DNA from: Starkeya sp. ORNL1
GTDB lineage: Bacteria > Pseudomonadota > Alphaproteobacteria > Rhizobiales > Xanthobacteraceae
DNA: 64,000 nucleotides
Reading direction: 5' to 3'
Assembly (NCBI RefSeq): GCF_012971745.1
Contig: NZ_CP048834.1
Location: forward strand, 2,542,001-2,606,000
The position numbers were made by a program, and so were the translations under genes. Under the pieces are notes generated by a model, which saw only the letters and a list, made by a program, of their open reading frames with translations, was not told the DNA's origin and made no database searches. This document shows positions 1-64,000 of the stretch, piece after piece. Positions within the stretch are counted from its first letter, which is position 1; each line of letters begins with the position of its first letter.

Positions 1-266
1 TTCAGTCCGGCTTCGGTGCCGCCGGTCTGCGCGCCCTTCATCAGCACTACCCGCTCGATGGGGGAGGCCGTGGACAGGCAATCCATGATCTCGCCGAGGT
101 ACGGCACCCGCGAGGTGCGCCAAGGGCCCGGCTCGGCGTTGGTGCCCGGCAGGATGCGGTGCGCGTCGGCCCATTCGGTGACGGTGAGCTGCGGCTCAGG
201 CTTCAGCCCAGCCCGCCAGGCGGCGTCGACCAGCTCGGCGGTGAGGCTGGCGAGGTCAGTCACCAT
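1..266 (-). CDS. Phage terminase large subunit, GpA-type (N-terminal part, runs off window)
   Basis: Only the first 88 codons are in the window; the gene continues past base 1. The reading frame starts at ATG 266-264, preceded by GGGAGGAG, and overlaps the end of the upstream gene by 11 bases. The translation contains LTVTEWADAHRILP (about residues 27-40) and the stretch PWRTSRVPYLAEIMD, typical of GpA-type terminases. It ends in a P-loop-like KGAQTGGTE at residues 77-85. The family packages phage DNA by ATP-driven translocation and cuts concatemers. The neighbouring small-subunit gene supports the call. A GTG at 263-261 is an alternative start. Family identification is strong; activity cannot be judged from the fragment. 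Confidence 0.85.
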   Translation of the reverse strand, partial: MVTDLASLTAELVDAAWRAGLKPEPQLTVTEWADAHRILPGTNAEPGPWRTSRVPYLGEIMDCLSTASPIERVVLMKGAQTGGTEAGL

Positions 267-576
267 GGTGCTCCTCCCGATAGGCGATGAAGCGCAGGAC
301 ATCCGCCAGATGAGACGGATAGGTCGGGTCGCCGACGACCTCGGCTTGCCGCAGGAAAAAGATGACGTCGATAAAGTCAGAGGTGCTGACGTCCGGCCTT
401 GCCGCGTCGAACGCGACCTCTTTCGACACCTCCCAGAACTCTGAGCGCTCAAGCACCCAGACGCGCTCGCCCTGGGCAGCGAAGCGCTCGCGCAGCCGGT
501 CCATGGCGGCCAGAACCTCGCTCATGCGGATGGTTCGGAGTTCGTCGCCCTCGTAGGTCACGGTTTCAATCCGCAC
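256..576 (-). CDS. Small phage hypothetical protein, paralogue of the gene upstream
   Basis: This is a 106-residue acidic protein of unknown function. The start is GTG at 576-574, chosen because AAAGGAG lies seven bases upstream; a longer open frame reaching base 822 has no comparable site. The N-terminal half, with SEVLAAMDRLRERF and WVLERSEFWEVSKE, aligns by eye with DILAAMDALRTSLARYE and YWEVLLGE in the upstream gene, so the two look like a tandem duplication. It overlaps the upstream gene by 11 bases and the terminase large subunit gene by 11 bases, which implies translational coupling in the packaging operon. Nothing in it suggests a catalytic site; a structural or head-completion role is possible but unproven. 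Confidence 0.65.
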   Translation of the reverse strand: MRIETVTYEGDELRTIRMSEVLAAMDRLRERFAAQGERVWVLERSEFWEVSKEVAFDAARPDVSTSDFIDVIFFLRQAEVVGDPTYPSHLADVLRFIAYREEHHGD

Positions 577-883
577 GATCGAGCTCCTTTGTGCCGAGAT
601 AGCGGGGGACAGATGCGAGCTTGTAGGCGAACACTCCCGGGGAACCCTCGGCGAGATGAAGCTCGCCCAGGTAGCTAAGATCCTCCTCGAGATCCCCGAC
701 GCCCAACTTTTCCGGGTAGGGGCAGTCGGCAGACTGCTCACCAAGCAACACTTCCCAGTACCAGGTCTGCTTCTCGGTGAGAGTGACGTGCTCATAGCGG
801 GCGAGCGACGTGCGAAGGGCATCCATCGCAGCCAGGATGTCCTTCACCGGAATTACACCGCTCATATCTCGCCCCGTCATCAT
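566..883 (-). CDS. Small phage hypothetical protein (tandem paralogue)
   Basis: A 105-residue protein of unknown function. The start ATG at 883-881 overlaps the stop of the terminase small subunit gene in an ATGATGA arrangement. The second ATG at 880 has better spacing from AGGGA, and ATG at 865 is a third option. The segment VKDILAAMDALRTSLARYE followed by WYWEVLLGE matches the layout of the next gene downstream. The protein is acidic and has no predicted membrane segment or signal peptide. It sits between the small and large terminase genes, where many phages keep small, poorly conserved accessory proteins. No function is proposed. Confidence 0.6.
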   Translation of the reverse strand: MMTGRDMSGVIPVKDILAAMDALRTSLARYEHVTLTEKQTWYWEVLLGEQSADCPYPEKLGVGDLEEDLSYLGELHLAEGSPGVFAYKLASVPRYLGTKELDRAD

Positions 884-1434
884 TCGTCCCTGCCGGCGGT
901 ATCAAACGCGCCGAGCGGCAAGCTGGCGAGCAGAATAAGTTGGGCGCGGACCAAGCGATCGAGCGCGGCAACCACGCCGGCGAGGTCCGCGCCGGTGCTG
1001 GCGGCGATCTCCGGCGCCGCTCGGTTCACCCAGCCGATCCAGGCGTCGCGCTCGGCCCGGGCGCGGCTCTCGATAGTGCGCAGCGTGGCGGCGCGGTCGA
1101 TGAGTTGGCCGCCCATGCGCTCGGCCTTCAACCGCGAGATCTCGGCCTCGGAGGCGTCGCGTAGCGCCCTTGGCGACACCAGAGCCGGCGAGAGTAGCGG
1201 AGTGTCGAGCGAAGCGCGCCGGCGATTGGGGTCGACGTTCTCGGCCACCCACGCCCGGCCGCGCTCGACATGAATGCGCCCGTTCGGCTCGACAGGAAGT
1301 CCGCCGGCGATGAGCTGGGACACGCGGCCCGGCGAGACGCCGAGCAGCTCGGCGAAACCCTTCTTCGACAGGGTCTCGGCCAGCTTGCCGGTGTCGGCAA
1401 AGAGGGTGGAGCTATGCAGATCCTGCATCCTCAA
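880..1434 (-). CDS. Phage terminase small subunit-like DNA-binding protein
   Basis: A 184-residue protein with an N-terminal helix-turn-helix around residues 24-48 (KGFAELLGVSPGRVSQLI), followed by a basic linker and a long helical region with the pattern EAEISRLKAERMGGQLIDR. This architecture matches Nu1-like terminase small subunits, which recognise packaging sites and recruit the large subunit. Its stop overlaps the start of the next gene and its own start ATG forms a 4-base overlap with the upstream gene, so it belongs to one polycistronic unit ending in the large subunit gene. An alternative start is the ATG two codons downstream. A generic phage HTH regulator is the main alternative reading. 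Confidence 0.7.
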   Translation of the reverse strand: MRMQDLHSSTLFADTGKLAETLSKKGFAELLGVSPGRVSQLIAGGLPVEPNGRIHVERGRAWVAENVDPNRRRASLDTPLLSPALVSPRALRDASEAEISRLKAERMGGQLIDRAATLRTIESRARAERDAWIGWVNRAAPEIAASTGADLAGVVAALDRLVRAQLILLASLPLGAFDTAGRDE

Positions 1435-1832
1435 CCCTTCCTCAAGCCGGGAACTTTAGGGCTCAAATCCGCCTCGTCTAGCGAACTCGAGCGCTTACGC
1501 CGCCCGTATACGTCCTCGGCCGGGAGGACCCTGGCCAGCCTTCGCAGGTCGGCCTCGATCTCCGACTTGGCCTCGTGGAAGGCCTCGGGGTCCCGGTGCG
1601 ATGGGGAGAGGTAGCGGACCCGGTCAGCAAGCCCGGCCAGGAAGGTCGAGAGAGGGACTTCCTCCCCGCCTGCTTCTGACGGACTCTGACGCACTGACGC
1701 ACTCTGACACAGATCCCTATAGAGGGGAGCGCGTGCGCGCGTGCGCACACGCATAGGGGTCATATAGAGAAGTGCGTCGGCGTGCGTCAGTGCGTCAGGG
1801 TGTGTCAGAACGGAAGCGCGATTGCGTTTCAT
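1431..1832 (-). CDS. Phage hypothetical protein overlapping a repeat-rich DNA block
   Basis: A 133-codon frame starting at ATG 1832-1830, which overlaps the VapE stop in an ATGA junction and has GGAGCGG upstream. The C-terminal half (about residues 58-115, with [20 protein letters not shown]) reads like a genuine helical protein. The N-terminal third is the translation of short repeated GTGCGTCA-type units and reads DALTHADAL. The true start could therefore lie further in, for example GTG at 1694, though that has no clear ribosome binding site. No known domain is recognised. It lies between the replication gene and the terminase genes. Confidence 0.5.
1684..1810. repeat. Iteron-like inverted repeat block, possible phage replication origin
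   Basis: Units of GTGCGTCA occur in direct tandem on the right side (about 1771-1800). Their complement TGACGCAC occurs on the left side (about 1686-1704). Between them lie CCCTATAG/ATAGGGG and an alternating GCGTGCGC stretch, giving a large imperfect inverted repeat. It lies next to the VapE-type primase/helicase gene. An origin or protein-binding role is inference from the repeat pattern and location. Confidence 0.45.
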
Positions 1833-3196
1833 CGAGCCGCTCCATGCTGCGGGATATACCAGCGCTCGCCCGCACTGCCTCGCGGGCCTCGGCTCCAGCC
1901 AAGCCGTTCAAGGCACGCGATAATCCGCCGTTGGTCGGCGGTGCCGATGCGTCCGGTATCTATGCCCAGGCCATAGATGGCAGCGTCCTTGACCGTCACC
2001 CGGGGTTGCCCGGCCAGCCAGGCCGCGATGATCTCCTCCCATGCGTCACTCTCGAAGCGCGCCTCCTGTTCTGGCTTGATGTGCTCGCGCTCGAATGCGG
2101 CCGACGGCCACCACTTCTGGCCCTCGCCATAGAGGTGCACCGCTTCGGCGAAGAGCTGGTCGCGATCGCGCTCCAGCGCCGCCGGGTGGATGGTGCCGAC
2201 CTTCACCGGCCAGTAGCGCCGCCCGCCGGTCTCGTCCCGCAGGTACGCCGCCTTGTTGGTGGTGCCGATGAAGACGCATTGCCGTGGCAGCGTCACCTCG
2301 ATGCGTCCATAGGGCGGGCGGAAGCGCTCCACCGCGCGGGTGATGAAGGCTTTCAGCGCCGCATCCTCGGCGCGGCTGATGGCCGACAGCTCGGCAATCT
2401 CGATCAGCCACTTACCCTTGAGGTGCAGGCTGACATCCTTGCCGCCGGTCACATCGGGCATGTTGTCGGAGAACCACTCGCCGCCCAGGATGCGGCAGGC
2501 GGTCGACTTCATGGCGCCCTGCATGCCCTCGAGGACAAGCATGTAGTCGGCCTTGCAGCCTGGCTCGAAGATCCGCGCCACCATGGCCACGAGGAACATG
2601 CGGCCGATCTGCGAGGCATAGAGCGTGTTCTCGCAGCCGAGGTAGCTGTGCAGCCAGGTCGCCACCCGCGGCGTGCCATCCCAGGGCAGGCTCTCCAGAT
2701 AGTCGCGCACCGGATGGAAGGCGCGCTCATGCGCCCGGATATCGACGGCCTGGTGCGTGGTGTCCTTGCCGAGCCGGCCGAGACCAGCTTGCTGGAGATA
2801 TTCTTGCAGCCGGTTCACATCGGTGTCGCGGACCGGCCGCGGCGCGAAGTCGTCATCGGTCAGCGCCAGCGGGTTCTCCGCCGACGGCACGGGCGCCTCC
2901 AGCATGATTGCCGTCTGCATCTCGTCATAGGTGAACAAGTTGGACAGCGCCGGGTCGCACCGCAGCGCGTGCGCGGCGTTCGCCAGATTGCCGAGCGGCT
3001 GACCCCTTTCGTCCTTGATGCAGTCGGCCAGCCAGCCGGAGTAAGGCTCCTTTTTCGGCCTGCGAGGCCGCGTGGACTGCCCACGCCGACGGTCGCGCGC
3101 CGGCCCGGCGCCGGCTTCCTCAGCGGCGAGTGGGGGCATCGGATCGACGATGTTCGCGATCAATTCGAAAGGGTCATCCGGGGGAAGCGTGTTCAC
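1829..3196 (-). CDS. VapE-family phage primase/helicase ATPase
   Basis: A 455-residue protein related to virulence-associated E proteins and D5-type phage replication ATPases. A P-loop GMQGAMKST lies at about residues 224-232. It is followed by a Walker-B-like region around [13 protein letters not shown] and the conserved [13 protein letters not shown] and GRRYWPV stretches expected of the family. The start is placed at GTG 3196-3194 because AGGGGAGGGG lies just upstream; an in-frame ATG at 3235 lacks such a site. Family members drive replication initiation in phages and satellite elements. The stop overlaps the next gene by 4 bases, and the whole chain is transcribed leftwards toward the packaging genes. 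The N-terminal 60 residues are low-complexity and basic. Confidence 0.85.
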
Positions 3197-3432
3197 AGCC
3201 CCTCCCCTCGGCACAGAATTGCGCAAGGGCGGCACTGAAAATTCGCTAGGAAAAACAAGCCCAGCCGAAACGCCCTCACGCGGGCGTAAGTCTTAGAAGG
3301 AGAACAGGTGTCCCCTACACTCTCCTGGGCACCATTACTTCCGAATTGCGTTTAATCGCAGGAAGCTAAGCCTTTTCAGAGCGTTGCGCTTGCCCGACTG
3401 TGCTACAAGGGTGTGCAACAATGCTCTACCGG

Positions 3433-3718
3433 ATGGTTCGCCCCGTGAACCGAAAAGGCACGCGAAACCCCAATATCTGCGACGCATACCCTTGCTGTGC
3501 TGCCTCGCGTGGTGGGGACGCGCCTAGCCCTTCCGGTCGGCGACGCGGCAGTCCCGCTTACGGTCTCTCAGAAAGCACGCAGCATTCGGGTCTCAACGAG
3601 GACCGCCGAGATTAAGAGGCGGCAAGCTGCGATCGACAGTTACTTGGAGAATGTGTGGAAGGCGAACCAAGCAGAGGAGCTTGCTTCACTAACCACGAAA
3701 CAGGCGCACGCGTTGGCG
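3433..3718 (+). pseudogene. Decayed phage integrase, N-terminal fragment with frameshifts
   Basis: Three frames read in succession give pieces like the N-terminal domain of tyrosine recombinases found in related genomes. MVRPVNRKGTRNP starts at 3433, QYLRRIP is one frame on at about 3471, then a run from about 3497 contains VVGTRLALPVGDAAVPLTV, RSIRVSTRTAEIKRRQ and SYLENVWKA, ending LTTKQAHALA. The frame changes imply single-base losses, one near a run of C at 3468-3471. The similarity stops at about 3718, exactly where an IS fragment on the other strand begins, and no catalytic domain remains. The call rests on recalled resemblance, not on an alignment. Confidence 0.45.
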
Positions 3719-3850
3719 GTCTTCATCCCCCGCCTCGTGCTCCTTCAGCACCGAGATGATCTGCTCCTCGACGAAACGGCTGCGCCGCATGGCCCTCCTC
3801 CTGATCGGGACCCAACTTATCCGTGGCCGGAATTCAGGGGAGCACGTCAC
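3716..3850 (-). pseudogene. IS3-family transposase OrfA stub
   Basis: On the minus strand an ATG at 3790-3788, with AGGAGGAGGG upstream, opens the peptide MRRSRFVEEQIISVLKEHEA. This is the characteristic start of OrfA in IS3-family elements of the IS407 type. After it a run of five G (four expected) shifts the frame, and the expected continuation (GMKTADLCRKHG-like) is lost after a few codons. Upstream bases to about 3850 probably include the element's end. The fragment abuts the decayed integrase, so an insertion followed by deletion is the simplest history. Confidence 0.7.
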
Positions 3851-3976
3851 ACGTCACTGCGTGCCGGTGCTTTGACCGCACGTCTCGTTTGGCTTGATTC
3901 AGCACGCTGTGAACCCGGCGGATGGGCACCGAGGTTCGATACGCTTACCAAGAGCTGCACAAATGGCTCTTCTGCC

Positions 3977-5206
3977 TCATCTCTCGAACGCGCATGCCAT
4001 GCTCGGCAATATGCAGCCATGGCCGGGACAGACTCGCATGCCGGGTGGGCACGAAGGTGTGGGTGTGGGATCACTGCTGAAGCACGCCCCCACATCCTCG
4101 AAACCAAACGAGACATTCTCGCCGCACCGTCTACCCCACTGATTCATGGTGCAGAAGCGGACTGTGACCACCTCGCCATCGGAAGCTCCGAGCGCCTTCC
4201 CATCAACCCACCATGCGCCCGGCTCGGAAATACCTGAGACGGCCCAAGTACCGCCACTCATAAGCCTCTGCATGAGAACTCGCTCATCGTCTCGAAGCAC
4301 AGTCACGCCGGCGCACGTGCAGTGGATCCGCATTTCGCACTTCGAGGTGCAGTTGCACGTTGATAAAGGAACGGCCGGGCGGGCACCCTTCGAGAACACC
4401 ATGACGAAGTCGGAGCCCCTCAGAGCCGCTCTTAGGCCGAGATAGGGAATCTGGGTATCCTCGTTCTGGAACACTTGGCGCAGGCCGTTAGCCTTGTCAT
4501 GAATTTTCTGATTGGTATCGGGTAGGCCGAACTCGTCCGACGAAAGGGGAGTGGTGCTCTCGTTCAGTTTACGCTCCCCAGCGCGAAGTTTCTGAGCAAT
4601 GAGATCGCCGGCGAGGGGCACGCCGTCCAAACTCGAAACGAGCCGCGCATCCTCGAAGCCAAGATGGCCTGAGAGCAGTGATATCGGACCCCGCGCACCC
4701 GGTTGAGCAAACTCTAATCTTGTATCAAACTGGAGGGTCATCCGAAGCACTACCGTGAAGGTTCCCAGAATGATCGGGCGGGTCCATTGAGAAAAGGGAG
4801 CAACCGGCGTGAACGAGAACATATTACCAGAAATAATATACTTGAGATCTAAGCGATTAGGGAACATCGGCGGAGTTCGACCCCGCAACTCTCCCGTATT
4901 TGTCAAGCCGCACGACCATTCGCTCATGTCGATTTCCTGCTGAATGCCATCCCTAATCTTTGAGCAGACATCAGCGATCTTACTAAGCCACCCAGCCTGA
5001 ACTCGTTCAGAAAGCGGCCCGGTGATTTCCTCCGTCGGCACCGCGATGGCTTGCGGAAGGTCGGGGCTGTCCAATTCGACTTTTACTGTACCTGCCCAAT
5101 TGTCGAGATAGGCCTCAGAGTCGGCCAACGCGCCTGAGGCCAAATAACAGGCGGCTAAGGCAATTATCAGCAATATTGCTACGATATTAGGTCTTTTCCT
5201 AAGCAT
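3977..5206 (-). CDS. Putative Cys-rich lipoprotein of unknown function
   Basis: A 409-residue protein with a basic N-terminus, a hydrophobic stretch at residues 8-19 and a lipobox LAAC with Cys20, suggesting a lipoprotein anchored in an envelope membrane. The body has no domain I recognise. The last third is unusually Cys-rich, with CNCTSKC, IHCTC and a tail CPPGMRVCPGHGCILPSMAC. This resembles disulphide-stabilised surface or secreted proteins. Base composition is visibly lower in GC than the flanking core genes, and it lies beside phage and IS debris, so horizontal acquisition is plausible. No good ribosome binding site precedes ATG 5206-5204. It is transcribed alone, convergent with the remnants at 3.4-3.8 kb. 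Confidence 0.65.
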   Translation of the reverse strand: MLRKRPNIVAILLIIALAACYLASGALADSEAYLDNWAGTVKVELDSPDLPQAIAVPTEEITGPLSERVQAGWLSKIADVCSKIRDGIQQEIDMSEWSCGLTNTGELRGRTPPMFPNRLDLKYIISGNMFSFTPVAPFSQWTRPIILGTFTVVLRMTLQFDTRLEFAQPGARGPISLLSGHLGFEDARLVSSLDGVPLAGDLIAQKLRAGERKLNESTTPLSSDEFGLPDTNQKIHDKANGLRQVFQNEDTQIPYLGLRAALRGSDFVMVFSKGARPAVPLSTCNCTSKCEMRIHCTCAGVTVLRDDERVLMQRLMSGGTWAVSGISEPGAWWVDGKALGASDGEVVTVRFCTMNQWGRRCGENVSFGFEDVGACFSSDPTPTPSCPPGMRVCPGHGCILPSMACAFER

Positions 5207-5950
5207 AGGATCATGCCCATACGTGCTTTGGAGCGCCGAAAGGTCCAGACGATCCGCTCTACGGCCTTGAATACCTTACACGCAAGACTTCCGACTGTAC
5301 ATCATCATCATCCTTTAGGGAATATCCGAAGCCTATCTCCTCGTGCAGGTAGTCGACGCTGGCGTCACCTTAGCCATCTCAATAATCGCAACATGCGCGC
5401 CCGTACTTCAGAGCGTTTTCGCATGTAGACTCTACCTTCCCTCATCAGTTTGACGGTCGAACCGCAGGAGGCGTGAGGAACGCTTAATGGGCGGTTCGCG
5501 CCTGAGACGCTCAATGACTTCAATCATGGGCCGCAAGGGCCAGCTTGCCGCCCGTACTTGAAGTGACCCTAATGCCCTCCCCGATGCCCCCACACTGCGA
5601 TTGCTGGGCCGGGGAGCCTGAGGTCGGCATTCTCACGCTCACCTGCGGACTTCGTCGGGGTGCATGCGGAAAGGCTAAGCCCCCGGGTCAAGCCCGGGGA
5701 TGTGGGCCATTGCGAATTGCAGGGCAGCCTCTCTGGCCGGCGCGCCTGCGTGATCGACACCATCAGAAGACTGAACGCGCGCCCCTCGCGGTACGGCAAG
5801 CGTCATTCGTATATTTTCTACTGTATCTATAGAAAATGTTGACTTCGACGAATTTGAAGGGATGATGACGGGGACATTCCCGTCCGGACCACGCCTGCGC
5901 AGAGCCGTGGCGCCGGGCTTCCGATGAACCGCCTTCGCAGGAACCCGCTC
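5207..5950. other. Intergenic region without a supported gene
   Basis: Short open frames here look random. At about 5677-5703 there is half of a palindromic element (CCCGGGTCAAGCCCGGGG) of the same type as 15231-15320. An AT-rich inverted repeat at 5813-5837 is listed separately and probably belongs to the promoter of the operon that follows. The rest shows nothing recognisable. Confidence 0.6.
5813..5837 (+). promoter_or_regulatory. AT-rich inverted repeat upstream of the ABC/redox operon
   Basis: ATTTTCTA at 5813-5820 is mirrored by TAGAAAAT at 5830-5837, with a 9-base spacer containing TATCTAT. It stands out in a GC-rich region about 115 bases before the first gene of the operon. That position suits an operator or activator site overlapping a promoter. 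The regulator is unknown; a LysR-type sulfur regulator is only a guess. Confidence 0.4.
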
Positions 5951-7030
5951 ATGTCCAACGCCTCGCCGGTAAAAGCCCTACGCGCCCTCCTGATCGCCGC
6001 CGCGACCGCGGTGGTCGCGCTCTCCTCGCTGCCCGCACATGCCGAGACGCCGCCCTCCGTCATTCGCCTTGCCGGCCAGGGCAATGCCGCCGGCAAGCCC
6101 TATGGCTCGGCGGTGATCGGCGTGGTGCGCGCCAAGGAATATCTGGAGAAGGAATTTGCCAAGGATGGCGTGAAGATCGAGTGGCAGTTCCCGCGCGGCA
6201 CCGGCCCGGCGATCAATGAGGCGCTGGCCAATGGCCAGGCCGACTTCGCCAATTATGGCGGCCTGCCGAACATTGTCGGCCGCGGCGCCGGGTTGCGCAC
6301 CAAGGTGCTGGCCTCCTACGGCACCAACCCCTCCTATCTCGTCGCCCGGCCGGACGCCAAGGTGGAGAAGCTGGCCGATCTCAAGGGCAAGAAGATCGCC
6401 GTCTCGCGCGGCACCATCAACGAGTTGGCGCTCAACCGCGTGCTGGCGCAGGGCGGCCTCACCGAGAAGGACGTCACCATCTTCGACCTGCAGAGCGCAG
6501 ACCAGGTGTCCGCCGTCTCCTCGGGCGATGTCGATGCCGTGCTCGGCGGCAACAACCTTCTGACCCTGGTCGACAACGGCACGGTGAAGACGGTCTATTC
6601 CACCAAGGGCAGCCCGGCGCCGGGCAGCCTGTTCGGCTCCTTCATCGTCACCGAGGAGTTCGCCAAGAAATACCCGGAGACGACAAGGCGCGTGGTGAAG
6701 GCCCTCGTCGAAGCCGCCGCCTTCGCCTCGGATGAGAAGAACCGCGAGGCCGTGCTCGACATCTGGGCGCTCACCGGCGTGCCGCGCGACGCCCTCGCCA
6801 AGGATTTCGCCGGCGACAAGCTGGCCGACCGGCTGAACCCGCTGCTGGACGATTTCTACCGCTCCAACATCACCAATGGCGTGAAGTTTGCGGTCGACAA
6901 CAAGCTGATCAAGGCCTCGTTCGATGTGAACCAGTGGGTCGATCCCAGCTATCTCGACGCCGCTATCAAGGAGCTGAAGATCGAGGGCGTGTGGAAGCCG
7001 CGCGATGCCTCGGGCAATCCGCAGAGCTGA
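5951..7030 (+). CDS. Sulfonate/taurine-type ABC transporter substrate-binding protein
   Basis: A 359-residue periplasmic binding protein of the SsuA/TauA/NrtA superfamily. A signal peptide runs over about residues 1-31, ending AHA before ETPPS. Hallmarks are a short N-terminal strand, the DFANYGGLPNI segment that forms part of the ligand pocket, LKGKKIAVSRGT, and a hinge-following VSAVSSGDVDAVLGG. The start at 5951 is preferred over ATG 5924 because AGGAA lies seven bases upstream. It heads a seven-gene operon with its permeases and ATPase further down. Ligand identity cannot be read from sequence; a sulfonate or other organosulfur compound fits the family, but nitrate- or riboflavin-precursor-like ligands are not excluded. 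Confidence 0.85.
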   Translation: MSNASPVKALRALLIAAATAVVALSSLPAHAETPPSVIRLAGQGNAAGKPYGSAVIGVVRAKEYLEKEFAKDGVKIEWQFPRGTGPAINEALANGQADFANYGGLPNIVGRGAGLRTKVLASYGTNPSYLVARPDAKVEKLADLKGKKIAVSRGTINELALNRVLAQGGLTEKDVTIFDLQSADQVSAVSSGDVDAVLGGNNLLTLVDNGTVKTVYSTKGSPAPGSLFGSFIVTEEFAKKYPETTRRVVKALVEAAAFASDEKNREAVLDIWALTGVPRDALAKDFAGDKLADRLNPLLDDFYRSNITNGVKFAVDNKLIKASFDVNQWVDPSYLDAAIKELKIEGVWKPRDASGNPQS

Positions 7031-7060
7031 GCCGCCGCATCCGATCCGAAGGAGCCCGAC

Positions 7061-7651
7061 ATGCCCTTGACCGAAGCCAACCCCGTTCGCCTCGGCGCGC
7101 CCGCGCCCGACTTCGCGCTGCCCGACACCAATGGCCGCGTGCATCGCCTGGGTGATTTCGATGCCGCGCCGGCCTTGCTGGTGGCGTTCATCTCCAACAC
7201 CTGCCCGTTCGTGGTGCATATCAGCGAGGGGTTCGCGCGCTTCGCCCGCGACTTCGCCGATCGCGGCCTCGCCGTGGTGGCGATCAACGCCAATGACGAC
7301 GCCACGCGCCCGGACGAGAACCTCGCCGCGCTCGGCCTTGAGGCGGCGCGGGCCGGCTATGGCTTCCCGTATCTGAAAGATGCCGGCCAGGAGGTCGCCC
7401 GCGCCTATGGCGCCGCCTGCACGCCCGACCTGTTCCTCTATGACCGCGACCGGCGCCTCGCCTATCACGGCCAGTTCGACGACAGCCGGCCGAAGAACGA
7501 CAAGCCGTTGACCGGCGTGGACCTGCGCGCCGCCGTCGTGGCGCTGCTGGCCGGCGGCCGACCGGCAGAGACGCAGGTGCGCTCCATCGGCTGCAACATC
7601 AAATGGCGCCCCGGCAATGAGCCGGCCGTCGAAGGATCGGCGGCGGCCTGA
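7061..7651 (+). CDS. Thioredoxin-fold protein of the AhpC/TSA superfamily
   Basis: A 196-residue cytoplasmic-looking protein without a signal peptide. It begins with the peroxiredoxin-like LGAPAPDFALPDTNG, then FISNTCPFVVHISEGF with a single Cys in the NTCPFV position (a CxxC is absent), a cis-proline-type region ACTPDLFLYD, and a C-terminal SIGCNIKW. This combination defines a bacterial thioredoxin family of uncertain substrate. AAGGAG precedes ATG 7061 at good spacing. It follows the binding-protein gene by 30 bases and precedes the flavoprotein, so it is likely co-expressed with them. A role in thiol chemistry or protection during handling of a sulfur compound is inference. Confidence 0.85.
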   Translation: MPLTEANPVRLGAPAPDFALPDTNGRVHRLGDFDAAPALLVAFISNTCPFVVHISEGFARFARDFADRGLAVVAINANDDATRPDENLAALGLEAARAGYGFPYLKDAGQEVARAYGAACTPDLFLYDRDRRLAYHGQFDDSRPKNDKPLTGVDLRAAVVALLAGGRPAETQVRSIGCNIKWRPGNEPAVEGSAAA

Positions 7652-7701
7652 TCCGGGCGGGCACCATCCTCAGTCCAAGAGTGGCCAGTCCAAGAGCAGC
7701 A

Positions 7702-9336
7702 ATGTCCACCAGGCTTTCCCGCAGCAAGACGGCAGATCGCACCGCGCCGCTGGAGCTCGACACCGAGGTGCTGGTGCTCGGCGGCGGGCCGGCGGGCGCC
7801 TGGGCGGCGGTCTCGGCCGCCGAGCTTGGCCGGCGCGTGGTGCTGGTGGACAAGGGCTATTTCGGCACCAGCGGCGCCACCGCGCCGTCCAACACCGGCA
7901 CCTGGTGCCTGCCGCCGGGCGAGGCGCGTCGCACCGCCGTGGAGCGCCGCGCCGCCCGCACCTTCGGCCTGTCCGACCAGCGCCAGACGCTGCGCGTGCT
8001 CGACACCGCGCACGAGACGCTGCGCCAGCTCGGCGCCGCTGGCTACCCCTTCCCGCATGACGAGCGTGGCGAGCTCTACATCGCCAATCTGCGCGGCCCG
8101 GACTATATGCGCTTCATGCGCCGCCGGGCGCTGACGCTCGGTGTCACCGTGCTCGATCATCATCCGGCGCTGGAGCTCATCGGCGACAGCGACGGCATTG
8201 GCGGCGCCGCGGGGTGGGACCGGCAGAACGGCCGCGCCTGGCAAATTCGTGCCGGCGCCGTGGTCATCGGCACCGGCGGCTGCGCCTTCGGCGAGCGCAT
8301 GCTGGGCGCCACCGGCCTTACCGGCGACGGCTATCTGATGGCGGCCGAGGCCGGCGCCAGCCTCTCCGGCATGGAATTCTCTAACCAGTATGGCGTCGCC
8401 CCGGCGCACTCTTCGCTCAACAAGGGCCTGATCTATCGCTGGGCGAGCTTCTTCGACGCCGACGGCCACGGCATCGACACCGGCGCCGACCGCCATCTCG
8501 CGGTGGCGCAGGCGCTGCTCAACGGGCCGGTCTTCGCCAGCCTCGACAAGGCGGAGCCGCAGATCCAGGACTGGCTGCGGCGCGGCCAGCCCAATTGCTT
8601 CCTGCCGTTCGACCGCATCGGGCTCGACCCCTTCACCCAGCGCTTCGAGGTGACGCTGCGCAGCGAGGGCACGGTGCGCGGCGTCGGCGGCATCCGCCTC
8701 GCCGACGAGAATGGCTGGACCGGCGTGCCCGGCCTGTTCGCCGCCGGCGACGCCGCGAGCCGCGAGGACCTCACCGGCGCCATCTCCGGCGGCGGCGGGC
8801 CCAACGCCTCCTGGGCGATCGCCAGCGGGCGCTGGGCGGGGCGCGCCGCTGCCCGCTTTACCGAGGGCGCCGGGCGCCGGCAGGGCCGCCGGCTGCGCCC
8901 GCTCGGCACCATCGGGCTCAGGCCTACCGCCAATGCCATCGAGGCAACGGACGGCGCGGCCCTGAGCGCCGATCTCGCGAGGGGGGTGCGCGAGGAGATG
9001 CTGCCGATCGACCGCGCCTTCTTCCGCGCGGCCCCCACGCTGGAGCGCTCTCTCCATCGCCTTGACGGGCTGTGGCGCGATGCCCGTGCCGGGCTGGCGG
9101 CCGAGGGTCACGCGGCGTTGCGGGCGCGCGAGGCCGGCGCCCTGCTCGCCACCGCGCGCTGGGCGTTGAGCGCCGCGCTGGTGCGCACCGAAAGCCGCGG
9201 CATGCACCGGCGCACCGACCATCCCGCGCTCGACCCCGCGCTCACGCTGCGCCTTGGCGTAAGCGGGCTCGACCAGGTGATGGTCGCGCCCGAAATAGCG
9301 GGCGAGGCCGACGACCGGCGCGTGGCGGCATCATGA
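7702..9336 (+). CDS. FAD-dependent flavoprotein of the fumarate reductase/AprA-like group
   Basis: A 544-residue soluble flavoprotein. A Rossmann GGGPAG at residues 27-32 is followed by VVLVDKG. Later come GAVVIGTGGCAFG, the loop GATGLTGDGYLMAAEAGA, and the FAD-closing GLFAAGDAAS. These features place it in the succinate dehydrogenase/fumarate reductase flavoprotein superfamily, closest in layout to adenylylsulfate-reductase-alpha-like proteins. Its stop overlaps the ferredoxin start in an ATGA, so the two are probably made as a complex. ATG 7702 is used; GTG 7681 is possible, and neither has a strong ribosome site. The substrate is unknown. Close coupling to an ABC importer suggests it oxidises or reduces an imported compound or its product. 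Confidence 0.8.
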   Translation: MSTRLSRSKTADRTAPLELDTEVLVLGGGPAGAWAAVSAAELGRRVVLVDKGYFGTSGATAPSNTGTWCLPPGEARRTAVERRAARTFGLSDQRQTLRVLDTAHETLRQLGAAGYPFPHDERGELYIANLRGPDYMRFMRRRALTLGVTVLDHHPALELIGDSDGIGGAAGWDRQNGRAWQIRAGAVVIGTGGCAFGERMLGATGLTGDGYLMAAEAGASLSGMEFSNQYGVAPAHSSLNKGLIYRWASFFDADGHGIDTGADRHLAVAQALLNGPVFASLDKAEPQIQDWLRRGQPNCFLPFDRIGLDPFTQRFEVTLRSEGTVRGVGGIRLADENGWTGVPGLFAAGDAASREDLTGAISGGGGPNASWAIASGRWAGRAAARFTEGAGRRQGRRLRPLGTIGLRPTANAIEATDGAALSADLARGVREEMLPIDRAFFRAAPTLERSLHRLDGLWRDARAGLAAEGHAALRAREAGALLATARWALSAALVRTESRGMHRRTDHPALDPALTLRLGVSGLDQVMVAPEIAGEADDRRVAAS

Positions 9337-9659
9337 TCGAGGTGGTCTCCGATACGCGCTGCATCGCCTGCGATATATGCGTGCGCGCCTGCCCGGCGAA
9401 CGTGTTTGACGCGGTGCCCGAGGCGGCGCCGGTGATCGCCCGCCAGCAGGACTGCCAGACCTGCTTCCTGTGCGAGATCTATTGCCCGGTGGATGCGCTC
9501 TATGTGCATCCGAATGCCGAGCGCCCGACCGGAATCACCGAGCAACACGTCACCGAGCGCGGCCTGTTCGGCTCCTATGCGCGCGGGCTCGGCTGGCGCC
9601 GCGGCAAGGCCGCCGGTGCGGACGAAGACCCGACCTTCCAGCTCCGTGCCTTCCTGTGA
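9333..9659 (+). CDS. Ferredoxin with two [4Fe-4S] clusters
   Basis: A 108-residue protein with two complete cluster motifs, Cys10/13/16/20 (CIACDICVRACP) and Cys41/44/47/51 (CQTCFLCEIYCP). A C-terminal tail of about 55 residues may contact the partner. ATG 9333 overlaps the flavoprotein stop by four bases, and an in-frame extension upstream is only a shadow of the flavoprotein gene. The arrangement mirrors AprA-AprB, where a small ferredoxin subunit shuttles electrons to or from the FAD subunit. It is most simply the electron-transfer subunit of the preceding flavoprotein. Confidence 0.88.
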   Translation: MIEVVSDTRCIACDICVRACPANVFDAVPEAAPVIARQQDCQTCFLCEIYCPVDALYVHPNAERPTGITEQHVTERGLFGSYARGLGWRRGKAAGADEDPTFQLRAFL

Positions 9660-9680
9660 TGGCGATGAGGAGAAATGCCG

Positions 9681-10550
9681 ATGTCCGATCTCGGGATTGA
9701 GCGCGCAACCCCGCTCACCGCCGCCTTGGCGCTCGGCGACGACCGCCGGCTGTTGAGCGATGCCGGGCGGCTGCTCGCCCCGCTCTGGCGCCGGGCATCC
9801 ACCCTCCTGATCGCGCTGCTGCTGCCGGCGGCGCTGGTTGCGGTGTGGTCGCTGGCGGTGCGCTGGGAAGTGCTGGCGCCGCAGATCCTGCCTGCGCCCG
9901 GTCTCGTCTGGCAGACGTTGGTCGATCTCGTCGTCTCCGGGCAGTTGTTCTCCGAGCTGGCGGTGAGCCTCGGCCGGGTTGCCGCGGGCGTTGTCGCCGG
10001 CGGCCTGCTGGGCCTCGGCTTCGGCATCGCCTTCGGCGTGTCGCCCCGCTTCGAGGCCTATGTCTCGCCCACCGTGCGGGCGATCTTCCTGGTGCCCTCG
10101 CTTGGCTGGCTGCCGTTCTTCATGCTGATCTTCGGCATTGGCGAGACGCTGAAGATCGTGCTGATCGCCAAGACCTGCTTCCTGCCGCCGATGGTCAATG
10201 CCTTCGACGCCATCCGCGCGCTGCCCGACAAGTATCGCGACGTCGCCCGCGTGCTGGAGCTCGATCACCGCGCCACGCTGCGCTACGTCGTGCTGCCCGC
10301 GGTGCTGCCGGCGGTCGCCACCGGCTTTCGCCTCGCGCTGAGCAAGGGCTGGAAGGCGCTGATCCTGGTGGAGATGATCTCTTCGGCCGCCGGCATCGGC
10401 TATCTGATGATGTGGGGCCGCAAGTCGTTTCAGCTCGATGTGGTGTTCGCCACCATGGTGGTGATCGGCCTGGTCGGCTGGGCGCTCGACCATGGCCTGT
10501 TCAAGCTGCAGCAGCGGGCCACCGGCTGGTCCTTCCACAGCGCCGAGTGA
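9681..10550 (+). CDS. ABC transporter permease, SsuC/TauC type (first of two)
   Basis: A 289-residue inner-membrane protein with about six transmembrane segments and the EAA-type cytoplasmic loop around RDVARVLELDHRATLRYVVL. ATG 9681 is preferred over ATG 9675 because AGGAG sits at correct spacing. It shares only moderate similarity with the next gene, so the importer probably has a heterodimeric channel, whereas SsuC/TauC systems usually use one permease twice. It lies 21 bases after the ferredoxin and 9 bases before the second permease. Confidence 0.9.
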   Translation: MSDLGIERATPLTAALALGDDRRLLSDAGRLLAPLWRRASTLLIALLLPAALVAVWSLAVRWEVLAPQILPAPGLVWQTLVDLVVSGQLFSELAVSLGRVAAGVVAGGLLGLGFGIAFGVSPRFEAYVSPTVRAIFLVPSLGWLPFFMLIFGIGETLKIVLIAKTCFLPPMVNAFDAIRALPDKYRDVARVLELDHRATLRYVVLPAVLPAVATGFRLALSKGWKALILVEMISSAAGIGYLMMWGRKSFQLDVVFATMVVIGLVGWALDHGLFKLQQRATGWSFHSAE

Positions 10551-10559
10551 GGGGGAACC

Positions 10560-11351
10560 ATGAAACCCTCAGCGACCGGCCTGTCGCTCTCGCGCTGGCG
10601 CGGCTTGGTACTGCCGCTTGCGTTGGTCGGCCTGTGGGCGGCGCTCAGCGCCGGGGGGGCGATCAATAGCCGGCTGCTGGTTCCGCCGGCCCAGGTGGTC
10701 ACGACGGCCATTGAAGGCTTTTCCGACGGCTCGGTGCCCGGCGCGCTGGCGGCGACGTTGCTGCGCGCGCTCGCCGGCTGGAGCATCGGCGTCGCCGCCG
10801 GCCTGCTGGTGGGGATCACGCTCGGCCTCTCCGGCGTCGCCCGGCGGCTCGCCGATCCCACCATCAACAGCGCCCGGCAGATCGCACTGTTCGCCTGGAT
10901 CCCGCTGCTCAGCGCCTGGTTCGGCAATGGCGAGGTGATGAAGATCACCCTCATCGCCATCGGCGCCTTCTTTCCGATGGCGCTGGCGGCGGAGGCCGGC
11001 TGCTACAATGTGCCGGCGCCCTATCGCGAGGTCGGACGCGTGCTCGAACTGGACCGCTGGACCACGCTCACGCGCATCGTGCTGCCGGCGGCGACCCCGG
11101 CGCTGCTGTCCGGCCTCGAACTCTCGCTCAATATCGCCTGGCTCGGCACCTTCGGCGCCGAATATCTGATCGGCACCGGCTACATCAACGGCATGGGCGA
11201 CGGGCTCGGCGCCTATCTCGCCGCCGCCCGCGAATATGCCCGCATGGACAAGGTGATCGTCGGCGTGGTCTCGCTAGCGCTGCTCGGCCTCGCGCTCGAC
11301 CGCGCCATCGTGCTGCTCTCAAGGAGGATATTGCCGTGGTCGAGGCACTAG
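10560..11351 (+). CDS. ABC transporter permease, SsuC/TauC type (second of two)
   Basis: A 263-residue integral membrane protein with about six helices. The EAA-like loop reads REVGRVLELDRWTTLTRIVL and aligns with the same segment of the preceding permease (RDVARVLELDHRATLRYVVL). GAGGGGG lies upstream of ATG 10560. Its 3' end overlaps the ATPase gene by 16 bases, typical of tightly coupled importer operons. With the preceding permease it should form the translocation pore that receives substrate from the binding protein at 5951-7030. Confidence 0.9.
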   Translation: MKPSATGLSLSRWRGLVLPLALVGLWAALSAGGAINSRLLVPPAQVVTTAIEGFSDGSVPGALAATLLRALAGWSIGVAAGLLVGITLGLSGVARRLADPTINSARQIALFAWIPLLSAWFGNGEVMKITLIAIGAFFPMALAAEAGCYNVPAPYREVGRVLELDRWTTLTRIVLPAATPALLSGLELSLNIAWLGTFGAEYLIGTGYINGMGDGLGAYLAAAREYARMDKVIVGVVSLALLGLALDRAIVLLSRRILPWSRH

Positions 11352-12151
11352 AAGCGACACGGCCCGTGCCGGCCGAGAACGCACCGCGCCGCAGCTCGGT
11401 CGAGATACGCGGCGTCTCCAAGACCTTCATTGTGGACGGCGGCAAGGTCGAGGCGCTGGCGGATGTTTCGCTCAGCGTGCGGCCCGGTGAGTTCATCAGC
11501 CTGGTGGGGCCGAGCGGCTGCGGGAAGTCGACGCTGCTGCGCTTCCTCGCCGGGCTCGATCTGCCTGACAGTGGCAGCATTGCCGTCGACGGCGTGCCGG
11601 TCGCCCGGCCGAGCCTGACCCGCGGCATCGTGTTCCAGGACCATCGCCTGCTGCCCTGGCTGAGCGTCACCGACAATATCCTGCTCAGCCTCAACAGCCG
11701 TCCGGGCACCGACGCCGAAAAGCGCGAGCGGGTGGCCGAGCTGATCCGCCTGGTCGGCCTCGCCGGCTTCGAGAACGCCCATCCGCATCAGCTCTCCGGC
11801 GGCATGTCGCAGCGCGCCGCCATCGCCCGCAGCCTTGCGCCGCGCCCGCGTTTGCTGCTGCTCGACGAGCCGCTCGGCGCGCTGGATTCGCTCACCCGCT
11901 CCTATCTGCAGGACGAGTTGCTGCGGCTGTGGGAGCATGAGGGCATCACCGTGGTGATGGTGACCCATGATGTCGAGGAGGCCGTGTTCCTGTCCGACCG
12001 CATCGTGGTGATGGATCCCCGGCCCGGCCGGGTGCGGCGGATCTTCGACATTCCGGCCGAGCGCCCGCGCCGACGCGCCGCGCCGGACTTCGTCGCGGTG
12101 AAGGAGGAAATCCTCAGTCTGCTGCTGGGAGGGCGCGCGCCCGCCGGCTGA
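11336..12151 (+). CDS. ABC transporter ATP-binding protein, SsuB/TauB type
   Basis: A 271-residue nucleotide-binding subunit. Walker A is GPSGCGKST (residues 58-66), the signature LSGGMSQR is at 153-160, and Walker B LLLLDEP has Asp177. VMVTHDVEEAVFLSDRI supplies the switch His and the D-loop region. The start is GTG at 11336 with AGGA upstream, inside the end of the permease gene. It powers the importer encoded by this operon. The stop lies within a 46-bp sequence that recurs 1.5 kb downstream. Confidence 0.93.
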   Translation: MVEALEATRPVPAENAPRRSSVEIRGVSKTFIVDGGKVEALADVSLSVRPGEFISLVGPSGCGKSTLLRFLAGLDLPDSGSIAVDGVPVARPSLTRGIVFQDHRLLPWLSVTDNILLSLNSRPGTDAEKRERVAELIRLVGLAGFENAHPHQLSGGMSQRAAIARSLAPRPRLLLLDEPLGALDSLTRSYLQDELLRLWEHEGITVVMVTHDVEEAVFLSDRIVVMDPRPGRVRRIFDIPAERPRRRAAPDFVAVKEEILSLLLGGRAPAG

Positions 12152-12192
12152 CCCCTGCCCGCCACGCAATGCTGGCACACGCCCTTGTGGGT
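12147..12192. repeat. 46-bp direct repeat, left copy
   Basis: This segment, starting CTGACCCCTGCCCG and ending CCTTGTGGGTG, matches 13643-13688 at 42 of 46 positions by direct comparison. It begins at the stop codon of the ATPase gene. The two copies bracket a segment with two oppositely oriented genes, which suggests insertion or duplication. Confidence 0.75.
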
Positions 12193-12214
12193 GCTCCGTG
12201 TCCAGCAGGACTCG

Positions 12215-12853
12215 TTACCCGGCAGCATCACGCAAGATAGCTTGCAGGGCGTTGTCGAGATACCGACCCACCTCCGTTACGCGCTCATCGCCATACTGGC
12301 CAAAGAAGGACGACGGCTTGTCGTATTCAAATATTCCCCTGCCGTTCTCATCCTCGAACAGAACCACTCGGAGCGGCGCATAGAGAGCGGCGGGGAGTTG
12401 ATAGCGAGTCATCTTTGAGGCGGTCAGGGGATTCCCGATTTCATACTGGATTGCGTTACGCTTGCCGCCCGCAATCTGGAGCAAGGCGCCATGATCGCGT
12501 TCAAGGAAGATCGACAGTTTCGGTCCCTTCTCTTCGTACTCCTGCGCAGCTCTCTGGTCACCGCTGCGCAGGACCTCGGAGATACTTGCATCGAGCTTAG
12601 GCACCGCTGCCTCAAGCTTTCGGCGAACCTCTGCGAACGGCCGCACCGACGAAATTCGAATGTGCTCAACCGCGATTGTGTGTGATGAGACGGAAGCTTC
12701 GGCCATTTCGTAGGTGCTCTCGGAGGCCGACTCTAAGGGCGGCCGGTCGCTGTGGATCTGCGGATTCGACTGCGCGTTCGCATATGTGGCTGCCGTGAGG
12801 AGACCTCCCGCGGCGCTCGCTGCCAGCAACCGGCGGCGTGAAATGATATTCAT
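12215..12853 (-). CDS. Exported DUF302-domain protein with Tat-like signal
   Basis: A 212-residue protein. The N-terminus SRRRLLAASAAGGLL carries a twin-arginine-like signal with cleavage probably after AQS or ANA. The C-terminal 120 residues resemble the DUF302 (TT1751-like) fold, notably LRVVLFEDENGRGIFEYDKP and SSFFGQYGDERVTEVGRYLD. ATG 12853 is chosen because GGAGCAAG precedes it; an open frame to 12904 is unsupported. Function in this family is unknown. The gene lies inside the segment bounded by the 46-bp repeats, is divergent from the membrane-protein gene at 13129, and appears less GC-rich than the operon on its left. Confidence 0.75.
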   Translation of the reverse strand: MNIISRRRLLAASAAGGLLTAATYANAQSNPQIHSDRPPLESASESTYEMAEASVSSHTIAVEHIRISSVRPFAEVRRKLEAAVPKLDASISEVLRSGDQRAAQEYEEKGPKLSIFLERDHGALLQIAGGKRNAIQYEIGNPLTASKMTRYQLPAALYAPLRVVLFEDENGRGIFEYDKPSSFFGQYGDERVTEVGRYLDNALQAILRDAAG

Positions 12854-13128
12854 GTCTTGCTCCAGTAGTTCAGCATGCCTTGACGGCACATGAAGGAGCC
12901 GCATATCGACTTCAAGGTCGGAGAGTCCATTATACGTTGGCGCGTCAGATATACTTTGGGATTATTTACTTGATCGACAATCGGCTGATCATGGACGGCA
13001 CGAGTTGGTCTGGAGCGTGTTTTCTCGAACACCCCGACGCACCGGAGCGTGGAAAGCTCGCGCCGCTTGGCGATCGAGATGCGGTAGCCGGCCGTCGCCG
13101 GCTTGATTGCGGGAGGCTACAACGGCCG

Positions 13129-13620
13129 ATGCTCTCCCGTATCCTCCGCCTTCCCCTCGAGATCATCGTCACAGTCTTCATCCTGCTGGATGAAGCCGCC
13201 CGGCCGATTTACATGCCCCTTGTCCGCACAGTGGCCAGGTGGCGGCTGACCAGGGCATTCGAGAACTGGGTTGCGGAGCGCCATCGTTTTACGATTCTCA
13301 CGCTACTGGCCGTCCCGTTCGCCATTGTCGAGCCCCTCAAGGTGATCGCCTTGCTGTGGATCGGACGAGGCTCGGTCTCGCTCGGGATCATTACGCTCGC
13401 GCTGGCACATCTGGTAAGCTTCATCATCGTCGAGCGCATCTACAGTGCAGGTCGGGAGAAGCTCCTCACGATCGGCTGGCTTGCCTACGTCATGAGCCTT
13501 GTGGCCGCCGTCCGGAAGTTCCTCTTGGAATGGATAAAGTCCGCAGCTTTCTGGCGGGCCGCGGGCAGGCTGCGGGCGGAAATCGCGGCGTCGTTCCGCT
13601 CGCGGGAAAGGAAACCCTAA
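13129..13620 (+). CDS. Conserved small membrane protein of unknown function
   Basis: A 163-residue protein with hydrophobic segments at about residues 5-20, 53-74 and 77-97, and a basic C-terminus (RAEIAASFRSRERKP). The start at ATG 13129 is set by GGGAGG about a dozen bases upstream; a longer frame from 12880 crosses sequence that looks non-coding. It resembles small Hyphomicrobiales membrane proteins without assigned function. It is divergent from the DUF302 gene and ends 23 bases before the right-hand 46-bp repeat. Confidence 0.6.
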   Translation: MLSRILRLPLEIIVTVFILLDEAARPIYMPLVRTVARWRLTRAFENWVAERHRFTILTLLAVPFAIVEPLKVIALLWIGRGSVSLGIITLALAHLVSFIIVERIYSAGREKLLTIGWLAYVMSLVAAVRKFLLEWIKSAAFWRAAGRLRAEIAASFRSRERKP

Positions 13621-13642
13621 CCCGCACCCCGAAAGCGGCCTC

Positions 13643-13688
13643 CTGACCCCTGCCCGCAGCGCAATACTGGCACACGCCGTTGTGGGTG
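13643..13688. repeat. 46-bp direct repeat, right copy
   Basis: Matches 12147-12192 with four mismatches. It lies about 100 bases before the monooxygenase gene, so in the ancestral arrangement the importer operon may have been followed directly by that gene with a single copy of this sequence between them. Confidence 0.75.
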
Positions 13689-13788
13689 GACGGCACGCTC
13701 CGGCTGCGCTCGGCTAGCCGCAACGCAAGACACCATCCCGGCCCGCGCCGCCCCAAGCGTGCGCCACTCGGAGATCGAGGACCACCTC

Positions 13789-15141
13789 ATGGCCAGCAGC
13801 AAGCAACTGCATCTCGGCGCCTTCATGCGCCCGGTGAGCATCCATACCGGCGCCTGGCGCTATCCCGGCGCCTGGCCCGACGCCAATTTCAATCTCAAGC
13901 ACCTCACCCGCCTTGCGCAGACGCTCGAGCGCGGCAAGTTCGACGCCTTCTTCATGGCGGACCACCTCGCGGTGCTGAACATGCCGGTGGAGGCGCTGAA
14001 GCGCAGCCACACCGTGACCTCGTTCGAGCCGTTCACGCTGCTCTCCGCGCTCGCCGGGGCGACACAGCGCATCGGGCTGGTCGCCACCGCCTCGACCACG
14101 TTCGACGAGCCCTACCATGTCGCCCGCCGCTTCGCCTCGCTGGACCATATCAGCGATGGCCGGGCGGGCTGGAACATCGTGACGACGTCGAACCCCGACG
14201 CGGCGCTCAATTTCGGGCTCGAAGACCATATGGAGCATGACGAACGCTATGTCCGCGCCCGCGAATTCTATGATGTGGTGACCGGGCTGTGGGACAGCTT
14301 CGCCGACGACGCCTTCAGCCGCGACGTTGCGAGCGGGCTCTATTTCGACCCCGAGCGGCTGCATGCGCTCGCCCATAAGGGCAAGTATTTCTCGGTGCGC
14401 GGCCCGCTCAACATCGCCCGGCCGGTGCAGGGCTGGCCGGTGATCGTGCAGGCCGGCGCCTCGGAAGCCGGGCGCCAGCTCGCCGCCGAGACCGCGGAGG
14501 CGATCTTCGCCGCAGCGCCGAACCTCGCCGCCGGCAAGGCCTTCTACGCCGATATGAAGGGCCGGCTCGACAAGCTCGGTCGCCCGCGCGACCACCTCAA
14601 GATCCTGCCCGGCGCCTTCGTCGTGGTCGGCGACAGTGTCGAGGAGGCCCGCGCCAAGCGCGCCAGGCTCGACAGCCTGGTGCATTATGACAGCGCCATC
14701 GCCTCGCTCTCCATCGCGCTCGGCCATGATGCCTCCGGCTTCGATCCGGACGGGCCGCTGCCCGACATCCCCGAGACCAATGCCAGCCGCAGCGCCCGCG
14801 AGCGGGTGATCGACCTCGCCCAGCGTGAGCATCTCACCGTGCGCCAGCTCGCCCAGCGGCTTGGCGGCTATTCCGGCCTCGCCTTCGTCGGCACCCCCGC
14901 CACCATCGCCGACCAGATGGAGGAATGGCTGATGAGCGAGGGCAGCGACGGCTTCAACGTGATGTTCCCGTATCTGCCCGGCGGCCTCGACGACTTCGTC
15001 GACAAGGTGGTGCCGGAACTGCAACGCCGCGGCCTGTTCCGCCGCGAGTATGAGGGCACCACGCTGCGCGAGCATCTCGGCCTGCCGCGGCCGGAGAACC
15101 GGTTCTTCACCGACAGTGGAAAGATGGCGCAGGGTGCATGA
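13789..15141 (+). CDS. LLM-class flavin-dependent monooxygenase (NtaA/SnaA/DszA-like)
   Basis: A 450-residue enzyme of the bacterial-luciferase-like FMNH2-dependent monooxygenases. Typical marks are LHLGAFMRP near the N-terminus, FDAFFMADHLAV, GATQRIGLVATASTTF, the stretch DHISDGRAGWNIVTTSNPDA, and the late FVGTPATIADQME. Members cleave C-S or C-N bonds in compounds such as nitrilotriacetate and dibenzothiophene sulfone, using reduced flavin from a separate reductase. The start at 13789 is supported by GAGGA upstream; GTG 13759 is less likely. It lies downstream of the ABC/redox operon in the same direction, separated by the repeat-flanked insert. Joint action on an organosulfur substrate is plausible but inferred. 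Confidence 0.85.
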   Translation: MASSKQLHLGAFMRPVSIHTGAWRYPGAWPDANFNLKHLTRLAQTLERGKFDAFFMADHLAVLNMPVEALKRSHTVTSFEPFTLLSALAGATQRIGLVATASTTFDEPYHVARRFASLDHISDGRAGWNIVTTSNPDAALNFGLEDHMEHDERYVRAREFYDVVTGLWDSFADDAFSRDVASGLYFDPERLHALAHKGKYFSVRGPLNIARPVQGWPVIVQAGASEAGRQLAAETAEAIFAAAPNLAAGKAFYADMKGRLDKLGRPRDHLKILPGAFVVVGDSVEEARAKRARLDSLVHYDSAIASLSIALGHDASGFDPDGPLPDIPETNASRSARERVIDLAQREHLTVRQLAQRLGGYSGLAFVGTPATIADQMEEWLMSEGSDGFNVMFPYLPGGLDDFVDKVVPELQRRGLFRREYEGTTLREHLGLPRPENRFFTDSGKMAQGA

Positions 15142-15230
15142 GGGGTGCCCCGCGCCTGTCCCGAGAATCCAAGCGCTGGAGCAAGTTTGACCGATAATTC
15201 GACTTATCCGTTGAAGGGGCTGCCTTTCCA

Positions 15231-15320
15231 CCCTCATCCCGGGCTTGACCCGGGGATCCAGACTTCGACCAGGTGCACGCGGATGGACTGGATCCCCGGA
15301 TCAAGTCCGGGGATGAGGGC
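15231..15320. repeat. Palindromic intergenic repeat, family C
   Basis: CCTCATCCCGGGCTTGACCCGGGGATCC is followed at a distance by the inverted GGATCCCCGGATCAAGTCCGGGGATGAGG, forming a composite hairpin. Related sequence occurs at 5677-5703 (half copy) and, translated, at 45381-45472. It lies between convergent genes and could serve as a bidirectional transcript end. Confidence 0.8.
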
Positions 15321-15344
15321 CAACTGGAGCTTTCGGCCAGGTTC

Positions 15345-16181
15345 TCAGTGCGCCATCAGCACCGGCACCGTCATGCGATCGAGCACGTCGCGGGTGACGC
15401 CGCCAAGCACGAATTCGCGCAGCCGCGAATGGCCGTAGCCGCCCATCACCACCAGGTCGATATCGCGCGCCGCCACTTCCTTCAGCAGCACGTCGACCAC
15501 GCGCTCGCCGGCGGCGGCCTCCAGGCGGCGCAGCTCCACCGACTTGCCGATCCGCGCCAGGTGCTCGGCGATGTCGGCACCGTCGAGGTCCCGCGCCTTG
15601 CCGCGTGCGGTCTTGACGATCACCGCCTCGACGAGATCGGCCTTCGCGAGCAGCGGGCGCGCCTCGGAGACCGCCCGCGCGGCGGTACGGCTACCGTCCC
15701 AGGCGACGAGGATACGCCGCGCCGAGAATGGCTTCTGCTGGTGGAGCGGCACCAGCAGCAGCGCCCGGCCGGAATCGAACAGCACCGCCTCGGCCACGAT
15801 CTCGTCCGAGCCCATGCGGTCCGGATCGGGCTGGCTGACCACGGTGAGATCATACAGCCGCGCCATGACGCCGATCTGCTCGGCAATGCCGCCAATGGTG
15901 CCGTCCAGGGTCTCGACATCGACGGTCAAGGCCAGCGAGCGGGCGGCTTCCTGGAAACGGTCGATGGCCTGGGCGGCGAGCCGGCGTGCCTCGAGGCGCT
16001 GGGTCTCGATGAAATCGGTCGAGAAGGCTTCGGTATAGATCTGGGGGACGTCGATCTCGAAGCTGCCGGCGACGCCGGTGAGGTGCGCATCAAGCGCCGC
16101 CGCCAGCGACACCGCATAGTCCGACGCACTGTCGACGTCATCGTCGCCGACCTTCAGATGCACGAGAATGTCCTTGAACAT
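15345..16181 (-). CDS. Tandem universal stress protein (UspA domains)
   Basis: A 278-residue cytoplasmic protein. The N-terminal domain begins with MFKDILVHLKVG. The C-terminal UspA domain from about residue 155 contains RRILVAWDGSRTAARAV and the nucleotide-binding-type loop MGGYGHSRLREFVLGGVTRD. The start ATG 16181 follows GGAGGACGGC; an in-frame ATG four codons earlier is possible. Such tandem proteins accumulate under starvation or oxidative stress and bind ATP. The gene is transcribed away from thiX and converges on the monooxygenase gene, separated by a palindromic repeat. Confidence 0.88.
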   Translation of the reverse strand: MFKDILVHLKVGDDDVDSASDYAVSLAAALDAHLTGVAGSFEIDVPQIYTEAFSTDFIETQRLEARRLAAQAIDRFQEAARSLALTVDVETLDGTIGGIAEQIGVMARLYDLTVVSQPDPDRMGSDEIVAEAVLFDSGRALLLVPLHQQKPFSARRILVAWDGSRTAARAVSEARPLLAKADLVEAVIVKTARGKARDLDGADIAEHLARIGKSVELRRLEAAAGERVVDVLLKEVAARDIDLVVMGGYGHSRLREFVLGGVTRDVLDRMTVPVLMAH

Positions 16182-16324
16182 GCCGTCCTCCATCGCTGCC
16201 GAACCTGCCGCTTGCGATACGACTTTACACTGGTAACTTGTGCCTGCCTTGATCGGGGTCAAGGCCGCCGGTCGCGCCACGGCTGAGGGACGGCTATAAG
16301 TCGTCGAAACCGCGCGAAAGTACC

Positions 16325-17077
16325 ATGGCCCACCTCGTCCGCCCGCTCCTCACCGCCCTCGTTTTGCTCGGCCTGTGGGAAGCCGCGGTGCGGGTGATGG
16401 GCGTGCCGGCCTATATCCTGCCCGGCCCCATTCGCATCGGCGCCGCGCTGTGGGACAACCGCACGATACTGGTGGAGAACGCCGCCATCACGCTGGGGGA
16501 GATGCTGCTCGGGCTGCTGTGCGGCGCCGCGCTCGGCATTGGCTGCGCGCTCTTGATGGCGGCCTCGCCGACCGCGCGGCGGGCGCTCAGGCCAGTGCTG
16601 CTAGTGGCGCAGGCGCTGCCGGTGTTCGCCATCGCCCCGCTGCTGGTGATCTGGTTCGGCTTCGGCCTCGCCTCGAAGATCGTGATGGCGAGCCTGATCA
16701 TCTTCTTTCCCGTCGCCTCGGCCTTCCATGACGGGCTGGCGCGCGTCGACCAGGGGCTGGTCGACCTCGCCCGGCTCTATGGCGCCGGCACTACGGCCAG
16801 CCTCCGTTATATCCGCATCCCCGCCGGCCTGCCGGCGCTGGCCTCGGGCCTGCGGGTCGCCACCGCGGTGTCGCCGATCGGCGCCGTGGTCGGCGAATGG
16901 GTCGGCTCCTCCGCCGGGCTCGGCTATCTCATGCTCTATTCGAACGCGCGGATGCAGACCGACATGGTGTTCGCCGCACTCGCCATCCTGCTCACCGTGG
17001 CGCTGGTGCTGTTCGCCTGCGTGGACCGGGCGCTGACCCGGCTGGTGCCCTGGGCGCCGGAGACGCTGGGGCGGTAG
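16325..17077 (+). CDS. thiX: ABC transporter permease, probably ThiX (thiamin pyrimidine uptake)
   Basis: A 250-residue membrane protein with about six helices and an EAA loop around LVDLARLYGAGTTASLRYIR. The segment SPIGAVVGEWVGSSAGLGYL followed by LMLYSNARMQTD is characteristic of the ThiX/RibX subgroup. Downstream, after a repeat and a TPP riboswitch, lies a matching ThiY-type binding protein, which supports uptake of a thiamin precursor such as HMP. Oddly, the permease is upstream of the riboswitch rather than under it, and no ThiZ ATPase is present in the window. Confidence 0.75.
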   Translation: MAHLVRPLLTALVLLGLWEAAVRVMGVPAYILPGPIRIGAALWDNRTILVENAAITLGEMLLGLLCGAALGIGCALLMAASPTARRALRPVLLVAQALPVFAIAPLLVIWFGFGLASKIVMASLIIFFPVASAFHDGLARVDQGLVDLARLYGAGTTASLRYIRIPAGLPALASGLRVATAVSPIGAVVGEWVGSSAGLGYLMLYSNARMQTDMVFAALAILLTVALVLFACVDRALTRLVPWAPETLGR

Positions 17078-17094
17078 GGGTTCCTCGGCTTGAA

Positions 17095-17196
17095 CATCCT
17101 TCGAGGCCGCCTGCGGCGGCACCTCAGGATGAGGTCGCATTTTAAAGAACTACCTCATCCTGAGGTGCCCGGCGAAGCCGGGCCTCGAAGGATGCT
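17095..17196. repeat. Palindromic intergenic repeat, family A
   Basis: Two inverted halves, CATCCTTCGAGGCC..ACCTCAGGATGAGG and CCTCATCCTGAGGTGC..GCCTCGAAGGATG, face each other around an AT-rich centre. The same composite occurs at 20008, 22027, 33440, 54795 and 59806. Here it separates thiX from the riboswitch. Confidence 0.9.
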
Positions 17197-17252
17197 CAAG
17201 CCGAGCGCCGCCCCTCGCGGTTGCCGCTCCATGACGCCTCTGTTACGGTCCG

Positions 17253-17342
17253 ACCCGTCCGAGGGGTGTCTCGCAAGAGGCTGAGATGGCGTGAGCCAGA
17301 CCCTTTGAACCTGATCCGGGTCATGCCGGCGAAGGGACGGAG
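17253..17342 (+). promoter_or_regulatory. TPP (THI-box) riboswitch
   Basis: The leader contains the conserved core in order: GAGGGGTGTC, GGCTGAGA, then CCCTTTGAACCTGATC followed by CGGGTCATGCCGGCGAAGGG. These match the THI-element helices that bind thiamin pyrophosphate. It lies about 85 bases before the thiY start, so thiY expression should fall when TPP is abundant. Confidence 0.95.
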
Positions 17343-17424
17343 CCAAGGCCGGGGCGCGTTGCGTCCGCGGCCGGAAGATCCCCCAAAAGCTCGTGTCTCG
17401 GGTCTCCACATCAGGAGGAGATCC

Positions 17425-18381
17425 ATGCTGAAGAACCTTATCCCGGCGAAGATCCTGGCCGCCGCCGGCCTTGCACTCGCGGTCTCGCTGTCGCCGGCCG
17501 CGGCCGCCGAAAAGCTCACCGTGCTGCTCGACTGGTACGTCAATCCCGACCACGCCCCGCTGATCATCGCCAAGGAGAAGGGCTTTTTCGACGCCCACGG
17601 GCTCGATGTGACGCTGGTAGCGCCGGCCGATCCTGCCGCGCCGCCGCGCCTCGTCGCCGCCAAGCAGGCGGAGATCGCGGTCGGCTACCAGCCGAACCTC
17701 TATCTCTCGGTGAAGGAGGGCCTGCCGCTGGTGCGCTTCGGCACGCTGGTCTCCACCCCGCTCACCGCGCTGGTGGCGCTGAAGGACGGGCCGATCAAGA
17801 AGATCGCCGACCTCAAGGGCAAGACCGTTGGCTATTCGGTGGCCGGGCTGGAGGATGCGCTGCTCGGCGCCATGCTGACCGACGCCGGGCTGAAGCCCAC
17901 GGATGTCACGATGGTGAACGTCAATTTCGCGCTCTCCCCGGCGCTCGTCGCCGGCAAGGTCGATGCGGTGATCGGCGCCTATCGCAATTTCGAACTCACC
18001 CAGATCAGGCTGGAGGGCAAGGAAGGCACCGCCTTCTTCCCGGAAGAGCATGGCGTGCCGGTGTTCGACGAGCTGATCTACATCACCCACAAGGATCTCA
18101 TCGCCGACCCGCGACTGAAGAAGTTCCTCGCTGCGGTGGAGGACGCCACCATCTTCATCCTCAACCATCCGGACGAGGCGTGGGGCGTGTTCGTGAAGGC
18201 GAACCCGAAGCTCGACGACGAATTGAACAAGACCGCCTGGGCCGACACGCTGCGCCGCTTCGCCCATGCCCCGGCAGCGCTGGACAGCGAGCGCTATGAG
18301 CGGTTCGGCGAGTTCATGAAGGCCCATGGGCTGATCGACAAGGTCGAGCCGGTGGAGACCTACGCTCCGAAGCTGCCCTGA
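17425..18381 (+). CDS. thiY: Thiamin-precursor ABC substrate-binding protein (ThiY-like)
   Basis: A 318-residue periplasmic protein with a signal peptide ending about AAA before EKLTV. The mature start LTVLLDWYVNPDHAPLIIA, then EKGFFDAHGLDVTLV and VGYQPNLYLS, are typical of the NMT1/THI5-like binding proteins that carry the thiamin pyrimidine HMP or its formyl derivative. AGGAGGAG precedes ATG 17425; an open frame to 17221 simply reads through the riboswitch. Control by the TPP riboswitch directly upstream strongly supports the assignment. The partner permease is probably thiX at 16325, while the ATPase must come from elsewhere. Confidence 0.88.
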   Translation: MLKNLIPAKILAAAGLALAVSLSPAAAAEKLTVLLDWYVNPDHAPLIIAKEKGFFDAHGLDVTLVAPADPAAPPRLVAAKQAEIAVGYQPNLYLSVKEGLPLVRFGTLVSTPLTALVALKDGPIKKIADLKGKTVGYSVAGLEDALLGAMLTDAGLKPTDVTMVNVNFALSPALVAGKVDAVIGAYRNFELTQIRLEGKEGTAFFPEEHGVPVFDELIYITHKDLIADPRLKKFLAAVEDATIFILNHPDEAWGVFVKANPKLDDELNKTAWADTLRRFAHAPAALDSERYERFGEFMKAHGLIDKVEPVETYAPKLP

Positions 18382-18407
18382 TCGATGTCGTCGTCCCGGA
18401 CGGCCCA

Positions 18408-18515
18408 GAGCATGTTCCGCAAAAGTTGGAAGACTTTTGCGATTCAGAACATGCTCCGGCCAGTGCACGAGAGCACTAGCTCATCGCTCGGATGGTTCCA
18501 TCCGAGCGGCTAGGG
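18408..18515. repeat. Palindromic intergenic repeat, family D
   Basis: AGAGCATGTTCCGCAAAAGT and its inverse ACTTTTGCGATTCAGAACATGC form a hairpin. It is followed by a second palindrome around CTCGGATGG/CCATCCGAG. A second copy is at 30629-30737. It follows thiY and may act as its transcript end. Confidence 0.8.
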
Positions 18516-18523
18516 CTCGCGGC

Positions 18524-18605
18524 CGATCCGGGATCGCGCGCCGAAAGAGGCGCACCTTCGTCACGCGATCCCGGCTCTACGGCTTCGCCTCCGGCCGGGA
18601 TGACG
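18524..18605. repeat. Palindromic intergenic repeat, family B, overlapping a gene end
   Basis: GATCCGGGATCGC and GCGATCCCGGCTC..CCGGGATGAC are the two arms of a repeat also found at 23681, 40223, 47612 and 55573. The last coding bases and stop codon of the CLC gene lie inside this copy. Confidence 0.8.
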
Positions 18606-19932
18606 ACTCTTCTTTCGCGTCAAAGCCATAAGACAGCGCGTGATAGAGCGGCTCCGGCGTGATCAGCCGCGACAGGCCGGCGGCGAGCAGCGTCACCGCC
18701 ATCAGTGGCACCGTCATGCCGGCATCGTCGGTCATCTCCAGCACGATGATGAAGGCGGTGAGCGGGGCCTGCACCACCGCGGCGAAATAGGCGGCCATGC
18801 CGAGCAGCGCCACCGCGCCGATATCGACGCCCGGCAAGAGCTGGGCGAGATTGGTGCCGAGGCTGGCGCCGATCGACAGCGAGGGTGAGAACAGCCCGCC
18901 GGGTATGCCGCTCGCCGAGGACAGCACCGTCGCCGCCAGCTTGGCCGGGGCGTACCACCAGGGCTGGTCGGCACCACCCTGGAGCAGCAGCTTGGCTTCG
19001 GCATAGGCGCTGCCGCCGGCAAAGCCGCCGGTCGCAATGGCGAGCACCGCGACGATCAGCCCGCACACCGCGCCGGTGAGCAAAGGGCGGGCGCGCATCC
19101 ATTTGAGCCAGCGCAGCGGCGCCATGGAGAGGAACACCAGCAGCCGCGAGAACACCGCCCCCATCGCCCCGCCGATGAGCGCGCACAGCACGACGGCGAT
19201 CCACAGGCTCCAGCCTTTGGCGCTGCTGCTGACGACGCCGAAATAATCATAATTGCCGACCAGCAGCAGCGTGGTGATGCCGGAGATCACCACGCAGGCA
19301 ACGACCAGGCTGGAGAGCCGCCGATCATAGGAGTGCGCCATCTCCTCGATGGCAAACAGCACGCCGGCAAGCGGCGCATTGAACGCGCCGGCGATACCCG
19401 CGGCCGAACCGGCAAGGATCAGCCCCGGTTGGCGGCCGATGCCGGCGTAGGAGCCGACCATGAACATGATGCAGGCGCCGATCTGCACGGTGGGCCCCTC
19501 GCGGCCGATCGAGGCGCCGGCGGCGAGCGCCAGCGTGGTCATCACCACCTTGGCGATTGTGACGTTCGGGGCGAGCAGCTTACGGGCCAGCGTGCCGTCC
19601 TGGTGGCGCCGCGCGGCGATAGCCTGCGGAATGCCGCTGCCCTGCGCGCCATCGAACCAGCGCTTCGTCGCATAGGCGAACAGCGCGAAGGTGGCGGGTG
19701 TGATGAGGAGCAGCGCGTAGGCGTTCCAGGCGAACAGGCGGTGGTAATAATCCTGCGCGGCATCGGCGACATAGGCGAAGCCGATCGAGACCAGCCCGAC
19801 CGCCACCGCGCCGAGCAGGAACACCCCGCGGCGGCGCCACAAAAGCGGCGAAGACCAGAGGATACGGGCGCGCTCTATGTCCGCCCGCCATGGCAGCCCG
19901 CCACCGAGCCGCACTCCGTTGCCGTCCGCCAT
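18577..19932 (-). CDS. clcA: CLC-family chloride/proton antiporter
   Basis: A 451-residue polytopic membrane protein. Conserved selectivity elements are present: GSGIPQ, GREGPTVQ with the external gating Glu, LFAIEEM with the internal proton Glu, GIPGGLFSPSLS, and the late Tyr in PLYHAL. Both glutamates argue for an H+/Cl- antiporter rather than a channel, with a likely role in acid tolerance or charge balance. ATG 19932 follows GGGGGA; the longer frame to 20010 is rejected. The final residues SSSRPEAKP and the stop codon are encoded by a family B intergenic repeat, so the original C-terminus was probably replaced or extended. Confidence 0.92.
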   Translation of the reverse strand: MADGNGVRLGGGLPWRADIERARILWSSPLLWRRRGVFLLGAVAVGLVSIGFAYVADAAQDYYHRLFAWNAYALLLITPATFALFAYATKRWFDGAQGSGIPQAIAARRHQDGTLARKLLAPNVTIAKVVMTTLALAAGASIGREGPTVQIGACIMFMVGSYAGIGRQPGLILAGSAAGIAGAFNAPLAGVLFAIEEMAHSYDRRLSSLVVACVVISGITTLLLVGNYDYFGVVSSSAKGWSLWIAVVLCALIGGAMGAVFSRLLVFLSMAPLRWLKWMRARPLLTGAVCGLIVAVLAIATGGFAGGSAYAEAKLLLQGGADQPWWYAPAKLAATVLSSASGIPGGLFSPSLSIGASLGTNLAQLLPGVDIGAVALLGMAAYFAAVVQAPLTAFIIVLEMTDDAGMTVPLMAVTLLAAGLSRLITPEPLYHALSYGFDAKEESSSRPEAKP

Positions 19933-20007
19933 CGCTTCCCCCGTGCGCCTATGGCTGGATCGCACGGGACGGGCGAGCGGGCAATGTGTGGGCGTCGCTG
20001 ATGCGAG

Positions 20008-20108
20008 CATCCTTCGAGGCTCCGCTGCGCGGAGCGCCTCAGGATGAGGTCGCTTTTTAGATGGACCTCATCCTGAGGTGCCCGGCAAAGCCGGGCCTCG
20101 AAGGATGC
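20008..20108. repeat. Palindromic intergenic repeat, family A
   Basis: Composite of CATCCTTCGAGGCTCC..CCTCAGGATGAGG and CCTCATCCTGAGGTGC..CCTCGAAGGATGC, as at 17095. It lies between the CLC gene and the ABC exporter gene, both leftward. Confidence 0.9.
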
Positions 20109-20123
20109 TGCAACAGGACGCCG

Positions 20124-21878
20124 CTACGCCGGCACCGGCTCCGCGCCGGTACCCGAGCCCTCCAGTCGCGCTGGCCCGTCCTCGCTGCGCTCCAGCACGA
20201 TCTGCCGGTCGTGCAGCGGGCGCAGGCTGGCGCGGTGGCCGATGGAGAGGATCGCGGTCTGCGGCAGGCGGTGGCGCAGCACGCCATAGAGCGCGGTTTC
20301 GCCCGGCTCGTCGAGGTTCGAGGTCGCCTCGTCCAGCAGCAGCACGTCGGGCTTCGCCAGAATGGCGCGCGCGATGGCAAGCCGCTGCTGTTCGCCGCCC
20401 GACAGGATCGATGGCCACAGGCCGGTCTCGTCGAGCCGCCCGGCGAGATCGGCAAGGCCCACTGCCTCCAATGCCTCGCGCAGCGTCTCGTCGGAATAGT
20501 TGATCATCGCCTCGGGATAGGCGAGTGCACCGCGCAGGCTGCCGACCGGGAGGTATGGCCGCTGCGGCAATGTCAGCATGCTGGCGCCGGGCGCCAGCGC
20601 CACTTCGCCATGGCCATAGGGCCAGATGCCGGAGAGCGCGCGCAGCAGCGTCGACTTGCCGGTGCCGGAGGCCCCTGTCATCAGCACCGCTTCGCCCGCG
20701 GCGACACGCAGGCCCGCGACCTCCACCAAAGCGCGCCCGTCGGGCAGCCGCACCTCGACATCGTTCGCCGCGAAGGCCGCGCCGTGCCCGGCCGGTACGC
20801 GGCGGAAGGCGGTGGCGAGGGTCTCCGCCTGGGTCACCTCGACCGACTTCTCGAAGCCGGTAAGACGGTCAACCACCGACTTCCATTCGGCGAGCGTCTG
20901 GTAGGCATTGATGAAGAAGGAGAAGGAGCCCTGCACCCGGTCGAAGGCCGAGGCGGTCTGCATCAATTGGCCGAGTTGGATATTGCCGGTGAAGAAGGCC
21001 GGCGCCACCACGATATAGGGGAAGATGGTGGAGGCCTGACCATAGCCGGCGGTGAACCAGGTCAGCCGCTTCTGGGCGATCATGATGCCCCAGTAATTGT
21101 GGATGATATAGCCGAACCGATCGAGCAAGCGGGTGCGCTCGACCGGCTCGCCCTCCATCAATGCGATCTGCTCGCCGTTCTCGCGCACGCGCACTAGGTC
21201 GACACGGTAGTTCGCCTCGAAGCGCTGCTGGTCGTAATTCAGCTTCACCAGCACGTGGCCGATCAGGTGCGTCAGCCAGGTGCCGAGCGCGGCATAGGCG
21301 AAGGCGGCCCAGACCAGATAGCCGGGAATGGCGATCTCGCTGCCGAACAGGTTAAAGCGAAAATCGCCCGACAGTCCCCACAGGATCACCGCGAAGGAGG
21401 CCAGCGTCGTCACCGCATTGAGGATGCCGATGAAGATCGAGACCGTCTGCGAGATGTAATTGTTGATGTCCTCGGCGATGCGCTGGTCCGGGTTGTCGGC
21501 GACATCGCCCTTCAGCCGCATGCGGTAATGGGTCTGGCCGTCGAGCCAGGCCTGCAAATACTTGTCCGTCATCCAGGTGCGCCAGCGTATCTGCAGCCAT
21601 TGCCGCAGATAGATCTGGTAGACGGCGACGATGATGGCGCCGGTGGCATAGGCTGTGAACAGCCAGAGCTGATATTTGAACGCGTCGTAATTCTTGTCTT
21701 GCAGCGAATTATAGAACGCGTTGTTCCACTCGTTCAGGAGAACGGTGACGTACACCCAGGCGAATTCAAGTGCGACGACGGCGGCGAGCAATATGCGCCC
21801 GGCCCAGCGATCCTCGCCGACGAAATAGGGAATGGAGAGCCGCCAGACATCGGCGAGCAGGATCTTGATGGATTGCAC
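20124..21878 (-). CDS. SbmA/BacA-type ABC transporter with fused ATPase (BclA/YddA-like)
   Basis: A 584-residue protein. The N-terminal half (to about 350) is an SbmA/BacA-like membrane domain with LNEWNNAFYNSLQDKNYDAF and DNPDQRIAEDINNY, both diagnostic. The C-terminal half is an ABC ATPase with Walker A GASGTGKST, signature LSGGEQQR and Walker B VLLLDEATSNLD. In rhizobia BacA and BclA proteins handle peptides and affect very-long-chain fatty acids of lipid A; other members are called vitamin B12 or peptide transporters. The gene stands alone between two family A repeats. The substrate is unknown. The start ATG 21878 lies close behind GAGAGA. Confidence 0.88.
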   Translation of the reverse strand: MQSIKILLADVWRLSIPYFVGEDRWAGRILLAAVVALEFAWVYVTVLLNEWNNAFYNSLQDKNYDAFKYQLWLFTAYATGAIIVAVYQIYLRQWLQIRWRTWMTDKYLQAWLDGQTHYRMRLKGDVADNPDQRIAEDINNYISQTVSIFIGILNAVTTLASFAVILWGLSGDFRFNLFGSEIAIPGYLVWAAFAYAALGTWLTHLIGHVLVKLNYDQQRFEANYRVDLVRVRENGEQIALMEGEPVERTRLLDRFGYIIHNYWGIMIAQKRLTWFTAGYGQASTIFPYIVVAPAFFTGNIQLGQLMQTASAFDRVQGSFSFFINAYQTLAEWKSVVDRLTGFEKSVEVTQAETLATAFRRVPAGHGAAFAANDVEVRLPDGRALVEVAGLRVAAGEAVLMTGASGTGKSTLLRALSGIWPYGHGEVALAPGASMLTLPQRPYLPVGSLRGALAYPEAMINYSDETLREALEAVGLADLAGRLDETGLWPSILSGGEQQRLAIARAILAKPDVLLLDEATSNLDEPGETALYGVLRHRLPQTAILSIGHRASLRPLHDRQIVLERSEDGPARLEGSGTGAEPVPA

Positions 21879-22026
21879 GGGATTCTCTCCGGTCTCCGGC
21901 CCTGGGGTGCCTGCGCGTGCAGGCGCAATCCCTTGAGCTTAACCGATGCAATCGCGGCGGGAGGATGGCCGGCAAATTAAGCTTTGGAGAGGTTTCGGGA
22001 AGGGAGGCGGGGGTGCTCTGCTTCAG

Positions 22027-22155
22027 CATCCTTCGAGGCTCGCTGCGCTCGCACCTCAGGATGACGTGGTTCTTTTAAACGCGACGTCATCCCTAGCAGT
22101 TGGCCCATGGCCAACTGCGGGGGTGCCCGGCAAGGCCGGGCCTCGAAGGATGTTG
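22027..22155. repeat. Family A repeat carrying an extra nested hairpin
   Basis: The left half is standard (CATCCTTCGAGGCTCGC..CACCTCAGGATGACG). In the right half an extra palindrome GCAGTTGGCCCATGGCCAACTGC interrupts the usual CATCCTGAGGTGC between 22092 and 22122, so this copy has a hairpin inserted in a hairpin. Confidence 0.85.
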
Positions 22156-22176
22156 AAGCAGAGCACCGCCGCCGCC

Positions 22177-22213
22177 AAAGAAAAAGGGCGCGGGTCCTGC
22201 GACCCGCGCCCTT
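22177..22213 (-). terminator. Rho-independent terminator of the small exported protein gene
   Basis: On the minus strand a perfect 13-bp stem AAGGGCGCGGGTC / GACCCGCGCCCTT with a 4-base loop is followed by TTTTTCTTT. It lies 46 bases past the stop of the gene at 22260-22493. Confidence 0.9.
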
Positions 22214-22259
22214 ACCGGCGAATGCTCCGGGGGGATAGGCATTCGGCCGGGATAACAGC

Positions 22260-22493
22260 TCAGTGCGTGTTGTGGCCCTTGACGGTGGCTGGCTTGTGCG
22301 GAGTGGCGACCGCGGCGTTCCGGCCCTCGGTCACCGGCTCACCGGCCATCTTGCGCTGCATCACGGCAGGCGGGGGGACAGTGTGTAAGGTATCCGACCA
22401 ATCTTTGATCTGCCAATCGTCACGATGGGCATCGGCGGTGGCTGCAAAACCGAAACTGGCCAGCACAATGCCGGCCACGAGAAGCTTCTTCAT
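22260..22493 (-). CDS. Small exported protein of unknown function
   Basis: A 77-residue protein with a clear signal peptide (MKKLLVAGIVLASFGFAATA, cleavage about ADA before HRDDW). The mature part of about 55 residues is rich in Pro, His and Lys and contains KDWSDTLHTVPPPAV. ATG 22493 is set by GGAG six bases upstream. A strong terminator follows, so it is a single-gene transcript. I do not recognise a family. The His-rich mature region could bind metal, but this is speculation. Confidence 0.7.
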   Translation of the reverse strand: MKKLLVAGIVLASFGFAATADAHRDDWQIKDWSDTLHTVPPPAVMQRKMAGEPVTEGRNAAVATPHKPATVKGHNTH

Positions 22494-22835
22494 GTCACTC
22501 TCCATCCGGGATGGGCGCGCCGCTTGATCGGCCGGTGTCCGGACGGAATTGCCCGAATGACGGCTGACCAACCCCGAAGCGCTGGAACTTGCCAGCGGCA
22601 CCCTCTCGGGCGCCGGGCAACCCAGGCGGCACGTCGTTCGACGGAGAAACGTTAGATCGCAAACGATATAATCGCACGCGGATATGCTGCACTGCAGCTA
22701 TTCCCCCATTGCAGTGAACATATCCGTGAGGGAATCTGGCACGGCTGCGGGGCGTCGCCAGTTAGGATGGTCGGCTTGCGAAAGGGCGCGCAGGCGAATC
22801 CCGGCGAAGCGTCGGCACTGGTACGGAAAACGCTG
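22494..22835. other. Intergenic region with a long inverted repeat
   Basis: No gene is supported here. The main structure is an imperfect inverted repeat at 22678-22728, listed separately. Bases 22494-22600 must hold the promoter of the small exported protein gene. Confidence 0.6.
22678..22728. repeat. Inverted repeat CGGATATG..CATATCCG
   Basis: CGGATATG-CTG-CACTGCA is mirrored by TGCAGTG-AA-CATATCCG, with one base of slippage and a loop of about nine bases. It lies in the gap after phnE and could be a terminator-like structure for phnCDE or an operator for the divergent side. No T-tract is evident. Confidence 0.55.
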
Positions 22836-23669
22836 TCAGATGAACCGCTTGCGGACGTTCTGGCTCACCACGTCAAGCACCGACACCGTGACGATGACCA
22901 TGATGAGGATGGCGGAGGCCTGGGAGTAGTTGAAGCCGCGCATGGTCTCGTTGAAGGTCATGCCGATGCCGCCGCCGCCGACGATGCCGAGCACGGTCGC
23001 CGAGCGCACGTTCGATTCGAAACGGTAGAGCGCGTAGGAGATCCACAGCGGCAGCACTTGCGGCAGCACGCCATAGACCACTTCCTGCAGCCAGCTGCCA
23101 CCGGTGCCGCGAATGCCCTCGACCGGCGCGGGGTCAATGGCCTCCACCGCCTCCGAGAACAGCTTGGCGATGATGCCGGTGGTGTGCACCCACAGCGCCA
23201 GCACGCCGGCGAACGGGCCGAGGCCGACCGCGGCGATGAAGATCAGCGCGAAGACAAGTTCATTGATGGCGCGGCAGGCGTCCATCAGCCGGCGTACCGG
23301 GAAGGCCACCCAGCGCGGCACCACGTTGTCGGCGCACAGAATGCCGAAGGGGATGCCGACGATGACTGCGAGCAGCGTGCCCCACACCGCGATCGCCAGC
23401 GTCTCCACCATATTGACGGCGTAGAGTTCCCAGTCCGAGAAGTCCGGTCGCATGAAGTCGGCGCCGAGCGTCGCCATGTTGGCGGAATCGCGCCACAGCT
23501 GGGCCGGGTTCATCTCCGCCTCGTACCAGCAATAGACCAGCACGACGATGGCGACGGCGCCGCCGACGAGCTGGATCAGCCGGGTGCCGAGCGGCGTCAC
23601 CGGCGGCGCCGGGGTCGCGAGCGCGGCAGAACGATGGGCGGCGTCGGAGAGGAGCATTTGCAACTTCAT
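22836..23669 (-). CDS. phnE: Phosphonate ABC transporter permease PhnE
   Basis: A 277-residue inner-membrane permease. After a short cytoplasmic N-terminus there are about six helices, with the characteristic [20 protein letters not shown], the segment [19 protein letters not shown], and the EAA-like region [20 protein letters not shown]. PhnE forms the pore of the phosphonate/phosphite importer. A family B repeat separates it from phnD upstream. No C-P lyase genes follow in the window, so either the phosphonate is metabolised by enzymes elsewhere or the system takes up a related anion. Confidence 0.93.
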
Positions 23670-23680
23670 CCCGTCAGGTC

Positions 23681-23770
23681 GTCATCCCGGCCGCAGAGAA
23701 GCGAAGAGCCGGGATCGCTCTCCATTCTGCACGCGATCCCGGATCGGCCTTGCGGCCGTCCGGGATGACG
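23681..23770. repeat. Palindromic intergenic repeat, family B
   Basis: GTCATCCCGGCCGC..AGCCGGGATCGC and GCGATCCCGGATCGGCC..GTCCGGGATGACG form the two arms. It sits inside the phn operon, between phnD and phnE. Confidence 0.9.
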
Positions 23771-23814
23771 TCTTTTTGGAACCCGAGCCGGCGCAGGCCG
23801 GCCCGAGAAGCCAA

Positions 23815-24831
23815 TCACATGGTCGGGGTCTTCTTCGCCTGGGCTTCGAGGTCGGCGAGCTGGGCGTCGATGTCCTTCAGCTTCTTGGCCTTGTCCTCGG
23901 CCGAGAGCTTGTCGTCGTTCTGGGTCTTGATCTTGACCTTGAACAGCTCGAGCTGGCGGATCGGGATCAGCTGAGCGTTGGAGGAGGCGGCGAACAGGCC
24001 CCAGCCGTCGGAGGTCTTGGCGAGGACTTCACGCGCATGCGCCACTTCCTCGTCGGTGCCGAGGCGGCCATAGGTCATGAAGAAGGTGTAGATCTTGGCC
24101 TTCAGGTCGGCGGGGAGATCCTTGCGCCACACCAGCGGGTCGCCGGCGATCAGCGGGGAGCGCCACACTTCCTTGATCTTCTTGGCTTCTTCCGGACGGG
24201 TCTGCTGCAGGCGGGTCATGTTCTCGGTGTTGTTGGTCGCGAAGTCGACCTGCTTGTTGGCGACCGCGAGCAGATTGCCCTCATGGTTGCCGGTGACGAC
24301 GCGCTTGTAGCACTTGTTCGGATCGACATTGTTCAGGGCGAACACATAATAGCTCGGCACCAGGAAGCCCGAGGTGGAGTTCGGGTCGCCATTGCCGAAA
24401 TTATAGCCCTTCGTGCAGTCGAGCACGTCCTTCAGATTGTTGATGTCGCTGCGATCGGCATTGGTGACGATCAGCGCGTAGTAGCCGCGCGAGCCATCGG
24501 GCTTCGCGGTCTGCACGAACACTTCGCCATCGGCGCGATCAACCGCTTCCATGGCCGACTTGTTGCCGAACCAGCCGATATCGACCTTCTTGAAGCGCAT
24601 GCCTTCGATGACGCCGGCATAGTCGCCGACGAAGAACGGCTTCACCGGGATGCCGATCGCCTTTTCGAGATCCTTCAGCAGGGGCTCGAAGCTCTTGGCG
24701 AGGTTGGCCGAGGATTCGGTGGAGATGAAGCCGAAATTCAGCTGCTTGATCTCTTCGGCGGCGCGGGCGGGCGCTGCCAGCGGGGCCGCGAGGGCAGCCA
24801 GCGCAAGGCCGGCGGCGAGAAGGCGCTTCAT
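23815..24831 (-). CDS. phnD: Phosphonate ABC transporter substrate-binding protein PhnD
   Basis: A 338-residue periplasmic protein with a signal peptide (MKRLLAAGLALAALAAPLAA, cleavage about ARA before AEEIK). The family marks are LNFGFISTESSANLAKSFEP, the pocket region KKVDIGWFGNKSAMEAV, and VPSYYVFALNNVDPNKCYKR. ATG 24831 has AGGAG upstream; the frame extends to 24867 but would overlap the phnC end. It delivers phosphonate, or a similar phosphorus oxyanion, to PhnE. Confidence 0.93.
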   Translation of the reverse strand: MKRLLAAGLALAALAAPLAAPARAAEEIKQLNFGFISTESSANLAKSFEPLLKDLEKAIGIPVKPFFVGDYAGVIEGMRFKKVDIGWFGNKSAMEAVDRADGEVFVQTAKPDGSRGYYALIVTNADRSDINNLKDVLDCTKGYNFGNGDPNSTSGFLVPSYYVFALNNVDPNKCYKRVVTGNHEGNLLAVANKQVDFATNNTENMTRLQQTRPEEAKKIKEVWRSPLIAGDPLVWRKDLPADLKAKIYTFFMTYGRLGTDEEVAHAREVLAKTSDGWGLFAASSNAQLIPIRQLELFKVKIKTQNDDKLSAEDKAKKLKDIDAQLADLEAQAKKTPTM

Positions 24832-24863
24832 GATCGTCGCTCCTGTTCCAGGACGAGTGGTGT

Positions 24864-25694
24864 TCACGAGACGTGCGCCGGCTCGCGGGCGGGGATTTCG
24901 CCCGACACCGCGAACTGGCTGGGAAGAATGAGTTCCTCGGCGCTGGCGCCGTAGAGTTCGGTGAGGAAGGCCGCGTCGATGCGGCTGGCCGGCCCGTCGA
25001 ACACGACGCGCCCGGCATTCATCGCGACCACGCGGTCGAAATAGGCGGTGGCGTAATCCACCTGGTGCAGCGAGACGACCAGCGCGATGCCATGGTCGCG
25101 GCTCATCGTCACCAGCGTGTCCATCACCCGCTTGGCCGACTTCGGATCGAGCGAGGCGATGGGCTCATCGGCCAGCACCAGCTTGGCGCCCTGCACCAGG
25201 GCGCGGGCGATGGCGACGCGTTGCTGCTGGCCGCCGGAAAGCTCGCGGGCCTTCTTGCCCGCGTGCGCCTGGATGCCGACCTCGGCGAGCGCGGCAAGCG
25301 CAGTGCGGCGCTCATCATCGTTCCAGAAGCCGAACGTGCCGCGGAAAGCGTTGACGCGGCCGAGCGCACCGACCAGCACATTGGTCATCACGCTGAGCCG
25401 GCCAACCAGGGCGAATTGCTGGAACACCAGGCCGATATGGCGGCGGGCGCGGCGCACCTCGCGCGACAGCCGCCCGCTATCCTGCACCCCCACGCCGAAG
25501 GAGGTGACCTTGCCCGAGCCCTTGTCGGCCAGCGCGAGACCGGAGGCGATGCGGATGAGAGTGGACTTGCCGGAGCCGGAAGCGCCGATCAGCGCCACGC
25601 GCTCGCCCTCCCCGATCGAGAGCGAGACATTGTCCACGGCACGCATGGCGCCGTAGGTCTTGCTCACGCGGTCGAGTTCGAGCGCAGCCGCCAT
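24864..25694 (-). CDS. phnC: Phosphonate ABC transporter ATP-binding protein PhnC
   Basis: A 276-residue ATPase. It has Walker A GASGSGKST, the signature LSGGQQQR, Walker B VLADEPIASLDP, and SLHQVDYATAYFDRVVAMN, typical of PhnC. It is the first gene of phnCDE, 32 bases before phnD. The C-terminal extension of about 25 residues after ELYGASAEE is within family variation. Regulation by the phosphate response is expected, but I found no convincing Pho box upstream. Confidence 0.93.
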   Translation of the reverse strand: MAAALELDRVSKTYGAMRAVDNVSLSIGEGERVALIGASGSGKSTLIRIASGLALADKGSGKVTSFGVGVQDSGRLSREVRRARRHIGLVFQQFALVGRLSVMTNVLVGALGRVNAFRGTFGFWNDDERRTALAALAEVGIQAHAGKKARELSGGQQQRVAIARALVQGAKLVLADEPIASLDPKSAKRVMDTLVTMSRDHGIALVVSLHQVDYATAYFDRVVAMNAGRVVFDGPASRIDAAFLTELYGASAEELILPSQFAVSGEIPAREPAHVS

Positions 25695-25946
25695 GCAGGG
25701 GTTCCTCGCCAGCCTCGTTAAGACCGGATCGGCGTAGCGGGCGCGGATGACAGCTGGATGAACATTCCGCTACGGAAATATGACAACCCAGGGGCGTCAT
25801 GTTCGCGCTGCAATTGCAGCCGCGGATTCGATGGAGCGGTGCGATGAAGGAGATTAAGGTTCGCCCGGCGCCCGCCTGAGGCAGCAGACCAGGGCAGTCC
25901 CGCGCTGGTGGACGTGCCGTACCGACGGGCGTGCAGGGAGGGCGGA

Positions 25947-27383
25947 ATGAATTTTTATCCTATGCGGGCAACCGCGGCGATCGCCGCCGCGGTCATGGTC
26001 AGCCTTGCCGGTCCGCCGGCACATGCACAGTCCGCATCCGAGGGGCCGGATGTCGCGACATTGGCGCGCGATGCCTATGTCTATTTCTACCCCATGGTCA
26101 CCATGGACCTGACGCGCAAGCAGCTCATCAATTCGCCGCCGGGCACCGGCATAGGCGGGCCGATGAACTCCTTCGTCAATATCCCCGCCTTCCCGGCGGC
26201 GGATATGCGAGCCGTGGTGCGGCCGAACTTCGACACGCTCTATTCCTCCGGCTGGCTCGACTTGACCAGGGAGCCGATGGTGGTCTCCGCGCCGGACACC
26301 GGCGGGCGCTATTATCTGCTGCCGATGCTCGACATGTGGAGCGACGTATTCGCCTCGCCGGGCTGGCGCACCACCGGGACCAAGGCCGGCAATTTCCTCG
26401 TGACCCCGCCGGGCTGGACCGGCACGGTGCCGGACGGCGTGACCCGCATCGGCGCGACCACGCCCTATGTCTGGATCATCGGCCGCACCAAGACCGACGG
26501 TCCTCCGGACTATGACGCCGTGCACAAGGTGCAGGCCGGCTACACGATCACCCCACTCTCCGCATGGGGCAAGGGCGCGCCGCCCAAGGTGGAGCAGAAG
26601 ATCGACCCGAGCGTCGACATCAAGACACCGCCCAAGACCCAGGCCGACACCATGGCGGGAGCGGCCTACTTCGCTTACGCGGCCGAGCTCCTGAAGCTGC
26701 ATCCGCCGCATGCCACCGACCAGCCGATCATCGCGCAGATGAAGCAGCTCGGCATCGAGCCGGGCAAGAGCTTCGATGCCTCCAGGCTCGACCCGCAGGT
26801 GAAGAAGGCGATCGACGCCGCGCCCGCCGCCGGGCAGCGACTGATGGCCTGGAAGGTGCCGACGCTCGCCCGCGTCGCCAATTACTGGTCGATGAACACC
26901 GACACCATGGGCGTGTACGGCAATTACTATCTCAAGCGGGCCATCGTGGCGCAGCTCGGGCTCGGGGCGAACCTGCCGGAGGATGCCATCTATCCGCTGA
27001 ACCTCGCCGATGCCGACGGCAAGCCGCTCGACGGCGCCAACCAGTACACGCTCACCTTCCCGCCCGGCCGCACGCCGCCGGTCAACGCCTTCTGGTCGGT
27101 GACGCTCTATGACAATGAGGGCTTCCAGGTGGCGAACCCGCTGAACCGTTTCGCGGTGAGCAGCTGGATGCCCTTTGTCACCGACGCCGACGGCACGCTG
27201 ACGCTGTATTTCCAGAATGAGAGCCCGGGCAAGGACAAGGAAGCCAATTGGCTGCCGGCGCCGAAGGGGCCGTTCAACCTGACCATGCGGCTCTATGCGC
27301 CGAAACCCGACGCATTGACCGGGCAATGGGACCCGCCGACGATCCAGCGCGTGCAAGTACTGCCGGGACTGGCAGTGCAGTGA
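25947..27383 (+). CDS. Exported DUF1254/DUF1214-domain protein
   Basis: A 478-residue secreted protein with a signal peptide ending about AHA before QSASE. The N-terminal DUF1254 domain has ARDAYVYFYPMVTMDLTRKQ and VRPNFDTLYSSGWLDLTREP. The C-terminal DUF1214 domain has PPVNAFWSVTLYDNEGF, RFAVSS and YFQNESPGKDKEANWLPAP. The start at 25947 follows GGGAGGGCGGA; the upstream frame from 25908 is not needed. The family is widespread and periplasmic, with no established reaction. It is transcribed alone and divergently from phnC. Confidence 0.9.
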   Translation: MNFYPMRATAAIAAAVMVSLAGPPAHAQSASEGPDVATLARDAYVYFYPMVTMDLTRKQLINSPPGTGIGGPMNSFVNIPAFPAADMRAVVRPNFDTLYSSGWLDLTREPMVVSAPDTGGRYYLLPMLDMWSDVFASPGWRTTGTKAGNFLVTPPGWTGTVPDGVTRIGATTPYVWIIGRTKTDGPPDYDAVHKVQAGYTITPLSAWGKGAPPKVEQKIDPSVDIKTPPKTQADTMAGAAYFAYAAELLKLHPPHATDQPIIAQMKQLGIEPGKSFDASRLDPQVKKAIDAAPAAGQRLMAWKVPTLARVANYWSMNTDTMGVYGNYYLKRAIVAQLGLGANLPEDAIYPLNLADADGKPLDGANQYTLTFPPGRTPPVNAFWSVTLYDNEGFQVANPLNRFAVSSWMPFVTDADGTLTLYFQNESPGKDKEANWLPAPKGPFNLTMRLYAPKPDALTGQWDPPTIQRVQVLPGLAVQ

Positions 27384-27468
27384 AGCGCGAACGCGCGCGG
27401 TGAACGGGGCGGCGGCCTGCGGGCCGCTGCTCTTATGTGCAGCGGAAGCGAGGCAAGGTGCTCCCGCT

Positions 27469-28620
27469 TCACGCCTCCTCCTCTTCATCGTCCTCGTCTT
27501 CGGCGAACTGCCCGAAGCGCCGCAGCCCGTCGATCCAGGTCTCGCCATCCCGCTTCAGCACCGTGCGCGGCCGAACCGCGCCGCTCGCGGCCAGCGCGTT
27601 GGCTAGCGCCTGCGAATGCGTCACCAGCCAGACCTGCGTGCGGCGCGAGGCGGCGGCGATAAGGCGCGCCAGCGGCTCCATCAGGTCGGGATGCAGGCTG
27701 GTCTCCGGCTCGTTCAGCGCGATCAAGGCGGGCAGCCGATAGGAGAGCAGCGCACCCATCAATGCGAGATAGCGCAGCGTGCCGTCGGAGAGTTCCGATG
27801 TCTCGAACACCCGGTCGGGATGATCGGGGAAGCGCATGCCGAAACTTGCGGTGCGCCCCGGCGCCGGCACTTCGAGCCGCGCGCCGGGAAAGGCATCGTC
27901 GACGGCGCGATCGAGATCGACCGTGTCCTGTCGGATATGCGTGAGCGTGGCGAACACGGCGGCGAGGTCCGATCCGTCGGAGGCCAGCGTCGGGGTCGTC
28001 ACCGCGAGGCAGGGCTGGCGCAAGGCGGAGGCGAGATCGGTGCGCAGCTCGTGATAGAAGCGCCAGTCGCGCAGGGTACGGCGCACCAGGTGGAGATCCG
28101 GAAAGCGGCCGGGATCGTCGAGGCTGCCGAGCGCGGTCTCCGACGCCATCAGGCTGAGGCCGATCTCCTGGCGGCGCCCGGTATCGTCCATCGCCGTCAC
28201 GCTCGGCCCACGCCGCTGCATGAGCACGAGGGGCCGCCGGCCGGTGGCCAGCGTCAGTGTCTCCTCCTTCACCTGCGGCTCGAACGCGAAGGCGGCGGCG
28301 GTCTTGAACGGCAGGCCGATCTCGATGCTGTAGCCAAAGTCGCCGGCGTCGTGATGCAGCGACACTTCAAAGCGAATGCGCACCGGCTCCCTGGCCTGGC
28401 GCCGGCCGGCCCACAGCGCCGACTCCATGCCGCCCTCAGCCGCAAGTTCGCGCGACAGAGTACCGGAGGCGGCCGACTGGATCAGCTGGAGCGCGCGGTA
28501 GAGATTGGTCTTGCCGACGCCATTGGCGCCGACGAACACGGTGAGATCCTCAACCGGGAAGCGAATGCCGCGCAGCGAACGATAGCCGGACGCGGAGACC
28601 TCGCCGATACGCAGATTCAT
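27469..28620 (-). CDS. AAA family ATPase (RecF/OLD-like SMC-type)
   Basis: A 383-residue cytoplasmic ATPase. An N-terminal LTVFVGANGVGKTNLYRALQ supplies Walker A. ELSDGTLRYLALMGALLS is a signature-like element. ALIALNEPETSLHPDL contains the Walker B/D-loop, and QVWLVTHSQALANAL the switch His. The tail after FGQFAEDEDDEEE is highly acidic. Related proteins act in DNA maintenance or as parts of defence systems, but no partner nuclease or effector is next to it, so a standalone role is likely. The end lies 85 bases from the convergent DUF1254 gene. Confidence 0.85.
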   Translation of the reverse strand: MNLRIGEVSASGYRSLRGIRFPVEDLTVFVGANGVGKTNLYRALQLIQSAASGTLSRELAAEGGMESALWAGRRQAREPVRIRFEVSLHHDAGDFGYSIEIGLPFKTAAAFAFEPQVKEETLTLATGRRPLVLMQRRGPSVTAMDDTGRRQEIGLSLMASETALGSLDDPGRFPDLHLVRRTLRDWRFYHELRTDLASALRQPCLAVTTPTLASDGSDLAAVFATLTHIRQDTVDLDRAVDDAFPGARLEVPAPGRTASFGMRFPDHPDRVFETSELSDGTLRYLALMGALLSYRLPALIALNEPETSLHPDLMEPLARLIAAASRRTQVWLVTHSQALANALAASGAVRPRTVLKRDGETWIDGLRRFGQFAEDEDDEEEEA

Positions 28621-28921
28621 CGAGCCTCTCGAATGCTAAGAGGGAAGCCGCGACGTGTCTTACCCTGCTTTCCTGCCTTCGATCATCTTGATTTTCACCG
28701 AGATCGACCCTTCGCGTCGTGCTCGGCAGCGCACTGCAGGGCCCGAATATTGGCGACATGCGCGTCCAAGCTTCGCGGAGCCCGGATAATGCGAGACTAC
28801 GCATCCACGCGATTTCGGAGGCGCACGCAGATGGCGTCATGAATCGAAATCCCCGGCACAAGGCCGGGGAAGGACGATGGTTCCTGGAGTTTTCGGCAGC
28901 GGAAGCGCGCGCTCTCCAGCA
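28621..28921. other. Intergenic region with a partial palindrome
   Basis: No gene is supported. At about 28846-28868 TCCCCGGCACAAGGCCGGGGA forms a small hairpin related to the interspersed repeat elements. The rest is unremarkable. Confidence 0.55.
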
Positions 28922-29152
28922 CTACGCCTCGGATGCGACCTTCTTGCGCCAGAGCTGGAAGCCGACCTTCTTTACCGCCTGCTCGACCGCATTGCGATCG
29001 ATGCGTGACAGGTGCGGATCCTTCTCGGTCTCGCCATCCTCGCCAACCGTGGCGCGCCATGGACCGTGGCGCTCCGGGAGATGGATTCCCGAAGGCTCGC
29101 CGGCAAAGGCGAACAGGCCTTCGCGGGATTCGGATTCAAAAACGTAGATCAC
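28922..29152 (-). CDS. Small conserved hypothetical protein
   Basis: A 76-residue soluble protein starting at GTG 29152-29150, with a weak AAAGG upstream. It reads VIYVFESESREGLFAFAGE, then LPERHGPWRATV, and ends with RNAVEQAVKKVGFQLWR. I recall similar small proteins of unknown function in Hyphomicrobiales genomes, which supports the frame. No catalytic motif is visible. The open frame extends to 29239, but the extra residues are Cys-rich and look non-coding. Confidence 0.6.
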   Translation of the reverse strand: MIYVFESESREGLFAFAGEPSGIHLPERHGPWRATVGEDGETEKDPHLSRIDRNAVEQAVKKVGFQLWRKKVASEA

Positions 29153-29283
29153 GGTAGCCGGCCTTTCGATTGAACACGCATCGCACGCGCAACGCGTCAG
29201 TAATTCGTCCGCCAGCCACCCTAGCAGCCTAATTATCACAAAATAAAATTCCAGGCGACGAAAAACACGTATAAGGTCTGGAT

Positions 29284-29478
29284 ATGAAAACTCACAAATT
29301 CAGAATTGGGCAATTGGTCAATTTCGACCGCGGTTTTGCGTTCGCGGCCGACGGAGAATATGAAATTATGAAGGCTCTGCCGGTTGAAGGCGCCGGTCCG
29401 GCATACCGGATCAAAAGCAAGAAGGAAGCGTACGAGCGCGTCGCCCGCGAAGACCAGCTCTCCGCGACGAGCAATTGA
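29284..29478 (+). CDS. Small conserved hypothetical protein (KTHKFRIGQ type)
   Basis: A 64-residue protein beginning MKTHKFRIGQLVNFDRG, with the central YEIMKALPVEGAGPAYRIKS and ERVAREDQLS near the end. This is a common short protein in rhizobia-like genomes, with a predicted small beta fold and no known function. It is divergent from the gene at 28922-29152. An imperfect GCCGGCCGCAACCGGC hairpin follows the stop. Confidence 0.7.
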   Translation: MKTHKFRIGQLVNFDRGFAFAADGEYEIMKALPVEGAGPAYRIKSKKEAYERVAREDQLSATSN

Positions 29479-29566
29479 CGCCATCCCGATAAAGTAAAGC
29501 CGGCCGCAACCGGCTTCGCCATCGAGCAACCCGAGGCTCGAAGAGCCTCAGCCTGAAATCCGAAGC

Positions 29567-29770
29567 TCAGAGAACCTGAAGGTTCGCTGCCTTGGTCTTG
29601 CCGCGGTCGGCCACCACCTCGAAAGAGAGCTTCTGGCCCTCATTGAGCGAGTGGATGCCGGCGGCTTCGAGCGCGGAGACGTGCACGAACACGTCGGGAC
29701 CGCCCTCGTCCGGCTGAACGAAACCGAAACCCTTGCTGGAATTGTAGAATTTCACGACGCCTGTGGGCAT
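29567..29770 (-). CDS. cspA: Cold-shock protein (CspA family)
   Basis: A 67-residue single cold-shock domain. RNP1-like [12 protein letters not shown] and RNP2-like VFVHVSAL are intact, and the start GVVKFYNSS is typical. ATG 29770 has AGGAGG upstream; the frame to 29788 is not used. These proteins bind single-stranded RNA and DNA and act as RNA chaperones. A hairpin GAGGCTCTTCGAGCCTC lies just past the stop. The upstream gap of over 500 bases could include a long untranslated leader, as in other cold-shock mRNAs. Confidence 0.95.
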
Positions 29771-30327
29771 ATCAGCCTCCTGGTGCACGGCCTCGCGCGA
29801 ATGCGAGGCCTCGGGTCCGAGTTTTGCGTGCCCGAGGACGCGCTCATGAAACAGCGCGCGGCAAGACAGGGCGAAACCTGGGATTTGAACGGTCCAGACC
29901 AGCCCGGTCGATCGTCATGCCGACCGGGAGGAAGGAGAGCGCCGGAGTACATCCGTCCTGGCGCGTTCCCTTCTATGCACACGGCGACGAACCGTGAGGA
30001 CAAAAGCCAATCTCTGGCTGGACACCGTAGAGCTAATGTTATTCTGCCATATTGTCAATGCGCGCGCCCGTCATTTCTGTATTTCCGCAGGTCGTCGCGC
30101 GTTATCGAAGTAGACATTCGCCAATTCATGGTGCGATACCGGACCGAAATATTGACGGTATTTTTTCGCCGCGAATGCGGGAAAAATCGCCCTCGGCTCT
30201 TTTTTCCGCCAATTACTTTCCCGGATGGAATGTGCTACAAGGCAGGTTCGCCCGCGCCATTCCGGCGCCAACACCAGCGCCCGCGGCAGCATCACATACC
30301 GCCCGCAGGCATGAGATCGGAAACGTT
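29771..30327. other. Divergent control region between cspA and rpsU
   Basis: No protein gene is supported; apparent frames through it lack coding character. It must contain the cspA promoter and leader on one strand and the rpsU promoter on the other. An AT-rich patch around 30035-30060 is the likeliest promoter zone. I could not define a specific box. Confidence 0.5.
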
Positions 30328-30606
30328 TTGCAGGTTCTCGTCCGCGACAACAATGTCGACCAAGCCATGCGCGTGCTCAAGAAGAAGATGCAGCGCGAAG
30401 GGCTCTTTCGCGAGATGAAGGCGCGCCGCGCCTATGAGAAGCCCTCCGAGCGGAAGACCCGCGAGAAGGCGGAAGCCGTGCGCCGCGCCCGCAAGCAGGC
30501 GCGCAAGCAGGCGCAGCGCGAAGGCCTGCTGCCGGCTCCGAAGAAGAAGCCGCTCGACACCAAGCCGCGTCCCGCTGCATTCGGGTCCGCGCCCCCGCCG
30601 CGCTGA
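30328..30606 (+). CDS. rpsU: 30S ribosomal protein S21
   Basis: A 92-residue basic protein beginning [20 protein letters not shown] after the start residue, the invariant S21 N-terminus, then [21 protein letters not shown] longer C-terminal extension rich in Lys, Arg and Pro is usual in alphaproteobacteria. No ATG or GTG lies at the expected position; the start must be TTG 30328. An upstream in-frame ATG at 30052 would add 92 implausible residues. S21 takes part in translation initiation on the 30S subunit. Confidence 0.93.
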
Positions 30607-30628
30607 GCCGCACCAGAGGCCTGCCCGC

Positions 30629-30737
30629 TCGGATGGAATCATCCGAGCGACAAGATAGCGCTCTCGGGTCAATAGCTTGGAGCATGTTCTGATCGCAAAG
30701 GTCTTCCGACTTTTGCGGAACATGCTCTGGGCGGACG
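30629..30737. repeat. Palindromic intergenic repeat, family D
   Basis: CTCGGATGGAATCATCCGAG followed by GAGCATGTTCTGATCGCAAAG and ACTTTTGCGGAACATGCTC; this is the inverse of the copy at 18408-18515. It lies between the convergent rpsU and ETF-QO genes. Confidence 0.85.
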
Positions 30738-30756
30738 CGATGCCGCCCGTCCTTGA

Positions 30757-32430
30757 TCACATATTCGGATAGTTCGGCCCGCCACCGCCCTCCGGCGTCA
30801 CCCAGTCGATGTTCTGGTTGGGGTCCTTGATGTCGCAGGTTTTGCAGTGGACGCAGTTCTGCGCGTTGATGACGTACCGCGGCTCGCCGCCTGGACCGCC
30901 GCCCTCCTCCACCCATTCATAGACCCCCGCCGGGCAATAGCGCGCGGACGGTCCGGCGAACACGCCGAGTTCGGACGCCTTCTGCAGTGCCATGTCCCTC
31001 ACCTTGAGGTGCACCGGCTGGTCCTCCTCATGATTGGTGTTGGACAGGAACACCGAGGACAGCCGGTCGAATGAGACGACGCCGTCGGGCTTCGGATAGG
31101 CGATCTTGCGCGCCTCAGTTGCCGGCTTCAGCGTCGCGGAATCCGGCTTGCCATGCTTAAGCGTGCCGAAGGGCGAGAAGCCGAGCAGCGTGTTGGCCCA
31201 CATGTCGAGCCCGCCCAAGGCAATGCCGGCATAGGTGCCGAGCTTCGACCAGAGCGGCTTGGCGTTGCGCACCTTCCACAGGTCGCGGCCGATGTCGGAT
31301 GAGCGCCACGCCGCCTCATAGGAGGCGAGCTCGTCATGCGAGCGACCTTCGGCCAGCGCCGTGGCAAGATGCTCGGCGGCGAGCATGCCGGAAAGCACGG
31401 CATTGTGGCTGCCCTTGATGCGCGGCACGTTGACGAACCCGGCCGCGCAGCCGATCAGCGCGCCGCCGGGAAAGGTCAGCTTCGGCACCGACTGGTAGCC
31501 GCCCTCGGTGATGGCCCGCGCCCCATAGCTCAGCCGCTTGCCGCCCATGAGCGTGGGGCGGATCATCGGATGGGTCTTGAAGCGCTGGAATTCCTCGAAC
31601 GGCGAGACATAGGGGTTGGTGTAATTGAGGTGGACGACGAAGCCGACCACCGCCAGCCCATCCTCCAGATGATAGAGGAAGGAGCCGCCGCCGGTGGCAT
31701 TGTCGAGCGGCCAGCCGAATGAGTGCTGCACGAGGCCAGGCTGGTGCCTGTCCGGCGCCAGCTGCCAGAGTTCCTTCAGGCCGATGCCATATTTCTGCGG
31801 CTCGCGATCCTTGTCGAGCTTGAACCGGGCGATCAGCTGCTTGGTGAGGCTGCCGCGCGCACCCTCGGCGAACAGCGTATAGCGGCCGCGCAATTCCATG
31901 CCGCGGGTGAAGCGATCGGTGATTTCGCCGTCGCGTCCGATACCCATGTCGCCGGTGGCGATGCCGAGCACGGCGCCATCATCGCCATACAGCACCTCGG
32001 CGGCGGCGAAGCCGGGGTAGATCTCGACGCCGAGCGCTTCCGCCTTGCCGGCGAGCCAGCGGCACACATTGCCGAGCGAGCCGGTATAATTGCCGTGATT
32101 GCTCATCAAGGGCGGCATCAGCGCGTTCGGCAGTTGCACGCCACCGGCGGGTCCCAGCAGATAGAAACGGTCGTCGGTGACCGGGGTCTTCAGGGGCCGG
32201 TCGGGATCGTCGCGCCAGTCAGGGAACAGCCGGTCGAGACCGATCGGATCGATCACCGCGCCGGAAAGGATATGGGCGCCGATCTCGGAGCCCTTCTCCA
32301 CCACCACGACGGACAGCGCCTCGTCGAGTTGCTTCAGCCGGATCGCCGCCGCCAGTCCCGCCGGCCCGCCGCCGACGATGACGACGTCATAATCCATGCT
32401 CTCGCGTTCCGGCAGCTCGACCTCGCTCAT
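30757..32430 (-). CDS. Electron-transfer flavoprotein-ubiquinone oxidoreductase
   Basis: A 557-residue membrane-associated flavo-iron-sulfur enzyme. It passes electrons from ETF, reduced by acyl-CoA and other dehydrogenases, to ubiquinone. FAD motif: VVIVGGGPAGLAAAIRL. The middle contains GIGLKELWQL and the quinone-binding region. The C-terminus binds one [4Fe-4S] cluster through RYCPAGVYEW and the NCVHCKTCDIKDP motif. ATG 32430 follows AAGGGG; an extra start seven codons upstream is unlikely. Length matches the family. The gene is divergent from the uracil-DNA glycosylase gene. Confidence 0.95.
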   Translation of the reverse strand: MSEVELPERESMDYDVVIVGGGPAGLAAAIRLKQLDEALSVVVVEKGSEIGAHILSGAVIDPIGLDRLFPDWRDDPDRPLKTPVTDDRFYLLGPAGGVQLPNALMPPLMSNHGNYTGSLGNVCRWLAGKAEALGVEIYPGFAAAEVLYGDDGAVLGIATGDMGIGRDGEITDRFTRGMELRGRYTLFAEGARGSLTKQLIARFKLDKDREPQKYGIGLKELWQLAPDRHQPGLVQHSFGWPLDNATGGGSFLYHLEDGLAVVGFVVHLNYTNPYVSPFEEFQRFKTHPMIRPTLMGGKRLSYGARAITEGGYQSVPKLTFPGGALIGCAAGFVNVPRIKGSHNAVLSGMLAAEHLATALAEGRSHDELASYEAAWRSSDIGRDLWKVRNAKPLWSKLGTYAGIALGGLDMWANTLLGFSPFGTLKHGKPDSATLKPATEARKIAYPKPDGVVSFDRLSSVFLSNTNHEEDQPVHLKVRDMALQKASELGVFAGPSARYCPAGVYEWVEEGGGPGGEPRYVINAQNCVHCKTCDIKDPNQNIDWVTPEGGGGPNYPNM

Positions 32431-32537
32431 GATCCCCTTCCAGCGCAGCACAGTGTGTTATTTGGACTTCTTCCATGCTTGCCGCGCCGTGACAACATCC
32501 GCCTTCGCACAGCTGCCAACAATGTTATGATTGCATC

Positions 32538-33434
32538 ATGCCATTGAATGAACTTGATATTTTCGCGGACATCCTGGCCTTCCACGTGGAAGCCGGGGTC
32601 GATGCCGCGCTGGGCGAGGCGCCGATCGACCGCTTCAAGGAGAGCGCGGCGGAGGCGAGTGCCCGTGCCGCTGCGCGCCCGGCGGCCGTGACGCCGGCAG
32701 CACGGCCGGCTTCCGTGCCCCAAAACGCGCAGCCCGCTCCAAGGCCGGAGCCCCGTCGCCCGGCCCCGCCGCCGCCGGCGGCGCCGATGATGAGCACGGC
32801 CGCCCCGCCCCCGCCCGACGTGGCGACGGTGGAAGCTCGCGAAGCGGCAATGAGCGCGCCGACGCTCGAGGCGTTGCGCACCATATTGGAGGGCTTCGAC
32901 GGCTGCCCGCTGAAGCACACCGCGACCCGCCTCGTCTTCTCCGACGGCAACCCGCAGGCGCGGCTGATGTTCGTCGGCGAGGCGCCCGGCCGCGACGAGG
33001 ATATCGAGGGCAAGCCGTTCGTCGGCCGCTCCGGCAAGCTGCTGGACCGCATGATGGCGGCAATCGGGCTCGACCGCACGAGCGCCTATATCGCCAATGT
33101 CGTGCCCTGGCGCCCGCCGGGCAACCGCACCCCGACGCCGCAGGAGACCGCGATCTGCCTGCCCTTCATCCGCCGGCAGATCGAGCTTGCCAATCCGGAC
33201 ATGCTGGTCTGCCTCGGCGGGCCGTCGGCGCAGACCTTGCTGGGGATAAAGGACGGCATCACCAAGGCGCGCGGGCGCTGGGGGCAGTACGACACCGGCA
33301 CCCGCACCATTCCCGCACTCGCCACCTTCCACCCGGCCTACCTGTTGCGCACCCCGCTCGGCAAGCGCATGGCGTGGCGGGATTTCCTGGCGATCTCGAA
33401 AGCGCTCGGCGAGTTGCCGGCGCGTAGTACGTAG
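32538..33434 (+). CDS. Uracil-DNA glycosylase, family 4-like
   Basis: A 298-residue DNA repair enzyme. The N-terminal 100 residues are a Pro/Ala-rich linker. The catalytic domain has VGEAPGRDEDIEGKPFVGRS, then YIANVVPWRPPGNRTPTPQE, and FHPAYLLRTP near the end. These are the uracil-pocket and active-site motifs of family 4. Family 4 enzymes usually hold a [4Fe-4S] cluster through a CxxC pair; here only the second Cys of the pair (FDGCPL) remains, together with Cys in ICLPF and VCLGG. I recall the same change in related alphaproteobacterial proteins. It starts at ATG 32538. Confidence 0.88.
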   Translation: MPLNELDIFADILAFHVEAGVDAALGEAPIDRFKESAAEASARAAARPAAVTPAARPASVPQNAQPAPRPEPRRPAPPPPAAPMMSTAAPPPPDVATVEAREAAMSAPTLEALRTILEGFDGCPLKHTATRLVFSDGNPQARLMFVGEAPGRDEDIEGKPFVGRSGKLLDRMMAAIGLDRTSAYIANVVPWRPPGNRTPTPQETAICLPFIRRQIELANPDMLVCLGGPSAQTLLGIKDGITKARGRWGQYDTGTRTIPALATFHPAYLLRTPLGKRMAWRDFLAISKALGELPARST

Positions 33435-33439
33435 AGCCA

Positions 33440-33550
33440 CGTCATCCTGAGGTGCGAGCGCAAGCGAGCCTCGAAGGATGTTGAAGCCGTGGACGTCTAT
33501 CTGGGGCGGGCATCCTTCGAGGCCGCTGCGCGGCACCTCAGGATGAGGTC
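33440..33550. repeat. Palindromic intergenic repeat, family A
   Basis: Here the two halves are in the order CATCCTGAGGTGCGAGCG..GCCTCGAAGGATG, then CATCCTTCGAGGCCGC..CACCTCAGGATGAGG, pointing outward compared with 17095. It lies between the glycosylase gene and cydA. Confidence 0.88.
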
Positions 33551-33721
33551 GCTACCCCCGCCAAAACGTCACATCCGCCAAACCGTCGCGCGGCATGCCG
33601 CCGCCGCGGCCGCGCGCGCAGCACCCGCTGCTGTCTGTTTGACATATGCTAATTCCATACTGCGATCCGGAAGCGTAGATTTTTGCTACGCTGCGGCATC
33701 GGCGCAGGCATGGGGGAGATG

Positions 33722-35140
33722 ATGGACCTCGATCCGGTTCTTCTGGCACGCATCCAGTTTGCCTTCACCATTTCCTTCCACATCATATTTCCCAGCTTCA
33801 CCATAGGCTTGGCGGCCTATATCGCGACGCTGGAAGTGCTGTGGATCTCGACTGGTCATGAGCGCTACCACCGAATCGCGCGGTTCTTCACCAAGATCTT
33901 CGCGGTGTCGTTCGCCATGGGCGTGGTGTCCGGCATCGTGCTCTCCTACCAGTTCGGCACCAACTGGAGCAATTTCTCCCGGGTGGTCGGCAATGTGGTC
34001 GGGCCGCTGATCGGCTACGAGGTGCTGACCGCCTTCTTCCTGGAGGCGACCTTCCTCGGCATCATGCTGTTCGGCTGGAACAAGGTGCCGCGGCCGCTCC
34101 ACGTCTTCGCGTCGATCGCGGTGGCGGTGGGCACCACCATGTCCGCCTTCTGGATCCTGTCCGCCAATAGCTGGATGCAGACCCCGGCCGGCTACGAGAT
34201 GGTCAATGGCGTCGCCATTCCGACAGACTGGCTCGAGGCGATCTTCAATCCGAGCTTCCCCTATCGCCTCGCCCATATGGTGACGGCCTGCTACCTCACC
34301 ACCGCATTCGTGGTGCTGGCGGTCGGGGCGCGCTACCTCGTCGCCGGACGCTTCCCGGAAGACGGGCGCACCATGATGCGCATGGCCATCGGGCTGATCG
34401 CGATCTTCGCCCCGCTCCAGGCCCTCATCGGCGACCAGCACGGCCTCAACACGCTGGAACACCAGCCGGCCAAGATCGCCGCCATCGAGGCGCATTGGGG
34501 CGGCGAGAGCACCTCGCCGAACGCCGGCGTGCCGCTGGTGCTGTTCGCCATCCCGAATGAAAAGGAAGAGCGCAACGACTACCAGATCGCCATCCCCCGG
34601 CTCGGCAGCCTGATCCTGACCCATACGCTTGACGGCACCTTCAAAGGGCTGAAGGAATTTCCGCCGAACGACCGGCCGCCTGTGGCGGTGCCGTTCTTCG
34701 CCTTCCGCGTCATGGTCGGCATCGGCCTGCTGATGATCGCCATCGGCTGGGTCGGCGCGTTCCTGCTGTGGCGTCGCCGGCTGTTCGACAGCGACTGGTA
34801 CCTGTGGCCGACGCAATTCGTCTGGCCGCTCGGCTTCATCGCCGTGCTGTCCGGCTGGTTCGTCACCGAAGTCGGCCGCCAGCCGTGGATCGCGACGGGG
34901 ATATTGCGCACGCTCGACGCCGCCTCCCCGGTCACCGGCTGGCAAGTGGCGACGACCCTGGTGCTGTTCGTGCTGGTCTATGGCGTCGTGTTCTCGATGG
35001 GCATCTATTACATCAACCGCCTGATCGTGAAGGGCCCGCAAGGCGCCGCCATCGAGACGCCGGAAAACCTTCCGCCCAGCCGACCGCTCTCCGCCGCGGG
35101 CGATGCCGCCCGCGACGCCATCGCAACGCCGGGGGCTTGA
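33722..35140 (+). CDS. cydA: Cytochrome bd-type ubiquinol oxidase subunit I (short Q-loop, CioA-like)
   Basis: A 472-residue integral membrane protein with about nine helices. His20 in SFHIIFPS and the later His in YRLAHMV are the expected haem ligands. GDQHGLNTLEHQPAK follows the quinol-binding area, and GWFVTEVGRQPW is the conserved late motif. The quinol loop is short, as in the cyanide-insensitive CioA group. The start is ATG 33722 or 33719, just after GGGGGAG. With CydB it reduces oxygen using ubiquinol at high affinity. A TTGACA sequence at about 33639 could be part of its promoter. Confidence 0.95.
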   Translation: MDLDPVLLARIQFAFTISFHIIFPSFTIGLAAYIATLEVLWISTGHERYHRIARFFTKIFAVSFAMGVVSGIVLSYQFGTNWSNFSRVVGNVVGPLIGYEVLTAFFLEATFLGIMLFGWNKVPRPLHVFASIAVAVGTTMSAFWILSANSWMQTPAGYEMVNGVAIPTDWLEAIFNPSFPYRLAHMVTACYLTTAFVVLAVGARYLVAGRFPEDGRTMMRMAIGLIAIFAPLQALIGDQHGLNTLEHQPAKIAAIEAHWGGESTSPNAGVPLVLFAIPNEKEERNDYQIAIPRLGSLILTHTLDGTFKGLKEFPPNDRPPVAVPFFAFRVMVGIGLLMIAIGWVGAFLLWRRRLFDSDWYLWPTQFVWPLGFIAVLSGWFVTEVGRQPWIATGILRTLDAASPVTGWQVATTLVLFVLVYGVVFSMGIYYINRLIVKGPQGAAIETPENLPPSRPLSAAGDAARDAIATPGA

Positions 35141-35143
35141 GCC

Positions 35144-36169
35144 ATGGAAACGGTCTCTGCTGGGATGATCTGGTACCTGCCGGTGGCCTGGGCACTGCTG
35201 CTCGCAGTCGCCATCGCCATGTATGTGATACTGGACGGCTTCGACCTCGGGCTCGGCATCCTGTTCCCGTTCGCCAAGGACGAACGGGAGAAGGACCAGA
35301 TGATGAACTCGGTCGCCCCATTCTGGGACGGCAACGAGACCTGGCTCATCCTCGGTGGCGGCGGCCTGCTGGTCGCCTTCCCGCTGGCCTATTCGATCCT
35401 GATGCCGGCGCTCTATCTGCCGATGATCTTCATGCTGCTGGCCCTGGTGTTCCGCGGCGTCGCCTTCGAATTTCGCTGGGTAGCCGACACCAGCCGCTTC
35501 CTCTGGAACATATCATTCGCCGGGGGCTCGACGCTCGCCGCCTTCTTCCAGGGCGTGCTGCTGGGCGGCTTCGTGCAGGGCATGAAGGTGGAGAACAACG
35601 CCTTCGCCGGCGGCCCGATGGACTGGGCGACGCCGTTCGCCCTGCTGTGCGGGCTCGGCGTGGTCGCCGGCTATGCGCTACTCGGCAGCGTGTGGCTGGT
35701 GATGAAGACCGAGGGCGAGGTGGCGCGCCGCGCCCGCGCCCATGCCAAGACGCTGCTGCCGTTGGTGCTCATCTTCATGGGCATCGTCAGCCTGTGGACG
35801 CCGATCGCCATACCGCGCATCGCCGAGCGCTGGTTCACCACCCCGAACCTTTTCTACCTGGCGCCGGTGCCGATCATCACCCTGCTGCTCGCCTGGTTCG
35901 TCTGGCACTGGCTGGAGCGCGGCCATGAGAACCTGCCCTTCTTCGGGGTGATCGGGCTGTTCCTGCTCGGCTATCTCGGCATCGGCATCTCGATCTTCCC
36001 CTATCTGGTGCCGCCCGCTCTCACCGTGTGGGAAACCGCCGCGGCGCCGGCCAGCCAGATCTTCATGCTGATCGGGGCGGTGTTCATCCTGCCGATCATC
36101 CTGGTCTATGTGGCCTTCGTTTACTGGATCTTCCGCGGCAAGGTGCGTGAAGGCGAAGGCTATCACTGA
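35144..36169 (+). CDS. cydB: Cytochrome bd-type ubiquinol oxidase subunit II (CioB-like)
   Basis: A 341-residue membrane protein with about eight helices, beginning after a short periplasmic segment. AMYVILDGFDLGLGILFPFA and SVAPFWDGNETWLILGGG are near-universal in CydB. Only three bases separate it from cydA, so the two are translated together. No cydX-type small subunit or cydDC genes follow. Its 3' end overlaps by 7 bases the 3' end of the convergent glycosyltransferase-like gene. Confidence 0.95.
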   Translation: METVSAGMIWYLPVAWALLLAVAIAMYVILDGFDLGLGILFPFAKDEREKDQMMNSVAPFWDGNETWLILGGGGLLVAFPLAYSILMPALYLPMIFMLLALVFRGVAFEFRWVADTSRFLWNISFAGGSTLAAFFQGVLLGGFVQGMKVENNAFAGGPMDWATPFALLCGLGVVAGYALLGSVWLVMKTEGEVARRARAHAKTLLPLVLIFMGIVSLWTPIAIPRIAERWFTTPNLFYLAPVPIITLLLAWFVWHWLERGHENLPFFGVIGLFLLGYLGIGISIFPYLVPPALTVWETAAAPASQIFMLIGAVFILPIILVYVAFVYWIFRGKVREGEGYH

Positions 36170-37782
36170 GCGGGTGCGGCCGGAGCCGGCACAGCGGGTG
36201 CCGGCGCGGGAGGCTCGGGCGCGGGAGGCTTGGGCGCGGCTCCCGGCGGCATAGGCGCCGGCACCACGAGCGGTTGCGGCGGCGTGGTCGCCGCCGGCAC
36301 CGGCTGCGGCGGCACGATGGCCCAGCCGACCCGCACCGGCTCGAGCTTGCCGGGGATCGCCCATTGCACCACCAGCGGCGCCTGCGGCCGCAGGTCCGGC
36401 CAGCGCGAGCGGATCTCGAAGGGCGGCTCGCCGCTGGGATCGGTGATGCTCCACACCACCACGGCGCCATCGCGCGCCAACTCCTCGGCGCTGATCCAGG
36501 GCGCCCGTGCCGGATCGGCGCCGGGCATCACCGTCGGGTGCGCGGAACTGGCCAGAGCTATCGCCCCGGAAAGGAACAAATCGCCGGCAATGATGCGCGG
36601 CGGGCTGCCGGTGCGCCGCGCGGTGATCTCGGTCAGCGGGCGGGCGATAGCCTGGGCCGGGAAGTTCACATCCTCTCCGGCCGGGCGCAGATGCGGCGCC
36701 GCCCACACCGTCGCGGCGGCGACGATCGGCGGCGCCAGCAGGCAGGCCAGCCAGAGCAGCGCAACGAGGCCGTGCCGGTGCAGCCCGGCCCGCTCGCCGC
36801 GCAGCGAGACCAGCCAGAGCGCGAAGGCGGCGACCGCGGTGACGCCCCAGAGCGACAGGCTGGCGCCGAACATCGCCGGCACCACCAGGAACAGCAGCGG
36901 CCAGCCGGCGAGCGCCGAGAGGAAGGGTCGCGCGAACCCTGGGAGCGGTGGGCGCAGCAGTTCCGGTACGTCGCCGACATGCGAGCGGTCGCCCACCGGA
37001 CCGGCGCAGAGCGCGATCAGCAGTCCCGGTGCCAGCGCCACCAGCGCGCTGACGGCGAGCGCCACCAGCGAATAGGGTGCGAAGGCCGAGCCGGCCAGCC
37101 CCTGCTCCAGCAGCACGAATGCCGCCCAGGCACCAAACGGGATCAGGAAGCTCACGCCGACCACGGCGCCGCGGATCATTTCGGGCGCCTTCAGCGCGAC
37201 ACGCCCCTGCGGCGTGGTGAACAGCAGCACGCCGACCGCGACCACGCTCACCCAGCCCGACCAGCCGGCAAACAAGGCGACGCCGGCGGCGGCGGCCAGC
37301 GCCGGCCACGCCTCGGTCTCCGCCTCGCCGAGCACGCGCCAGGCTTCGCGCGTCAGCCACAGCGTCACCGGCAGGATCAGCCGGTCCGGGGCGAAGGGCG
37401 GCGCGGCGCTGCCCATGGCCAGCATGGCGAGGAACAGCAATGCCGCAGTTGCGCCAAGCGTGCGCCCAAGCAAACGCCTGGCAATGTCAAAGGCGAGCCA
37501 GACCGCCGCGATCGAGGCGGCCGCGAACAGGAGATAGACCGCCGTCATGCCGCCGGCAGTGAAGGCGACGCCGACCAGCCACGCCGCCAGCGGTCCGCCG
37601 GCATCGGCTCCGGCGCGCCATTCGCGGGCATAGACCACGTGCTCAAGCAGCAGCGCCGGCGGCGAATAGAAGAACAGCAGCGGCACCAGGGTCCAGAGCA
37701 GCGCGAACAGCACCGCGGCGACCATCACGGCAAGCGCCGGGCGGACCCGCAGCGCCTCGATCCACGGCGCCGACCACAACAT
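36163..37782 (-). CDS. Polytopic membrane protein, probable GT39/ArnT-type glycosyltransferase
   Basis: A 539-residue protein with about 11 hydrophobic segments, a C-terminal periplasmic domain (from about residue 380) and a Pro/Ala-rich tail of some 50 residues. The first loop LLFFYSPPALLLEHVVYARE and the following aromatic-rich region resemble the dolichyl-phosphate-mannose mannosyltransferase-like superfamily that uses polyprenyl-phosphate sugars. A usual acidic pair in the first loop is not obvious, so the call is cautious. It starts 9 bases after rnhB ends, in the same direction, and may be co-transcribed with it. It overlaps cydB tail to tail. Confidence 0.6.
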   Translation of the reverse strand: MLWSAPWIEALRVRPALAVMVAAVLFALLWTLVPLLFFYSPPALLLEHVVYAREWRAGADAGGPLAAWLVGVAFTAGGMTAVYLLFAAASIAAVWLAFDIARRLLGRTLGATAALLFLAMLAMGSAAPPFAPDRLILPVTLWLTREAWRVLGEAETEAWPALAAAAGVALFAGWSGWVSVVAVGVLLFTTPQGRVALKAPEMIRGAVVGVSFLIPFGAWAAFVLLEQGLAGSAFAPYSLVALAVSALVALAPGLLIALCAGPVGDRSHVGDVPELLRPPLPGFARPFLSALAGWPLLFLVVPAMFGASLSLWGVTAVAAFALWLVSLRGERAGLHRHGLVALLWLACLLAPPIVAAATVWAAPHLRPAGEDVNFPAQAIARPLTEITARRTGSPPRIIAGDLFLSGAIALASSAHPTVMPGADPARAPWISAEELARDGAVVVWSITDPSGEPPFEIRSRWPDLRPQAPLVVQWAIPGKLEPVRVGWAIVPPQPVPAATTPPQPLVVPAPMPPGAAPKPPAPEPPAPAPAVPAPAAPAQ

Positions 37783-37791
37783 GACCCGTCC

Positions 37792-38448
37792 TTACTCCGC
37801 CGCTTCGAGGCGGGCGCGCACCGGGGCGAAGGAGGTGCGGTGATGACGGCAGACGCCGAGCCGCGCCAGCGCCTCGGCATGCTCCGGCGTGCCATAGCCC
37901 ATGTGCCGCTCGAAGCCATAGCCGGGATGGGCGAGGCCGAGCGAGGCCATCAGCCGGTCGCGCGTCACCTTGGCGACGATGGAGGCGGCGGCGATGGAGG
38001 CGATGAGGCCGTCGCCGCCGATGATGGCGCGCGCCGCGCAGGTGACGTCCGGCAGATCGCGCCCGTCCACCAGCAGCAAGCGCGGGCGCCGCGGCAGCGA
38101 AGCGGTGGCGCGGGCGATCGCCCACAGGGTCGCCTTGCGGATGTCATGGACGTCGATACGCGAGGGCGGCGCGAAGGCGACCGCGACCTCGGCGGTTGCG
38201 CAGATGATGTCGAACAGCGCTTCCCGCTCCGGCGCGGTGAGCTTCTTGGAATCGTCCAGCCCGCCGGGGACGCGCTCGGGATCGAGGATCACGGCAGCCG
38301 CGACCACGGGGCCTGCCCAAGGGCCGCGACCGACCTCGTCGGCGCCGGCAATGGGAGCATCGCCGGCCGCCAGCGCCTCGCGTTCATAATTGAAATCAAG
38401 CCCTTGCCGCACTGCCCGTACTCGTCCTGCCCGCTTCCCCTCAGTCAT
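37792..38448 (-). CDS. rnhB: Ribonuclease HII
   Basis: A 218-residue enzyme that removes RNA from DNA-RNA hybrids and single ribonucleotides from DNA. The catalytic motif [17 protein letters not shown] contains the first Asp-Glu pair. [10 protein letters not shown] supplies the third acid, and [13 protein letters not shown] the fourth-acid region. [14 protein letters not shown] is also conserved. Length and spacing are normal. It is divergent from the MarC-family gene. Confidence 0.95.
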
Positions 38449-38594
38449 ATCCGACTCAACGGCCTCCCCCGGTTTCCCTCACGCCAAAGTGCGTTCGATG
38501 GCGGGCGGATGCAACAGCAATGGGTTAGGTCATCTTGATGACGCCCGATGGACACGGAAGAAGTTCAGCCGCATTCGGCGACAGGAGCCACGCG

Positions 38595-39215
38595 ATGAAC
38601 TGGACCGAACGGTTCGCGGAATTCGTCACCTTGTGGGTGGTGATCGACCCGCTCGGCACGCTCCCGGTCTTCCTGGCCGTCACCTCGGGGGTGGAAGAAC
38701 ACACCCGCCGGCGCGCCGCGATCCTGGCGGTGCTGATCTCGTTCGCGGTGCTGGTGTTCTTCGTGTTCGCCGGCCACTGGCTGCTCAGGAGCATGGACGT
38801 CTCCATCTATTCCTTCCAGATTGCCGGCGGCATCGTGCTGTTCCTGTTCGCGCTCACCATGATCCACGGCAATGTCCATCCGGAGATCCACCCCTTGAGC
38901 GAGCGGCCGATCGACCTCGCGATCTATCCGCTCGCCATCCCCTCCATCGCCAGCCCCGGCGCCATGCTGGCGGCGGTGGTGCTGACCGACGATGCCGGCT
39001 CCGACCTGTTCGGCAGGATGGCGACAGTCGCGACCTTCGCGCTGGTGCTGCTGCTCACGCTGCTGATCCTGCTGGCGGCCGGGCCGATCTCGCGGGTCAT
39101 CGGACGCGGCGGCTCGTCCGTCATCAGCCGGGTGATGGGGATGATCCTCGCCGCGCTTGCCGTCGATCTGGTGCTGACGGCAGTCAGCCAATGGCTGTCG
39201 CTGCCGCCGATCTGA
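38595..39215 (+). CDS. MarC-family integral membrane protein
   Basis: A 206-residue protein with six predicted helices. LWVVIDPLGTLPVFLAVTSG in the first segment, FQIAGGIVLFLFAL and PLAIPSIASPGAM are family marks. ATG 38595 follows AGGAG at seven bases; the frame to 38535 is not supported. Despite its name, the family has no proven role in multiple antibiotic resistance. The gene is separate from its neighbours, converging on the hydrolase gene. Confidence 0.92.
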   Translation: MNWTERFAEFVTLWVVIDPLGTLPVFLAVTSGVEEHTRRRAAILAVLISFAVLVFFVFAGHWLLRSMDVSIYSFQIAGGIVLFLFALTMIHGNVHPEIHPLSERPIDLAIYPLAIPSIASPGAMLAAVVLTDDAGSDLFGRMATVATFALVLLLTLLILLAAGPISRVIGRGGSSVISRVMGMILAALAVDLVLTAVSQWLSLPPI

Positions 39216-39230
39216 GGCGGCCGCGGCCCG

Positions 39231-40112
39231 TCACGTCTCCACCGGCGGCGGGACGCCGAGGTGCTTCGACAGGAAATCGATGGTGCGTCCCCACGCCAGT
39301 TCGGCGGCGGTGGGGTCGTAGCGGCTCGGGCTGGTGTCGTTGTTGAAGGCGTGATTGGCGCCGTCATAGACATAGATGGCGTAGTCCTTGCCGGCCTGCT
39401 TCAGCGCGGCCTCATAGGCCGGGATGCCGGCATTGATGCGGTTGTCGAGCCCGCCATAATGCAGCAGCAAGGCGGCCTTGATGTCCTCGACGCGTTCGAT
39501 CGGGGGCTGCATGCCGTAATAGGCGACGCCGGCCTTCAGTTCCGGGCTCGCCTCGGCCATCAGGTTCACCATGCCGCCGCCCCAGCAGAAGCCGACCGCG
39601 CCGACCGAGCCGTTCGAGGCCGCATTGGTCGCGAGGAAGCTGACCGCATCCTTCAGCCGCGCCACCGTCGCCGGGCCGTCGAGCTTGCCGATCATGTCGC
39701 GCGCCTTGTCCTCATCAGCGGGCGTGCCGCCATCGGACGAGAGCAGGTCGACGCCGAAGGCGAGGAAGCCGTCGAGCGCGAGACGGCGGGTGACGTCCTT
39801 GATGTGCGGATTGAGGCCGCGGTTCTCGTGGATGACGATGACCGCCGGCCGCTTGGCGTCGACGCGCTTGGCCCGCACCAGATAGCCGCTCACCGTGGTC
39901 GCACCGGACGGGTAGCCGGTGGTCGAGATGTCGAGGCGCTTGTCGTCCTCGGCCACTTGCGCGGCCTGGGCATAATCATTGGTGAGCAAGGGCAGCATGG
40001 CGGCCGCCGCTGCCATGGAGCCGGCCACGGTGGCGAGCCGGTCCATGAATTCCCGCCGGCCGAGCTGGCCGTGGGTGAAGCGGTCATAGAGATCGATGAT
40101 GCGCTGGTCCAT
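39231..40112 (-). CDS. Exported dienelactone hydrolase-family protein
   Basis: A 293-residue alpha/beta hydrolase. A twin-arginine-like N-terminus (GRREFMDRLATVAGSMAAAA) suggests Tat export. The nucleophile elbow is GFCWGGG with Cys in place of Ser, as in carboxymethylenebutenolidase. An acid in HYGGLDNRI and a late His in GANHAFNND complete the triad. RPAVIVIHENRGLNPHIKD is the usual N-terminal strand-loop. ATG 40112 follows GGGAGG. The natural substrate is unknown; many relatives are broad esterases. It precedes a hairpin attributed to groEL. Confidence 0.9.
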   Translation of the reverse strand: MDQRIIDLYDRFTHGQLGRREFMDRLATVAGSMAAAAAMLPLLTNDYAQAAQVAEDDKRLDISTTGYPSGATTVSGYLVRAKRVDAKRPAVIVIHENRGLNPHIKDVTRRLALDGFLAFGVDLLSSDGGTPADEDKARDMIGKLDGPATVARLKDAVSFLATNAASNGSVGAVGFCWGGGMVNLMAEASPELKAGVAYYGMQPPIERVEDIKAALLLHYGGLDNRINAGIPAYEAALKQAGKDYAIYVYDGANHAFNNDTSPSRYDPTAAELAWGRTIDFLSKHLGVPPPVET

Positions 40113-40175
40113 CCGCTGCCTCCCTGACGTTTGGGGCGGCAAGGTGGACCGGATCGAAGCGAAGCGCACATCAGA

Positions 40176-40206
40176 AATGAGAGAGGCCGCCCGAAGGCGG
40201 CCTCTC
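40176..40206 (-). terminator. Probable terminator downstream of groEL
   Basis: GAGAGGCCGCC and GGCGGCCTCTC form a perfect 11-bp stem with a CGAA-type loop, followed on the minus strand by ATTTCT. The T-tract is weak. It is the first strong hairpin beyond the tandem repeats that follow groEL. Confidence 0.55.
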
Positions 40207-40222
40207 GAACATTGCTTCCATC

Positions 40223-40320
40223 GTCATCCCGGAACGGCCGCAAGGCCGTATCCGGGATCGCTGGACGCTCTCTTCCGTTGCGCGATCCCGGCTCTTCGCT
40301 GCGCTGCGGCCGGGATGACG
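40223..40320. repeat. Palindromic intergenic repeat, family B
   Basis: GTCATCCCGGAACGGCCG..TCCGGGATCGC and GCGATCCCGGCTC..CGGCCGGGATGACG, as at 23681 and 47612. Confidence 0.9.
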
Positions 40321-40336
40321 CCTGAAGAGGCTGGAC

Positions 40337-42576
<2,240 letters not shown>

Positions 42577-42630
42577 AGGTGTTCCTCGGTCTTCCTGTTG
42601 CGCCGCCGCGGCGCTCCGTGGGGCCGGCCT

Positions 42631-42657
42631 CTGGCACTCACTCCCGGGGAGTGCCAG
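42631..42657 (-). promoter_or_regulatory. CIRCE element (HrcA operator)
   Basis: CTGGCACTC, nine bases, GAGTGCCAG: a perfect 9-9-9 inverted repeat very close to the CIRCE consensus. It lies 54 bases before groES, implying repression by HrcA and release on heat shock. Confidence 0.93.
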
Positions 42658-42742
42658 AGCCGAGGCCGAGATAGGCAGAGCGCCAGAAGGTGTCAAGCGG
42701 AGTCGGGCCTAGTCAGGCCGGAAGCGGGCACCGTGGTGAATG

Positions 42743-42776
42743 CAAAACGCCCGGCCCGCGGGAGCGGACCGGGCGT
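42743..42776 (-). terminator. Rho-independent terminator of the first phasin gene
   Basis: On the minus strand ACGCCCGGTCCGC and GCGGGCCGGGCGT pair around a short loop and run into TTTT. It begins 28 bases past the stop of the gene at 42804. Confidence 0.8.
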
Positions 42777-42803
42777 GAAGCCCCGGAACGATCAGAAGGA
42801 GGC

Positions 42804-43331
42804 TCAGGCCACCTTCTTGAAGTTCTTCTCGACCGACGCCTTGAACGGCTCGGCGGTATCGGTCGCCACCTTCTGGGCGATCACCGAAAGTTCCTTGGCC
42901 TGGCCGGAGAGCACGTCGAACTGCTTGCGCAGGTGGCTGGTGGAGAGTTCGACCGCTTCCGACACGCTCTTGGTGGCGAGCAGCGCGCCGAAATAGTCAA
43001 ACGCCGCGTTCACATTGGTGCGGAACGATTCCAGCGCAACGGTATTGTACTCGGTCACGCCCTTCGAAGCGGTCGCGTAGGTGTCTTCGATGAGGTCGGA
43101 AGTCTCTTCGGCTGTCGACTTCATCTTCTCATAGGCTTCGCGGGCATTCTGCACGCTCTTCTCGGCCATCTCGCGCACCACGGCGGGCACTTCGAGCGAG
43201 GGCACGTCGAACTTCGGAACTTCAAACTTCGGAGTCTCGAACTTGGCAGCCGCTGTCTCGAAGGCAGCGGCGGCGGCCTTGGCGGCCTTTTTGGGGGTAG
43301 CGGGGGTCGGCGTGATTTCAGCCTCAGACAT
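42804..43331 (-). CDS. phaP: Phasin (PHA granule-associated protein)
   Basis: A 175-residue, largely helical amphipathic protein. The phasin domain (about residues 50-165) includes [19 protein letters not shown] and [19 protein letters not shown]. The N-terminus is Ala-rich and carries a short repeated motif ([14 protein letters not shown]). Phasins coat polyhydroxyalkanoate granules. GGAGG precedes the start. The upstream gap contains perfect palindromes suited to a repressor such as PhaR. A second, divergent phasin gene lies upstream in the same direction. Confidence 0.9.
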
Positions 43332-43474
43332 GGGGGCAACCTCCTGTTCGCGGGGGCACTGGAACGATCGCGAAATCTGACCGTTTCCGCGGCATGACGG
43401 TCAGACTTTGTTCAACGATGCGGCAGCGAAGGCGTTTCGATCTGCTAACCGCTTACGGAGAGGCATAGCACCGT

Positions 43475-43507
43475 TTGTGCACTGCAGCAATATGTTGCAG
43501 TGCACAA
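43475..43507. promoter_or_regulatory. Perfect palindrome upstream of phasin, candidate PhaR operator
   Basis: TTGTGCACTGCA (43475-43486) is perfectly mirrored by TGCAGTGCACAA (43496-43507) across nine bases. The TGCA-rich half-sites resemble those described for phasin repressors of the PhaR type. It lies about 145 bases before the phasin start. Confidence 0.6.
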
Positions 43508-43553
43508 TATGCGTCGCCGTTGCGATTTTTTCGTTTCGAGCGAGCTACTCAGC

Positions 43554-43566
43554 TTGCACTGCAACA
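43554..43566. promoter_or_regulatory. Second TTGCACTGCAACA site
   Basis: TTGCACTGCAACA repeats the half-site found in the palindrome at 43475-43507 (there read as TGTTGCAGTGCA on the opposite strand). It sits about 45 bases beyond the end of the second phasin gene, so a cooperative operator is possible. Confidence 0.45.
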
Positions 43567-43611
43567 TGATTTCACCGCAGCGCAGCCACGGCAAGGCCAA
43601 TTTTGCTAATT

Positions 43612-44007
43612 TCAGCCTTTTGCCTTCGCAGATGCACGCTTTGGCTCGGCGGCCTTCGCAAATGCGGCACCGCTCGCGCTGATTGCCTTGGCCTGCTCAG
43701 AAAAGCGGCGGGTCTGTTCCATGGCGAATTCAGAATGCAGCTTCACCCACTCGTCCAGCGTGCGCGCCTTGGCCAGCCGGGCGGCGAAATCGAAGCTCGC
43801 CGCCACATTGGCCTCGGCAAAGCCGATGGTCTTGCGACTCAACTCGCGCACGCCGCCCTGGGCGGTGTCGACCCGATGCTCGGTCTCGTCGATGGCACGG
43901 TGCGCAGCGCCGATCAGGCTGTCGAGCGCCTTGCGCGCCTGCTCGATGCTGGTCTCCGCTATAGTGCGGAGTTCACCGGGAATTTCGAGGTTCGGTTGCT
44001 CAGTCAT
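43612..44007 (-). CDS. Second phasin-family protein
   Basis: A 131-residue helical protein. IAETSIEQARKALDSLIGAA and SFDFAARLAKARTLDEW are phasin-like, and the C-terminus is Ala/Lys-rich. ATG 44007 follows GGAGG at good spacing; the frame to 44154 is not supported. It precedes phaP in the same direction, 280 bases away. It is shorter than phaP and diverged from it, so the two may coat granules at different stages, which is inference. Confidence 0.8.
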   Translation of the reverse strand: MTEQPNLEIPGELRTIAETSIEQARKALDSLIGAAHRAIDETEHRVDTAQGGVRELSRKTIGFAEANVAASFDFAARLAKARTLDEWVKLHSEFAMEQTRRFSEQAKAISASGAAFAKAAEPKRASAKAKG

Positions 44008-44362
44008 TGGCCGCCTCCGCATCCGGTCGCCAGACCTTGCGCGATCGGCGACGCGCCCGTCTAAAACTAAAGTATGATACGCGGTGTAAAAGGCAATGGC
44101 TTTCCTGTGTCCCGGCGCGAGCTTCGTCGGTTTGCCCGCAATCCGGGCGAACAATGAGAATGTGCTCTCGTTTCAGACCGCAGGCGCGTGATCTTTTCGC
44201 AGAAGTCGTTCAACTTTCGCGAACCATGTCCTGGTCGTGAGCGGTTAACCCGTTGCGGCGATGATGAGGCCGGGACCGGTTGCGCGCATGGCGCGTGGGC
44301 CGGGCCGGAACTATTGTCGGAAGCGTGCTTCCGCCACAGTCTGACGACACAACCGAGAGCTT
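44008..44362. other. Divergent promoter region between phasin and histidine kinase genes
   Basis: No gene is supported. Bases 44060-44100 are relatively AT-rich and may carry the phasin promoter. I see no repeat or terminator. Confidence 0.5.
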
Positions 44363-47300
44363 ATGAACACGCCGCCCGACGATACGCCCCGGCCACCGAC
44401 CACGACCGCACCGCCCACCGCCTCTCCCGAGGAGGCGCTGCGTGCGCTCGCGCGTCCCGTGCTGGAGAGCGCCGGGCCGGCGTTGCTGGTGCGCGAGGAT
44501 GGTACCGTCGTCGCGGCCAATGCGGGCAGCCGCCTCGGCGCCGCCACGCGGTTGCCGTCGGATCTCGCCGCCCGCATCGCCCGCATCGCGGCGACGCTGC
44601 GCCCTGGCCGGCCGCCGCGGCTGGAGCGGCTGCGCCTGCCCGGCCAGATGAGCGCGACGCTGGTCGGCTGCTCGCTCCTCGGCGTGCCCGGCGCCCGCGC
44701 CGTTCTGATTGCCCCGCCCGGTGCGCCCGCGCTCGGTCAGCCGCAGGCTGCCGTGCCGACGGCGCCGCCCGTCACTGCGAATGTCGCCGTGCCGCCCGCC
44801 GCGCCGGAACCGGCGGCCGAGGAACCGGCGGCGGTTGAGCCGCCTATCGAAGCGGGCGAGGCAGGGGTGCCTGCGCCAGATGAGCCCGTTGCGGCGGAAC
44901 CCGCCGCCCCTCCTCCGGCCGAGCCAGTTGCCGAAGCCACCCTACCTGCGCCGGCATTGACGGCGGGCCGGGCGCGCTGGTTCTGGCAGACCGATGGCGA
45001 CGGCCGTTTCCGCGCCGTCGATCCGCGGCTGGCGGCAGCCCTCGGACGAGACGCCGACGATCTTGACGGCAGCGACTGGGCAGCGCTCGGCGCACCCGCG
45101 GCGCATCAGGCGGCGACGGGTAGAGTCAGTTTCAGCCGTTTGGGTGTGCGTCTCGCGACGCTCGCCGGTGATCCGCTGTTCCTCGAGATCGGCGGCGTGC
45201 CGATGCGCGGCGACGGCATGCGCGGCTTCGCGCTGTCGTTGGCGCATGAGACGGCGGCAGCATCGAAAGCGACGGCCGCGGAGTCGTCCGCGGTCGAGGA
45301 GGCACCGCGCGACGAACGGCCCGCAGCGCCGGACGCGTCGACAAAATCCCCTCGAGGCCTGACCGAAAATTCCCTATCGGCCCTCATCCCGGGGCTTGAC
45401 CCGGGGACCCAGCCAGAGCGCCCGCACCCGGATGAAGCCTGGGTGGCCGGGTCAAGCCCGGCCATGAGGGTGGAGGGGACGGCGACCAACGACCAGCCGA
45501 CTGACGCGCCAAGCATTCAGGACGTGGTGGAGACGCCTGCTCCCCACGAAGCGCCAGCCGAAACTCAAGCGGCTACTGAGCCCGAAGCACCGGTCGAACT
45601 CGACTTGTCCGTCGAACCCGAGGCTCCGGTCACTGCCGCCTCCGAACCCTCCGAGCCGCTTACCGCCGAACGGCTTGCCCCACCCGCTTCCGCTTCCGCT
45701 CCCGCCGCCGAACAACCGCCGGTGCGCGTGGTGCTGAGCATCGTGCCGTCCTCGCCGAACGTCGTGCCGCTGCGCGCCGGGTCGGACGGATCGGGCGATG
45801 CCGCGCGCGCCTCCTGGGCCGGACTCAGCGCCGGCGAGCGCAACGCCTTCCGCGAGATCGCCCGGGCGCTGGGCGCGCGGCTGGAAGGCGTCGACGACAC
45901 CACCTTTCCCGAACCACCAGCCCCGCCCGCTGCACAGCCGCCCCGGCCCCTGGAGCCGTCATCGGTCGTGCAGCTGAAGCCGGCCGAAGCCACGACGCCA
46001 CCCGCGGCTGCCCAGCCCGAGCCGCCCATACTGGCGGAAGCTGCCCGCCCCGAGCCCTCGGCGTCGGAACTGCTCGACCTCGCGCTGCCGCCGGCGCCGG
46101 AGACCGAGGGTTTCCGCCGACTGCTGACCGAGGCCGAGCGGCCGATCCTCGACCGCCTGCCGCTCGGCGTCGTGGTCTATCGCGGCGACCAGTTGCTCTA
46201 TGCCAATCGCGCGCTGCTCGACTGGAGCGGCTATGCCGACGCCGCCGCGCTGGAAGCCGCCGGCGGCCTAGCCGGACTGTTCGGCGAGGCCGGCTCCTCG
46301 GATGAGGCGGACGGCGCGCGTGCCCTCACCATGGTCAAGTCCGGCGGCGAGCACATCCCGGTCGAAGCGCGGCTGATGTCGGCGCCCTGGGAAGGCGGCA
46401 CGGCGATGCTCTATGTGCTGCGGCGCGCCGGCTCCGGCTTCGACGAGCGCCTGCGCACCGCCGAGCTCGCCTTGCGCGAGGCCGAAGCCACCACCCGCGA
46501 ACTGCGCGCCATCCTCGACACCGCGACCGACGGCGTGGTGCTGATCGACAAGGACGGCATCATCCTCAGCATGAACCGCTCGGCGGAAGCGCTGTTCGGC
46601 TTCGAATCCAGCGAGCTCCATGGCGAGAGCTTCACCTTGCTGTTCGCCCCCGAGAGCCGGCGCGCGGCGGTGGACTATCTCGACGGCCTCGCCTCCAACG
46701 GCGTCGCCAGCGTGCTGAATGACGGGCGCGAGGTGATCGGCCGGGTCCGCGAGGGCGGACTGATCCCGCTGTTCATGACCGTCGGGCGGGTCGGCGAGGA
46801 TGCCGGCAAGTTCTGCGCGGTGCTGCGCGACATCACCCAATGGAAGCGCGCCGAGGAGGAACTGACCGAGGCCAAACGGCTCGCCGAGCGTGCGAACCTC
46901 GCCAAGTCGGACTTCCTCGCCAAGATCAGCCACGAGATCCGCACCCCGCTCAACGCCATCATCGGCTTCTCGGAAGTGATGATGGAGGAGCGTTTCGGGC
47001 CGATCGAGAATGAACGCTACCGCGACTATTTACGCGACATCCACGCCTCCGGCGGGCACCTGATCTCGCTCATCAACGATTTGCTCGACCTCTCCAAGAT
47101 CGAGGCCGGCAAGCTCGACCTCGCCTTCACGAGCGTCGCGCTCAACGAGATCGTGCAGCAGTGCATGGCGATCATGCAGCCGCAGGCCAATCGCGAGCGC
47201 GTCATCATCCGCTCCTCGCTGGCGGCCGATTTGCCACCGGTGGTGGCGGATGCGCGCTCGATGCGGCAGATCGTGCTGAACCTCGTCTCCAACTCGATCA

Positions 47301-47602
47301 AGTTCAGCCGGCCGGGCGGCCAGGTCATCCTCTCCACCGCGCTCACCGAGGGCGGCGAAGTGGTGCTGAGGGTGCGCGACACCGGCATCGGCATGTCGGA
47401 GACCGACATCGCCACCGCCATGGAACCGTTCCGCCAGCTCGCCACCTCCGGCCGCTCGGGCTCCGGCGGCACCGGGCTCGGCCTGCCGCTCACCAAGGCG
47501 CTGGCCGAGGCCAATCGGGCGAGCTTCTCGATCCGCAGCGCGGTCGATGCCGGCACGATGGTGGAGATCACCTTCCCCTCGACACGGGTGCTGGCAGAGT
47601 AG
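44363..47602 (+). CDS. Large PAS-domain sensor histidine kinase (PdhS/PleC/DivJ-like)
   Basis: A 1079-residue protein without membrane segments. An Ala/Pro-rich N-terminus leads to a PAS-like segment near residues 205-300, then a long low-complexity linker, and two PAS domains around 592-690 and 705-820. The kinase core has His857 in ISHEIRTPLNAIIGFSEVM, the N-box Asn977 in NLVSNSIKFS, then VRDTGIGMSE and GGTGLGLPL. The kinase core, with FGPIENERYRDYLRDIHASG, is of the PleC/DivJ/PdhS group that controls cell-cycle asymmetry through DivK. Residues 340-370 are the translation of a family C palindromic repeat. No response regulator is adjacent. Confidence 0.88.
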   Translation: MNTPPDDTPRPPTTTAPPTASPEEALRALARPVLESAGPALLVREDGTVVAANAGSRLGAATRLPSDLAARIARIAATLRPGRPPRLERLRLPGQMSATLVGCSLLGVPGARAVLIAPPGAPALGQPQAAVPTAPPVTANVAVPPAAPEPAAEEPAAVEPPIEAGEAGVPAPDEPVAAEPAAPPPAEPVAEATLPAPALTAGRARWFWQTDGDGRFRAVDPRLAAALGRDADDLDGSDWAALGAPAAHQAATGRVSFSRLGVRLATLAGDPLFLEIGGVPMRGDGMRGFALSLAHETAAASKATAAESSAVEEAPRDERPAAPDASTKSPRGLTENSLSALIPGLDPGTQPERPHPDEAWVAGSSPAMRVEGTATNDQPTDAPSIQDVVETPAPHEAPAETQAATEPEAPVELDLSVEPEAPVTAASEPSEPLTAERLAPPASASAPAAEQPPVRVVLSIVPSSPNVVPLRAGSDGSGDAARASWAGLSAGERNAFREIARALGARLEGVDDTTFPEPPAPPAAQPPRPLEPSSVVQLKPAEATTPPAAAQPEPPILAEAARPEPSASELLDLALPPAPETEGFRRLLTEAERPILDRLPLGVVVYRGDQLLYANRALLDWSGYADAAALEAAGGLAGLFGEAGSSDEADGARALTMVKSGGEHIPVEARLMSAPWEGGTAMLYVLRRAGSGFDERLRTAELALREAEATTRELRAILDTATDGVVLIDKDGIILSMNRSAEALFGFESSELHGESFTLLFAPESRRAAVDYLDGLASNGVASVLNDGREVIGRVREGGLIPLFMTVGRVGEDAGKFCAVLRDITQWKRAEEELTEAKRLAERANLAKSDFLAKISHEIRTPLNAIIGFSEVMMEERFGPIENERYRDYLRDIHASGGHLISLINDLLDLSKIEAGKLDLAFTSVALNEIVQQCMAIMQPQANRERVIIRSSLAADLPPVVADARSMRQIVLNLVSNSIKFSRPGGQVILSTALTEGGEVVLRVRDTGIGMSETDIATAMEPFRQLATSGRSGSGGTGLGLPLTKALAEANRASFSIRSAVDAGTMVEITFPSTRVLAE
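45381..45472. repeat. Family C palindromic repeat inside a coding sequence
   Basis: CCCTCATCCCGGGGCTTGAC..CCGGGGACCC and GGCCGGGTCAAGCCCGGCC..ATGAGGG form the two arms, matching the intergenic copy at 15231-15320. The frame stays open through it and reads ALIPGLDPGTQ and WVAGSSPAMRV. Confidence 0.88.
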
Positions 47603-47611
47603 CCAAGAGTT

Positions 47612-47710
47612 GTCATCCCGGAACGGGCGTTAGGCCGTATCCGGGATCGCGTGACGCTCTCTGCCTTCTTACGATCCCGGCTCTCCGGCTACGCCTACGG
47701 CCGGGATGAC
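47612..47710. repeat. Palindromic intergenic repeat, family B
   Basis: GTCATCCCGGAACGGGCG..TCCGGGATCGCG and CGATCCCGGCTC..CGGCCGGGATGAC. It lies between the convergent kinase and AsmA-like genes. Confidence 0.9.
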
Positions 47711-47721
47711 GCTTTCGGAAT

Positions 47722-49533
47722 TCAGGGCGCCGGCGTCACCGCGCCGACCGCCTCGGTGCCGAGCAGCGGGCGCGCCGCGCCGGAGCGGCGGATCAGCGCC
47801 TGCGGGTCGGGCAGCAGGAACGGGCTGTCCCAGGGTCCCTGCGCTACAAAGGGCAGGTCGAAACTGGACGTCGCGGCCTCGCCGGCGACGGGGACCAGGC
47901 TGGCGACGCCCTTGAGATCGAGGTCGCGGCGCCCGATGGAGATGTCGCCGCCCACGGCGATGCGCACCGCCGGGCTTGCCACGTTGAGTTCGTCAATATG
48001 CGCGACGCCCTGCGCCACCGTCGCCTTGCCGTCGAGCGTGTCGAAGGGGGTACGCCCGCCGCGCAGGCTCCCGCTGCCGGACAGCGGCCGGCTTTCCAGG
48101 CGGCCGAGCACGCGGGCGACATCGATGCCGAGAATGGCGCCCGGCGCCGCGTTGAGCGTCATGGAGCCGGAGAGGTCGCCGGCAATATCGGAAACGCTCT
48201 CGCCGCTGCCGCCGAGCACGACACGGAAGGTGCCGGTGCCCTGCAGGCGCTCGAGCTGGAACAGGTCGCCGAGCGAGGTTTCGAGATCGACGTCGGTGCC
48301 GGCGAGCTCGATGCGGATGTCGGCGCCGGGCCCCGAGGCCGAGGCGGCGATGTTGGCAGCAGCGCGGAATCTGCCGTTCCAGGCTTCCGCGTCGCCGACG
48401 GTGAGGGCGAGCCGCCCGCCCTTCAAGAGTGCGCTGGCGGCGACGTGGTCGATCGAGGAATCCCCGGCCCGTACCTCGCCGGCGGAGAGCCGGAGATCGA
48501 GATCCACGCTCTTGAGCGGCGCGAGATCAAGCCGCGTGCGACTCCAATAGCCGTTGTCCGGATCGGAAATGGCGAGCTTTCCATACGACGACAGATCGAG
48601 CGTGCCGGCGGCAAAGCTGCCCTGCACCACGATGCGGCCGAGATCATTACGCAGCGTGAAGCCGCCTTCGCTGCGATTGCCGTCGAGCTCGATGCTGGCA
48701 TTGCTGATGGCGGCGCTGCCCGGCTCAAGCAGCGCGCGTGCCTGCAGCGAGAACGGACCGAAGCCCTCGCGCGTCGGCGTATCGATATCGAGCCAACTCA
48801 ACAGATCGCGCAGCTTGGCCGAGGAGAGGCTGACATCGCCTTCCGCCACCGGCTCGCCCGCGAACTTCGCCGTGCCGTCGAATTTGAAGGCGAAGGGCGC
48901 GCCGGAGACCGAGAACCGGGCGCGCGCGGCCTGGCCCTGCGCCAGTGCGCCCAGCTCATTGAAGCGCAGCTTGGTGTCGAGGCGCTCGCCCCGCCAATCG
49001 GCGCTGCCTTCGACGGCGAGGTCGCGCCCGCCGCGCCAGGAGATATCGCCATCGACCTGCTGGAGAACGGCGAGCGGCGCCACGCCTTGGCGGACCACCA
49101 GCCGGCCGCCGCTCACCCTGAGGCTGGCGCTGTGGCTATCGGTACCAAGCTGGCCGACCAACGCGCCGAGCGGCGAGGCGTCCCGAAAAGCGCCGTCCGC
49201 GATCACCAGCTCCGGCTGGTCGAGTTCGATACGCAGGGGCCGCACCTGCCCGGTCAGCAGCGGCATTATATGGAGCACGATGCGCGCCTGCGGCACGCTG
49301 AGCGAGGCCAGAGCGTCGCTGCCGAGCGAGAGGCCTTCGATCTCGATCGCCGGCCAGGGCAGCACGACGAAGCCGACCTTGCCCGTGATGTGCGGCGCGA
49401 CGCCTGCGACCTCACCGAGCGCCGTCAATGCCTCCGCCCGCAGCCGCTCTTCCGACGCCAGCTTGGGCGCCGCCACCGCGGCGCCGAGCACCAGCAGGAG
49501 AGGCAGCAGCAGAAGTGGGACTAGTCGCTTCAT
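47722..49533 (-). CDS. AsmA-family envelope protein
   Basis: A 603-residue protein anchored by one N-terminal transmembrane helix (KRLVPLLLLPLLLVLGAAVA) with a large periplasmic beta-rich domain. GKVGFVVLPWPAIEIEGLSL is the usual AsmA start. The C-terminal region includes LNAAPGAILGIDVARVLGRL and HIDELNVASPAVRIAVGGDI, as in the AsmA_2 domain. Relatives are thought to move phospholipid or support outer-membrane assembly. The start ATG 49533 has only a weak ribosome site. It is divergent from the acetoacetyl-CoA synthetase gene. Confidence 0.88.
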   Translation of the reverse strand: MKRLVPLLLLPLLLVLGAAVAAPKLASEERLRAEALTALGEVAGVAPHITGKVGFVVLPWPAIEIEGLSLGSDALASLSVPQARIVLHIMPLLTGQVRPLRIELDQPELVIADGAFRDASPLGALVGQLGTDSHSASLRVSGGRLVVRQGVAPLAVLQQVDGDISWRGGRDLAVEGSADWRGERLDTKLRFNELGALAQGQAARARFSVSGAPFAFKFDGTAKFAGEPVAEGDVSLSSAKLRDLLSWLDIDTPTREGFGPFSLQARALLEPGSAAISNASIELDGNRSEGGFTLRNDLGRIVVQGSFAAGTLDLSSYGKLAISDPDNGYWSRTRLDLAPLKSVDLDLRLSAGEVRAGDSSIDHVAASALLKGGRLALTVGDAEAWNGRFRAAANIAASASGPGADIRIELAGTDVDLETSLGDLFQLERLQGTGTFRVVLGGSGESVSDIAGDLSGSMTLNAAPGAILGIDVARVLGRLESRPLSGSGSLRGGRTPFDTLDGKATVAQGVAHIDELNVASPAVRIAVGGDISIGRRDLDLKGVASLVPVAGEAATSSFDLPFVAQGPWDSPFLLPDPQALIRRSGAARPLLGTEAVGAVTPAP

Positions 49534-49776
49534 GGAGCTCGATTCGGATCTGTCGTCGGAACGGCGAAGCGCTGGAGGAAAGCGCCTGAGAAACAGGACC
49601 CCGCCGATCCGGGCTGCCGCAGCGACGTGGAAAAGGCCGCCTGAGGCGCCTGCAACATCATTTTCCACTGTGTCTGTTTGATGGCCTGACAGGAGGCGGC
49701 GCGGCGGCTATGAATTTGTCCATACATGTCGTTAATTCCGGGCACTGAAAGACCCGGCGGAATGCTGGAGGAATAT

Positions 49777-51737
<1,961 letters not shown>

Positions 51738-51741
<4 letters not shown>

Positions 51742-53402
51742 GGTGATGCGGGCCGGCTCAACCGCGCCAGCAGGATGACGGGCAGCAGCCCGATCACCAC
51801 GATAAGCAGGGCGGCGAGTGCGCCGTCCTCATAGGTGCCGCGGGCGGCCTCGCCATAGACGTGGGTGGCCAGCGTCTCGAAATTCAGCGGGCGCAGCATC
51901 AAGGTTGCCGGCAGTTCCTTCATGCAGTCGACAAACACCAGCAGCGCGGCGCCGCCGAGCGCCGGGCGCAGCAGCGGCAAATGGATGCGCCGCGCCACGC
52001 CGCCGGCGCTCTCGCCGAGGCTGCGCGCCGCCATGTCGAGCGTGACGCCCAGTCTTGCATAGCCGGCTTCCAAGCTACCTATGGGAATGGCGAGAAAGCG
52101 GATCGCATAGGCGATGACCAGCGCCGCGCCGGAGCCGGAGACCAGAAGGCCGATCGTCTGGCCGGACAATGCTTGCACCGCCGACGCGATCACATTGTCG
52201 AACGCCGCCAGCGGCACCAGCAGGCCGACGGCGAGCACGGTGCCGGGCACCGCATAGCCGAACGAGGCGAGCCGGGCGACCGTGCGGGCTAGTCCCAGGC
52301 GCACCGCGACGGTGACGACGAGCCCGCAGCCAAGCGCGAGCGCGGTGCCGAGTGCGGCGAACAGCGCAGTGTTGAGCGCCTCGCTCGCCAGCGCCGGCGA
52401 GATGCCGTTGAACCGCCAGCGTTGCAGCGCGGTGTAGACGAGATGGCCGGCCGGCAGCAGGAAGCCGAGCGTCACCGGCAACAGGCAGGCAAGGAACGCC
52501 GCGGCGGCTCCACCCCCCGACAACGCGCGGCGGATCGGCGGACGGGTACGGGCGCCGACATTCTCCAGCTTGAGGTGCCGGCGGCCCCAACGCTCGACCA
52601 GCACCAGCGCCAGCACGACGAGCAGCACCGCCAGCGCGATCTGCGCTGCGCCGGGCAAGCTGGAGCGGTTCAGCCAGGTGGAATAGATCGATAGCGTGAG
52701 GGTCTGCACGCCGAGGAATTCGGAGGCGCCGACGTCGTTCACCGTCTCCATCAAGGCGAGCGTGACGCCGACGGCGATGGCGGGGCGCGCCAGCGGCAGC
52801 GCGACATGGGCGAAGCTCTCCCACGCCCCGGCGCCGAGCGTACGCGCGGCATCGAGCGCCGACGCCGTCTGCATCAGGAACGCGGCGCGGGCGGTGATGT
52901 AGACATAGGGGTAGAGCACGAGGCCGAGCAGCAGCACGCAGCCCCACAGCGAGCGCACCTCCGGCAAGGGCAGGTCGCGCGGATTGTCCATGCCGAGCAG
53001 CGCCCGGATTGAGCTCGGGATCGGCCCCAGCGGATGCACGGCGTCGAGATAGACATAGGCCTGGATATAGGTCGGCACCGCCAGCGGCAGCAGCAGTGCC
53101 CATTCGAACAGGCCGCGACCGGGAAAGCGGCACACCGCGACCAGCCAGGCGGTGCCGGTGCCGATAACGGTGACCATCGCGCCGACGCCGAGCACCAGCA
53201 GCGCGGTCTGCGTCAGCGCATGCGGCAGCACATTGGCGAGGAGATGCGGCCAGAGATCGCCGCTGCCCTCGCTGGCGATGAGCGCGAGGGCAAGGATCGG
53301 CGCCAGCACCGCGGCTGCGATTGCGAGCGCGGCGAGATGGAGGGTGCGGTTTTGGAGGGGAAGGCGACTCGGGAGGGAACGGGCGCCGATCATGCTCGCC
53401 AT
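51738..53402 (-). CDS. fbpB: Ferric iron ABC transporter permease (FbpB/AfuB-like, double domain)
   Basis: A 554-residue membrane protein made of two homologous permease halves, each with about six helices, as in FbpB. The EAA loops are [20 protein letters not shown] and [20 protein letters not shown]. The stretch [20 protein letters not shown] is conserved near the end. It lies downstream of the binding-protein gene, separated by a family E repeat. No ATPase (FbpC) gene follows, so one must be supplied elsewhere. Confidence 0.93.
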
Positions 53403-53423
53403 GAGAAGCCGGTCCGCCTTCTA

Positions 53424-53540
53424 TTCCCTCTCCCCGATGGGGAGAGGTGGCCCGCGAAGCGGGTCGGTGAGGGGGAGCACGATTGCGAAGCGTCGAAGAC
53501 CCCTCACCCCAGCCCTCTCCCCGACGGGGAGAGGGAGGTG
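53424..53540. repeat. Palindromic intergenic repeat, family E
   Basis: CCCTCTCCCCGATGGGGAGAGG with GCCCGCGAAGCGGG, then CCCTCACCCC and CCCTCTCCCCGACGGGGAGAGGG. It is the only clear copy of this family in the window and splits the iron transporter operon. Confidence 0.85.
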
Positions 53541-53556
53541 GCCCCCGCGCAGTTCG

Positions 53557-54606
53557 TCAATTGTCGAACCCGACCTTGTCGGAGAGGTCGGCCGCGGCCT
53601 TGCGGGCCTTGGCGACGGCGACGAGGTCGACATTGTCCACATTCAGCGGGCCGAGCGCGGCGATGATGGGATCGACCGGGGCTTCCGGCACCACCGGATA
53701 TTCGAAATTGCCGCGGGCATAGAGGTCCTGCGCCTCGGGCGAGACCAGGTACTCCAGCAGCTTCACGGCATTGGCCTTGTTCGGCGCGTTCTTCGCCACC
53801 GAGGCGCCGGAGACGTTCACATGGGTGCCGCCACCCTCGAAGGTCGGCAGCACGACATTGATCGCCGCCGCCCACTTCTCCTGGTCCGGGCCGCCCTTAC
53901 CGGAGCGCATCAGGCCGACATAATAGGAATTGCCGATGCCGAGATCGCAGATGCCGCCGAGGATGTCGCGGGCGTTCTCGCGGTCGCCGCCGGCCGGCTT
54001 GCGGGCCAGATTGGCCTTCACGCCCTTCAGCCATTCCTCGGCCTTCGCCTCGCCGTGATGCACGATATAGGCCGCGATCAACGCGGTGTTGTAGGGGTGC
54101 TTGCCGGAGCGGATGCAGAGCTTGCCCTTCCACTTCGGATCGGCGAGCCCCTCATAGGTAAGCGCGGTGTCCTTCACCCGGTCCTTGGAGACATAGACCA
54201 GGCGGGCGCGGGTGGAGAGCGCGAACCACGAGCCATCGGCGGCGCGCAGATTGGCCGGGATCGCCTTCACCAGCACGTCCGACGTCACCGGCTGGGTGAT
54301 GCCCTGGTCGACCACGTCGAGCATGTTGCCGATATCGACGTTCATCAGCACGTCGGCCGGCGAGGCGGTGCCCTCGGTCTTCACCCGCTCGGCGAGGCCC
54401 TTCTCGACGAACACGGTGTTCACCTTGATGCCGGTCGCCTTGGTGAAGCCTTCGAACAGCGGCTTGGCGAGCCCGGGCTCGCGCGTGGTGTAGATATTGA
54501 CGACCTCTTCCGCCGTGGCGGCGAGCGGGGCGAGGCCGAGGCCGGCGATCAGGCCGGCGGCGAGCACGGCGCGCCGGGCAGGGCGATGCAGCGGGGCACG
54601 GGTCAT
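53557..54606 (-). CDS. fbpA: Ferric iron ABC transporter substrate-binding protein
   Basis: A 349-residue periplasmic protein with a signal peptide ending about ATA before EEVVN. VNIYTTREPGLAKPLFEGF is the usual N-terminal strand. The paired tyrosines in GIGNSYYVGLM are the expected iron ligands, and SGASVAKNAPNKANAVKLLE is conserved. ATG 54606 follows AGGAG. An Irr-box-like palindrome lies about 130 bases upstream. With the permease downstream it imports Fe(III). Confidence 0.93.
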   Translation of the reverse strand: MTRAPLHRPARRAVLAAGLIAGLGLAPLAATAEEVVNIYTTREPGLAKPLFEGFTKATGIKVNTVFVEKGLAERVKTEGTASPADVLMNVDIGNMLDVVDQGITQPVTSDVLVKAIPANLRAADGSWFALSTRARLVYVSKDRVKDTALTYEGLADPKWKGKLCIRSGKHPYNTALIAAYIVHHGEAKAEEWLKGVKANLARKPAGGDRENARDILGGICDLGIGNSYYVGLMRSGKGGPDQEKWAAAINVVLPTFEGGGTHVNVSGASVAKNAPNKANAVKLLEYLVSPEAQDLYARGNFEYPVVPEAPVDPIIAALGPLNVDNVDLVAVAKARKAAADLSDKVGFDN

Positions 54607-54735
54607 TGGCAAATACTCCTGCGTTCGGCGCCGGCCACGTCGCACGATCGACGGGCTCGCAGCGGCTTCAAGCACAGGCTTGGGCTAGTGGCTGAGTTAC
54701 CTTGCGTCAATAAAAAGCTTTGTCAGGGCAACATC

Positions 54736-54750
54736 TTAGATTTATTCTAA
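54736..54750. promoter_or_regulatory. Irr-box-like iron control element before fbpA
   Basis: TTAGATTTATTCTAA is TTAGA-N5-TCTAA, the core of the ICE consensus TTTAGAA-N3-TTCTAAA. The surrounding sequence is AT-rich in an otherwise GC-rich stretch, which suits a promoter. Confidence 0.6.
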
Positions 54751-54794
54751 TTAAGAGCTTTCGTGCGTGTATGGAGTTTCCGCTATTGCTTGAG

Positions 54795-54896
54795 CATCCT
54801 TCGAGGCCCGGCTTCGCCGGGCACCTCAGGATGAGGTTCATCTGAAAGAACAACCTCATCCTGAGGTGCGAGCGTAGCGAGCCTCGAAGGATGCTC
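54795..54896. repeat. Palindromic intergenic repeat, family A
   Basis: CATCCTTCGAGGCCCGG..GCACCTCAGGATGAGG and CCTCATCCTGAGGTGCGAGC..GCCTCGAAGGATGC. It lies between fbpA and the bacterioferritin terminator. Confidence 0.9.
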
Positions 54897-54911
54897 GTCC
54901 CAAGCATCACC

Positions 54912-54945
54912 CCAAACAAAAAGGCCGGCCTTGCGGCCGGCCCTT
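54912..54945 (-). terminator. Rho-independent terminator of bfr
   Basis: On the minus strand GGGCCGGCC-GCAA-GGCCGGCC forms a strong stem followed by TTTTTGTTTGGG. It starts 23 bases past the bacterioferritin stop. Confidence 0.9.
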
Positions 54946-54967
54946 CGATCCGCAATCGGAGGCAGGT

Positions 54968-55447
54968 TCAGTCGTCCAGCTCGCCGATATGGTGCTGGGC
55001 GTAGAGCTGCAGGCCGAGATCCTTGATGAGGTCGAGCTGGGTCTCGAGGAAGTCGATATGGCCTTCCTCGTCCGTCATCAGCGCCTTGAACAGGTCGCGG
55101 CTCGGATAGTCCTGCACCGTCTCGCAATAGGTGGCGGCTTCCTGATAGAGCGCGCGCGCCTCGACCTCGGCGGCGAGGTCGCACTCGATGACTTCCTTGA
55201 CGTTCTGCCCGATGCGCAGCGGATCGAGCACCTGGAGGTTGGGGAAGCCTTCGAGGAACAGGATGCGGTCGATGAAACGATCCGCGTGGTGCATCTCCTC
55301 GATCGACTCGGCCCGCCACTTGGAAGCCAGCTTCTTGTAGCCCCAGTTGTCGAGCATGCGGAAATGCAGCCAGTACTGGTTGATCGCCGTCAGCTCCGAG
55401 CGGACGCCGCGATTGAGGTAGTCTATGACCTTGGGATCGCCCTTCAT
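54968..55447 (-). CDS. bfr: Bacterioferritin
   Basis: A 159-residue iron-storage protein that assembles into a 24-subunit haem-containing shell. The ferroxidase ligands are in place: Glu18 in [10 protein letters not shown], the Glu51/His54 pair in [11 protein letters not shown] with the haem Met52, Glu94, and Glu127/His130 in [13 protein letters not shown] 55447 follows GGGAGAGG. A near-perfect Irr box lies 38 bases upstream and the bfd gene is the next gene upstream, so storage and release functions are paired. Confidence 0.96.
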
Positions 55448-55484
55448 GGCTGCGACCTCTCCCTGAGTTATGGTGCCCGGAGTT

Positions 55485-55501
55485 TTTAGAATAATTCCAA
55501 A
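55485..55501. promoter_or_regulatory. Irr-box-like element before bfr
   Basis: TTTAGAATAATTCCAAA matches TTTAGAA-N3-TTCTAAA at all but one palindromic position. It lies 38 bases before the bacterioferritin start. Confidence 0.75.
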
Positions 55502-55572
55502 TGAGGTGCAAGGCGCAGTTTGGGGCGGCGCCGGATTGTGCGGAGAAATCGGGCGCATTCGGCTCTTGCAGC

Positions 55573-55709
55573 CATCATCCTGGACCGCCGCAGGCCGATC
55601 CCGGATCGCAGGAAGGTGATGTGCGGGATTTCATGCGATCCCGGCTCTACGGCTGCGCCGGAGCCTGTCCTCGGGCTTGCCAGAGGCAAGACCCGTGGGG
55701 CCGGGATGC
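55573..55709. repeat. Diverged palindromic repeat, family B, with extra inner hairpin
   Basis: CCGATCCCGGATCGC and GCGATCCCGGCTC are recognisable family B arms. CGGGCTTGCCAGAGGCAAGACCCG is an added inner palindrome before GGCCGGGATGCC. The outer arms are less well kept than in other copies. Confidence 0.65.
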
Positions 55710-55728
55710 CGCCAACTGGAAGGAGAAT

Positions 55729-56007
55729 CTACTCCGCCGCGATGGCGAGAGGATGCACGTGCTCGTGCGGCTGCGCGTGCTCGTGGGAATGGACGTGCGC
55801 GACCGGGCACTCCAGCGGGCAGGCGCCGCAGCCGGCGCCCAGCGCCTGGTCGATGATGCCGCGAATGGTGCGCGCGCAGCGCCCGCATTGCGGGCTGCAG
55901 CCGAGGCAGCGATAGACTTGGCCAGCGGTGCGCACGCCCGCATCCGGGTTCGCGACCGCGTCGCGCACCTGACGATCCGACAGCACGTTGCAGGAACAGA
56001 CGATCAT
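55729..56007 (-). CDS. bfd: Bacterioferritin-associated ferredoxin (Bfd) with His-rich tail
   Basis: A 92-residue [2Fe-2S] protein. The ligands are CSC at residues 4-6 and the CSPQCGRC group, as in Bfd, which donates electrons to bacterioferritin to release iron. The C-terminal 30 residues add two more Cys pairs (GCGACPLECP) and a His-rich run HVHSHEHAQPHEHVHP absent from short Bfd proteins. This tail could bind additional metal. A perfect Irr box lies 30 bases before the start, so the gene should respond to iron or haem. Confidence 0.88.
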   Translation of the reverse strand: MIVCSCNVLSDRQVRDAVANPDAGVRTAGQVYRCLGCSPQCGRCARTIRGIIDQALGAGCGACPLECPVAHVHSHEHAQPHEHVHPLAIAAE

Positions 56008-56036
56008 CGAGACGCAAAACCGAAAGTGATCAGCTC

Positions 56037-56053
56037 TTTAGAATTGCTCTAAA
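56037..56053. promoter_or_regulatory. Irr-box-like element before bfd
   Basis: TTTAGAATTGCTCTAAA matches TTTAGA-N5-TCTAAA exactly. It lies 30 bases upstream of the bfd start, at a position expected to overlap the promoter. Confidence 0.8.
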
Positions 56054-56231
56054 GTTGTGCCTTCTCTTTGTTTCTCGCGCTATTGGGCGTCGACGTCAAC
56101 CGGCAAAAAGCAATGGTGCGATAGGTTGGGGCGATTATTCACGCATCCGTGCTTCAATGTTTTTATCTATTCTAGACTGGGCGGCCGGCTTTGCATGACA
56201 TCACTGCAAAACGGCACGGACGGCGGCCCGC

Positions 56232-56867
56232 TTATTTGGAAGCGCTCAAAACTGGAGCACCCAAGGGACGCGGTCGAATCGGGGGAATGGCGTCGCTGCT
56301 CAGCCGCGCGAACAACAGATGGTCCTGCCACACGCCATTGATGCAGAGATATTCCCGCCCATAACCTTCGCGCACGAAGCCGGCGCTCTCCAGCAGGCGG
56401 ATGGAGGGGACATTGCTTGGCAGGCACGCCGCCTCGATGCGCCGCAGCCCCAGCGAGCCATGGGCGAAGGGCAGTAGCGCGCCGACCGCAGCGCTCATAT
56501 AGCCGCGGCCGGCATGGGGGGCGCCCATCCAGTAGCCGAGGCTCGCGGTCTGCGCGACGCCGCGCCGCACGTTCGACAGCGTTAACCCGCCGAGCAGCAT
56601 GCGATCGACCGAGCGGAAGATGAGGAAGGGATAGGCCTGGTCCTCGCGGGCATCGCGCACATAACGCCGCACGCGGCGGCGGAAGGCGCCGCGGGTAAGG
56701 TCATGCACCGGCCAGACCGGCTCCCATGGCGTGAGAAACGCCCGGCTCTGCTCGCGCAGCGCCGCCCAGGCGGCATAGTCCGCCATTTGCGGGGCGCGCA
56801 ACACGACCCCGGCACCTTCGATGAGCGAGGGCGGATCAGGCCAGGCGACGGTGCGGAACAGAGCCAT
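56232..56867 (-). CDS. GNAT-family N-acetyltransferase (RimJ-like)
   Basis: A 211-residue acetyltransferase. It begins its domain with GAGVVLRAPQMADYAAWAAL, has IFRSVDRMLLGGLTLSNV, the acetyl-CoA-binding PHAGRGYMSAAVGALLPFA, and SIRLLESAGFVREGYGREYL. Relatives acetylate the N-terminal Ala of ribosomal protein S5 (RimJ) or other amines. It follows the M16 protease gene by 27 bases in the same direction and is probably part of the thrC transcript. The C-terminal 25 residues are unstructured. Confidence 0.88.
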   Translation of the reverse strand: MALFRTVAWPDPPSLIEGAGVVLRAPQMADYAAWAALREQSRAFLTPWEPVWPVHDLTRGAFRRRVRRYVRDAREDQAYPFLIFRSVDRMLLGGLTLSNVRRGVAQTASLGYWMGAPHAGRGYMSAAVGALLPFAHGSLGLRRIEAACLPSNVPSIRLLESAGFVREGYGREYLCINGVWQDHLLFARLSSDAIPPIRPRPLGAPVLSASK

Positions 56868-56894
56868 GCGACATTGCCGTGACGGCGCTTCCCC

Positions 56895-58187
56895 TTACGC
56901 CGCTTTCCGTTCCAGACGTTCCGCGATGCGTGCGGCAGATTCAAGGGCCTTGCCGGGGCCAAGCGCGGTGAAGGTCGGCCGGCCGCGCGCCAGCAGCGCC
57001 TTGCCGGCGGCCCGGGCATCCTCCAGCGTCACCGCCTCGACCTTGCCGACGATCTCCTCCAGCGGGATCGGCCGGCCGAACACCAGCATCTGCCGGGCAA
57101 GCTGGTCGGCGCGGGCGCCGGAGCTCTCCAGCGCCGCCAGCAGGCCGACCTTGGCCTGCGCCTTGGAGCGCTTCAGCTCGACCTCGGTCAGGCCGTCGAC
57201 CGCACCCTGGACCTGCTCGGTGACGACATCGACCAGTTCGCCGACATCGCCGGCGTCGGTGCCGGCATAGACGCCGAACAGCCCGGTGTCGTTATAGGCC
57301 CAGTGGAAGGAATAGACTGCGTAGCACAGGCCACGCGCCTCGCGCACTTCCTGGAACAGCCGCGAGGACATGCCGCCGCCCAGCGCATTGGTGAAGACCT
57401 GCAGCGCATGGATGCCGGGATCGCGATAGGACAGGCCTTCCAGCCCGATCAGCAGATGCGCCTGTTCGAGCTCGCGTCCGCCGCCGAGCTTGATGCCGCC
57501 CTGATAGGCCGCGATCACCGGCGAGGGCTTGGCCTCCGGCTTGAAGCTGCCGAGGTTCTTCATGGTCTCGGCGACGACCTCGTCGTGATCGACCGCGCCG
57601 GCCGCGGCGACGATGGCGCGGGGCCCGCGATAATTGCGCCCGAGATAGGTGCGCAGCTTGTCCGGGCTGAAGGAGCGCACCGTCTCCGGCGTGCCAAGGA
57701 TGGAGCGGCCGATCGGCTGGCCGGGGAAGGCACGCTCCTGGAACAGGTCGAACACCAGATCGTCCGGCGTATCGAGCGCGGCACCGATCTCCTGGACGAT
57801 GACATTATGCTCGCGCGTCAGTTCCTCCGGATCGAAGGCCGGCGCGGTGAGGATGTCGCTCAGCACGTCCAGCGCCAGCGGCACGTCCTCGCCGAGCACG
57901 CGGGCGTTATAAGAGGTGTGCTCGACGCTGGTGGCGGCATTGATGTCGCCGCCGACCGCCTCGATCTCCTCGGCGATGGCGCGGGCGGAACGGCGCGCCG
58001 TGCCCTTGAAGGCCATGTGCTCCAGCAGATGCGAGATGCCGTGCTCGTCCGCCTCTTCGTCGCGCGAGCCGGCGCCGACCCACACGCCGAGCGAGGCGGT
58101 GGCGAGGTGGCCCATGGCGTCGGTGATGACGGTGACGCCATTCTCCAGCACCGTGATGCGGGGTTCGGCCTTGAGTTCAGGCTTCAT
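56895..58187 (-). CDS. M16-family zinc metallopeptidase (processing-protease-like)
   Basis: A 430-residue protease. The inverted zinc motif HLLEHMAFKGT and the downstream Glu in ATSVEHTSYNARV are intact, so it should be catalytically active. LGVWVGAGSRDE and FPGQPIGRSILGT are family marks, and GGGMSSRLFQEVREARGLCY is the conserved C-domain motif. Related proteins act as mitochondrial-processing-peptidase-like enzymes; bacterial roles are mostly unknown. Its ATG overlaps the thrC stop by four bases, a linkage commonly seen in alphaproteobacteria. Confidence 0.93.
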   Translation of the reverse strand: MKPELKAEPRITVLENGVTVITDAMGHLATASLGVWVGAGSRDEEADEHGISHLLEHMAFKGTARRSARAIAEEIEAVGGDINAATSVEHTSYNARVLGEDVPLALDVLSDILTAPAFDPEELTREHNVIVQEIGAALDTPDDLVFDLFQERAFPGQPIGRSILGTPETVRSFSPDKLRTYLGRNYRGPRAIVAAAGAVDHDEVVAETMKNLGSFKPEAKPSPVIAAYQGGIKLGGGRELEQAHLLIGLEGLSYRDPGIHALQVFTNALGGGMSSRLFQEVREARGLCYAVYSFHWAYNDTGLFGVYAGTDAGDVGELVDVVTEQVQGAVDGLTEVELKRSKAQAKVGLLAALESSGARADQLARQMLVFGRPIPLEEIVGKVEAVTLEDARAAGKALLARGRPTFTALGPGKALESAARIAERLERKAA

Positions 58188-59596
58188 GCGGCGGTCTCCG
58201 AGGCCGCGCGGGCATGAGCGGCGATATAAGCTTCAATCGCATTGATATCATTCGGCAAGGTCGGCGTACGCTCGGGCCGCTCCATCAGGTCGGCGAGGTG
58301 CGCCGGCAGTGCCGGGCGCTCGCCGCAGGCGCGTTCCACCGCATCCGGGAACTTGGCGGGATGGGCGGTCGACAGCACCACTTGCGGGATGTGCGGATCG
58401 TGCTTCGCACGCTCGGCCACCGAGACCGCGACCGCGCTGTGCGGATCGAGCAAATAGCCGGTGTCACGCCGCACCCGGGCGATGGTCTCGGCGGTCTGCG
58501 CCTCGTCGGTGCGGCCGGCGTCGAACTCGGTGCGGATCGCCTCCAGCGCGCGGTTCGGCGGCGAGAAGGCGCCGGACTGGGTGAGCGAGGCCATCAGGCC
58601 GCGCAGCGCGCCGGCGTCGCGGTCCAGCGCCTCGAACAGCAGGCGCTCGAAATTCGAGGAGACCTGGATGTCCATGGAAGGCGAGGAGGACGGCACCACG
58701 CCCGTCACCTCATAGCGCCCGGACGACAGCGTGCGGGCAAGGATGTCGTTGACATTGGTGGCGATGACCAGCCGGTCGACCGGCAGGCCCATGCGCTTGG
58801 CGACATAGCCGGCCAGCACGTCCCCGAAATTGCCGGTCGGCACCACGAAGGAAACCGGGCGGTGCGGACTGCCGAGCGCGGCGCCAGCCACGAAATAATA
58901 GACCACCTGCGCGACGATGCGCGCCCAGTTGATCGAGTTCACCCCCGCCAGGGCCAGCCGGTCGCGGAAGGCATGGTGGTTGAACATCGCCTTCACATGG
59001 GCCTGGCAATCGTCGAACGTGCCTTCCACCGCGATGGCGTGGACATTGGGGCTGTCCACCGTCGTCATCTGCCGGCGCTGCACCTCGGAGACGCGCCCCG
59101 CCGGATAGAGGATGAAGACATCGGTGCGGGCGCTGGCGCGGAACGCATCGATCGCGGCGCTGCCGGTGTCGCCCGAAGTGGCACCGACAATGGTGGCACG
59201 CGTGCCGCGCTCGGCCAGCACATGATCCATCATGCGGCCGAGCAGTTGCATAGCCACGTCCTTGAAGGCGAGCGTCGGGCCGTGGAACAGCTCCAGCACG
59301 AAGCGGTTCGGCGCGATCTGCACCAGCGGCGTCACCGCCTCATGGCGGAAGCTCGCATAGGCCTCGTCCAGCATCGGCTTCAGCACCGCGGGCGCGAACG
59401 CCGCGTCGGTGAAGGGAGCGATGATGCGATGGGCAATGTCGGCATACGGCTTGCCGGCAAGGCGCGCGATCTCATCCGGGCGCAGCGCCGGATAGGCTTC
59501 GGGCAGATAGAGTCCACCGTCGCGGGCGAGACCGGCGAGCAGCGCGTCGGAAAAAGCGAGGACAGGCGCCTCGCCGCGTGTGGAAACGTAGCGCAA
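58184..59596 (-). CDS. thrC: Threonine synthase
   Basis: A 470-residue PLP enzyme that makes threonine from O-phosphohomoserine. ELFHGPTLAFKDVAMQLLG holds the Lys that binds PLP, and GATSGDTGSAAIDAF and FVVPTGNFGDVLAGYVAKRM bind phosphate and cofactor. The start is placed at TTG 59596, six bases after AGGAGG, giving the usual RYVSTRGEAP N-terminus. GTG 59614 would add six residues and lies inside an inverted repeat. It heads a thrC-M16-GNAT unit. Confidence 0.93.
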   Translation of the reverse strand: MRYVSTRGEAPVLAFSDALLAGLARDGGLYLPEAYPALRPDEIARLAGKPYADIAHRIIAPFTDAAFAPAVLKPMLDEAYASFRHEAVTPLVQIAPNRFVLELFHGPTLAFKDVAMQLLGRMMDHVLAERGTRATIVGATSGDTGSAAIDAFRASARTDVFILYPAGRVSEVQRRQMTTVDSPNVHAIAVEGTFDDCQAHVKAMFNHHAFRDRLALAGVNSINWARIVAQVVYYFVAGAALGSPHRPVSFVVPTGNFGDVLAGYVAKRMGLPVDRLVIATNVNDILARTLSSGRYEVTGVVPSSSPSMDIQVSSNFERLLFEALDRDAGALRGLMASLTQSGAFSPPNRALEAIRTEFDAGRTDEAQTAETIARVRRDTGYLLDPHSAVAVSVAERAKHDPHIPQVVLSTAHPAKFPDAVERACGERPALPAHLADLMERPERTPTLPNDINAIEAYIAAHARAASETAA

Positions 59597-59611
59597 CGGC
59601 GCCTCCTGGAT

Positions 59612-59658
59612 CACGTCCTATGAATGTGGATCGCGCCGCTCCAAATTCATAGGACGTG
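59612..59658. repeat. 14-bp-arm inverted repeat in the thrC leader
   Basis: CACGTCCTATGAAT (59612-59625) is perfectly mirrored by ATTCATAGGACGTG (59645-59658). It lies about 16 bases before the thrC start and may be a leader hairpin or a widespread repeat element. Confidence 0.8.
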
Positions 59659-59677
59659 GTCGATTCTATAAGTCGAA

Positions 59678-59718
59678 GCATGGCGCCGAAAACCGCTTCG
59701 CACGTTTCGGCGCCATGC
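59678..59718. repeat. Second inverted repeat upstream of thrC
   Basis: GCATGGCGCCGAAA (59678-59691) pairs perfectly with TTTCGGCGCCATGC (59705-59718) across 13 bases. It may form part of the same repeat element as 59612-59658. Confidence 0.8.
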
Positions 59719-59805
59719 GTCGGGGAAAGTCGCGGCAAACTAGTTGCGGCGGGGGTTTGAAGCAAGGCGGATGGCCTGGCGTCAAGACAGGCCGTCAACC
59801 TGGCC

Positions 59806-59910
59806 GGATCCTTCGAGGCTTGGGCTTTGCCCGAGCACCTCGGGATGACGTCGCTTTCCAGATACCACGTCATCCTGAGGTGCGAGCGGTAGCGAGCCTC
59901 GAAGGATGCT
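59806..59910. repeat. Palindromic intergenic repeat, family A
   Basis: GGATCCTTCGAGGCTTGGGC..GCACCTCGGGATGACG and CGTCATCCTGAGGTGCGAGC..GCCTCGAAGGATGC. It lies between thrC and the SURF1 gene, just beyond the SURF1 stop. Confidence 0.88.
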
Positions 59911-59923
59911 CAAGCCCAGCGCC

Positions 59924-60712
59924 TCACTCCGATGCCGTCAGGCCCGCCGTCCCCTCGTCGTCTCGCGGGCGCCGCAGCCGGGCGAAGGCGAAGGCGGCGA
60001 ACACGCCGACCAGCGTCGCGGCGAGGCCGAACCAGGTGAGGGCATATTCCAGATGGCGGTTCGGGAAGGTCACCTTCGTCAGCCCGCCGACCGGCAGGCC
60101 GCCGGGGTTGGGCGTCGCATCGGCGTCGATGATGAACGGCGCCACCCGCAAAAGCCCCTTCGCCGCGGCGATGGCGTCGGGGTCGCGGGTGTACCAGGTA
60201 TCCTTGGCCGGGTCGTTCTCGGGCGTGAACAGCCCCTCCTCCTCCGGCATGCGCAGCAGGCCGGTGATCGTCATCGGCCCATCGACCTGGCCCTCCAGCC
60301 GGGTGGCGGGCGCCTTGCGATCCAGCGGGACGAAGCCGCGATTGACGAGGATGGCGGCGCCGTCCGGCTGCACCAGCGGCGTCAGCACCCAATAGCCGGG
60401 GCCACCACCGGAACCGTCCGGGGCGGCGTCGATCAGTGCATAGACCTGCACTTCCTTGTCATTGTGCAGCCGACCGGTCGCGGTGACATGGCGGTATTCA
60501 TCGGCGTCATAGGTCACGCCGGACCAGTCCGGCTCGGCTGGGGCCGGCTGGGCCGGCTGATGCACCCGCGCCTCGACGGTGGCGATGAGCCCCTGTTTCC
60601 AGGCGAGGCGCTCAAGCTGCCAGGCGCCGAGCCCGATGAGGATGGCAAGGCACGGCAGCACCAGCAGCGCCGGCGCCAGCAGCGAACGCAGCGCCGCGCC
60701 GCGCGTGCTCAC
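59924..60712 (-). CDS. SURF1-family cytochrome oxidase assembly protein
   Basis: A 262-residue membrane protein with one helix near each end. GLGAWQLERLAWKQGLIATV is the N-terminal signature. The periplasmic part has GPGYWVLTPL and ILVNRGFVPLDR, and NRHLEYALTWFGLAATL is the C-terminal helix. SURF1 helps insert haem a into oxidase subunit I. It follows the DUF983 gene with a 4-base overlap and closes the leftward cta cluster. Confidence 0.93.
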   Translation of the reverse strand: MSTRGAALRSLLAPALLVLPCLAILIGLGAWQLERLAWKQGLIATVEARVHQPAQPAPAEPDWSGVTYDADEYRHVTATGRLHNDKEVQVYALIDAAPDGSGGGPGYWVLTPLVQPDGAAILVNRGFVPLDRKAPATRLEGQVDGPMTITGLLRMPEEEGLFTPENDPAKDTWYTRDPDAIAAAKGLLRVAPFIIDADATPNPGGLPVGGLTKVTFPNRHLEYALTWFGLAATLVGVFAAFAFARLRRPRDDEGTAGLTASE

Positions 60713-61140
60713 GCATCACCCTTGCTGGGTTCACCGGTATCGAGACGTCCCGTATCGAGACGTCCCGTATCGAGACGTCCCTCTTGCGCGCGCTTGGAAT
60801 ATTGCAGCGCGATCAAGGTCGCTTTCAGCGGCCGCAGCAGGCCGAGCGTCGAGATCAGCACCAGCGGGGTCCACAACAGCGCGTGCACCCAGAAGGGTGG
60901 CGACCAGGTGAGCTCGACCCACAAGGCGAGGCCGACCACCAGCGAGCCGGCGGCGAGGATGATGAACACCACCGGACCGTCGCCGGAATCGTCGAAGCTG
61001 TAGTCGAGCCCGCAGCTCTGGCAGCTCGGGGCGACATGCAGGAAGCCATCGAACAGCTTGCCGCGGCCGCAGCGCGGGCAGCGGCAGGAAAGACCGGCGG
61101 CATAAGGCGATACGCCGGTGTGATAGGGCTGGAGATCCAT
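60709..61140 (-). CDS. DUF983 membrane protein with C-terminal 5-residue tandem repeat
   Basis: A 143-residue protein. The N-terminus has two CxxC pairs (CRCPRCGRGKLF and CQSCGLDYSF) suggesting a small metal-binding knot. Two transmembrane helices follow (VVFIILAAGSLVVGLALWV and the next). The tail contains three exact copies of GRLDT encoded by a 15-bp tandem repeat. DUF983 genes are regularly found between ctaE and SURF1 in alphaproteobacteria, so a role in oxidase assembly is likely though unproven. Confidence 0.88.
   Translation of the reverse strand: MDLQPYHTGVSPYAAGLSCRCPRCGRGKLFDGFLHVAPSCQSCGLDYSFDDSGDGPVVFIILAAGSLVVGLALWVELTWSPPFWVHALLWTPLVLISTLGLLRPLKATLIALQYSKRAQEGRLDTGRLDTGRLDTGEPSKGDA
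60736..60780. repeat. 15-bp tandem repeat, three copies, in frame
   Basis: GGTATCGAGACGTCC followed by two copies of CGTATCGAGACGTCC. Because the unit is a multiple of three, it lengthens the DUF983 protein by repeated GRLDT without breaking the frame. Copy number probably varies. Confidence 0.95.
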
Positions 61141-61230
61141 GCGCGCTGTTCTACTCCTCGATGGAAGCAGCGCAAACGAAAACGGGGCGGCTGATAGCCG
61201 CCCCGCTTGAACTGATCGCGAGCTTTATCT

Positions 61231-62070
61231 TCAGTGTGCCGAGGGCACGCCGCCGCCCCACACATAGATGAAGGTGAAGAGGAACAGCCACACCACGTCG
61301 ACGAAGTGCCAGTACCAGGCGGCCGCCTCGAAGCCGAAATGATGCGTCGGGGTGAAGTGCCCGGCGTAGAGCCGGCCGAGGCACACTGCGAGGAAGATGG
61401 TGCCGACGATGACGTGGAAGCCGTGGAAGCCGGTCGCCATGAAGAAGGTGGCGCCGTAGATGTTGCCGGAGAACGAGAAGGTGGCGTGGCTGTACTCGTA
61501 GGCCTGGCAGATCGAGAACAGCACGCCGAGGATCACCGTGCACCACAGGCCCCACTTCGCCGACTGGCGATCGCCATGCACGAGGGCGTGGTGGGCCCAG
61601 GTGAGCGTGGTGCCGGAGGTGAGCAGGATCAGCGTGTTGAGCAGCGGCAGGTGCCAGGGATCGAAGGTCTCGATGCCCTTGGGCGGCCAGTGCCCGCCGG
61701 TGAACTCGGCGCGGGTGAAGTTGATCGCCTCGCCGGCATAGATGGAGGCGTCGAAGAAGGCCCAGAACCAGGCGACGAAGAACATCACCTCGGAGGCGAT
61801 GAACAGGATCATGCCATAGCGGTAGCTGAGCTGCACGACCCGCGTATGCAGGCCCTTGTATTCGGCCTCGCGGATGATGTCCCGCCACCAGGCCACCATG
61901 GTGTAGATGACGCCGGCGAGACCGGCGAGGAACACCAGCATGGTGAGCTGGCCGTGCATCCAGAACACGGCGCCGACCGCCATGATGAAGGCGAACACCG
62001 ACACGACGAACGGCCACGGGCTCGGATCGACGATGTGGTAGTCGTGGTGCTTGGCGTGGGCCTCGGCCAT
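61231..62070 (-). CDS. ctaE: Cytochrome c oxidase subunit III
   Basis: A 279-residue protein with seven membrane helices. [20 protein letters not shown] is the usual start, with [16 protein letters not shown] and [19 protein letters not shown] as conserved helices, and [17 protein letters not shown] at the end. It supports proton uptake in the aa3-type oxidase. ATG 62070 follows GGAGAG; the longer frame to 62124 is not used. Subunits I and II are not in the window and probably lie beyond ctaB. Confidence 0.96.
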
Positions 62071-62171
62071 GGGTCGCGCTCTCCGTTCCGTCTCTTCTCT
62101 AGCGGGCCGTCCCGGCGGCCGCAATGTGTCGAACTGCCCTTGCTACCCGCGTCACAGAAGCGCGTATCCCA

Positions 62172-62225
62172 AGGATCACCAGAGGGCCCTGGGTCACAAG
62201 GGGGCCTTGGGTCACAAGGGGGCCT
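62172..62225. repeat. 18-bp tandem repeat at the ctaG 3' end
   Basis: Two identical units TGGGTCACAAGGGGGCCT (62190-62207 and 62208-62225) and a diverged third (62172-62189). The ctaG stop codon is inside the rightmost unit, so each copy repeats the last codons and the stop, as in groEL. Confidence 0.9.
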
Positions 62226-62859
62226 TGGCCGGCGGGGTCGAGGCCGCCTCGCCCGACGCCACGGGCGCGGCTTTGGCGAAGAAGGTGTAGGATAAGGTGA
62301 TGGACTTCACCCCCGCCATCTCCGAATCGTCGGCCATCGACGGATCGACGAAGAAGACGACCGGCATCTCCACGCTCTCGCCCGGCTTCAGTGTCTGCTC
62401 CGTGAAGCAGAAGCACTGCAGCTTGTTGAAATAGGAGCCGACCGCGCCGGGCGTGACATTGTAGGTCGCGGTCCCGGTGGTCGGCGTCGAGCCGCGATTG
62501 GTGACGCGGAAATAGGCGAGCTTGGTCTCGCCGAGCCGGACCTGCACCGAGCCGACATCCGGCTGGAAGTTCCAGGCCAGGCCGGGCGCGACGTTGGAAT
62601 CGAACCGCACCTGCACGGTGCGCGCCAGTTCCTTTTCCGGCGCCTTGGTGGCGACGCGGGTGGTACCGGCAAAGCCGGTGACCTGGCAGAGCATCTGGTA
62701 GAGCGGAACCGCGGCATAGGCGGCGCCGACCATGGCGACGACGAACGCGGCGCAGGCCAGGCCCACCAGCCGATGGCGACCGGCCGAGGCGACGGGCGCG
62801 CGAGGCGCCGCATGCGGGGCCTCTGTGGGGGCGGCGTCGGGGGGCATCTCTTCGCTCAT
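62212..62859 (-). CDS. ctaG: Cytochrome c oxidase assembly protein CtaG (Cox11)
   Basis: A 215-residue protein with a cytoplasmic N-terminus, one transmembrane helix (about residues 28-50) and a periplasmic copper-binding domain. The two Cys of KLQCFCFTEQTLKPGE bind copper, and MPVVFFVDPSMADD is conserved. It delivers copper to the CuB site of subunit I. The tail after FFAKAAPVASGEA is variable and ends inside an 18-bp tandem repeat. Confidence 0.95.
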   Translation of the reverse strand: MSEEMPPDAAPTEAPHAAPRAPVASAGRHRLVGLACAAFVVAMVGAAYAAVPLYQMLCQVTGFAGTTRVATKAPEKELARTVQVRFDSNVAPGLAWNFQPDVGSVQVRLGETKLAYFRVTNRGSTPTTGTATYNVTPGAVGSYFNKLQCFCFTEQTLKPGESVEMPVVFFVDPSMADDSEMAGVKSITLSYTFFAKAAPVASGEAASTPPAKAPL

Positions 62860-62881
62860 CGCTTCCTCACACGGCTCCGTC

Positions 62882-63091
62882 TCACATCGGCCGGTTCAGG
62901 ACGACGCCCGGGCCGAGCTTGACGATGGTGACGATGTAGAACAGCAGGCACAGCGCGCCGAGGGTGAGCGCGATGGCACGCGAGCGGGCGCGGCGGCGGC
63001 GCTGCTGCACGTCGGTCAGCGTCACATAGTCGACGATCTCGATCTCGTGCGGGTTCTTCGGCTCGCGCTTGGTGGTGTCGTTGTCGGTCAT
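62882..63091 (-). CDS. Small single-helix protein of the cta cluster (CoxF-like)
   Basis: A 69-residue protein. A charged N-terminus with KEPKNPHEIEIVDYVTLTDV and a basic RRRRARSRAIAL precede one transmembrane helix (TLGALCLLFYIVTIVKLGP). Small proteins of this type sit between ctaB and ctaG in many alphaproteobacteria. ATG 63091 follows GGGGA; an upstream GTG at 63121 overlaps the ctaB stop and is also possible. Its function in oxidase assembly is not established. Confidence 0.8.
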   Translation of the reverse strand: MTDNDTTKREPKNPHEIEIVDYVTLTDVQQRRRRARSRAIALTLGALCLLFYIVTIVKLGPGVVLNRPM

Positions 63092-63117
63092 GGCGGTCCC
63101 CGCGGTCAGCATGGCGC

Positions 63118-64000
63118 TCACAGCCCCAGGCCGGCCGGCACCTTCACCGCTTCCATGAGGAGCACGGCGAAGAGCAGGAAGAGATAAAGGATGGAGAAGG
63201 CGAAGAGCCGCTTGGCGGCCTGGTCAGCCCGGGCGCCCTCGCGGCGGCGGAACACCTGCCAGGCCAGCAGCAGCATGATGGCTCCGGTGCCGATGGACAC
63301 TGCGCCATAGGCCAGCCCGGCCATGCCGAGCGCGAAGGGCGAGACGGCGAGCGGCACCAGCACCAGCGTGTAGATCAGGATCTGCCGACGCGTCTCGTCG
63401 GCCCCGGAGACCACCGGCAGCATCGGCACGCCGGCGCGGGCATAGTCGCCGGTCTTGTAAAGCGCCAGCGCCCAGAAGTGCGGCGGCGTCCAGAAGAAGA
63501 TGATGAGGAAGAGCAGCACGCTCTCCAGCCCGATGCCGCCCGAGGCCGCCGCCCAGCCGACCATGGGCGGGAAGGCGCCGGCAGCGCCGCCGATGACGAT
63601 GTTCTGCGGCGTCGTGCGCTTCAGCCACATCGTGTAGACGACGGCATAGAAGAAGATGGTGAAGGCGAGCAGCGCCGCGGACAGCACGTTCACCAAAAGG
63701 CCGAGCACCACCACCGAGCCGACCGCGAGCGTCATGCCGAAGGCCAGCGCCTCGCCGGGCGTGACCCGGCCAGCCGGCACCGGGCGGGCGCGGGTGCGCG
63801 TCATCAGCGCGTCGATATCGGCATCCCACCACATGTTAAGCGCGCCCGAGGCGCCGGCGCCGATGGCGATGCACAGCAAGGCGGTGAAGGCGATCACCGG
63901 ATGCACGTCGCCCGGCGCCCGCACGATGCCGACCAGCGCGGTGAAGACGACCAGCGACATGACCCGCGGCTTCAGCAGCGCGACATAGTCGGCGACAGAG
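63118..64000 (-). CDS. ctaB: Protohaem IX farnesyltransferase (haem O synthase), 5' end outside window
   Basis: At least 294 residues of a polytopic prenyltransferase are visible; the N-terminus lies beyond base 64000. The in-frame sequence before the first ATG at 63960 reads [20 protein letters not shown], the conserved start region. [20 protein letters not shown] is the first Asp-rich prenyl-diphosphate motif, and [20 protein letters not shown] the second conserved loop. It adds a farnesyl group to haem b to make haem o for the oxidase. Confidence 0.96.

Follow-up and report, generated by a model that had tools for sequence, protein, structure and literature searches.

A flavoprotein-ferredoxin pair of a distinct clade, linked to importer operons in four phyla, and its possible role in organosulfur scavenging

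In the 64,000-nucleotide stretch of the Starkeya sp. ORNL1 genome analysed here (the window), an operon for an importer of the SsuABC/TauABC type includes genes for a peroxiredoxin-like protein (PRX), a flavoprotein (FLA) and a ferredoxin (FDX). FLA represents a distinct clade with an altered active site inside a known superfamily, and the linkage of FLA and FDX to importer genes recurs in unrelated bacteria. We consider the chances about even that this PRX-FLA-FDX cassette provides a cytoplasmic FAD/[4Fe-4S] oxidoreductase for organosulfur scavenging. The features concerned are as follows:

5839..5866, + strand: weak sigma-70-like promoter match preceding the operon, based on the consensus only
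5951..7030, + strand: SsuA/TauA-type periplasmic binding protein (SBP; PF09084)
7061..7651, + strand: AhpC/TSA peroxiredoxin-like, thioredoxin-fold protein with three conserved Cys (PRX; PF00578)
7702..9336, + strand: FAD_binding_2 flavoprotein of 544 aa, member of an unnamed family within the fumarate reductase / AprA superfamily (FLA)
9333..9659, + strand: 2x[4Fe-4S] ferredoxin of 108 aa, with a 4-base overlap (ATGA) with FLA (FDX)
9675..10550, + strand: ABC permease of the SsuC/TauC/SaoP type (PF00528)
10560..11351, + strand: second ABC permease of the SsuC/TauC/SaoP type (PF00528)
11336..12151, + strand: ABC ATPase of the SsuB/TauB/NrtCD/SaoA type (PF00005)
13789..15141, + strand: NtaA/DmoA-family FMN-dependent monooxygenase, alternative start at 13759 (LLM; TIGR03860)

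Open reading frame and domain analysis bore out the seven tightly packed, co-oriented genes of the initial annotation, as well as the overlap of FLA and FDX. Since the gaps between them measure only 30, 50, -4, 15, 9 and -16 bases, these genes likely belong to one predicted transcription unit. An in-frame ATG at 5924 is a possible alternative start of SBP, the signal peptide of which was recognised by eye. When both strands of the operon region were scanned for promoters, 2 matches were obtained versus 0.6 expected in shuffled sequences. Terminator-like sites were dropped as an operon feature, as 3 were observed and 3.6 expected. The Rfam scan of the window detected no element at gathering score at the operon; its sole gathering-score match was a TPP riboswitch at 17252-17354.

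The operon combines an NMT1/SsuA-type binding protein, BPD permeases and an ABC ATPase, and thus has the full set of an SsuA/TauA-type importer. The best PDB match of SBP was SsuA (3uif; E=9.5e-44). None of the named sulfonate/taurine models reached its cut-off for SBP, the highest score being 148.3 bits for TIGR01728 (cut-off 163.5); in the profile scan both permeases stayed below every family cut-off listed, and the ATPase was below cut-off among the 25 of its 188 matches that were listed. The cargo of the SsuA/TauA superfamily also includes nitrate and vitamin precursors, and two binding-protein-like neighbours of FLA loci gave weak matches to phosphonate-type models. For these two reasons, a sulfur substrate is unproven. 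The ssu and tau operons (SsuEADCB, TauABCD) share the superfamily of their binding protein, permease and ATPase with the operon in the window. The latter, however, has two permeases and neither ssuD nor tauD, it carries the PRX-FLA-FDX cassette between SBP and the permeases, and an NtaA/DmoA-family monooxygenase gene lies downstream. The initial annotation had the redox pair take the place of the ssu/tau oxygenase. Indeed, the tight operon contains no such enzyme, but LLM is encoded on the same strand 1.6 kb 3′ of it, past two small open reading frames. LLM is tied to the operon by neighbourhood and lies outside the tight gene cluster.

Conserved linkage, as had been proposed, was found in other genomes. 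We compared 100 loci with FLA, which dereplication at 70% FLA identity reduced to 35, with 29 control stretches, namely 9 that surround further FAD_binding_2 genes in the Starkeya genome and 20 at arbitrary sites in four FLA-bearing genomes. FDX was present at 94 of the 100 loci (no FDX match at the other 6), SBP at 81, the ATPase at 74, a permease at 68 and the full ABC set at 66; the respective counts for the 35 dereplicated loci were 35, 28, 27, 27 and 25. In the control stretches the ATPase was encountered 8 times, while FDX, SBP, permease, PRX and the full ABC set were each encountered 0 times. PRX was found at 37/100 loci, or 11/35 after dereplication, which counts against it as a constant part of the system. 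The linkage spans Pseudomonadota, Cyanobacteriota, Actinomycetota and Bacillota, with FLA-FDX placed at varying positions inside ABC operons of various kinds; the binding proteins of 73 loci formed 10 groups at 35% identity. A spacing of -4, as in the window, was the commonest value among loci with a measurable FLA-FDX pair (52/83). Furthermore, FLA and SBP diverged in a correlated manner among 38 representatives (Mantel test, r=0.67, p=0.001), a value that still includes shared genome ancestry. The operon in the window itself has a mosaic appearance. Its SBP has its nearest counterpart on a Shinella plasmid (63% identity), where the accompanying FLA is only 46% identical, and FLAs with 55-58% identity to that of the window are paired with SBPs of 30% identity. 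Among 297 genomes from the order, 11 carried FLA, as did 11 of 398 from the phylum; this patchy occurrence agrees with an accessory trait, whatever its kind.

A connection of the operon with sulfur, suggested initially, was apparent at a part of the loci: sulfur-acquisition-type genes were located near FLA in 13 of 20 annotated loci, but the remaining 7 had none beyond the importer. Three of four neighbour proteins scanned exceeded the SfnB equivalog cut-off, and further neighbours included a TauE/SafE sulfite exporter and a rhodanese as well as, at an FLA locus, a sulfate-exporter-family gene, EpsC and a TauD family member. LLM clearly passed TIGR03860 (576 bits; cut-off 279.7) and is 78% identical to a monooxygenase near the FLA-FDX pair of a Nostoc plasmid. 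From the FLA loci, 13 LLM neighbours were extracted, and all 8 that were scanned passed the same model. In two Sphingobium plasmids, the LLM, FLA and FDX genes even overlap by 4 bases each. LLM was nevertheless detected at 22 of the 100 FLA loci, being near and on the same strand at 8 of them (dereplicated, 8/35), and must therefore be regarded as a non-obligate partner. Sfn/Dsz-type pathways employ SfnB/DszC-like together with NtaA/DmoA/DszA-like monooxygenases, and both families are found near FLA-FDX at several loci; we know of no such pathway with FLA-FDX as a described component.

NtaA/DmoA-family monooxygenases require reduced FMN. Conceivably, FLA-FDX could thus be an electron-transfer module that delivers reduced FMN to the flavin monooxygenase, or electrons to sulfite reductase. 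The gene overlaps in Sphingobium would agree with this idea, as would the presence of the pair with several importer kinds, which is what one would expect of a shared helper. We nonetheless regard it as unlikely, because no LLM was detected at most FLA loci and the Pyr_redox_2 match of FLA is restricted to residues 22-52, which represent the FAD Rossmann motif. In addition, strongly conserved Arg and Glu residues of FLA suggest a putative substrate pocket. If the pair stood in for CysJ, genes for the latter should be rarer in genomes with FLA. CysJ-like matches were instead commoner there (9/11 versus 84/286 in the other genomes, a comparison that takes two 297-genome draws as the same and is confounded by lineage and genome size), and this variant was disfavoured.

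The structure model of FLA (pLDDT 84) displayed an FrdA/NadB/PAPSR-like fold among the matches listed in a fold search, and the C-terminal domain belongs to PF02910; both the overall fold and this domain are common to SdhA/FrdA, NadB and FLA. Among the matches listed, FLA exceeded no NCBIfam cut-off, and neither FLA nor FDX exceeded that of a curated family. In a tree with AprA, the methanogen PAPS reductase MtPAPSR and SdhA/FrdA/NadB, FLA fell in no clade of a known unrelated reaction. The 23 FLA rows lay on one side of a branch with a support of 100/99, AprA and MtPAPSR formed a clade (100/100) with FLA outside, and SdhA/FrdA/NadB were also separate, the order of FLA, AprA+PAPSR and the other clades being weakly resolved (66/12). 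In SdhA/FrdA, the His of HYMMGG, the Arg of NRLGGNS and the Arg of RGEGG are the dicarboxylate residues, and a separate His links the flavin. The three dicarboxylate residues are missing in aligned FLA, and the position of the flavin-linking His of SdhA is occupied by another residue. Moreover, FLA scored 77 bits against the SdhA/FrdA model TIGR01812 (cut-off 567), and its partner is a bacterial-type ferredoxin, the operon encoding PRX, FDX and the ABC proteins rather than SdhB-type or membrane subunits. Membership of the SDH/FRD family was rejected on the tree, the active-site residues and the TIGR01812 score. Cys338 was likewise discarded as a catalytic residue, since it is Cys in 98/108 rows, yet Gly in the window, and FrdA shares a Cys at this position. 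The operon might instead serve a sulfur-free compound, for instance a dicarboxylate, a nitrogen compound or a vitamin precursor, with FLA acting in the manner of a fumarate reductase or aspartate oxidase. This seems improbable, as FLA keeps neither the succinate/fumarate His/Arg residues nor the flavin-linking His, and curated sulfur-acquisition families adjoin FLA in several lineages.

AprBA and MtPAPSR (PDB 8a8o) resemble FLA-FDX in consisting of an FAD_binding_2-type alpha and a small 2x[4Fe-4S] beta chain, in the fold of the flavoprotein and, at part of the FLA loci, in a sulfur-linked context. FLA and FDX had accordingly been termed AprA-like and AprB-like. For FLA, this holds at the level of the shared superfamily, but not beyond. 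The His of MGSH and the Arg of RFKDGYGP are catalytic residues of AprA. The former is replaced by Val/Thr in aligned FLA, or falls in a gap in the profile comparison, and the stretch with the latter is a gap in both alignments. The NCBIfam AprA model NF005331 gave merely 38 bits (cut-off 557), and the Starkeya genome has no match to TIGR02061 (AprA) at E<=1e-100. By profile comparison, FLA is closer to SdhA (E=8.3e-25) than to AprA (E=1.2e-13), so that AprA is not its nearest family. FDX is a small 2x[4Fe-4S] chain adjoining a flavoprotein, as AprB is, but of a generic type that is unspecific for AprB; the MtPAPSR beta subunit ranked low among its PDB matches (E=5.8e-7). Its C-terminal tail has G80 and W88 in 103/103 rows. 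AprBA membership of the pair was rejected on score, clade, residues and profile distance. Chemistry of the AprBA/PAPSR kind, in which a flavin-sulfite adduct would allow sulfonate-derived sulfite to be oxidised for detoxification, or activated sulfate to be reduced, is quite unlikely on the same grounds, and sulfite requires no dedicated importer in the operon, which FLA-FDX has. Lastly, the idea that FLA and FDX are chance neighbours unrelated to the importer might appeal to the mosaic look of the operon, but it is hardly tenable given a linkage in varied arrangements in four phyla that is missing from all 29 control stretches, and the correlated divergence of FLA and SBP, genome ancestry included.

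PRX had been listed as a single-Cys thioredoxin-fold protein. This proved incorrect, as it has Cys48, Cys120 and Cys178, each kept in 35/35 aligned rows. PRX contains an AhpC/TSA domain with conserved Cys (PF00578), and its nearest PDB entries are 3u5r (uncharacterised), 2ywi (hypothetical) and 2cvb (probable thiol-disulfide isomerase).

The linkage, the varied importers, the LLM, SfnB and other sulfur-related neighbours, an SBP nearest to SsuA, the separate clade and the model fold together led us to the organosulfur reading. The cassette is built into an operon for an SsuABC/TauABC-type importer. We infer that FLA and FDX most probably associate, by analogy with AprA and AprB, into a soluble complex of the cytoplasm, the predicted cofactors being two [4Fe-4S] clusters and a single non-covalently bound FAD. 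This complex would catalyse a two-electron reaction, its substrate being either the imported organosulfur anion or the product that an NtaA/DmoA-type flavin monooxygenase makes from it, with FDX handing on the electrons. The initial annotation had suggested the imported compound, or else sulfite or a thiol set free from it, as the possible substrate. Sulfur would by this reaction be freed as sulfite and assimilated, and PRX could serve the pathway by protecting thiols or recycling them. The reducing direction is slightly favoured, because FLA lacks the flavin-linking His of SDH and is paired with a ferredoxin instead of an SdhB-type subunit.

Known aerobic routes of sulfonate assimilation rely on oxygenases. 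That FLA-FDX represents a new enzyme family which cleaves or activates organosulfonates without oxygen, via flavin/[4Fe-4S] electron transfer, is rather unlikely. If true, bacteria would have a further way to reach organic sulfur besides oxygen-dependent SsuD or TauD and glycyl-radical lyases, one common to proteobacteria, cyanobacteria, actinobacteria and bacilli and fitted to different importers.

No description of the FLA-FDX pair was found in the open-licence PMC literature searched. The P. phymatum operon Bphy_7232-37 was dismissed as a published case, as the genes named in the accessible text are a monooxygenase and ABC components, with no FAD/ferredoxin pair among them. P. putida PP_0204-PP_0210 is a candidate member of the FLA-FDX operon group. 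One table lists PP_0206 as a zinc-induced ferredoxin (PMC6066579).

The occurrence of FLA-FDX beside sulfonate-type importers in four phyla, and at some loci also beside NtaA/DmoA-family monooxygenases, points to a sulfur-scavenging step that is unnamed in the curated libraries scanned. FLA would add a further sulfur-associated clade to a superfamily in which AprA and PAPSR account for the known sulfur chemistry. The pair is small, and its genes, which mostly overlap or abut, can easily be deleted or its proteins purified, which makes these ideas directly testable. Soils contain a large pool of organic sulfur in the form of sulfonates, and FLA-FDX may reveal an undescribed step in bacterial sulfur acquisition from organic compounds.

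The operon occupies the first of these regions of the window:

5951-12151, plus strand: seven-gene operon in the order SBP, PRX, FLA, FDX, permease, permease, ATPase
5951-7030: SBP, an SsuA/TauA-type periplasmic binding protein
7061-7651: PRX, an AhpC/TSA peroxiredoxin-like protein
7702-9336: FLA, a FAD_binding_2 flavoprotein
9333-9659: FDX, a 2x[4Fe-4S] ferredoxin
13789-15141, plus strand: LLM, an NtaA/DmoA-family FMN-dependent monooxygenase
16325-18381: probable thiamine-precursor importer, separate from the FLA-FDX operon
22836-25694, minus strand: PhnC/PhnD/PhnE-like phosphonate-type importer (by eye, from translations only)
33683-36169, plus strand: two cytochrome bd oxidase subunit-like genes (by eye, from translations only)

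In the thiamine-related region, a TPP riboswitch (RF00059, 76 bits, 17252-17354) lies upstream of an NMT1/ThiY-like binding protein gene, assigned by eye, which adjoins a permease gene. The seven operon genes are spaced by 30, 50, -4, 15, 9 and -16 bases, and their products carry, in order, the Pfam domains NMT1, AhpC-TSA, FAD_binding_2 with Succ_DH_flav_C, Fer4 types, BPD_transp_1 (twice) and ABC_tran. No NCBIfam model scored above its own cut-off for any of the seven proteins (for FLA, FDX and the ATPase, among the best 25 families). SBP came closest (SsuA_fam, 148.3 versus 163.5); its top PDB relative is SsuA 3uif, and by eye it seems to carry a signal peptide. FLA is the sole match at E<=1e-10 in its own genome, a single contig of 6.29 Mb.

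The initial annotation had joined flavoprotein, ferredoxin and importer in one system. We searched 100 FLA loci for partners, comprising all 80 of one search and 20 of 59 plasmid records, with the loci of a further genome search left out. Matches were scored with tblastn (E<=1e-8, at least 45 bits) within each stretch, some of which end at contig ends. FDX was present in 94 loci, SBP in 81, the ATPase in 74, a permease in 68, the full ABC set in 66, PRX in 37 and LLM in 22; SBP (73), the full ABC set (61) and LLM (8) were also found on the same strand and near FLA. Some of the queries had themselves been taken from FLA-bearing loci, a bias in favour of such loci; with the window's eight proteins as sole queries, the counts were 94 for FDX, 69 for SBP, 55 for the ABC set and 22 for LLM. 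Dereplication at 70% FLA identity left 35 loci, with FDX in 35, SBP in 28, the ABC set in 25, PRX in 11 and LLM in 8 (SBP 23 and ABC set 21 with window queries only). Identical queries were run on 29 control stretches, 9 surrounding further FAD_binding_2 genes in the window's own genome and 20 at arbitrary places in four FLA-bearing genomes: the ATPase was matched in four of the former and four of the latter, LLM in one of the former, and SBP, permease, FDX and PRX in 0/29 each. The linkage of FLA, FDX and importer is real and conserved.

For the best FLA copy per locus, FDX lay directly downstream in 83 loci, upstream in 3 and in neither position in 14. Where it was not directly downstream (17 loci), 11 stretches held FDX elsewhere, mostly adjoining the leading copy of a cyanobacterial FLA pair, and none was present in the other six, among them a truncated contig (L071). 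The distance from FLA stop to FDX start was -4 in 52/83 loci and -1 in 11/83. The thioredoxin-fold protein had been described as single-Cys, which proved incorrect, as Cys48, Cys120 and Cys178 of PRX are each kept in 35/35 rows (the window and 34 loci whose hit scored 100 bits or more). In the PDB, PRX comes closest to proteins that are uncharacterised or carry only the name probable thiol-disulfide isomerase.

Named residues of SdhA and AprA have catalytic or flavin-linking roles. In a MAFFT alignment, the flavin-linking His of SdhA (RSHTVSAQG) pairs with Gly58 of FLA, the His of HYMMGG with Glu322, and the Arg of NRLGGNS with a Gly of FLA SGGGG; at the RGEGG Arg position, the four FLA rows shown have no Arg. 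The AprA MGSH His stands opposite Val/Thr in this alignment and opposite a gap in a second one, while FLA has a gap at the RFKDGYGP Arg stretch in both. The label 'AprA' is not right for FLA. FLA has a conserved set of its own, with G132, R140, D152, P155, R326, D350 and R476 in 108/108 rows, R354, R495 and R499 in 107, E497 and H502 in 106, R305 in 105 and E322 in 104; these rows include the window twice, two copies from some loci, a few long or partial frames and possibly some genomes from both sources. The eight FDX Cys each occur in 102-103 of 103 rows; W88 is invariant (103/103).

At least 3612 proteins match FLA at E<=0.001 (7995 candidates scored). Holders include alpha-, beta- and gammaproteobacteria, Nostoc and other cyanobacteria, Actinomycetospora, Pseudonocardia, a Myxococcales isolate, a Rokubacteria MAG and a Paenibacillus plasmid, and 59 plasmid records carry it (tblastn, E<=1e-30). 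Its occurrence is patchy: 11/297 genomes of the order (E<=1e-60) and 11/398 of the phylum (E<=1e-120), the window's own included in both. Examples of gene orders are:

PRX-FLA-FDX-ATPase-permease-SBP: rhizobia
SBP-ATPase-permease-FLA-FDX: Burkholderiaceae
FLA-FDX-SBP-permease-permease-ATPase: Shinella, Paracoccus, Haematobacter and Roseateles plasmids
LLM-SBP-permease-ATPase-FLA-FDX: Paracoccus, R. daejeonense
LLM-FLA-FDX: Sphingobium
FLA-FDX-SBP-FLA: Nostoc
SBP-FLA-FDX-FLA-FDX: Actinomycetospora
SBP-FLA-FDX-permease-permease-ATPase: Raoultella

The order in Nostoc and kin recurs in L044, L046, L047, L051, L052, L058 and L062 (the first FLA match being partial in L046 and L058). Since the second FLA there lacks its own ferredoxin, two distinct flavoproteins may form a complex around one common ferredoxin.

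At 35% identity, the SBPs of 73 loci, window included, form 10 groups. FLA and SBP divergence correlate, though not strictly (Mantel r=0.67, p=0.001, 38 representatives): the SBPs of the window and L098 are 63% identical and their FLAs 46%, while L011, L032 and L080 share 55-58% with the window in FLA and 30% in SBP. In the tree, the window FLA has the Raoultella FLA as its weakly supported partner (96/47), and both are nested in a set (98/93) that includes rhizobial-type FLA; the Raoultella SBP belongs to the window's group. The cassette therefore tends to move together with its transporter, yet seems to have undergone exchange.

In part of the loci, the neighbours of FLA point to sulfur acquisition. 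Thirteen LLM-type proteins were extracted, and all eight scanned exceeded the TIGR03860 cut-off; three of four SfnB-like neighbours exceeded that of TIGR04022, the Nostoc one falling below (301 versus 431 bits). By our reading of annotations, 13/20 plasmid loci carry a sulfur-acquisition-type gene besides the importer (LLM or SsuD, SfnB, TauD family, EpsC, cysDN, YeeE/YedE, rhodanese, TauE/SafE, arylsulfatase, transsulfuration-type PLP genes); the annotations of the remaining seven list none. Phosphonate-type models matched two binding-protein-like neighbours, both below cut-off. The window LLM is 43-56% identical to nine of the extracted LLMs and 32% and 25% to two; one gave no match at E<=1e-10. 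With the remaining one, which lies near FLA on a Nostoc plasmid (L090:4813-6150), it shares 78% identity, an unusually high value between alphaproteobacterial and cyanobacterial proteins. Because of this identity and the nearby FLA in both, horizontal transfer of a sulfur-scavenging set between the window lineage and the Nostoc plasmid is likely. On Rhizobium and Agrobacterium plasmids, the divergently transcribed gene of a 268-aa PhnD/SsuA-like protein adjoins FLA on the minus strand (L094:7987-8793, L127:6991-7797, L133:6979-7785). By eye, no signal peptide was found in the two read (L094, L127), and the protein could be a sensor or a cytoplasmic enzyme, as the fold of binding proteins also occurs in DszB.

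Anatomy and neighbours support a role for FLA-FDX as a soluble FAD/[4Fe-4S] oxidoreductase that would serve organosulfur scavenging. The pair might act on the imported compound itself, on what a monooxygenase makes, or by donating electrons. The varying importers and the direct coupling to LLM in Sphingobium speak for a step that several substrates share, and the correlated divergence of FLA and SBP favours some substrate specificity. Because the flavin-linking His is absent and the partner is a ferredoxin, we weakly prefer the reducing direction. The portions consulted of the literature, that on MtPAPSR (PMC10322725) included, do not describe the pair as a system. Within the fumarate reductase/AprA superfamily, FLA represents an unnamed clade that is associated with sulfur scavenging.
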